A stretch of 30,334 bases of DNA, taken from assembly GCA_030041195.1 (NCBI GenBank), contig JASHOI010000671.1, positions 1 through 30,334 on the forward strand, read 5' to 3'. The DNA is from Streptosporangiaceae bacterium. Lineage in GTDB: Bacteria > Actinomycetota > Actinomycetes > Streptosporangiales > Streptosporangiaceae. Positions within the stretch are counted from its first letter, which is position 1, and the number at the start of each line of letters is the position of its first letter. Below are positions 1 through 30,334 of this stretch, one piece after another. The translations under genes and the position numbers were made by a program. Under the pieces are notes generated by a model. The model ran no database searches. It was not told the DNA's origin and worked only from the letters and a program-made list of their open reading frames with translations.

Positions 1-506
1 AGGGCGCCGGCCCTCGCCCGGTCCCGCCCGGCCGCGCTGCCCTGGCGGATCGAGGCGTCGAAGAGCAGTCGCGCGGCGAACGCGGCCGCCCGCAGCTTGC
101 GGGTCTGCGGGCCTTCCAGGGACTGGCCGCGTTCCAGCCCGAACGCCTCGCAGTACGCCTCCTTGGTCCAGCCGTGCGCCTTGAGGTGGGCCGTGACCGA
201 GCGGAGCAGCCGGCCGCACAGGTGGCAGATCACCAGGGAGCCGTCGACGATGACCACCTCGCCGATCGGCGCGTAGCAGGGCGTGCCGTCGGCCAGCACG
301 TCGGCCACCGGGCGAACCGAGTGGCCGGGTGGCCGCGCGGCGGGCGGGCGCGACCGGGCCCGCCGTGGCCCGGATGGCCGTGATCCGGGTGGCTGCGACC
401 CGGCCGGCCGTGATCCGGATGGCCGTGGCCCGGATGGCTGCGACCCGGCCGGCCGTGACCCGGCCAGCGCCGGATCGGCCGGCTGGCTGATCACATCGAC
501 CGACAC
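1..506 (-). CDS. Ros/MucR-family zinc-finger transcriptional regulator (partial, C-terminus off the left edge)
   Basis: Reading the minus strand from a GTG at 506 gives 168 open codons that run off the left edge. Residues 94-111 form C-x2-C-x9-H-x3-H (CHLC ... HLKAH), the spacing of the prokaryotic Ros/MucR zinc finger. It is followed by GWTKEAYCEAFGL, the usual region after the finger in this family. Such proteins bind DNA, normally as transcriptional regulators. Residues 16-50 are a low-complexity Gly-Ser-Arg/Gln-Pro repeat with no expected fold. A purine-rich GAGAGG lies about 7 bases before the GTG, which supports this start. The gene is divergent from a PadR gene and the two share an operator-like intergenic region. 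Family assignment is confident; targets are unknown. Confidence 0.8.
   Translation of the reverse strand, partial: MSVDVISQPADPALAGSRPAGSQPSGPRPSGSRPAGSQPPGSRPSGPRRARSRPPAARPPGHSVRPVADVLADGTPCYAPIGEVVIVDGSLVICHLCGRLLRSVTAHLKAHGWTKEAYCEAFGLERGQSLEGPQTRKLRAAAFAARLLFDASIRQGSAAGRDRARAGA
357..461 (-). repeat. 45-bp in-frame tandem repeat in the Ros/MucR-like gene
   Basis: Two nearly identical 45-bp units (417-461 and 372-416) plus a partial third encode seven five-residue modules of the form G-(S/P)-(R/Q)-P-(A/S/P). The repeat keeps the reading frame and lies N-terminal to the zinc finger, so it probably encodes a flexible, basic, Pro-rich tail that can vary in copy number. Confidence 0.75.
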
Positions 507-526
507 GACTGCCCTCTCAAGGAGCC

Positions 527-552
527 CACTAGTCACATTGAGACTACTAGTG
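527..552. promoter_or_regulatory. operator-like inverted repeat between the divergent Ros/MucR and PadR genes
   Basis: Perfect 7-bp arms CACTAGT (527-533) and ACTAGTG (546-552) are separated by 12 bases. A second pair, GTCACA (532-537) and TGTGAC (551-556), is interleaved. The sequence GTCACATTGAGACTACT (532-548) recurs with two changes ahead of the aldehyde dehydrogenase at 1241-1257. This looks like a regulator site, most simply for the adjacent PadR protein. Binding is inferred. Confidence 0.5.
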
Positions 553-626
553 TGACCGGAGCGGCCGCCAGTGGGTCAGCCGCGGCGGGGTTCGGCCGCC
601 GGGGAAGAGCCCGTTAGCCTTTGAAG

Positions 627-1169
627 ATGACCTCGGCCGAGGAGCACTCGCTGTCACTGTCCGAGTGGCTGGTGCTCTGCCTTGTCTGCGAGCAGCCCAG
701 GCACGGGTTCGCGATCGCCAGGCTGCTCGAAGCCGAGGGCAGCCTCGGCAGGGTGTGGCGGGTACCCAAACCAGTCATCTACCGGGCGCTGCAGCGGCTC
801 GAGCAACTGGGGCTGGTGCAGACGACCGAGCAGCAGCCGTCGAGCCAGGGCCCGGTCCGCTCGCTCATCGACGCCACCCCGGCCGGCCGGGAGGCGGCCA
901 GTGCGTGGCTGACCAGGCCGGTCTCGCACAACAGGGACGTGCGATCGGAACTGCTCGTGAAGCTTGCCCTGCTCGATCGCGCCGGAGCCGACACCCAGCC
1001 ACTGCTCGCGGCGCAGCGCGAGCACCTGGCACCGGTCGCCGACGCGCTGCGCGCGCGCCTCGACGACGCCGCCGGATTCGACCGCACGCTCCTCCTGTGG
1101 CGGTATGAGACGGTATCGGCTACCGTCCGGTTCCTCGACGCGCTGGGCGTGCCCGCCACCACTCCGTAG
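627..1169 (+). CDS. PadR-family transcriptional regulator
   Basis: A 180-residue protein if the ATG at 627 is used; a TTG six bases upstream is an alternative. There is no convincing ribosome-binding site, so the message may be leaderless. The N-terminal region has the PadR winged helix: an LSLSEWLVLCLV helix, HGFAIARLL, then P-x-x-Y-RALQRLEQLGLV, with a T-x-x-GREAASAWL stretch where PadR proteins turn into the C-terminal helical dimerisation domain. PadR proteins are ligand-responsive repressors, often of phenolic-acid or efflux genes. It diverges from the Ros/MucR-like gene and lies upstream of an aldehyde dehydrogenase whose leader carries a related 17-bp motif, so that enzyme is a candidate target. 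The inducer is unknown. Confidence 0.85.
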   Translation: MTSAEEHSLSLSEWLVLCLVCEQPRHGFAIARLLEAEGSLGRVWRVPKPVIYRALQRLEQLGLVQTTEQQPSSQGPVRSLIDATPAGREAASAWLTRPVSHNRDVRSELLVKLALLDRAGADTQPLLAAQREHLAPVADALRARLDDAAGFDRTLLLWRYETVSATVRFLDALGVPATTP

Positions 1170-1240
1170 GCCGGGCCAGGGGCCCCCAATCTCAGAGCGT
1201 TTCCGCAGCCCCCGCCTCTTGTGCGGCTCCGGTTCCTGAT

Positions 1241-1257
1241 GTCTCATTGTGACTACT
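1241..1257. promoter_or_regulatory. second copy of the PadR-region motif, upstream of the aldehyde dehydrogenase
   Basis: GTCTCATTGTGACTACT matches the 532-548 sequence at 15 of 17 positions. It sits about 100 bases before the aldehyde dehydrogenase start in the 188-bp gap after padR. The gap is otherwise GC-rich and shows no other gene. Confidence 0.45.
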
Positions 1258-1357
1258 GAGCGGGCCGCAGCCTCCCCGCTGAGGCCCCGCGCGCTCAACG
1301 CTGGCTGGCCGCAAGGGTGTGGCCGCCAGGCCGCTCAAGCAAGGGAGATGAGCATTC

Positions 1358-2845
1358 ATGACCGTGACCCTGGACCGCAACGTCGAAGAGTTCATCGCCA
1401 CACCGCGGCAGCTGTTCATCAACGGGCAGTGGTCCGATGCGGCGTCGGGCAAGACGTTCGACACCCCCGACCCGGCCACCGGCGAGACGCTCGCCAAGGT
1501 CGCGGAGGGAGATGCGGAGGACATCGACCGGGCGGTAAAGGCGGCGCGGAAGGCCTTCGAGGAGGGCCCGTGGAGCCGGATGACCCCGTCCGATCGCGGT
1601 CGCATCATCTGGAAGATCGGTGACCTGATCCTCGAGCACACCGACGAGCTCGCCCAGCTCGAGTCGCTGGACAACGGCAAGCCGTTCCTGGTCGCGCAGG
1701 CTGCGGACATCCCGCTGTCGGCCGACCTGTTCCACTACATGGCCGGGTGGGCCACCAAGATCGAGGGCAACACGATCGACATCTCGGTGCCGTTCATGCC
1801 CGGCGCCAACTTCCACTCCTACACCAGGCGCGAGCCGGTCGGCGTCGTCGGCCAGATCATCCCGTGGAACTTCCCGCTGCTGATGGCGGCGTGGAAGCTG
1901 GGCCCGGCTCTGGCCGCAGGCTGCACCGTGGTGCTCAAGCCGGCCGAGCAGACGCCGCTGTCCGCGCTGTTCCTGGCCGGGCTCATCGCCGAGGCCGGGG
2001 TGCCGGATGGCGTGGTCAACGTGGTGCCGGGCTTCGGCGAGACCGCCGGGGCCGCCCTGGCCGCGCACGACGACGTGGAGAAGGTCGCGTTCACCGGTTC
2101 CACCGAGGTGGGCAAGCTGATCGTGCAGGCGGCGACCGGGAACCTCAAGAAGGTGTCGCTGGAGCTGGGCGGCAAGAGCCCGAACATCGTGTTCGACGAC
2201 GCCGACCCGGGCGCGGTCGAGGGCGCGGCCAACGCGATCTTCTTCAACCACGGGCAGTGCTGCAGCGCCGGCTCGCGGCTGTTCGTGCAGCAGAGCCGCT
2301 TCGACGAAGTGGTCGATGGCGTGTCCGAGATCGCGAAGTCGATCAAACTGGGCTCCGGCATGGACCCGACAACGCAGATGGGCCCGCTGGTCTCGGCCGA
2401 GCAGCTCAGCCGGGTAACCGGTTACCTCGACTCCGGCAAGACGGCCGGCGCCACCGCGGTGACCGGCGGCGGCCGCTTCGGCGACAAGGGCTACTTCGTC
2501 GAGCCCACCGTGCTCACCAACACCACCCCGGACATGAAGGTCGTCCGCGAAGAGATCTTCGGCCCGGTCGTGGTGGCCTCGCCGTTCAGCGACCTGGACG
2601 AGATCGCCGCCGTGGCCAACGACACCGAGTACGGCCTCGGAGCCGGCATCTGGACCAAGGACATCTCCAAGGCGCACGCGCTGGCCAAGAAGATCAGGTC
2701 GGGTACGGTCTGGATCAACTGCTACAACGTGTTCGACGCCTCGCTGCCGTTCGGCGGCTACAAGCAGTCCGGCTGGGGCCGCGAGATGGGCCATGAGGTC
2801 CTGAACAACTACACCGAGGTCAAGGCCGTCACCGTACAGCTGTAA
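1358..2845 (+). CDS. NAD(P)-dependent aldehyde dehydrogenase (ALDH1/2-like superfamily)
   Basis: At 495 residues this is full length for a soluble aldehyde dehydrogenase, which oxidises an aldehyde to its acid with NAD(P). All hallmarks are visible: the PWNFP nucleotide-binding segment (N171), K194 in VVLKP, FTGSTEVG at about 245-252, the general base E269 in LELGGKSP, and the thiol nucleophile C302 in GQCCSAGSR. EEIFGPV and SLPFGGYKQSGWGRE follow near the C-terminus. AAGGGAG precedes the ATG by about 11 bases. The overall pattern resembles the betaine/phenylacetaldehyde/retinal-type enzymes, but the substrate cannot be read from sequence. It sits alone between padR and the ligase gene, with a putative regulator motif upstream. 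Confidence 0.95.
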   Translation: MTVTLDRNVEEFIATPRQLFINGQWSDAASGKTFDTPDPATGETLAKVAEGDAEDIDRAVKAARKAFEEGPWSRMTPSDRGRIIWKIGDLILEHTDELAQLESLDNGKPFLVAQAADIPLSADLFHYMAGWATKIEGNTIDISVPFMPGANFHSYTRREPVGVVGQIIPWNFPLLMAAWKLGPALAAGCTVVLKPAEQTPLSALFLAGLIAEAGVPDGVVNVVPGFGETAGAALAAHDDVEKVAFTGSTEVGKLIVQAATGNLKKVSLELGGKSPNIVFDDADPGAVEGAANAIFFNHGQCCSAGSRLFVQQSRFDEVVDGVSEIAKSIKLGSGMDPTTQMGPLVSAEQLSRVTGYLDSGKTAGATAVTGGGRFGDKGYFVEPTVLTNTTPDMKVVREEIFGPVVVASPFSDLDEIAAVANDTEYGLGAGIWTKDISKAHALAKKIRSGTVWINCYNVFDASLPFGGYKQSGWGREMGHEVLNNYTEVKAVTVQL

Positions 2846-2887
2846 CCCGGCGGCGCGTTCTTGGGATTCTCGGGGTACTCATATTGA

Positions 2888-3877
2888 GTGACCGATAGGG
2901 GGCGGCAGGTCCTGCCCGGCCAGTTGCGGCCGATGCTGGCAACGCCGGGCAGCCTGCCGCCCGACGGTCAGGGCTGGGCGCTCGAGATGAAGTGGGATGG
3001 CGTGCGCGCCATCGCTTTCGTCGAGCAGGGCGCCGCGCAGCTCTGGTCCCGGACCGGCCGCGACATCACCGGCAGCTACCCCGAACTGCAGGAACTCGCG
3101 ACGGCCGTGGGCGCGGCCCGCGCCGTCCTCGACGGGGAGATCGTGGCGTTCGGCGGCGCGGAGTGGCCGAGTTTCGAGGCGCTGCAGCAGCGGATCAACA
3201 TCTCCTCGCCGGCCCAGATCAGGCTGCTCGCGGCCCAGGTTCCAGTCACCTACCTGGCCTTCGACCTGCTGTGCCTGGACGGCAGGCCGCTGCTCGACGA
3301 GCCGTACGCCGGCCGCCGGGCGCTGCTGGACGGGCTGGGCATCAGCGGGCGGCACTGCCAGACGCCACCGTCGTTTACCGACGTGACCGGCGCCGAGCTG
3401 GTCGCGGTGTCCAAGCAACATGGCCTCGAGGGCGTCGTGGCCAAGCGGCTGTCGTCGCGTTACGACCCCGGAAAGCGATCACCGGCCTGGCGCAAGATCA
3501 AGAACGTGTACCGCCAGGAGGCAGTGGTGGGCGGATGGAAGCCGGGAGAGGGCAACCGCGAGGGCCTGATCGGGTCGCTGCTGATCGGCGTGCAGGGCGC
3601 TGACGGGCTGGACTACGCCGGGCACGTCGGCACCGGCTTCACCCAGGACACGCTGGCCATGCTCGGCGGGCGGCTGCGGCCGCTGCGCCGGGGCACGTCC
3701 CCGTTCGCGGCGCCGGTTCCGCCCGAGCACGCCCGGGCCGCCATCTGGGCGGAGCCCGAGCTGGTGATCGAGGTGGCGTTCGGCGGCTGGACCAGCGCCG
3801 GCGTGATGCGAGCCGCGGCGTACAAGGGGCTGCGCACCGACAAAGACCCTGCCGAGGTGGTCCGCGAGCCTATATAG
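2888..3877 (+). CDS. ligD: ATP-dependent DNA ligase, LigD ligase-domain type, stand-alone
   Basis: A 329-residue protein with a GTG start. It has the nucleotidyltransferase core of ATP-dependent ligases: motif I EMKWDGVR with adenylated lysine K35, SRTGRDITGSYPEL, motif III LDGEIVAF, YLAFDLLCLDG, motif IV EGVVAKR and motif V WRKIKN. These are followed by the OB-fold part (VVGGWKPGEGNR, GHVGTGFT). It seals nicks through a ligase-adenylate and belongs to the group used in bacterial end joining. The polymerase and nuclease domains of full-length LigD are absent, and no Ku gene is in the window. It starts 42 bases after the aldehyde dehydrogenase. Its stop codon lies inside the palindrome ahead of the methyltransferase. 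The symbol follows common usage for this family; LigC-type naming is possible. Confidence 0.9.
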   Translation: MTDRGRQVLPGQLRPMLATPGSLPPDGQGWALEMKWDGVRAIAFVEQGAAQLWSRTGRDITGSYPELQELATAVGAARAVLDGEIVAFGGAEWPSFEALQQRINISSPAQIRLLAAQVPVTYLAFDLLCLDGRPLLDEPYAGRRALLDGLGISGRHCQTPPSFTDVTGAELVAVSKQHGLEGVVAKRLSSRYDPGKRSPAWRKIKNVYRQEAVVGGWKPGEGNREGLIGSLLIGVQGADGLDYAGHVGTGFTQDTLAMLGGRLRPLRRGTSPFAAPVPPEHARAAIWAEPELVIEVAFGGWTSAGVMRAAAYKGLRTDKDPAEVVREPI

Positions 3878-3901
3878 TGAACGTCGACGTTCAGTATATA
3901 G
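3870..3901. promoter_or_regulatory. 32-bp near-perfect palindrome, probable TetR operator with embedded promoter
   Basis: Two 16-bp arms meet without a spacer and match at 15 of 16 positions. The central TGAACGTCGACGTTCA (3878-3893) is a perfect 16-bp palindrome, flanked on both sides by TATATA. The site covers the ligase stop codon and ends about 25 bases before the methyltransferase start, so the downstream TATATA could be a -10 element. Bases 3879-3898 match 17 of 20 with 7586-7605 ahead of the tetR gene. Confidence 0.65.
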
Positions 3902-3925
3902 ATGCCTCGCGGAAGGGGCGGCGGC

Positions 3926-4735
3926 GTGCCGGATCTGCAGAGCGACCGCCCGCGGCGCGGGGACCTGCGCACCCGGCAGCGGATGACCCGGACGCACTAC
4001 GCGAACCTCGGTGCGTTGTTCGGGGCTTCGACGTTCCGGCACGTCGACGCGCTCGGCATCCGGGCTGGATGGCGATGCTGGGAGGTCGGCGCGGGCGGGC
4101 CCACCGTGCCGGCCTGGCTGGCCCAGCGCGTGGCGCCCGGCGGATACGTGCTGGCCACCGACATCGACGTGGCGGCGCTGGGGGATGCACCGGGCGGTGA
4201 TTTCGAGGTCCGCCGGCACGACGTGGAGACCGACCCGGCTCCCGCCTCGCCGCCCGGGTTCGACCTGGTCCACGCTCGCCTGGTGCTGATGCACCTGGCG
4301 GATCGCGACGCAGCGCTCGGCGCGATGACCGGGGCGCTGCGTCCAGGAGGCTGGCTGCTGCTCGAGGACGCCGACCTCTCGCTGCAGCCGCTGGCCTGCC
4401 CCGATGAGGTGGGCCAGGCCGAGCGGCTGGCCAACAAGGTGCGGCGGGCGAGCACCGGGCTGCGGGGCGACAACCTGGCGTTCGGGCGCACCCTGCCCCG
4501 GCTGCTGCGCGGTGCGGGGCTGGCCGAGGTGGGCGCCGACGCGTACTTCCCGCTCGCCGGGCCGGACTCGGCGCGGCTCCAGCAGACCATGATCGAGCGC
4601 CAGCGGGAGCGGCTGCTGGCGGCCGGGCTGCTCACCGCGGCGGAGATCGACCGGCATCTGGCGGACATCGCCGCTGGCCGGCTCGATCTGACCACGTTCA
4701 CCGTTGTCTCGGCGTGGGGCCGGAAGGTGGCATGA
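3926..4735 (+). CDS. class I SAM-dependent methyltransferase
   Basis: A 269-residue protein from a GTG at 3926, chosen because GGAAGGGG ends 7 bases before it; an ATG at 3902 is in frame. The Rossmann-like methyltransferase fold is evident. Motif I is WEVGAGGPTVPAWLA (residues 52-66) and the acidic strand-2 residue is D79 in YVLATDID. Motif II region is FDLVHARLVLMHL, and ALRPGGWLLLED is the post-motif strand. Such enzymes transfer a methyl group from S-adenosylmethionine to a small molecule; the acceptor is not readable. An MFS exporter starts 16 bases downstream and the pair shares a probable TetR operator, suggesting modification plus export of a toxic or signalling compound. Confidence 0.85.
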   Translation: MPDLQSDRPRRGDLRTRQRMTRTHYANLGALFGASTFRHVDALGIRAGWRCWEVGAGGPTVPAWLAQRVAPGGYVLATDIDVAALGDAPGGDFEVRRHDVETDPAPASPPGFDLVHARLVLMHLADRDAALGAMTGALRPGGWLLLEDADLSLQPLACPDEVGQAERLANKVRRASTGLRGDNLAFGRTLPRLLRGAGLAEVGADAYFPLAGPDSARLQQTMIERQRERLLAAGLLTAAEIDRHLADIAAGRLDLTTFTVVSAWGRKVA

Positions 4736-4751
4736 GGCTCGGAGGGCGGCA

Positions 4752-6056
4752 GTGAAGGGGGAAGGGGAGGCGGGTGGGGGGCTGCTGCGGCAGCGCAGCT
4801 TCCGGCTGCTGTGGATCGGCGAGACCGTCAGCCAGCTCGGCAATGCCATGGCCGTGGTCGGGGTGCCGCTGGTCGCGGTCATCGTGCTGCACGCCAGCAC
4901 GTTCGTGGTGGGCGTGCTCACCGCGGCCGGCTGGCTGCCCTGGCTGATCATCGGCCTGCCCGCCGGGGCGTGGGTGGACCGCCTGCCGGCCCGGCGGGTG
5001 ATGATCGGGTGCGACGTGATCTCGGCCGTGCTGTATGCCAGCGTGCCCGTCGCGGCGTGGGCCGGCGTGCTGAGCGCCGGCCTGATCATCGCCGTGCAGC
5101 TGCTCGGCGGAGCCGCCAGCGTCCTGTTCATGACCGCCTACCAGGTCTACCTGCCGTCGCTGGTCCGGCCGGAAGATCTGATCGAGGGCAACACGAAGAT
5201 GCAGGGCAGCGCGTCAGCCGCGGCCTTCGCCGGGCCCAGCCTCGCGGGCCTGGTGGCGCAGCTGGTCGGCGCCGTGAGCGCGGTGCTCTGCAACGCCGTG
5301 AGCTTCGTCGTCTCGGCCGTGTGCCTGCTCGGCGCCCGGCCGGTGGGGAAATCGGCGCGCGCTACCGTGCCACGCCGGGCCGGGCTGCGCCGGGAGATCG
5401 GCGACGGCCTGCTGCTGGTGCTGCGCGACCCGTTCCTGCGCCAGCTCAGCGTGTTCTGGGCGGTCGCCAACCTCGCGCTCACCGGCTACGCCGCGCTGCT
5501 CGTCGTGTTCCTGGTACGGGTCGTCGGGCTCACGCCCGGCGCCGTCGGCCTGCTCGCCGCGGTCCCCGGGGTCGGCGGCATCCTCGGTGCCCTGCTCACC
5601 GGCCGGATCACGGCGCGTTTCGGCACCGCGCGCGGCCTGCTGCTCTGCACCTTGTGCGCCGTGCCGTTCGGGCTGCTGATCCCGCTCACCGGTCGCGGGC
5701 CACGGCTGGCGTTCTACGTCGCTGGCGCGCTGCTGGCCTACACCGGGATCGCCGTCGGCAACATCATCATCGCCGCGTTCCGCCAGTCGTACTCGCCGCC
5801 GGGCATGTGCGGCCGGGTCACCGCGACCATGCGGTTTCTGATCTTCGGGACCAGCCCGGTCGGCGCGCTGCTCGGCGGCAGCCTGGGCAGCTGGCTCGGC
5901 ATCCGTGACGCGCTGTGGCTGCTGCTCGGCGCCGCCGCGCTGTCCGGGACGCTGCTGCTGACGCGCGCGCTCACCGGGCGCCGGGACCTGCCGGACCATC
6001 CGCCGGCACCGCTCGGGTCGCGGCCGGTGGCCGCGCCCGCGCGCCGCGCCCGGTGA
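4752..6056 (+). CDS. MFS transporter, MFS_3/EntS-like exporter
   Basis: A 434-residue polytopic membrane protein. The GTG at 4752 is preferred over upstream in-frame codons because GGAGGG (4741-4746) lies 5 bases before it. It opens with LLRQRSFRLLWIGETVSQLGNAM, the typical start of this exporter subfamily. GLPAGAWVDRLPARRVMIG is the MFS motif A loop between helices 2 and 3, and about 12 hydrophobic spans follow. The second half repeats the pattern with LLTGRITARFGTARG. A Pro/Arg-rich tail ends the protein. Members export drugs, siderophores or metabolites by proton antiport. It lies between the methyltransferase and a nucleotidyltransferase-like gene in one transcription direction. The substrate is unknown. 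Confidence 0.88.
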   Translation: MKGEGEAGGGLLRQRSFRLLWIGETVSQLGNAMAVVGVPLVAVIVLHASTFVVGVLTAAGWLPWLIIGLPAGAWVDRLPARRVMIGCDVISAVLYASVPVAAWAGVLSAGLIIAVQLLGGAASVLFMTAYQVYLPSLVRPEDLIEGNTKMQGSASAAAFAGPSLAGLVAQLVGAVSAVLCNAVSFVVSAVCLLGARPVGKSARATVPRRAGLRREIGDGLLLVLRDPFLRQLSVFWAVANLALTGYAALLVVFLVRVVGLTPGAVGLLAAVPGVGGILGALLTGRITARFGTARGLLLCTLCAVPFGLLIPLTGRGPRLAFYVAGALLAYTGIAVGNIIIAAFRQSYSPPGMCGRVTATMRFLIFGTSPVGALLGGSLGSWLGIRDALWLLLGAAALSGTLLLTRALTGRRDLPDHPPAPLGSRPVAAPARRAR

Positions 6057-6100
6057 CTGGCGCGCACGCGCCGGCGCACTCTTGTGGCAGGCTCGTTCGG

Positions 6101-6706
6101 ATGCGGATCGGCCGGCTCCCAATCGACACGCAGCTGGATCACTTCCGGGCGGCGCTGCGAACCAACACCACCCTGATGCGGGTGCTCGACCTAGCCGCCG
6201 GCCTGGACCTGCCGGGCTGGTACCTGGTCGCCGGCTGCCTCTATCAGACCGTCTGGAACGTGGTCACCGGCCAGCCGCCCGAGTCAGGGATCCTGGACTA
6301 CGACCTCGGGTACTTCGACCCGTCGGACCTGTCCTGGGAGGCCGAGGACGTGGTCATTCAGGAGGGGCGCAGGGTCTTCGCCGACATCCCCACCCCGGTC
6401 CAGATCCGGAACCAGGCACGGGTCCACCTCTGGTACGAGCCGAAGTTCGGTGTGCCGTGCCCGCCCTACGAGTCCAGCGAAGCCGCGATCGACACGTTCG
6501 AAGCGACCTGCGCCTCCCTGGGACTGCGCCTGGAACCGGGCGGGGCCTGGCGCATCTACGCACCGCACGGTCTGTCCGACGTGTTCAACCTCGTCGCGCG
6601 GCCCAACCCGGTCCTGGCCCCGCGCGACGTCTACGAGGCCAAGGTCACCCGGTGGCAGCGGCAGTGGCCGGCCCTGACCGTGCTGCCCTGGCCCGGCCCG
6701 CCCTAG
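6101..6706 (+). CDS. nucleotidyltransferase-like protein (NTP_transf_6 / DUF925 type)
   Basis: A 201-residue protein from an ATG at 6101; the open frame extends upstream but only as Ala/Arg-rich sequence overlapping the MFS gene. It matches the pattern of the PF06042-type family: LDLPGWYLVAGCLYQTVWNVVTG, then ILDYDLGYFDPSDLSWEAEDVVI with the paired acidic residues expected of the metal site. VHLWYEPKFG and a C-terminal APRDVYEAKVTRWQRQWP follow. The family has a nucleotidyltransferase fold, but cellular roles are largely unestablished. It follows the MFS gene by 44 bases and may be co-transcribed with it. The C-terminal end is duplicated as tandem DNA repeats downstream. Confidence 0.78.
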   Translation: MRIGRLPIDTQLDHFRAALRTNTTLMRVLDLAAGLDLPGWYLVAGCLYQTVWNVVTGQPPESGILDYDLGYFDPSDLSWEAEDVVIQEGRRVFADIPTPVQIRNQARVHLWYEPKFGVPCPPYESSEAAIDTFEATCASLGLRLEPGGAWRIYAPHGLSDVFNLVARPNPVLAPRDVYEAKVTRWQRQWPALTVLPWPGPP

Positions 6707-6726
6707 CCGCGTCCCTCCGGCCCGGC

Positions 6727-6783
6727 CCGGCCGTGCTGCCCTGGCCCGGCCATGCTGCCCGGGCCCGGCCGTGCTGCCCGGGC
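6727..6783. repeat. three 19-bp GC-rich tandem repeats
   Basis: The unit CCGGCCGTGCTGCCCGGGC occurs three times with one or two changes (6727-6745, 6746-6764, 6765-6783), followed by a partial copy. A related sequence lies inside the last codons of the preceding gene (about 6678-6702), which suggests the array grew from that gene end. Confidence 0.75.
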
Positions 6784-6813
6784 CCGGCCCGCCTGATCCG
6801 GCAATGGTGTCGT

Positions 6814-6851
6814 GGGACCCCCGCTGTTCTTCCAGGAACAGCGGGGGACCC
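6814..6851. terminator. strong hairpin, probable bidirectional terminator
   Basis: 16-bp arms (6814-6829 and 6836-6851) match at 15 positions around a 6-base loop. The stem core is CCCCCGCTGTTC/GAACAGCGGGGG. There is no T tract, as is common in high-GC actinobacteria. It sits between the convergent nucleotidyltransferase-like and tetR genes. Confidence 0.8.
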
Positions 6852-6914
6852 TTCACACTCATGCCTCGCGTGGAGTGAGGCCTCGCCGCGGGCTGAGCAC
6901 GCCCGGCGAGGTCG

Positions 6915-7550
6915 TCATGGCGTGTAGAACTGGGTAACGATGCGGCTGATCATCTCCTCGCCGGGGCGCCGGTCGTGAATCAGCCGCAGCTGCTGCAGCA
7001 GGGCCATTGGCAGCACCGACAGCAGCTCAACGTCCGCGGTCGCGGGCAGCTCGCCGCGGTCAACGGACCGCCGCACGATCGTCCGCACGCTGTCGATCAG
7101 CGCGGGGGTGACGCCGCGCCGGAACGCCTTCCGCATCTCCGCGTTGTTCGCGGCCTCGCCCGCCACCGCGGGCAGCGCCGCTGCCGCGGCGCTCCGCGGG
7201 CGCACAAGCTGCCGCAGGAACTCGCGCATGTCAGCGGGCAGGCTCCCGGTGTCAGGTATCCCAGGAACCAGGTCCGGGCTGAGCCGCTGGACGGCGTCAG
7301 CGACCAGGGCGACCTTTGACGGCCAGCGCAGGTAGAGGCTGGCCTTGCCGACTCCGGCCCGCGCCGCGACCTGCTCCATCGTCAGCTGCGCGTAACCGAC
7401 CTCGCCGAGCAGCAGCAGGGTCGACGACAGGATCGACTCGTCCACTCCCGGGTCCCGGGGCCGTCCGCGCCGCGCCCGGCCCCCGCCGGCGGTCGCGCTG
7501 CCGGTTGCCGTGCTGCCGGCGGTCGTGCTTGCCCCTCCCTCACCAGCCAC
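6915..7550 (-). CDS. TetR/AcrR-family transcriptional regulator
   Basis: The longest frame begins near 7877, but a GTG at 7550 has a clean GAGGAGG 7 bases upstream, so the protein is taken as 211 residues. A Gly/Ala/Ser/Thr-rich leader of about 30 residues precedes RARRGRPRDPGVDESIL. The TetR helix-turn-helix follows at about 58-80: TMEQVAARAGVGKASLYLRWPSK. The C-terminal ligand-binding half is helical, with an FRRGVTPALIDSVRTIVRRSVDRGEL stretch common in this family. TetR proteins are repressors released by small ligands, often controlling efflux. A 20-bp sequence 36 bases upstream is shared with the palindrome ahead of the methyltransferase/MFS operon, the likely target besides itself. Confidence 0.88.
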   Translation of the reverse strand: MAGEGGASTTAGSTATGSATAGGGRARRGRPRDPGVDESILSSTLLLLGEVGYAQLTMEQVAARAGVGKASLYLRWPSKVALVADAVQRLSPDLVPGIPDTGSLPADMREFLRQLVRPRSAAAAALPAVAGEAANNAEMRKAFRRGVTPALIDSVRTIVRRSVDRGELPATADVELLSVLPMALLQQLRLIHDRRPGEEMISRIVTQFYTP

Positions 7551-7585
7551 GCCGCTACCTCCTCGCCGGCCAGCAGAACATTTAC

Positions 7586-7605
7586 GGACGGCGACGTTCA
7601 GGATA
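7586..7605. promoter_or_regulatory. putative TetR autoregulatory operator
   Basis: GGACGGCGACGTTCAGGATA matches the methyltransferase-operon palindrome (3879-3898) at 17 of 20 positions, including the full half-site CGACGTTCAG. The second half-site here is degenerate. It lies 36 bases upstream of the tetR start codon. Confidence 0.55.
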
Positions 7606-7674
7606 GTTGGCTCTGGTGCGGATTGAGTGATCCCACGACGGGGCCCGGTTCCACGGCTCGTCGCCGCGCTAAAT

Positions 7675-7955
7675 GATCTAGGAGCCTCGCGTGCAGATGG
7701 TGCTCGCAGCGAAATAACCCGTTGCTTTCTGTTGTAGCGTCCTGGCGCGTGGTATGCACGGCGCGCCAGAGTGAGCGCTTTGGCCGAATCTACGTTTGAC
7801 TTGCTGGCGTCAGACAGCGGTTTTCCATGATCGCGGTGGATTTGTTGTCGTATCTGCGAAAAACCCACCGCGATCATGGAAACGGGCCTGGCGCCAAGAT
7901 CAAACCGGCGTGTTGATGATCTGCGAGCCCATGCTGCACGTCAGGCTCCTAGATC
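7675..7955. mobile_element. 281-bp MITE-like non-autonomous element with 35-bp terminal inverted repeats
   Basis: The left end (7675-7709) and the reverse complement of the right end (7921-7955) match at 29 of 35 bases, starting with a perfect GATCTAGGAGCCT. The interior contains a second, perfect 18-bp inverted repeat and no open frame of note. Small size, long terminal repeats and lack of a transposase fit a miniature inverted-repeat element. No clear target duplication is visible; the CTAG inside both tips could be one. Confidence 0.55.
7822..7882. repeat. perfect 18-bp inverted repeat inside the MITE-like element
   Basis: TTTCCATGATCGCGGTGG (7822-7839) is the exact reverse complement of 7865-7882, with a 25-base loop. 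It could form a stable cruciform or RNA hairpin. Confidence 0.85.
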
Positions 7956-8025
7956 TTCCAGGAACCCCAGATCTTGGACCAAGACGCGCGCGAGCGCGGT
8001 AGGCGCGCGACCGGTGTGACAGGTG

Positions 8026-8547
8026 TTACTGGGCGGACCCCTGAGGCTGGTCTCCGGGCGGTGGGGGATACGCGGGCGGCTGGCCGTAACCCGACGGCGA
8101 CGGCTGGCCGTAACCCGGTGCCGACGGCTGGCCGTAACCCGACGGCGACGGCTGGCCGTAACCCGACGGCGACGGCTGGCCGTAACCCGGTGCCGGCGGC
8201 TGGCCGTAACCCGAGGGCGAGGGCTGGCCGTGGGCGGGGGGCGCCGGCGGGAAGTAGCCGGAGTAGCCGGGGGGCGCCTGGACGCCGGCCGCCTGCCTGG
8301 CCCGCAGCGCGGAGCGGTCGCGGAAGAACTGCACGATCATGATGACCGGAAGCACGAACGCGTAGAAGAAGAGCAGGTAGTGCCCGCCGCGGAAGAAGAG
8401 CAGAAGGTACAGGCCGTAGCCCGTGAACGCCGCGCCGAAGATGGCATTCCACAGCCGCCTCCGCTTGGACTGGGCGTTCCTGACGAACGCGATGGCGAGC
8501 ATCGCGATGCCGCTCACCAGGAGGAACAGCACGTAGATGTGGAACAC
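8026..8547 (-). CDS. small actinobacterial membrane protein with a Gly-Tyr-Gln-Pro repeat tail, function unknown
   Basis: 173 residues from a GTG at 8547, supported by GGGAG 7 bases upstream; the frame is open further upstream. The N-terminal half has hydrophobic segments: VFHIYVLFLLVSGIAMLAIAFV, then about two spans through GYGLYLLLFF and HYLLFFYAFVLPVIMIVQFF. A short basic loop (QSKRRRLWNAIF) lies between them. From about residue 83 the protein is a low-complexity cytoplasmic or external tail of GYGQPSPS-type octapeptides. Proteins of this form are widespread in actinobacteria without an assigned role. It is transcribed alone, with 246 gene-free bases separating it from the flippase-like gene. 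Confidence 0.75.
   Translation of the reverse strand: MFHIYVLFLLVSGIAMLAIAFVRNAQSKRRRLWNAIFGAAFTGYGLYLLLFFRGGHYLLFFYAFVLPVIMIVQFFRDRSALRARQAAGVQAPPGYSGYFPPAPPAHGQPSPSGYGQPPAPGYGQPSPSGYGQPSPSGYGQPSAPGYGQPSPSGYGQPPAYPPPPGDQPQGSAQ
8078..8221. repeat. six in-frame 24-bp tandem repeats
   Basis: Six full units beginning GGCTGGCCGTAACCC (8078, 8102, 8126, 8150, 8174, 8198) plus a 9-base partial encode the octapeptide GYGQP(S/P)(P/A)(S/P) on the minus strand. Units differ at only a few positions, so copy number may vary between strains. Confidence 0.9.
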
Positions 8548-8793
8548 GTCGGCACTCCCGCCATCGGTGCGTGCCTCCCGCGCCTCGGAAGGTGAGGGTA
8601 TTCGACCACACGATTGGGGACGTAGCAGGTTGATTTGGCCAAATACAGCCAATAGCATCCTCGAAGTGGCCTGCCGGAGCGCCGGTCAGGGACTGGGGTA
8701 TCGCGTCAGTCAATACGACTGAGAGGATCACCCAATATGGAGATGGCCCACATTATGGGACAGCTGAGGGCACCGGGCGATGCGTAGCGGGGG

Positions 8794-9963
8794 CTAGGCG
8801 AGGGCCTGCTCCCCGGCCTCGGCGTCCGGCTCGGTCCCCGGCGTCCCCGGCGTCCCCGCTGTCCCCAGCATCCCCGGCGTCCCCGGCGTCCCCAGCATCC
8901 CCGGCGTCTCCGGCATCCCCGGCGTCTCCGGCTGCCAGCGGCCGCCCTTTCTCCGGGCCCGGTACGCGATCATCCCCACGCTGACCCAGCCCACCGCGAT
9001 CGAGAGCCAGAAGCTGACCAGGCGGTACGCCAGGGCCGCCGAGATCGCGGGAACGCGGGCGACACCGTAGGCGGCAAGAATGACGGCGAGGCTGCCCTCG
9101 ACGATGCCGAGCCCGCCGGGAACGATCGGCAGCGCGCTGGCGGCCTGGGCGGCGCCGTAGGCCAGCAGCACGCCACCCCAGGGAACGCTGGCGTGAATGG
9201 CGCTGAAACTGCAGATCAGGCACAGGAAATCGGCTGCCCACACGCCGACGGCAATGGCGACGACCGCCACGGTGGACGTCGCGCTCAGCGGAATTTCCCG
9301 CATCCGCGCGAGCGACGCGTCGATGCGCGAGCGGCGGGCCGCCCTGGGATGGCCGGTGACCCGCTGGCACGCGCGCACCAGCAGGCCGGCCAGGCGCAGC
9401 ACCAGGTCCCGGCGGACCAGGATCGCGACCCCGCCGATGACGATGACGGCGCCGACCGCGGCGACGCCGGCGCCGCCGACGCTGGCGCTGGCCAGCATCG
9501 CCACGAGCACGCCGACCAGCAACAGCAAGCTCATGCTGACCGCCTGGGCGATCAGCACCGTGAACACGCACCAGCCCGCGCTGGCCTCGCTCGCGCCGCG
9601 CTGCCGGTAGTACCGGTACCGGTACACGCAGGACAGCGCGGGCCCGGCCGGCACGGTGTTCGCGATGGCCTCGTTGGCCAGGCTGAGCGCGACCAGGCCG
9701 GGCAGCGGCATGCGCGCGCCCGCCAGGTGCAGCACCCGGTGCTGCAGTAAGCCGAAGCCCGCCAGCGACGCGCCCTCGGCCAGCACCGAGGCGGCGAGCC
9801 AGCCCACCGCGAGGTGGCGGAACTCGTGCCGTGCCGCCACCAGATCGCCCCGCTGGCCGAACAGCACGACCAGGACGGCGATCCCCAGCGCCACGCCGAT
9901 CACGTAACGGACTATGGTCCCCGCGCTGCGCCCGGGCTCGGGTGCCGCGAGATCATAGGCCAC
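8794..9963 (-). CDS. lysylphosphatidylglycerol-synthase TM-region / UPF0104 flippase-like membrane protein
   Basis: 389 residues from a GTG at 9963. About eight hydrophobic helices follow a short N-terminus, including VRYVIGVALGIAVLVVLFG and LLLLVGVLVAMLASASVGG. Family signatures are ALSLANEAIANTVPAGPALSCVYRYRYYRQRG and AQAASALPIVPGGLGIVEGSL, as in the membrane domain of MprF and in related lipid-linked-sugar or lipid flippase candidates. The aminoacyl-transferase domain of MprF is missing, so lysyl-lipid synthesis is not expected. The C-terminus after YRARRKGGRWQ is a Gly-Thr-Pro repeat tail of about 35 residues. No strong ribosome-binding site precedes the start. The gene is divergent from the sulfatase. 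The transported lipid is unknown. Confidence 0.85.
   Translation of the reverse strand: MAYDLAAPEPGRSAGTIVRYVIGVALGIAVLVVLFGQRGDLVAARHEFRHLAVGWLAASVLAEGASLAGFGLLQHRVLHLAGARMPLPGLVALSLANEAIANTVPAGPALSCVYRYRYYRQRGASEASAGWCVFTVLIAQAVSMSLLLLVGVLVAMLASASVGGAGVAAVGAVIVIGGVAILVRRDLVLRLAGLLVRACQRVTGHPRAARRSRIDASLARMREIPLSATSTVAVVAIAVGVWAADFLCLICSFSAIHASVPWGGVLLAYGAAQAASALPIVPGGLGIVEGSLAVILAAYGVARVPAISAALAYRLVSFWLSIAVGWVSVGMIAYRARRKGGRWQPETPGMPETPGMLGTPGTPGMLGTAGTPGTPGTEPDAEAGEQALA
8827..8931. repeat. 9-bp-period repeats encoding a Gly-Thr/Met-Pro/Leu tail
   Basis: About twelve imperfect 9-base units (CCCCGGCGT type on the plus strand) encode residues 345-379 of the flippase-like protein as P-G-T/P-G-M/L-G-T tripeptides. 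The array lies entirely after the last membrane segment. Confidence 0.8.
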
Positions 9964-10095
9964 AGATTCAAATTAACCACCGTTGGTGGGAAAACGCGAT
10001 GAAAACCTTAGTTAGGGGCCGTTACGCGACGCCCCGTGGCCGGTCGGGTACGTCCCGGCGGGTCAGGCCGGCGCGCGGGGAAAGGGGCCGCGGAC

Positions 10096-12390
10096 ATGGC
10101 ACAGGAGTTCGGCGGCCGGATCGGCCGCGACTGGCGTGACTCCGAACCCTGGTGGCCGCCCGAACCGGCCCCGCCGCCGGGTGCGCCCAACGTGCTTCTC
10201 GTGGTGCTCGACGACGTCGGCTACGCGCAGCTCGGCTGCTACGGCTCGGACATCGAGACGCCGGTGATCGACGGCCTGGCCGCGGGCGGGGTCAGGCTCG
10301 CGAACTTCCACACCACGTCGTTGTGCTCGCCGACCCGGGCCTGCCTGCTGACCGGCCGGAACCACCACCGCAGCGGCATGGGCCGGATAGCCGACCTGGC
10401 CGTCGGGTACCCCGGCTACTGGGGCAAGCCGCCGCGCGAAAACGGCTACCTGTCCGAGGTCCTGCGCGCTGCGGGCTACGCGAGCTACGCGGTCGGGAAG
10501 TGGCACCTGTCCCCCGAGGACGAGACGAACATGGCCGCGTCCCGCGCCACCTGGCCACTGGCCAGGGGCTTCGACCGCTGGTACGGCTTCCACGGCGGCG
10601 AGACCCACCAGTTCGTGCCCGCGCTCTACCACGACAATCACTCGGTCCGGCCGCCCGCGTCGATGCAGGACGGCTACCACCTCACCGAAGACCTGGCCGA
10701 CCACGCGATCGAGTTCATCGCGGACCTGCGCGCGGTCGACCCTGGCAAGCCGTTCTTCCTCTACCTGGCGACCGGCGCCTGCCACTCGCCGCACCAGCCC
10801 CCGCCGCGCTGGCGCCATTACTACAGCGGGCGGTTCGACCTCGGCTGGGACGCCTGGCGCGAGCAGACGTTCGCGCGCCAGCATTCGGCCGGCCTGCTCC
10901 CGCACTCGACGCGGCTGTCCCGGCGGCCGGACTGGGTCCCGCCCTGGGATTCGCTGGGCCTGCTGGACCGGGTCGTCGCTGCCCGGTTCATGGAGTGTTT
11001 CGCCGGGTTCCTGTCGCACGCAGACGAGCAGCTAGGCCGGGTGCTCGGCTTCCTGGCGGACATCGGCGACCTGGACAACACGATCGTGGTCGTGGTCTCC
11101 GACAACGGGGCCAGCGCCGAGGGCGGCGCGACCGGGTCGATCAACGACGTGCGCATGGTGAACCTCGACCCGGCAACTCCACAGGAGATGTTCGCCAGAC
11201 TTTCCGAGATCGGCGGCCCGCTCACGCACAACAACTACCCGTGGGGCTGGACCATGGCCGGGAACACGCCGTTCCGGCGGTGGAAACGCGAGGTGCACGA
11301 GGGCGGCGTGGCCGATCCGTGCATCGTCTCCTGGCCGGCCGGGTCCCTGGAGGCAGGCGCGATCCGCGGCCAGTTCACGCACGCGATCGACGTCGCGCCG
11401 ACGCTGCTCGAGCTCGCCGGGCTCGACTACCCGGCCGAGATCGACGGCATCGCGCAGACCCCGGTCGATGGCGTGAGTTTCGGCTACCTGCTCGGCGCCG
11501 GGGGCGAGCGCGCCGCCGAGCGGCACACGACGCAGTACTTCGAGATGTTCGGGTCCCGTGCCGTCTACCACAGCGGGTGGAAGGCGGTGACGTTCCACCC
11601 AGTCGGGCCGCTGTACGACGATCAAGACCCGAACGCCCCGTTCGGGGCGGACGTATGGGAGCTGTACCACGTCAGAGAGGACCTCTCGGAGACCCGTGAT
11701 CTCGCGGGGCAGCGCCCCGACCTGCTGCGCGAGCTCATCGAGCTGTGGTGGGCGGAGGCCGAGCGCAACCAGGTGCTCCCGCTCGACAACAGGGTGCTGT
11801 GGGCGCTGGTGCACCCCAAGCCCGATCGCCGGCCGGCGCGCGAGGCGTTCCGCTACTTCCCCGGCGCGGCGCAGGTGCCGGAATCGGTCGCGGTGAACGT
11901 GCGGAACCGCTCGCACGCGCTGATCGTCGACGTGACGATGCCTGAGTCCGGGCCCGGCGACGGCGTGCTGCTCGCGATGGGATCCGCGCTCGGCGGATGG
12001 TCGCTGCACATCCTGGACGGCCGGGCCCGGTACGTGCACAACCTCTACGGCAGCGAGCGGCACACGGTCGAGTCGGCGGCGCCGGTCACGCCGGGCGAGC
12101 ACCGTATCGAGTTCGCCTTTACCAAGGATGACGGCCCTGGCGGCACCGGCGTGCTGAGCTGCGACGGGCAGGAGAGCGGGCGGGGTGTGATCCCCCGGTT
12201 CACACCGTCCGGGTTCAACGGCGTCGGCGCCGGGCTCACCTGCGGCTACGAGTGGGGGCCGGCGGTCGGCACCGGGTACACGGCGCCGTTCGCGTTCCGC
12301 GGCACGATCCGCGGCGCCCGGGTGGAGACCCGCGGCCGGGTCGTCCGCGACCCGCTGGCCGAGCTGGAGGCGATCCTGTCCGAGCAGTGA
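10096..12390 (+). CDS. arylsulfatase, AtsA-like (type I, formylglycine-dependent)
   Basis: 764 residues from the ATG at 10096, preceded by AAAGGGG. The sequence resembles mycobacterial AtsA throughout. Metal-binding VVLDDVGYAQLGCYG (D39, D40) is followed by FHTTSLCSPTRACLLTGRNH, whose C77-S-P-T-R81 is the formylglycine modification motif. GKWHL and VVSDNGASAEGG supply further active-site residues. The long C-terminal part (from about residue 520) contains YYF-type and beta-rich segments ending in YTAPFAFRGTIRGARVETRGR. It hydrolyses sulfate esters after a formylglycine-generating enzyme converts C77; no such enzyme gene is in the window. No signal peptide is visible, so cytosolic action is expected. 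The natural substrate is unknown. A flavin oxidase follows 82 bases downstream. Confidence 0.93.
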   Translation: MAQEFGGRIGRDWRDSEPWWPPEPAPPPGAPNVLLVVLDDVGYAQLGCYGSDIETPVIDGLAAGGVRLANFHTTSLCSPTRACLLTGRNHHRSGMGRIADLAVGYPGYWGKPPRENGYLSEVLRAAGYASYAVGKWHLSPEDETNMAASRATWPLARGFDRWYGFHGGETHQFVPALYHDNHSVRPPASMQDGYHLTEDLADHAIEFIADLRAVDPGKPFFLYLATGACHSPHQPPPRWRHYYSGRFDLGWDAWREQTFARQHSAGLLPHSTRLSRRPDWVPPWDSLGLLDRVVAARFMECFAGFLSHADEQLGRVLGFLADIGDLDNTIVVVVSDNGASAEGGATGSINDVRMVNLDPATPQEMFARLSEIGGPLTHNNYPWGWTMAGNTPFRRWKREVHEGGVADPCIVSWPAGSLEAGAIRGQFTHAIDVAPTLLELAGLDYPAEIDGIAQTPVDGVSFGYLLGAGGERAAERHTTQYFEMFGSRAVYHSGWKAVTFHPVGPLYDDQDPNAPFGADVWELYHVREDLSETRDLAGQRPDLLRELIELWWAEAERNQVLPLDNRVLWALVHPKPDRRPAREAFRYFPGAAQVPESVAVNVRNRSHALIVDVTMPESGPGDGVLLAMGSALGGWSLHILDGRARYVHNLYGSERHTVESAAPVTPGEHRIEFAFTKDDGPGGTGVLSCDGQESGRGVIPRFTPSGFNGVGAGLTCGYEWGPAVGTGYTAPFAFRGTIRGARVETRGRVVRDPLAELEAILSEQ

Positions 12391-12472
12391 CCGGCCCGCG
12401 TTTTGGCATCCGGTGGACGGGCGAAGATATCCGGGTACGGGTGGGGGGCCGGACAAACGGGGGGATAAGCCC

Positions 12473-13831
12473 ATGCAGGCTGACGAGACCGACGTCTGCG
12501 TCATCGGAGCGGGGTTCGCCGGGCTGACCGCTGCCAGAAGGCTGGTGGCGGCCGGGCGCGACGTGATCGTGCTGGAAGCACGCGATCGGGTCGGCGGACG
12601 GGTGTGGAATCGGGAAATGTCCGACGGAACCGTCGTGTCCGCGGGCGGCACCTGGCTCGGCAAGGGACAGGACCGCATGTTCGCGCTGTGCCAGGAATTG
12701 GGCATGGGGACGTACCCGCAGTTCGAGGACGGCGAGGTCCTGCTCGATGTCGACGGGAGCCAGTACCGGTACCGGGGCCTGATCCCCAACTTCGGTATCA
12801 CGCACGTGGCCGCGCTTGGCCTGGGCCTGTGGCGGCTGAACCGGCTGGTCAAGCGCGTCCCGATCGACTCGCCCTGGAAGGCGCCCGGCGCCGGGAAGCT
12901 CGACGCGCTGACGCTGTCGGAGTGGGTCAGCAACCCGGTCAACGTGCCGTCAAAAAAGGCCCAGGCCTTGCTGCTCGCCGCCCTGGGAACGTTCTTCTGC
13001 GTCGACCCCGCCGAAGTCTCGCTGCTGGGCAGCATGGTGCTCGCGGCGGGCGGAGGCGGTTTCCAGTACTACGCGGACAGCAAGAACACCGAAACGCACC
13101 TCATCGACGGCGGGAGTCCCGAGGTGGCCGCGCGGATGGCGGGCACGCTCGGCGACCGGGTCCGGCTGTCCAGCCCGGTACGCGCGGTCCGGCAGGACAA
13201 CGGCAGCATCGAGATCACGGCCGACGGCGGCACGGTCAGGGCCAGGCGGGCGGTGATGGCCACCCCGCCCTCGGTGGCCACGAAGATCGACTTCGACCCG
13301 GCGCTGCCGGGTGCCCAGACGCAGCTGCTGCGGCGCTACCTTCCCGGCGTTGTGATCAAGACCATCATCAGCTACGACGAGCCGTTCTGGCGGGCCGACG
13401 GGCTCACCGGCGAGACCGTGGCCCCGGCGTCACCGGTTCCGATCACGATCGATCAGTCGCCGCGCAGCGCGTCGCCCGGCGTGCTGACGAGCTTCGCCGT
13501 CGGCCCGGGCGCGCTGCGCCTGGCCGGGCTGCCCGCCGGGGAGCGGCGCGAGGAATGGCTCAGGGAACTGTCGAAGCGCCTCGGCCCCAAGGCCCGCACG
13601 CCGAGCGCGTACCTGGAAACCGACTGGTCCGCCGAGCCCTGGTCGCTCGGTGGCATGATCGGGCACCTGCCGCCCGGCGTGCTCACCAGCTACGGCCCGG
13701 CGATCCGCAAGCCAGCGGGCCACGTCCACTGGGCAGCATCGGAATGGGCCACGACCATGCACGGGCTCATGGAGGGCGCGGTCCGCTCCGGGGAGCGGGC
13801 GGCCGACGAGATACACAACGCCCTCGGCTGA
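12473..13831 (+). CDS. FAD-dependent flavin monoamine oxidase family protein
   Basis: 452 residues from the ATG at 12473, with a G-rich ribosome-binding stretch before it. The N-terminal FAD-binding motif is VCVIGAGFAGLTAARRL (G12-x-G14-x-x-G17), ending with the ribose-binding E35 in VIVLEARDRVGGRVW. The substrate domain is central. The C-terminal FAD motif reads AGHVHWAASEWATTMHGLMEGAVRSGERAADEI, as in monoamine/putrescine/amino-acid oxidases. Reaction: oxidative deamination of an amine with release of hydrogen peroxide. The usual covalent-FAD cysteine near the C-terminus of eukaryotic MAO is not seen. It follows the sulfatase in the same direction and may share its transcript. The specific amine is unknown. 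Confidence 0.9.
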   Translation: MQADETDVCVIGAGFAGLTAARRLVAAGRDVIVLEARDRVGGRVWNREMSDGTVVSAGGTWLGKGQDRMFALCQELGMGTYPQFEDGEVLLDVDGSQYRYRGLIPNFGITHVAALGLGLWRLNRLVKRVPIDSPWKAPGAGKLDALTLSEWVSNPVNVPSKKAQALLLAALGTFFCVDPAEVSLLGSMVLAAGGGGFQYYADSKNTETHLIDGGSPEVAARMAGTLGDRVRLSSPVRAVRQDNGSIEITADGGTVRARRAVMATPPSVATKIDFDPALPGAQTQLLRRYLPGVVIKTIISYDEPFWRADGLTGETVAPASPVPITIDQSPRSASPGVLTSFAVGPGALRLAGLPAGERREEWLRELSKRLGPKARTPSAYLETDWSAEPWSLGGMIGHLPPGVLTSYGPAIRKPAGHVHWAASEWATTMHGLMEGAVRSGERAADEIHNALG

Positions 13832-13904
13832 GGCGGTCCCGCCACCGTTCCCGGCGATCTCGGCCTGCGGCGCGTGCGAGACGATTGCGGACCGGCCATC
13901 GCGA

Positions 13905-13928
13905 GTTTACTATACCGGTTAAGTAAAC
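13905..13928. promoter_or_regulatory. LacI-type operator, box 1 (upstream of the GH1 gene)
   Basis: A 24-bp imperfect palindrome (20 of 24 positions symmetric) centred on CCGG. It contains CTATACCGGTTAAGT (13910-13924), identical in boxes at 21391-21405 and, inverted, 22708-22722. A CCGG or CG-centred palindrome is typical of LacI-family sites. It ends about 50 bases before the GH1 start codon. Confidence 0.8.
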
Positions 13929-13976
13929 GACCGCTTTGCGGCGCCGCAGAACCACGCGACGGAGGTTGGCGCAGCC

Positions 13977-15530
13977 TTGTCAGCTATCAACGGCGATGCC
14001 GTTTCGTTCCCCGAGGGCTTCCTGTTCGGGGCGGCCACCGCGGCGTACCAGGTCGAAGGGTCCGTGGCCGCCGGGGGCAGGGGCGTGTCCATCTGGGACA
14101 CGTTCAGCCACACGGCCGGTAACACGCTGAACGGCGATACCGGCGACATCGCGTGCGACCATTTCCTGCGGCTGGACGAAGATCTCGACCTGATCGCGGA
14201 GCTTGGCGCGCGGGCATACCGGTTCTCGGTCTCGTGGCCGCGTATCCAGCCGACGGGCAAGGGCCCGGCCAACCCCGAGGGCCTCGATTTCTACCGCCGG
14301 GTCGTGGACGGTCTTCGCGCCAGGGGCATCCTTCCCGTCCTCACGCTCTACCACTGGGACCTGCCGCAGCCGCTACAGGACGAGGGCGGGTGGCCGCGGC
14401 GCGACACCGCGGGCCGCTTCGCCGAGTACGCGGCGATCGTCGCCCAGGCCCTGGGCGAGACGGTCGGCAAGTGGATCACGCTCAACGAGCCGTGGTGCTC
14501 AGCCTGGCTGGGCTACGGATCCGGCCACCACGCCCCGGGGATACGCGACATCGGGAAGGCCGCGGCGGCCACTCATCACCTGCTGCTGGCGCACGGCGAG
14601 GCGACGGCGGCGATTCGTTCGGCCATCACAGCGGCCGAGGTGGGCATCTCGCTGAACCTGACGCCTATACGCAGCGCAACCGCACACGAGGACGACGTGG
14701 CCGCGGCGCGGCGGATGGACGGGAACGCGAACCGGCTGTTCCTCGATCCGCTGCTCAGGGGCAGCTACCCGCCCGACATGCTCGAGCATTACCAAGACCA
14801 GGTCCCGGGCTTCGCCGCGATCAGGAACGGCGACTTGGAGATGATTTCCCAGCCGCTGGATTTCCTCGGCATCAACTACTACACGCCGCGAACCGTCGCT
14901 GACGCGACGCGGGCTGCCGAGGCAACGATGGCGGGGCACTGCGTGCATGCGGCCGAGACCGACCTGATCTCGTCCGATCTGCGCGTGGTTCCGGTGCAAC
15001 GGCCGGGTTTCCGCCGCACCGAAATGGGCTGGGAGATCGAGCCCGCGGCGCTCACCGAACTGCTGGCCCGGGTCCGGCATGAGTACCCGCACATCCCGAT
15101 CCTGCTCACCGAGAACGGCGCGGCGTGCGGTGACTACGTCGGGCAGGACGGCTTGGTGCGGGACCCAGAGCGCATCCGTTACCTTGACGGGCACCTGCGC
15201 GCCGTGCTGGACGCCCACGGGGCGGGTTCGGATATTCGCGGGTACTTCGTCTGGAGCCTGATCGACAACTTCGAGTGGGCGTACGGCTACTCCAAGCGAT
15301 TCGGGCTGGTCTGGGTCGACTATCCGACCCGGACCCGGATCCGAAGGACAGCTTCCGGTGGTATGCGCAGACCGTTCGGGCGAGCGCGCTCGTGCCGGCT
15401 GCCGAGGCCACCGCCAGGCTCGGCGCCTGAGCGCGAAGGCAACTGGTGCCCGCCAATCAAGGCCGCTCTTCGGCGGCGACCAGGTGGTCCTGCTCGAACT
15501 CGGTCAGCGGCGGGGCCTGCAGGTCCTTGA
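13977..15530 (+). CDS. GH1 beta-glucosidase, C-terminal frameshift
   Basis: Open frame of 517 codons from a TTG at 13977, with GGAGG 11 bases upstream. It is a GH1 (alpha/beta)8 barrel: FLFGAATAAYQVEG at the start, acid/base E171 in TLNEPW, FLGINYYTPR, nucleophile E379 in ILLTENGA, and WSLIDNFEWAYGYSKRFGL at the sugar-binding loop. It retains glucose or galactose from beta-linked oligosaccharides and has no signal peptide, so it acts in the cytosol. After residue 454 homology moves to another frame; a one-base deletion near 15339 fits. The displaced part would end at 15430. As it stands, about 63 unrelated Arg/Pro-rich residues are appended and the frame runs into the convergent ATPase gene. 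Both catalytic residues survive, so activity may or may not remain. A LacI-type box lies upstream. Confidence 0.85.
   Translation: MSAINGDAVSFPEGFLFGAATAAYQVEGSVAAGGRGVSIWDTFSHTAGNTLNGDTGDIACDHFLRLDEDLDLIAELGARAYRFSVSWPRIQPTGKGPANPEGLDFYRRVVDGLRARGILPVLTLYHWDLPQPLQDEGGWPRRDTAGRFAEYAAIVAQALGETVGKWITLNEPWCSAWLGYGSGHHAPGIRDIGKAAAATHHLLLAHGEATAAIRSAITAAEVGISLNLTPIRSATAHEDDVAAARRMDGNANRLFLDPLLRGSYPPDMLEHYQDQVPGFAAIRNGDLEMISQPLDFLGINYYTPRTVADATRAAEATMAGHCVHAAETDLISSDLRVVPVQRPGFRRTEMGWEIEPAALTELLARVRHEYPHIPILLTENGAACGDYVGQDGLVRDPERIRYLDGHLRAVLDAHGAGSDIRGYFVWSLIDNFEWAYGYSKRFGLVWVDYPTRTRIRRTASGGMRRPFGRARSCRLPRPPPGSAPEREGNWCPPIKAALRRRPGGPARTRSAAGPAGP
15338..15430 (+). pseudogene. frame-displaced C-terminus of the GH1 gene
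   Basis: In the frame shifted relative to the GH1 start, codons from 15338 read DPKDSFRWYAQTVRASAL and continue to a TGA at 15428-15430. This is the normal GH1 ending (T-P-K-D-S-F-x-W-Y). Inserting one base near 15339 would give R-T-P-K-D and a protein of about 485 residues, normal for GH1. Confidence 0.8.
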
Positions 15531-16416
15531 CCGCCTCCCGGACCTGACCGCGCATCGTGGGCGGCCGTTGACCGCCCGGGGAACGCACCGCCAGAGGATG
15601 GCCGGCCGCACCGTTCCCGGCTGCGGGCGCGTGCCACTTTTTGTGCAGCTGCGGCACGGCGGCCAGCAGCATCTTCGTGTAGGAGTGCTGCGGGTTGCCG
15701 AACACCTTGGCCGTCGACCCGGTCTCCACGACCGCGCCATGCCGCAGGATCACGGTCCGGTCGCTTATGTAGCTGCCGAGCGACAGGTCGTGCGTGATGA
15801 ACAGGATCGCCAGCCCGGCGCGCTTCAGCCCGACGAGCAGGTTGAGCACGTCCACCCGCGTTGAGGCGTCGAGCATGCTGATGATCTCGTCGGCCACCAG
15901 CAGCTTGACGTCAAGCAGCAGCGCGCGGGCGATCAGCAGCCGCTGCTGCTGACCGCCGGAGAGCTGATGGGGGTACTTGTTCAGCACGTCGCCCGGGTTC
16001 AGCGCGACGCCGTGCAGCGCCGATTCGATCTTGGCGTCCCAGGCCCGCTGCGGCGTCCGGGGGAAGTACTCGTGCCGGAGCATCTCGAACACCCGGTCGG
16101 CCTTGTAGATGGGGTTGTAGGAGCTGAATGGGTCCTGGAAGACGCCCTGCACGTTGCGGTAGTAGTCGCGGAGCTGAGCCCTCCGGAACGCGGAGATGTC
16201 TTCTCCGCCGAAGGTCACCTTGCCGTCGCTGGGCTGGGTGAGACGCAGCACGATCTTGCCGAGCGTGGTCTTGCCGCTGCCGCTCTCCCCGATCAGCGTG
16301 ACCACCTCACCCTCGCCGATGCCGAAGCTGACCTTTCGCAGCGCAGGGGTCAGCCCGCCGCGGGCTCCGCTGGCCCGGAACACCTTGGATACCTGGTCGA
16401 TCTGGAGCGCGCTCAT
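15457..16416 (-). CDS. ABC transporter ATP-binding protein, OppF/DppF type
   Basis: 319 residues from an ATG at 16416 that overlaps the stop of the upstream ATPase by ATGA. Walker A is GESGSGKT (43-50), the ABC signature is LSGGQQQR, Walker B is LLVADE followed by IISMLDAS, and the H-loop is FITHDLS. Energises import by the oligopeptide/oligosaccharide-type permease encoded upstream. The proline usually following the Walker B glutamate is Ile here. The C-terminus lacks a clear cysteine-rich oligopeptide-transporter extension and instead ends with a polar tail (LQAPPLTEFEQDH). It is the last gene of the importer operon, and its stop lies near the convergent GH1 gene. Confidence 0.9.
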   Translation of the reverse strand: MSALQIDQVSKVFRASGARGGLTPALRKVSFGIGEGEVVTLIGESGSGKTTLGKIVLRLTQPSDGKVTFGGEDISAFRRAQLRDYYRNVQGVFQDPFSSYNPIYKADRVFEMLRHEYFPRTPQRAWDAKIESALHGVALNPGDVLNKYPHQLSGGQQQRLLIARALLLDVKLLVADEIISMLDASTRVDVLNLLVGLKRAGLAILFITHDLSLGSYISDRTVILRHGAVVETGSTAKVFGNPQHSYTKMLLAAVPQLHKKWHAPAAGNGAAGHPLAVRSPGGQRPPTMRGQVREAVKDLQAPPLTEFEQDHLVAAEERP

Positions 16417-17408
16417 TGGGTGACCCTCGCACGGTCCGGCGTTCGCACCGCTGTCTCCTCCGAGACCTTCCAGCAGGCGACGTAGTGCCCGGGCCGAACC
16501 TCCTCGAACGGCGGTTGCTCGGCGCACCGCTGGTAAGCGAAGGGGCAGCGCTCGCGGAACCGGCAGCCGGCCGGCGGGTTGGCCAGCGATGGGGGGCGTC
16601 CCGGTATGCCGGTCAGGGTGGTCTCGTCATAGCGCGACCCGACGGCGGGCAGCGACGCGAGCAGCAGCTGAGTGTAGGGATGCAGCGGGAAGCTGACGAT
16701 CGTGCCGGTGTCCGCCTTCTCGGCCAGCCTGCCCGCGTACATCACCAGGATGCTGTCGGCGATCTGCGCCAGGACCGAGAGGTCGTGCGTGATCACGATG
16801 AGGCTCTTGACGAACCCTCGCCCCCGGAACTCGAGCATCAGCTCCCCCACGGCCCTCTGGGTGGAGACGTCGAGCGCCGAGGTGACCTCGTCGGCGACGA
16901 GCAGGGACGGGTTCAGCAGCGTGGACAGAACGAGCGTCACCCGCTGCCGCATGCCGCCGGAAAGCTCGAAGGAGTACCTGTCCAGCACGTTGGACTCGAG
17001 CCCGACGAGTGCGATGCGGCGTTCCATCTCCTCGGCCACGTCCCGGTAGCGCACCCCGTGGCTGCGCAGCAGGTCGGCGGTCAGCCGCCGTACCTTGCGG
17101 GTGGGGTTCAGTGCGCTCATCGCGTACTGGGGGACCAGGGACACGTCCCTCATCCGCCGCGGCCGCATCGCCCTAGTGTCGGCGATCGGGAGTTCCCTCC
17201 CGTCGAGCTCGACCCGGCCGCCGAGCTGCCTCATCCGGGCTTCCAGGTAGATCAGGCTGTTGCCGAGCGTCGACTTCCCGGAGCCCGACTCCCCCGCGAG
17301 CCCCATGATCTCGCCGTCGGCGACGGAGAAGCTGACGTCGTCGACCGCCACGACATCGCCGGCCAGCGTCCGGTAGGCGACGCGGAGGTTCTCGACGTTC
17401 AGGCTCAC
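16413..17408 (-). CDS. ABC transporter ATP-binding protein, OppD/DppD type
   Basis: 331 residues from a GTG at 17408 that overlaps the preceding permease stop as GTGA; a longer open frame upstream is a shadow of the permease. Walker A is GESGSGKS (39-46), followed by Q-loop VPQYAMSALNP, signature LSGGMRQR, Walker B LLVADEVTSALD and VITHDLS. The C-terminal extension, GCRFRERCPFAYQRC, carries the cysteines typical of oligopeptide-family ATPases, some of which bind an iron-sulfur cluster. With the OppF-like protein it would form the ATPase pair of a heteromeric importer. Confidence 0.9.
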   Translation of the reverse strand: MSLNVENLRVAYRTLAGDVVAVDDVSFSVADGEIMGLAGESGSGKSTLGNSLIYLEARMRQLGGRVELDGRELPIADTRAMRPRRMRDVSLVPQYAMSALNPTRKVRRLTADLLRSHGVRYRDVAEEMERRIALVGLESNVLDRYSFELSGGMRQRVTLVLSTLLNPSLLVADEVTSALDVSTQRAVGELMLEFRGRGFVKSLIVITHDLSVLAQIADSILVMYAGRLAEKADTGTIVSFPLHPYTQLLLASLPAVGSRYDETTLTGIPGRPPSLANPPAGCRFRERCPFAYQRCAEQPPFEEVRPGHYVACWKVSEETAVRTPDRARVTQ

Positions 17409-18313
17409 TGGGTCCTCAGCTTCGGGTTGAAGACCTCGTCGAGGCCGACGTTTGCGATCAGCAGGGCGGCCACCATCCCGGTGAGAACGACCCCTGGCGT
17501 CACGAACCACCACCAGTAGTGGTACTGCAGGGCGCTCCATTCGTTGGCCTGGTTCATGATCGTGCCCAGCGAGATGCCGTTGGTCGGGCCGAGGCCGAGG
17601 AAGTCGTAGCTGGCCGCGAGCAGCATCGAACTGCCGAACAGCAGCACTACGACGAGGAACAGGTAGGACGCCATGTTGGGGGCGATGTCGGCGATCACGA
17701 TCTGGTAGGCACGCTTGCCCGACAACCGGGCCAGGTCGACGAAGTCGCGCGAGCGGAGCGTAAAGGTCTGCGCCCGCACCGCCCGCGCCACCCACGGCCA
17801 CGTGGTGAGGCCGATGAACACGCCCTCGAACAGCGCGCCGCGGGTCTTCAGGTAGGCGCCGATCACGATCAGCAGGACCAGCGACGGGATCATGATGATG
17901 ATGTTGGTAAACATCTGCACCACCTCGTCGAGCCAGCCGCCCCGGTAGCCCGCGGTCAGGCCGAGCGCCACGCCGATCACGGCCGCGGACAGCGCCCCGA
18001 GCGCGCCGACCAGGTAACTGTCCCGCAGCCCGGCCACCACCTCGGCGAACAGGTCGTGGCCGAGGTTATCGGTGCCGAACCAGTGCTGCGCCGACGGCGG
18101 CAGGTACGAGGCGAAGAAGTCGGTGGTGTTGTGCGGCGAGATCACCGGGCCGAAGATCGCGCCGAGTACGAACAGCGTCTCGAGGCACAGGCCGAAGACC
18201 AGCTTGGGGTTGCGCAGCGCGTAGTGCAGGAACTCGCCGCGGTAGCGGGTCACCGCCGGTGATTCGGCGGCGGGCCGCTGGCTCTGCTCGCCCTCGGTGA
18301 GAAGCTCGCTCAT
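17405..18313 (-). CDS. ABC transporter permease, OppC/DppC type
   Basis: 302 residues; the ATG at 18313 overlaps the stop of the upstream permease (ATGA). A cytoplasmic N-terminus is followed by LVFGLCLETLFVLGAIFGPVI, then the family segment HWFGTDNLGHDLFAEVVAGLRDS, the hallmark of OppC-type subunits. The coupling loop is near ARAVRAQTFTLRSRDFVDLARLSG, which contacts the ATPases. About six membrane spans are present. It forms the channel with the OppB-like partner. Confidence 0.92.
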   Translation of the reverse strand: MSELLTEGEQSQRPAAESPAVTRYRGEFLHYALRNPKLVFGLCLETLFVLGAIFGPVISPHNTTDFFASYLPPSAQHWFGTDNLGHDLFAEVVAGLRDSYLVGALGALSAAVIGVALGLTAGYRGGWLDEVVQMFTNIIIMIPSLVLLIVIGAYLKTRGALFEGVFIGLTTWPWVARAVRAQTFTLRSRDFVDLARLSGKRAYQIVIADIAPNMASYLFLVVVLLFGSSMLLAASYDFLGLGPTNGISLGTIMNQANEWSALQYHYWWWFVTPGVVLTGMVAALLIANVGLDEVFNPKLRTQ

Positions 18314-19299
18314 GATGCTCCCTGCATGCTGAGACGGGTTCTCGGGTCCACGACGACGAAGATCATGTCGATGATGAAGTTGGCCACGAGCACGCCCAGG
18401 ATGATGAAGATGAAGATCCCCTGCAGCAGGAAGTAGTCCTCGCGCTCGATCGCGTTGAAGATCAGGTAACCGAGGCCCGGGTAGCGGAACGCGACCTCGG
18501 CGACGATGTTGCCGCCGATCACGATGCCAAGCGCCAGGGCGAGACCGGACAGCTGCGGCAGCGAGGCGTTCCGGTATGCGTACCTGCGAACCAGGCGTTC
18601 CCTCGCCCCGAGCGCCCGCAGGTACCGCGAGCTGTCGTTTTCCAGCTCGTAGATGACCAGGTTGCGCATGCCGATGGCCCAGCCGCCGAGGCTGACAAGG
18701 AAGACCGTCAAGAACGGCAGGAACCAGTGGTCGATCAGGCTCCATACGAACGTCCAGGACAGGGTGGGCAGCATGCCGTAGCCGTAGGCCCCGGAAATGG
18801 GGAACACATGCCAGACCTCGCCGAGCAGGAACGGCAGTGCGAGCGCGAGCCAGGGGTAGGGCGTGGCCTGGAGCACGTAGCCGAGGGGCAGCACCGTGTT
18901 GTCGAGGGCCTTGCGTCGCGCAGCGAGTGCGCCGAGCCGGTTGCCAACGATGTAGGACAGCGTGATCGCGGGCACGAGCAGCGCGAGGGTATAGGGAAGG
19001 GCGCTCCAGATCAGCGACGTCACCGTGGCCGGGAAGTCGTAGATGCTGACACCGAGATTGCCGTGCACCAGACCGTCCCAGTAGTGCAGGTACTGGTCCC
19101 AGAGCGGCAGGTTCGTGCCGAATGCCTCGGACATCGTCTTGTACAGCGGCGCGTACCCGGACGGCTGCAGGTCGAAGTTCGACAGGTAGAGCTGGACCGG
19201 GTTGCCGGGCATCAGGTGAGGGATGCCCCAGTCGATGGTCGCACCAACGAAGAACGTCAGCACGTAGGTGATGATCTTCCGGGCGAAGTACCGTCGCAC
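18310..19299 (-). CDS. ABC transporter permease, OppB/DppB type
   Basis: 329 residues from a GTG at 19299. The choice rests on GAGGAG ending 7 bases before it; a GTG two codons upstream is too close to that site. RRYFARKIITYVLTFFVGATIDWGIPHLMPGNPV is the OppB-type first span and loop. A coupling loop follows at IYELENDSSRYLRALGARERLVRRYAYRNASLP, and EVAFRYPGLGYLIFNAIEREDY is the terminal family motif. It lies 114 bases after the binding-protein gene, separated by a strong hairpin. Forms the importer channel with the OppC-type permease. Confidence 0.92.
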   Translation of the reverse strand: MRRYFARKIITYVLTFFVGATIDWGIPHLMPGNPVQLYLSNFDLQPSGYAPLYKTMSEAFGTNLPLWDQYLHYWDGLVHGNLGVSIYDFPATVTSLIWSALPYTLALLVPAITLSYIVGNRLGALAARRKALDNTVLPLGYVLQATPYPWLALALPFLLGEVWHVFPISGAYGYGMLPTLSWTFVWSLIDHWFLPFLTVFLVSLGGWAIGMRNLVIYELENDSSRYLRALGARERLVRRYAYRNASLPQLSGLALALGIVIGGNIVAEVAFRYPGLGYLIFNAIEREDYFLLQGIFIFIILGVLVANFIIDMIFVVVDPRTRLSMQGAS

Positions 19300-19328
19300 G
19301 GGCACGCTCCTCGGGTACTGCAGCGGGC

Positions 19329-19368
19329 CTGCGGCCCGCCGTCCCCAACCCGGGACAGCGGGCCGCAG
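19329..19368. terminator. intra-operon hairpin between binding-protein and permease genes
   Basis: CTGCGGCCCGC (19329-19339) pairs with 19358-19368, and after one mismatch GTCCC pairs with GGGAC around a 6-base loop. That is a 17-position stem with one mismatch. In this position such hairpins commonly protect or partially terminate the message, giving more binding protein than permease. No T tract is seen on the transcribed strand. Confidence 0.7.
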
Positions 19369-19412
19369 CATCCGTGGCTTTTGAACCTATCCGGATGAGA
19401 CCGGCGTGTGGA

Positions 19413-21188
19413 TCACGAGCTTGGCACCGGCGGAGCAGGCCTGAGGTCGGCCAGCGCGTAGACGGTCGTCATCGCGCCGAGGTAGCCGTACCACATGACC
19501 GGGGTGTTCTGGTCGCTGGCGGTGCCGCTCGAGGGGTAGCTCGTCCAGTACTTGGTGTTGCCCTGGAACCAGGCGCCGTTGTACCAGACCGGGATCTCGG
19601 GCAGCTGCTGCAGGAAGCTCGTCTCGAGCTGGCCGTAGATCGAGTCGAGCTTGGTGGTGTCGGACACCGGCGTGGAGCCGGCCTGCTGCACAAGCGCCCA
19701 GTCGGCCGGCGAGCTGTAGCGCTCCCAGTTGAGCTGGGCCGTCTGCTGCTTCTCGATCGGCAGGTTGTACACCCGCTGGAAGTAGCTCCACGGCGTGGAG
19801 TCGAGGCTGGCGTTGTTGTCCAGCGCCAGGTCGTAGTTGCCGCTGGTCAGGTCCGCGTCGCGGGCGGCCTCCTGGGGGTAGATGGGCGTGATCTTGATGC
19901 CGACCGCGGCCGCGTCCTGGGCGATCACCTGGGTGCCTGCCATCCAGTCGGTCCATCCGTCGGGCACCTCCAGGGTGATGTTCTGGCCGCTGTAGCCCGA
20001 CTTCGCCAGATACTGCCTGGCCAGCGCCGGGTCGTAGCTGTACCCGTACTTGCTGACCACGCCCTGGTTGACAAAGGAACTCAGGTTCGGCAGCAGCCCG
20101 GTCGGGCTGGCCGGCTGGGTGATCCCGCCGTAGACCGCGCTCACGATCTGCCTTGGGTTGATCGCGTAGGCCAGTGCCTTGCGGAAGTTGACGTTGTTCA
20201 TCGGGGCCTTGGTCGTGTTCGGCTCCAGCCAGACCGTGTTCGCCGACAGCATGTACGGAGAGTTCGGGTAGTAGGTCTTGAAGCCGTACCCGGCGTTGCC
20301 GTTCAGGCCGCTCACCAGCTCGTTGATGCCGGGCAGGAAGTTGTTGCTCCAGTCGATCTGCCCCGCGGTGAGCGCGGACAGCTCGACGTTGTTGGAGCCG
20401 TTGACGACGTCGACCAGGTACTTGAACTTGAATGAGAGACCGAGCTGCTTGATCGCCCACCAGTTCGGGTTGTCCTTGTAGGCCACCTCGGTGGAGTTGT
20501 ACGTGTCGAGCAGCATCGGCCCGGTTCCCACCGGGTTCTTGTTGGCCCCGGTGATCTGGTTGGCCGCCGACAGCTTGGACCAGATGGCCTGCGGCACGAT
20601 CGGAGCCTTCCAGAGGAAGTCCTGCCACGCGGTGTAAGCCGGTGAGCTGGTGAACTTCACCGTCACGGTGTTGCCGCTCGCGGTCGCGCCGGTCACGGTG
20701 GCCACGTTGGAGGCGAACGGGTCGGACTTGTTGGTCCTGGCCAGGTTGATCGAGTACGCGACGTCTGCGCCGGTCAGCGGTGTCCCGTTGCTCCACTTCA
20801 CGCCGCTGCGGACCTGGATCGTGTAGGTGTCGCCGCTCCAGGTGCCGCTCGTGGCCAGCCACGGGTCGTATTTGTTGTGGATCGGGTCGTAGAGGAACAG
20901 CGGCTCGTAGACCAGGCCCTGCGTGCCGGTGGCCATGTTGCCGATATTGAATGGGTTCCAGTTGGAGGGCGGCGCGTAGGCCGTCCCGCTGGTGTAGAGC
21001 GTGTCAGACCGTGGGAAGCCCGCCAGCGAAGCCGACGACGATGACGAGGTCGGCGTGGAACTCTTCGGCGAGCTGGTGCACGCACTGGCCAGCCCGGCAA
21101 GCAGGACAGCCGCGGCGGCCATGCTCGCCCAGCGGGCACCCGCCCGGTGGGCTCTGCTCGTGCCCGTCGGCTTCTTTTTATTTCTCAC
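19413..21188 (-). CDS. ABC transporter substrate-binding lipoprotein, SBP_bac_5 (oligopeptide/oligosaccharide) family
   Basis: 591 residues from a GTG at 21188, GGAGG 10 bases upstream. A basic N-terminus and hydrophobic segment lead to LAGLASAC, a lipobox with C37 as the lipid-anchored residue, then a Ser/Thr/Pro-rich linker. The mature part has the family-5 binding fold: NWNPFNIGNMATGTQGLVYEPLF, then SGVKWSNGTPLTGADVAYSINLA and NNVNFRKALAYAINPRQIV. It is extracytoplasmic and would deliver ligand to the permeases encoded next. Homologues bind peptides or, in several bacteria, cello-, manno- or xyloglucan-type oligosaccharides. The surrounding glycosidases and shared operator favour a sugar ligand. 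It is the first gene of the importer operon, downstream of LacI-type box 2. Confidence 0.92.
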   Translation of the reverse strand: MRNKKKPTGTSRAHRAGARWASMAAAAVLLAGLASACTSSPKSSTPTSSSSSASLAGFPRSDTLYTSGTAYAPPSNWNPFNIGNMATGTQGLVYEPLFLYDPIHNKYDPWLATSGTWSGDTYTIQVRSGVKWSNGTPLTGADVAYSINLARTNKSDPFASNVATVTGATASGNTVTVKFTSSPAYTAWQDFLWKAPIVPQAIWSKLSAANQITGANKNPVGTGPMLLDTYNSTEVAYKDNPNWWAIKQLGLSFKFKYLVDVVNGSNNVELSALTAGQIDWSNNFLPGINELVSGLNGNAGYGFKTYYPNSPYMLSANTVWLEPNTTKAPMNNVNFRKALAYAINPRQIVSAVYGGITQPASPTGLLPNLSSFVNQGVVSKYGYSYDPALARQYLAKSGYSGQNITLEVPDGWTDWMAGTQVIAQDAAAVGIKITPIYPQEAARDADLTSGNYDLALDNNASLDSTPWSYFQRVYNLPIEKQQTAQLNWERYSSPADWALVQQAGSTPVSDTTKLDSIYGQLETSFLQQLPEIPVWYNGAWFQGNTKYWTSYPSSGTASDQNTPVMWYGYLGAMTTVYALADLRPAPPVPSS

Positions 21189-21496
21189 CCGGCTCTTGCC
21201 TCCTCGATCGCAAGACCACTGGAATTTCGCTGAGACCCCGGTCTGCGGTCACCGGAAATGCCGCAGCATCCCGGGACGCACAAATTAGAGCCATAGGACA
21301 CCGCCGATTCGGGCGCCTTACTCGTTTTCCGGGCTGCCGCGCCAGGACAGCCGGATTCGCCTGGGCCCGCACCACTGCAAGCCCCGTTAGCTATACCGGT
21401 TAAGTGTTACTCCTGTGTGGCCAGCTGGTAAAGTCCCGTGCATGTATCGCTAAGGTCTCGATCAGATATCGGGACGGTAAAGCCGGTACGTCATGA
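21189..21496. other. 308-bp gene-free leader of the importer operon
   Basis: Lies between lacI (minus) and the binding-protein gene (minus). It contains LacI-type box 2, about 200 bases before the binding-protein start, so a long untranslated leader is possible. No coding sequence or convincing riboswitch fold was recognised. Confidence 0.6.
21386..21409. promoter_or_regulatory. LacI-type operator, box 2 (importer operon)
   Basis: Contains CTATACCGGTTAAGT at 21391-21405, identical to boxes 1 and 3. The flanks vary. It is located between lacI and the binding-protein gene, both read on the minus strand. Confidence 0.8.
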
Positions 21497-22507
21497 TCAG
21501 GCAGGGCGGCCCGTGCTGCCGCGCGGGATGAGGACCGGCGGCGGTTCCTGGAAGTCACCGACCTCGGACCCGCCGACCAGCGCGATCAGGCGGCGCGCCC
21601 CCTCGGCGCCCACCGCGGCTATGTCCCGCCGCAGCGCGGTCAGCGGCGGGTGGACCAGCTCGCACAGCGGGGAATCGTCCCAGGCCACGATCGACAGCTC
21701 GCCGGGCACCTGCACGCCCATGTGCTGGGCCAGGCTGAGCCCGGACAGCGCCATGAGGTCGTTGTCGTACAGGATCGCGGTCGGCGGCCTGGCCGACTGC
21801 AGCAGTTCGGCGGTTGCCTTGGCACCGTGCTCGCCGGTGTAGTCGCCCTCTACGGACACCGCCTCGAGACCAGCGGCACGCGCGACCTCGCGCAGCGCAT
21901 CCGCGCGCAGCTTGGTGTGCCAGTACCTGGGGATGCCGCTTACCCACGCCAGCCGCCGGTGGCCGAGGCCGGCCAGGTACTCAACCGCGGTCCGGGTGGC
22001 GGCGACTTCGTCCTGCCAGACCGCTGGCAGCCCGTCCGACCCCTTGGGCGTGCCGAACGCGATCGCCGGCATCTGCAGGTCCCGCAGCGCGGCCAGGCGC
22101 TTGTCACGGAGCTGGAGGTCGACGATGAACACGCCGTCGACCCGGCCCTGGGCCCACCAGGTCCGGTACAACTCGATCTCCGCCGCCTGATCCTCGGCCG
22201 TGGTGAACAGCAGCGCGATGTGATCGCCGGAGAGCTCGGCCTGGATGCCGGAGAGAAGCCGCATGAAGTAGGACTCGATGCCCAGCATCCAGGCCGGCCG
22301 GTCGAAGACGAACCCGAACGCCCCCGCCCGGCCGTCGGAAAGGGCGCGCGCGGCGCTGCTCGGCTGGAAGCCGATCTCACTGGCGATCGCCAGGATGCGC
22401 GCCCTGGTCGCCTCGGAGACGCCGGGCTGGCCGTTGAGCGCGAACGACACGGCCGCCTTGGTCACTCCCGCCCGGCTCGCGATGTCGGCGATGGTCGGAC
22501 GCTTCAC
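21497..22507 (-). CDS. LacI-family transcriptional regulator of the carbohydrate locus
   Basis: 336 residues from a GTG at 22507 with GAGAGGGG 6 bases upstream; the longer frame lacks a good site. The N-terminus is the LacI helix-turn-helix, RPTIADIASRAGVTKAAVSFALNG, with the hinge RILAIASEIGFQPSSAARAL. A periplasmic-binding-protein-like sensor domain follows (DGVFIVD, GHRRLAWVSG, ILYDNDLMALSGL, DSPLCELVHPPLTALRRD). Such proteins repress sugar-use genes until a sugar binds. Three identical 15-bp boxes in this locus, one 200 bases upstream of its own start, indicate it controls the importer, GH1 and GH5-like/GH51-like genes, and probably itself. The inducer is unknown. Confidence 0.92.
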   Translation of the reverse strand: MKRPTIADIASRAGVTKAAVSFALNGQPGVSEATRARILAIASEIGFQPSSAARALSDGRAGAFGFVFDRPAWMLGIESYFMRLLSGIQAELSGDHIALLFTTAEDQAAEIELYRTWWAQGRVDGVFIVDLQLRDKRLAALRDLQMPAIAFGTPKGSDGLPAVWQDEVAATRTAVEYLAGLGHRRLAWVSGIPRYWHTKLRADALREVARAAGLEAVSVEGDYTGEHGAKATAELLQSARPPTAILYDNDLMALSGLSLAQHMGVQVPGELSIVAWDDSPLCELVHPPLTALRRDIAAVGAEGARRLIALVGGSEVGDFQEPPPVLIPRGSTGRPA

Positions 22508-22703
22508 CTGTGTCCCCTCTCGACGGTTGCCCGCCGTTCGGCGCGGCACCGCCAGGCCGCGGCAGCACGCGGCGCTCCTGCCAGCCAAGTGTAATGGCGA
22601 GGTCCGGGCGACCGCCTCCCGCGACACGGAGCGTATCGGCGCGCCCACCAAGGGTTGTTAAAGAAAGCCGGGCGAAAGACTTCTCAGATAGCGTTCCCGG
22701 CGG

Positions 22704-22727
22704 TAATACTTAACCGGTATAGCAAGC
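22704..22727. promoter_or_regulatory. LacI-type operator, box 3 (between lacI and the GH5-like gene)
   Basis: The 15-bp core ACTTAACCGGTATAG (22708-22722) is the exact reverse complement of the cores of boxes 1 and 2. It lies 72 bases before the GH5-like start codon and about 200 bases upstream of lacI, so it may regulate both divergent genes. Confidence 0.8.
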
Positions 22728-22794
22728 CGTCGGACTCCCTGGTGCTTCACCAGCGGACTCGCTCGTTCCCGGATCGAAGAAGGGGGCCTTCCGC

Positions 22795-24744
22795 ATGCAC
22801 CGTAATTCCGCGCCGATCGTGGTAGCGGGGCAGCCGGTCAACTGGCTGGGAGCCAACTTCTGGTCCCGGACCGGCGGCCCGCTGATGTGGCGGAATTACG
22901 ATCCCGACACGGTCCGCGCGGAACTTGCGGTGCTGCGGGAGCACGGCCTGGGCATGACCCGCTCGTTTTTCTTCTGGCCGGACTTCATGCCGGAGCCGGA
23001 CCGCATCGATGAGGCGATGGCCGACCGCTTCGCCGACTTCCTCGACCGGCACGCCGAGGCTGGCATGTCGACCGTGCCGACGTTCATCGTCGGCCACATG
23101 TCCGGCGAGAACTGGGATCCTCCCTGGCGCGAAGGCCGGGACCTGTACGCCGACGTCTGGATGGTCGGACGGCAGGCCTGGTTCGCCGGCGAGATGGTCC
23201 GCCGTTTCGGCGCCCACCCGGCCGTGTGCGGCTGGGTCGTCTCCAACGAAATGCCGATCTACGGCAGCGGAAACACGCCGCGACAGGTCATCGCCGCCTG
23301 GGCTCAGATCATCAGGGACGCGGTCCGCGCGGCAGGCGGTTTGCAGCCGTTTTCGCTCGGCGATGGCGCGTGGGGGACCAAACTCACCGGCAGGCACACC
23401 GGATTCGCGCTCGCCGACACGGCGCGGCTGTGCGACTTCCTCGGCCCGCACGTCTACCCCACCAGTGACGACGAGGTGCGCCAGCACTACACGGCTGCCT
23501 GGGAGTGCGAGCTGGCCGGGACGTTCGGCCGGCCGGTCATCCTCGAGGAGTTCGGGGTCAGCTCGGACTTCGCGGCCGACGCCAACGCCGCCCGCTACTA
23601 CCGCCAGGTGCTGCACAACAGCCTGCTGGCCGGCGCGACCGGCTGGATCGGATGGTGCAATTCAGACTACGACGAGCTGGCCGGACAGGATCCCTACCGG
23701 CACCACGCGTTCGAGCTGCACTTCGGGCTCACCGACAGCCGCGGCAATCCCAAGCCGCAGCTTGCCGAGATGAAGGCGTTCGCCGAGACGCTGCGGGCGG
23801 TCGACATCGGCCGCTGCCAGCGTGCCGCCACCGACGCGGCCCTGGTGGTGTCGTCCTATCTGGACACCAGCTACCCGTTCACCTCGCCGGACGAGGCCGG
23901 CTACATATACGACACGTTGCGCCAGGCCTACGTGTCCGCCCGGCTCGCGGACCTGCCGCTGGCGCTGGCCAGGGAGAAAGACGGCATCGGCGACGACGCC
24001 ATGCTCTACCTCGTGCCGTCGGTCAAGCAGCTGCTGGCGCCCACCTGGGACGAGCTGGAACGGCTGGCCATCGGGGGCGCGACGGTCTACGTCTCGTACT
24101 CCCCCGGGCTGACGGGGTGGCATCGCGGGCCGTCCTATGGCCGCCTCAACGACATGTTCGGGGTCGAGCATCAGCTCAAGGCCGGGCTGATCGACCCGAT
24201 CGAGGACGATCAGGTGACGTTCTGCTTCGTCAGGGACCTCGGCTCGGTCTCCGCCGGGACACGGCTGACCTTCCGCGCGGGCGGCAATGATCACAGCCGC
24301 GCTTACCTGCCGGTCCGCCCGGTCAGCGCGGAAGTGGTCGCGGTCGACGGGCACGGCAGGCCCGCCCTGCTGCTGCATCGCGTGGGTGCGGGCTCGGTCG
24401 TGCTGTGCACCTACCCGGTGGAGCACATGGCCGCCGCGACGCCGCGGGTCAACCCGGAGGCGACCGGCGCGGTCTACGAGGCTCTCGCCACGCACGCTGG
24501 GGTCCGCCGGTGGCTGACCGTCGATGACCCGCTGGTCGCTTCGGACGTGCTCGTCCGCTCCGACGGAACCCGTTTCGCATGGCTGGTGAGCCAGGCAGCC
24601 GAGCCGGTCACGGTCAAGCCGGAACTCGCCGCCGGGCTCCGGATGGCCCATCTCGATGGCTCCGCCGCCGACTCGGGCGTCACTCTTCCCCCGTTCGGCG
24701 TCGGCGTCTTCCGGCTGGACGCCAGCCCCGCCCCGGACAGCTAG
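22795..24744 (+). CDS. intracellular GH5-like glycoside hydrolase with GH42-like C-terminal domains
   Basis: 649 residues from an ATG at 22795 with AAGGGGG 8 bases before it. Residues 15-330 form a GH5-type barrel: GANFWSRTGGPLMW, acid/base E152 in VVSNEMP, H219 in GPHVYPTSDD, nucleophile E252 in VILEEFGVSS, and GWIGWCNSDYD. Residues about 345-540 look like the Rossmann-like trimerisation domain of GH42 beta-galactosidases (LVVSSYLDTSYPF ... AMLYLVPSVKQL ... VYVSYSPGLTGW). A beta-rich domain ends in PPFGVGVFRLD. No signal peptide, so it acts on imported sugar. The substrate could be a beta-mannoside, beta-glucoside or beta-galactoside. The next gene starts 19 bases downstream; LacI box 3 lies upstream. 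Confidence 0.82.
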   Translation: MHRNSAPIVVAGQPVNWLGANFWSRTGGPLMWRNYDPDTVRAELAVLREHGLGMTRSFFFWPDFMPEPDRIDEAMADRFADFLDRHAEAGMSTVPTFIVGHMSGENWDPPWREGRDLYADVWMVGRQAWFAGEMVRRFGAHPAVCGWVVSNEMPIYGSGNTPRQVIAAWAQIIRDAVRAAGGLQPFSLGDGAWGTKLTGRHTGFALADTARLCDFLGPHVYPTSDDEVRQHYTAAWECELAGTFGRPVILEEFGVSSDFAADANAARYYRQVLHNSLLAGATGWIGWCNSDYDELAGQDPYRHHAFELHFGLTDSRGNPKPQLAEMKAFAETLRAVDIGRCQRAATDAALVVSSYLDTSYPFTSPDEAGYIYDTLRQAYVSARLADLPLALAREKDGIGDDAMLYLVPSVKQLLAPTWDELERLAIGGATVYVSYSPGLTGWHRGPSYGRLNDMFGVEHQLKAGLIDPIEDDQVTFCFVRDLGSVSAGTRLTFRAGGNDHSRAYLPVRPVSAEVVAVDGHGRPALLLHRVGAGSVVLCTYPVEHMAAATPRVNPEATGAVYEALATHAGVRRWLTVDDPLVASDVLVRSDGTRFAWLVSQAAEPVTVKPELAAGLRMAHLDGSAADSGVTLPPFGVGVFRLDASPAPDS

Positions 24745-24763
24745 ACCATCGAAGGGAGTCGCG

Positions 24764-26362
24764 ATGATCGCAGTACCAGGTACGGGCAAGGGCGGGCGGC
24801 GCCTGCTGGGAGCCGCCTTAGCCGCCACCGTGGCGGTCGTGCTGACGGCCGCTCCCGCGGCCCTGGCCGGCGCTCCGGCGCAGGCAGGCCCACAAGGCAC
24901 GCCGGTGTCGCCGCTGGCCCTCGGCCTCAACACCGCGCCGTGGGACTACATCTATGCCGCCGACACGTCGGCGGACGGCGGGCTCAACACGCTCCAGCCG
25001 CTGCTGCAGGCGGCCGGCGTCGGCCTGCTCCGCTACGGCGGCGGCTCCTACGCCGACTACTACGACTGGCAGACCAACTCGAACATCCAGAACTGCCTGC
25101 CGTACGACACCACGGCGTCGTTCGTGGTGACGCCCACCGGCTGCGCGACCTCGGACTCGCTCGGCTTCGACCAGTTCTCCGCCCAGGCCAGGGCGATCGG
25201 CGCCGGGAGCTTCGTGACCGTGAACTACGGTTCCGGCACGCCGGAAGAGGCGGCGGCCTGGGTGACCCATTCGCTGACCACACCGGGGGATGGCGTGGCG
25301 TTCTGGGAAGTCGGCAATGAGACCTACGGCTGCTGGGAGGTCAACAACTGGCTGGCGGGGCCGCCCGAGAACTACCAGGGCTACACCCCCAACACCTACA
25401 CCGAGGTGAACGGGGTCGACGAGAACCCGACGTGCCCGCAGGTGACCGAGGGCGACGCGGCGGGCACTCAGACGCTGGCGACCTCGTACGCCGTCAACGC
25501 GCTTGCGTTCCTGCGCGCGATGAAGGCCGCCGATCCGTCCGCACAGATCGGTGTGCCCTGGGCCTTCGGCGGCAACGTGCAAGGCGCCTCGGTTCCCGAC
25601 AGCGACGAGTGGAACGACACCGTGCTGGGCGAGGACGGCAGGGACGTCAGCTTCGTCGACGCGCACTACTACCCGTTCACGTTCGGCGGCGCCACCGGCG
25701 GAAGCAACCCGACCGACCAGCAGGTCCTGCGGTCCCTGATGTCGGTGCCCTCGCTGTACCGGCAGATCCGCGGCGAACTCGACGCCTACGACCCGAATGC
25801 GCAGGTGATCGTCGGAGAGACCGGCGTGTCCAACAACGAGACCACGACCGTCTGCACCCCCACCGGGGCGTTGTTCGCCGCCGGGGACGTCCTGTCCTGG
25901 CTGGCGGCCGGGGCGCAGAGCGTGGACTGGTGGGACATGAACAACTACGGCAACACGACCGCCTCGTGCACGAACCCGGACTACGGGATGTTCACGTCAA
26001 GCTCGCCTCCGGCGCCGGAGACGCCCTATTACGGCTATCTGCTGGCCTCGGTGCTGGCCCGGCCGCACGCGCTGCTCGGCGCCATGCCGACCTCCGACCC
26101 CACCGACGTCCTGGCATATCAGTCGCTGCTGCCCGGGGGTGAGAGGGCCGTCGCGTTCCTCAACACCAACACCAGTTCGGCGCGGACGGTGCGCTTCGAC
26201 TCCGCCGGGTTGTCCGGCCCGCTGCACACGTGGACCTACAGCGCGGGCAACCAGAACGCCACAAACTCGAACATCGTCCAGGGCACGGCGAGCGCCTCCT
26301 CGCTCGCCTCCGGCATCACGCTGCCGGCCGAGTCCATGGTGATTCTCGAGGCGCAAGACTAG
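24764..26362 (+). CDS. secreted GH51-like alpha-L-arabinofuranosidase family protein
   Basis: 532 residues from an ATG at 24764, with GAAGGGAG before it; the frame is open upstream through the previous gene. A signal peptide is clear: a KGGRR basic part, LLGAALAATVAVVLTAAPAAL, and cleavage near ALA-G (about 35). The mature protein begins SPLALGLNTAPWD, then LLRYGGGSYADYYDWQTN and VNYGSGTPEEAAAWV. Putative acid/base E186 lies in FWEVGNETYG and nucleophile E352 in VIVGETGVSNNE. A beta-sandwich end follows. This pattern matches actinobacterial proteins called alpha-L-arabinofuranosidase-like, releasing arabinose from plant polysaccharides outside the cell. It is co-directional with, and 19 bases after, the GH5-like gene. 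The exact GH family is uncertain. Confidence 0.8.
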   Translation: MIAVPGTGKGGRRLLGAALAATVAVVLTAAPAALAGAPAQAGPQGTPVSPLALGLNTAPWDYIYAADTSADGGLNTLQPLLQAAGVGLLRYGGGSYADYYDWQTNSNIQNCLPYDTTASFVVTPTGCATSDSLGFDQFSAQARAIGAGSFVTVNYGSGTPEEAAAWVTHSLTTPGDGVAFWEVGNETYGCWEVNNWLAGPPENYQGYTPNTYTEVNGVDENPTCPQVTEGDAAGTQTLATSYAVNALAFLRAMKAADPSAQIGVPWAFGGNVQGASVPDSDEWNDTVLGEDGRDVSFVDAHYYPFTFGGATGGSNPTDQQVLRSLMSVPSLYRQIRGELDAYDPNAQVIVGETGVSNNETTTVCTPTGALFAAGDVLSWLAAGAQSVDWWDMNNYGNTTASCTNPDYGMFTSSSPPAPETPYYGYLLASVLARPHALLGAMPTSDPTDVLAYQSLLPGGERAVAFLNTNTSSARTVRFDSAGLSGPLHTWTYSAGNQNATNSNIVQGTASASSLASGITLPAESMVILEAQD

Positions 26363-26377
26363 GCCACGAGATGTGCG

Positions 26378-27451
26378 TCAAACCGCGTCGGTCAGCTTGC
26401 CGATGATCGCCAGGTGGCGCAGCGCCTGGGCGTACGAGCCGACGAGGCTTGCCTGGCAGTACGGCAGCCCGTGCCGCCGGCAGTACTCCATGATCAGGGG
26501 CTGGGCGCGGCGCAGCGCCGGCCGCGGCATCGACGGGAACAGGTGGTGCTCGATCTGGTAGTTGAGCCCACCCATGGCGAGGTCGGTGAGCCAGCCGCCG
26601 CGGACGTTGCGTGAGGTGAGCACCTGCCGGCGCAGGAAGTCGGTGCGATCGGCCGCGCTCAGGATCGGCATGCCCTTGTGGTTGGGGGCGAACGCGAAGC
26701 CCAGGTAAAGGCCGAACAGCCCCTGCTGGACCAGGATGAACACGACGGCCTTCACCGGCGACAGCACCAGGAACACCGCGGTGAGGTAGCCGGCGAAGTG
26801 AAGGCCGAGCAGCGCCGCCTCGGCCGGCCTGGCGGAGGTGGCGCGGCTGGCCAGCGTGCGGATGCTCGCGACGTGCACGCTGAACGCCTCGCCGAGCAGC
26901 AGCGGGAAGAACAGGTGCGCCTGGTAGCGGAACAGCACGCGGGACAGGCCCCGGCTCTGCCGCGCCTGGGACGTGGTGAACGCCAGCACGCGCATCTCGA
27001 TATCCGGATCGGCGCCCTCGGTGTTGGGGCGGGCGTGATGGCGGCTGTGCTTGTCGACCCACCACCCGTAGCTAAGCCCGATGCCCAGATTGCCGAGCAG
27101 CAGCCCGAGGATGTAGCTGAGCCGCCGCGAGCCGCAGATCTGCCGGTGCCCGGCGTCGTGGCCGAGAAACGCGATCTGCGTGAACAGGATGGCCAGGAAC
27201 GCGGCCACCGCGAGCTGCCACCATGAGTCACCGACCAGCACGAAGGCGGCCCATCCGGCCGCCAGCAGCGCGACCACGACCGCGATCCGCCAGCGGTAAC
27301 TCCAGCGGTGCCGTTCCAGCAGCCCAGTGCGCTTCACCTGGCGGGACAGCTCGGCGTAGTCGGACCCGCGCCGCGGTGCCGGTGGCGCCGACGCCGCGGA
27401 CGCCGGTGACGACGGCCAGGCTGTGGTGATCGCTTCTTCGTGAGATGGCAT
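26378..27451 (-). CDS. membrane fatty acid / acyl-CoA desaturase (DesA3- or delta-6-like)
   Basis: 357 residues from an ATG at 27451, preceded by GGGAG 9 bases upstream; an ATG eight codons earlier lacks a site. The three histidine boxes of diiron membrane desaturases are present: HDAGH (98-102), HSRHH (135-139) and QIEHH (299-303) in NYQIEHHLFPSMPR. Membrane spans flank them (RIAVVVALLAAGWAAFVLVG, AVVFILVQQGLFGLYLGFAF). It introduces a double bond into an acyl chain using electrons from a separate reductase, since no cytochrome b5 domain is fused. The QIEHH form is typical of acyl-CoA or front-end type enzymes. It ends 15 bases from the convergent GH51-like gene. Confidence 0.92.
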   Translation of the reverse strand: MPSHEEAITTAWPSSPASAASAPPAPRRGSDYAELSRQVKRTGLLERHRWSYRWRIAVVVALLAAGWAAFVLVGDSWWQLAVAAFLAILFTQIAFLGHDAGHRQICGSRRLSYILGLLLGNLGIGLSYGWWVDKHSRHHARPNTEGADPDIEMRVLAFTTSQARQSRGLSRVLFRYQAHLFFPLLLGEAFSVHVASIRTLASRATSARPAEAALLGLHFAGYLTAVFLVLSPVKAVVFILVQQGLFGLYLGFAFAPNHKGMPILSAADRTDFLRRQVLTSRNVRGGWLTDLAMGGLNYQIEHHLFPSMPRPALRRAQPLIMEYCRRHGLPYCQASLVGSYAQALRHLAIIGKLTDAV

Positions 27452-27576
27452 TCGGACGGGCTCCCGGGGGCGCATGGCGGCCTGGCTGACTGCCGAACAT
27501 TCTGCTCGCTCCGGCTGATCGTGCGCTTAACGGCGTCTGTCCGCGACACTTCCGGGGCATGCACGATGCCGGCGGC

Positions 27577-28023
27577 TCAGCGGGGTTCGAGCATACGCTC
27601 CAGGAGGGTCGTCAGGCGGCGTGCCTCGGCCGGGGTGAGCGCACTGGTCATGGGCGACAGGGACTGGGCGATCTCGGCGGCGCCGCGCTCGGCCAGTTCC
27701 GCCCCGCCCGGGGTGAGGAGCACGTCTACGGCGCGCCCGTCGAGCGGGTTGGGTGCCCGCCGCAGCAGGCCCCTTTTCTCGGCGCGGTCGACGAGGCCGG
27801 AGACCGTCGACTTGTCTAGCCCGAGGTAGTCGGCCAGGTCGCTCATCTTGCCGCGCCGGTCGCGGAGGATGGCGAGCACCCGCAGCTGGGTCAGGGACAG
27901 ATCGTGGGCGGCGGCGACTCGGTTCAGCACGGCCATCGTTGCGAATGACGCCCGGACCAGAGCGTCGATCAGCTCCTGCTGGCTGGCTGCGGCCTGCCGA
28001 GCCGCCGGGTCGGGGAGTGCCAT
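27577..28023 (-). CDS. MarR-family transcriptional regulator
   Basis: 148 residues from an ATG at 28023; no clear ribosome-binding site. The winged helix is clear: LSLTQLRVLAILRDRRGKMSDLADYLGLDKSTVSGLVDRAEKRGLL, then the wing NPLDGRAVDVLLT with the D-x-R pattern of MarR proteins, and a C-terminal dimerisation helix. These repress divergent genes until a ligand, often an aromatic compound or oxidant, binds. It diverges from an MDR oxidoreductase, its probable target, across a palindrome at 28043-28061. The desaturase starts 125 bases downstream in the same direction. Confidence 0.92.
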   Translation of the reverse strand: MALPDPAARQAAASQQELIDALVRASFATMAVLNRVAAAHDLSLTQLRVLAILRDRRGKMSDLADYLGLDKSTVSGLVDRAEKRGLLRRAPNPLDGRAVDVLLTPGGAELAERGAAEIAQSLSPMTSALTPAEARRLTTLLERMLEPR

Positions 28024-28042
28024 GAGGGAAGCTTAGTTGACT

Positions 28043-28061
28043 TAGTTGGTACTCGCAACTA
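28043..28061. promoter_or_regulatory. probable MarR operator between the divergent marR and MDR genes
   Basis: TAGTTG and CAACTA form an inverted repeat around 7 bases. TTAGTT recurs nearby at about 28033 and 28065, giving an AT-rich cluster in a 77-bp divergent intergenic region. Confidence 0.5.
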
Positions 28062-28100
28062 CTTTAGTTTGTATTACCACCTAGCTCTTTGGGAGTCATC

Positions 28101-29063
28101 ATGAAAGCCGCAGTCGTTTCCGCATTCCACACTCCGCCGCACTACCAGGACATGCCTGACCCGGTGCCAGCCGGTGATGGCAAGATCGTCGTCGACGTGC
28201 TCGCCGCCGGGCTGCACCCGCGGGTCCGGTCCCAAGCCGCGGGGTCGCACTACACCAGCACCGATGAGCTGCCGCTTGTCCCCGGCATCGACGGCGTCGG
28301 CCGCGGCAGCGACGGGCTGCTGCGCTACTTCGTCCTCCCCGACACGACGCTCGGCTCGATGGCCGAGCGGACCGTCATCGACACGCGCCGCAGCATCGTG
28401 CTGCCCGACGACGCCGACCCCGTGGCCGTGGCCGCCGCCATGAACCCGGCGATGGCCTCGTGGGTCGCGCTGCGCCAGCGCGTACGGTTCCAGGCCGGGC
28501 AGAGTGTCCTCGTCCTCGGCGCGGGCAACGCGGGTCAGATGGCCGTCGGCGTCGCGAAGTTGCTGGGCGCGGACCGGATCGTCGTCGCGGGGCGCCTGCA
28601 CGCCGGGGTGGCGGACCGGCTCCGCGCGGCCGGCGCGACCGACACGGTGCCGCTCGACGCGGAGCCCGACGTCGTTGCCCGCCGGCTCGGTGAGACGGCA
28701 GCCGACGTGGACGTGGTGATCGACTACCTGTGGGGCGAGCCCGCCGCCTCCGCGATGGCCGCCCTCATCACCGCGCGCCCCGATCGCGGCAAGCCGCTCA
28801 GCTGGATCCAGATCGGCTCCATCGCGGGCCCGACCGCGGCGATCCCGTCGGCCGCGCTGCGCGCCGCCCGCCTGTCGATCGTCGGCAGCGGCCAGGGGTC
28901 GGTCGGCGCACGGGAGTACCTCGCCGAGCTTCCGGCCCTGGCCGATGCCATCACCACCGGCAGGCTCGAGGTCGATGCCAGGGCGATGCCGCTCGCGGAC
29001 GTCGAGCAGGCGTGGACCGACATCGACGCTGCGCACCGCATCGTCCTCACCCCGCACGCGTGA
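28101..29063 (+). CDS. zinc-independent MDR family oxidoreductase (quinone-reductase-like)
   Basis: 320 residues from an ATG at 28101, with GGGAG 5 bases upstream. An N-terminal GroES-like domain (MKAAVVSAF ... VDVLAAGLHPRVRSQAAGSHY) is followed by a Rossmann domain with VLVLGAGNAGQMAVGVAKLLGA. The zinc ligands of true alcohol dehydrogenases are not visible in GLHPRVRSQAAG, so it is placed with NADPH-dependent quinone/enone reductases. It probably reduces an electrophile or ketone in the cytosol. Transcribed divergently from marR, which likely regulates it. The substrate is unknown. Confidence 0.87.
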   Translation: MKAAVVSAFHTPPHYQDMPDPVPAGDGKIVVDVLAAGLHPRVRSQAAGSHYTSTDELPLVPGIDGVGRGSDGLLRYFVLPDTTLGSMAERTVIDTRRSIVLPDDADPVAVAAAMNPAMASWVALRQRVRFQAGQSVLVLGAGNAGQMAVGVAKLLGADRIVVAGRLHAGVADRLRAAGATDTVPLDAEPDVVARRLGETAADVDVVIDYLWGEPAASAMAALITARPDRGKPLSWIQIGSIAGPTAAIPSAALRAARLSIVGSGQGSVGAREYLAELPALADAITTGRLEVDARAMPLADVEQAWTDIDAAHRIVLTPHA

Positions 29064-29166
29064 TCGAACCCGAGTTGGGCCAACCTGTGCGCCTGACGGA
29101 CGAGGCGACGTCCGCGGCTGCGCGGGTCCCGGCGGCCACCCTTGAGCTGGTCCTGGGAATCGATAT

Positions 29167-29223
29167 GTTACCGTAACCTGGGATATTCGAAAATAGTCAC
29201 GATATAGGCTTGTACCACGATAT
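29167..29223. promoter_or_regulatory. AT-rich block with small palindrome and repeated CGATAT
   Basis: GTTACCGTAAC (29167-29177) is an 11-base palindrome. ACGATAT occurs at 29199-29205 and 29217-29223, 18 bases apart, with another CGATAT at 29161. The block is far more AT-rich than its surroundings and lies in the 245-bp gap before the DUF222 gene, so it is a plausible promoter/regulatory region. Confidence 0.35.
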
Positions 29224-29308
29224 TCTGTACGTACGGGCAATCGATTCACCTCGTTGGGAGTGACCAGCAACGGAATCAGGCGAGCGGAACAGCGAGCCAC
29301 GCGGCGGG

Positions 29309-30334
29309 ATGCCGCCCGGCGGTGCTGGGCCGCACGCGGACAACGCCTCCGGTGCTGACAGCAGCGACGTGTGGCTGTGGGATGACGAGCTCACGCCCGG
29401 AGACATGCTGACTGCCGCGCAGATCGTTGCGCTTTCCAAGGCCGACGGCGCCTGGGACGACGGCGAGGATGAGGACGAGGACGACCCCGCGGATCAAGAC
29501 GCGCCGGCCGGGGTGGCCGAGGTGTGGGATGCCGGGTTCACCCATGGCATACCCGGTGCGCCGGGGTATGGGTTTGCGTCGGGGGGCGTGCTGGACACGA
29601 TGCTGCCGGGCCAGGATCTGGCGGCGTTCACCGGCACCGCGCTGTGCCGCGGGCTGGGCCGGCTCAGCGACGGGGAGCTGGTCGGGTTTTTGTGCGCGGC
29701 CCGGCGTAATACGTCCTGGCAGCAGGCCGCTGAGCTGGCCGCGGTCGCGGACCTGGACCGGCGCCGCGCGCACCCCGGCGGTGTGCCCGGCGAGCATGTC
29801 GCTGATGAGGTCGCGGCGGCGCTGCGGCTGACCCACCGCGGCGCCGAGGGGCTGCTGGGTTTGGCCGGCGGGATCATGCGGCTGTCGCAGGTCCCGGCGG
29901 CGCTGGCGGCGGGCGTGATCGACCTGGCCCGGGCGGAGGTGTTCGTCCGGGAACTGCTCGCGGTCGATGACGGGCTGGCGGTGCGGGCCGAGGCGATGGT
30001 GATGCCGCGCGCGCCCGGCATGACGACCGGGGAGCTGGCGTATGCGCTGCAAAAGGCGGTCGCGGCGGTGGACCCGGCCGCCGCCGAGCGGCGCAAAAAG
30101 CGCGCGGAGCGCGACGCCCGGGTGGAGGCGTGGGCCGAGCCGGGCCGCGGCACCGCGGCGCTGGCCGGGCGTGACCTGCCCGCCGCCGAGGTGATCGCCG
30201 CCGACCAGCGGCTGACCGCCGCCGCCCGGTGGCTCAAAGCCCACGGCGCCAGCGGCGGCATGGACTGGCTGCGCTCACGCGCCTACCTCGCCTTCGTCAA
30301 CGGCTACCACCTCGACGACCTGCTCGCCACCCTG
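29309..30334 (+). CDS. DUF222 / 13E12-family protein (partial, runs off the right edge)
   Basis: 342 codons remain open from an ATG at 29309 to the window end. A TGA in this frame at 29261-29263 bounds the start; later GTG or ATG codons are alternatives because the ribosome-binding site is weak. After an acidic leader (DDGEDEDEDDPADQ), the DUF222 core is clear: LSDGELVGFLCAARRNTSWQQAAELAAVADLDRR, EVAAALRLTHRGAEGLL, DLARAEVFVREL, ERRKKRAERDARVEAW, and LTAAARWLKAHGASGGMDWLRSRAYLAF. Full members often end with an HNH endonuclease domain, which would lie beyond this window. They are multicopy in many actinobacteria (13E12 repeat family in mycobacteria). The role is not established. Confidence 0.85.
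   Translation, partial: MPPGGAGPHADNASGADSSDVWLWDDELTPGDMLTAAQIVALSKADGAWDDGEDEDEDDPADQDAPAGVAEVWDAGFTHGIPGAPGYGFASGGVLDTMLPGQDLAAFTGTALCRGLGRLSDGELVGFLCAARRNTSWQQAAELAAVADLDRRRAHPGGVPGEHVADEVAAALRLTHRGAEGLLGLAGGIMRLSQVPAALAAGVIDLARAEVFVRELLAVDDGLAVRAEAMVMPRAPGMTTGELAYALQKAVAAVDPAAAERRKKRAERDARVEAWAEPGRGTAALAGRDLPAAEVIAADQRLTAAARWLKAHGASGGMDWLRSRAYLAFVNGYHLDDLLATL

Follow-up and report, generated by a model that had tools for sequence, protein, structure and literature searches.

Three identical copies of a 15-bp box, CTATACCGGTTAAGT, are most probably operators of the LacI-family repressor encoded at 21497-22507 (probability about 0.87) in the stretch of Streptosporangiaceae DNA analysed here (30,334 nt, hereafter the window). 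From the sequence, we infer LacI binding, repression, the overlap with a -10 region and an inducer. Control of sugar genes by LacI-family repressors acting at CG-centred upstream operators is already known (PMC4052901), and the boxes share the attributes of such operators, being even palindromes with a central CG that lie upstream of the regulator and of sugar genes. The putative operators and the genes of the locus are as follows.

13905..13928 (15-mer at 13910-13924), + strand: putative operator 1, before GH1; the -10-like TACTAT overlaps its 5' half
13977..15530, + strand: GH1 beta-glucosidase (TIGR03356) open frame, by homology
15457..16416, - strand: OppF/DppF-type ATPase of the importer, by homology
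16413..17408, - strand: OppD/DppD-type ATPase, by homology
17405..18313, - strand: OppC-type permease, by homology
18310..19305, - strand: OppB-type permease; GTG start by choice, the open frame extending to 19371
19413..21188, - strand: SBP_bac_5 binding lipoprotein of the importer; best solved relatives 4pft, 1vr5 and 4pfu
21391..21405, + strand: putative operator 2, reading ACTTAACCGGTATAG in the importer direction, with TATAGC in the gene-proximal half
21497..22507, - strand: LacI-family repressor with helix-turn-helix VTKAAVSFALNG (PF00356, PF13377)
22708..22722, - strand: putative operator 3, common to lacI (-) and GH5 (+), reading ACTTAACCGGTATAG in the GH5 direction
22795..24744, + strand: GH5-like protein, with a predicted fold nearest the exo-beta-1,4-mannosidase Op5Man5 (7bob)
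24764..26362, + strand: GH51-like protein with a signal-peptide-like start; ATG 24764, 19 nt past GH5

Three exact copies of the 15-mer, at 13910-13924, 21391-21405 and 22708-22722, had been claimed in an earlier note on this DNA, and all positions and strands were confirmed. By shuffling, 0.07 copies are expected by chance, three copies were reached in 0 of 100 shuffles, and the window holds no additional copy at up to three mismatches. The other 15-mers with at least three copies in the window are local tandem repeats (8077-8213 and 8834-8893), which leaves the box as the sole dispersed one; with this and the expectation of 0.07, a chance repeat was rejected as the origin of the three boxes. 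The 24-bp tandem repeat at 8077-8213 encodes a proline/glycine/tyrosine-rich tail made of GYGQPSPS units. The CCGG centre and partly palindromic character of the box were likewise borne out: in 10 of its 14 letters, the core CTATACCGGTTAAG is the same as its reverse complement CTTAACCGGTATAG, and the extended GH1 site (13905-13928) is self-complementary at 20 of 24. Operator 2 lies 202 bp upstream of the likely start of the binding protein (21188), and from operator 3 it is 200 bp to the lacI start and 72 bp to the ATG (22795) of the divergent GH5 gene. The proposal of one box per transcription unit holds for GH1 and the importer and fails for lacI, GH5-like and GH51-like as a single unit, since lacI and GH5/GH51-like form two divergent units with one common box.

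The GH1 protein scores 579.2 bits against TIGR03356, above the curated cut-off of 478.5. Its homology departs from the open frame near 15330-15345, and the C-terminal tail typical of GH1 can be read in a different frame, which stops at 15428-15430; this frame change, within 15320-15430, is either a sequencing error or a real frameshift. Upstream of GH1, at 10036-13831, the window encodes a sulfatase-like protein and a flavin amine oxidase, with no box before either within three mismatches. The closest solved relatives of the importer's binding protein are presumably all Thermotoga proteins, and one of them, 4pfu, is also named a mannoside sugar-binding protein. The LacI protein matches PF00356 (helix-turn-helix) at 54.8 bits and PF13377 (periplasmic-binding-like sensor domain) at 106.7 bits, and homology places its start at GTG 22507. 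For the GH5-like protein, a fair structural model (mean pLDDT 80.6) matches the fold of 7bob best (Op5Man5, 21-22% identity), with GH42 and GH164 enzymes next in rank.

The GH51-like gene is likely in the same operon as GH5. Its product has weak GH51 matches only and no Pfam family, and with 20.7 bits against a cut-off of 625 it falls outside GH51 by the NCBIfam ArfA model. Residues N185-E186 and E352 are invariant across 35 sequences and, together with the weak GH51 matches, fit clan GH-A. Fold matches were set aside, the predicted structure having a mean pLDDT of 44.7. A Pfam domain is absent from all of the 120 matches listed, whose names, where present, are 'hypothetical protein' bar one α-N-arabinofuranosidase. 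Lacking a Pfam model and fused to CBM2 in relatives (L100, L102, L103, L104), the family is possibly an undescribed glycoside hydrolase family. No Rfam match was found in the window.

The association between box and repressor was followed into related genomes. A genome contig search with the window LacI returned eight loci, the best of them in a Streptosporangiaceae MAG (71%; genome G001, 6.4 Mb), where the exact 14-mer occurs at two places only, both adjoining lacI. Genome-wide box counts were made in 341 genomes of the family of this closest relative, 208 of which carry LacI relatives at E<=1e-50. The exact 15-mer was found at 17 places in 11 genomes, against 0 for the reversed control; ten of the 11 carry a LacI orthologue of 62-72% identity and the eleventh (G072) one of 56%, and the 15-mer is absent from G030, G018 and G019 despite LacI orthologues of 62-63%. 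All 17 places were inspected and lie in the lacI-GH5 gap, in the lacI-importer gap or, once, in G072, before a CBM2-GH5 cellulase, whose gene probably starts 26-41 bp downstream of the box, the start set by the gene caller being upstream of it. At up to one mismatch, the 14-mer occurs at 32 places in relatives versus 7 in the control.

Four box variants, allowing up to two mismatches, were sought beside lacI at 30 orthologue loci (L017-L046). The box adjoins lacI in 28 of them (16 within one mismatch, 12 exact), with none at L025 and L039. Reversed patterns gave 0/30 and column-permuted ones a mean of 0.42/30, although one of the 100 permutations hit 21/30. The recognition helix VTKAAVSFALN pairs with CTATACCGGTTAAG, the exception being L025, which is without a box; VTKSTVSFALN is accompanied by CTAAACCGGTTTAG in five of six loci, though in two of the five at a distance from lacI of over 2 kb; and VSKGAVSYALN and its kin are found with looser variants. 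Judged by these pairings, the box drifts in step with the recognition helix. It is best read as an operator dedicated to the neighbouring LacI, whose clade it tracks in relatives.

Furthermore, a palindromic pattern, CTNWACCGGTWNAG, was scanned in the ten genomes with 62-72% LacI orthologues and the exact 15-mer, and was found at 33 places versus 13 for the reversed control. Its neighbours are the importer (11), GH5 (10), GH94 (5), GH51-like (5), GH5-CBM2 (1) and a gene with weak resemblance to an IS21 transposase (1, at L095), so that 32 of the 33 places precede genes of the first five kinds and the last is the non-sugar exception. A 1-mismatch site in G336 (L107) also counts against the operator reading, the genes that it precedes not being assigned to sugar use. 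The boxed GH94 protein of L093 is a cellobiose phosphorylase by sequence (about 1060 bits versus solved cellobiose phosphorylases), the other four boxed GH94 proteins are 76-81% identical to it, and the box is present in five of the seven genomes (out of ten) with GH94 matches. In L093 (2793-3884) and L099 (2712-3884), a Meth_synt_2 gene of the MetE C-terminal type lies directly upstream of the boxed GH94; in L094 and L101, a partial second box (TTACCGGTA) immediately precedes the GH94 operator and is possibly a tandem site. CBM2 is present in four of the five boxed GH51-like proteins, the fifth (G001) being an 80-84% relative of the window protein. Another G001 box, CTTGACCGGTATAG, stands 40 bp upstream of a divergent gene that is truncated by the contig end and begins like a CBM2 protein (20.3 bits against a cut-off of 24, with only the first 20 positions available); at 433-553 bp from GH48, it was rejected as a GH48 operator. 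Weaker boxes were left out of these counts, namely a 2- and 3-mismatch box 216-218 bp before GH48 in G336 and G332, and a weak CTTAAACGGTTTAT box in two of seven GH6 loci. Upstream of 6/16 GH1 relatives, at a distance of 11-165 bp, there is a box with 2-3 mismatches. GH5 in G029 is followed by a gene for AXE1, an acetyl esterase.

The importer binding protein behind the same operator comes in two kinds (L108 and L111 versus window 19413-21188), 28-34% identical between kinds; three kinds were considered and rejected, the two alternative proteins being 51% identical to each other. By its neighbours, the box would mark a multi-locus β-1,4-glucan/mannan regulon in the relatives' lineage. The wider genome search that the earlier note had called for, run here in relatives, yielded further copies before sugar genes with few exceptions, and the many unrelated copies named there as a refutation were not seen in them. 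The term 'self-contained', applied to the regulon in the same note, is probably too narrow, because relatives carry the operator on other contigs, before GH94, GH51-like, GH5-CBM2 and CBM2 genes.

The orientation of the sites bears on how the repressor might act. A hand tally covered 36 asymmetric sites (31 of the 33 CTNWACCGGTWNAG places, the three window boxes, that of G072 and that of the G001 CBM2 gene); it left out the symmetric G046 site, the IS21-like site, lacI itself, which is read in the opposite direction from the shared box, and the weaker boxes (GH48, GH1 relatives, and extra 1-mismatch sites beside lacI). At 35 of the 36, the gene-proximal half is GGTATAG or GGTAAAG and resembles a -10 element. 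The sole exception is the window GH1, whose box is oriented opposite to all others tallied; there, a -10-like TACTAT overlaps the other half of the box, and TTGCGG (3/6 to TTGACA) lies 17 bp upstream. The box ends 8-9 bp short of the ATG in four of five GH94 genes and in one GH51-like gene, as a leaderless promoter with TAAAGT for its -10 would predict. Scanning 13600-27600 for the sigma-70 consensus gave 0 promoter-like sites, a result that neither supports nor refutes the -10 idea. Since the -10-like half lies nearest the gene at 35/36 sites, repression likely proceeds by covering the promoter; in Caldicellulosiruptor bescii, LacI-family sites that fall on promoter elements or within 5' untranslated regions were read as pointing to repression (PMC8579813). 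The same regularity would be expected if the box were mainly a conserved -10 region and no operator at all. This is very improbable: conservation extends to the distal half, CTTAACC/CTAAACC, which completes a dyad, G046 has a full palindrome, CTTAACCGGTTAAG, 9 bp before its GH5-CBM2 start, and a general promoter element would precede many unrelated genes, a spread not seen in relatives.

It is also improbable, though less so, that the boxes belong to another LacI-family protein encoded elsewhere, be it a CelR/CebR orthologue or a different sugar regulator, and that the neighbouring LacI has other targets. Even palindromes centred on CG are general in the LacI family (Ravcheev et al., 2014, PMC4052901), and related genomes hold LacI paralogues, for example near GH48 in G001 and, as judged from N-termini, beside some GH1 genes. 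Against such an assignment, the box accompanies the window LacI clade and adjoins lacI in nearly all orthologue loci, and the CelR/CebR box TGGGAGCGCTCCCA does not exceed its control in the ten relatives (13 places vs 15 at up to one mismatch; exact in 1/10 genomes). CelR boxes thus do not appear to run the multi-locus regulon of the relatives, and by operator the window boxes, which differ in sequence, fall outside the CelR/CebR group.

CelR/CebR systems have a CebEFG-type importer, unlike the Opp/SBP_bac_5 importer of the window; their operator is TGGGAGCGCTCCCA versus CTATACCGGTTAAG here, and the recognition helix differs. Among solved structures, the window LacI scores 117 bits against 5ysz, which we take to be CelR, and 250 bits against 4o5a. 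In function, the nearest models are nonetheless CelR of Thermobifida fusca and CebR of Streptomyces, LacI-family repressors of the cellulose regulon with a CG-centred operator before a sugar importer, a β-glucosidase and cellulases (Anderson et al., 2012, PMC3377646; Book et al., 2016, PMC4898821), along with CelR of Thermotoga maritima, a cellobiose-induced LacI repressor with the celEFGKL transporter and cellobiose phosphorylase (PMC3750489), from a different phylum, the likeness being one of regulon content. A non-CelR cellulase motif of Cellulomonas flavigena, CNAA(T/A)CGNTTANNNA, shares an AA.CG.TT core before cellulases (PMC3377646); its sequence is not the same as the window box and it serves as a lead only, and that paper names no regulator for it.

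LacI homologues of 48-49% identity (L002 and L003, in Streptomyces-type genomes) adjoin a GH2 β-mannosidase and have related boxes, CTGTATCGGTTCAG and CTTAAGCGATTCAG, although the L002 importer is of the SBP_bac_1 type, unlike that of the window. Because of these neighbours and boxes, the comparison suggests that the window LacI is of ManR-like rather than CelR-like origin. Streptomyces ManR is reportedly a mannoside-responsive LacI repressor, said to have been described by Ohashi et al. in 2021. A ManR-type context may recur in the window, with the predicted exo-β-mannosidase-like GH5 fold and a binding protein resembling a mannoside-binding one. LacI repressors of mannan or manno-oligosaccharide genes are also represented by GlyR2 of Clostridium thermocellum (PMC10766802) and MosR of C. 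bescii (PMC8579813), the likeness being one of gene content.

A narrower version of the preferred explanation, in which the window regulon serves β-mannan only and lacks the cellulase-type targets of the relatives, is accordingly worth weighing and seems rather unlikely. The modelled GH5 fold, closest to an exo-β-mannosidase, the binding protein closest to 4pft/1vr5/4pfu and the 48%-identical LacI homologues beside GH2 β-mannosidase would all fit it, while GH1 exceeds the β-glucosidase cut-off of TIGR03356 and the relatives have boxes before GH94 in 5/7 genomes as well as before CBM2 cellulases or CBM2 proteins. Under the broader reading, with glucan and mannan both included, a LacI dimer would, without inducer, sit on the CCGG-centred box, overlapping or abutting the promoter -10 region, and would block GH1, the Opp-type oligosaccharide importer, GH5-GH51-like and lacI itself. 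The inducer may be a disaccharide or short oligosaccharide with β-1,4 linkages, whether mannobiose, cellobiose or a mixed gluco-mannoside; it would enter via the SBP_bac_5 system and free LacI from the box.

In a literature search limited to the best matches, no description of the present operator or regulator was found, and the box looks like an undescribed switch for the use of β-linked plant sugars. Tentatively, and with somewhat less than even confidence, a ManR-like LacI with a -10-embedded operator may have taken over the control of cellulose plus β-mannan use from CelR/CebR in a Streptosporangiaceae-type lineage, with one operator retained and at least two kinds of Opp-type importer exchanged behind it. 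Given a precise operator, sequence by itself would suffice to read the plant-polymer regulons of a poorly studied actinobacterial lineage; the operator also directs attention to unnamed enzymes, such as the GH51-like family, as proteins of cell-wall degradation. A further gain is a case, open to testing, in which a single sugar repressor occupies the place held by CelR/CebR in better-known relatives.
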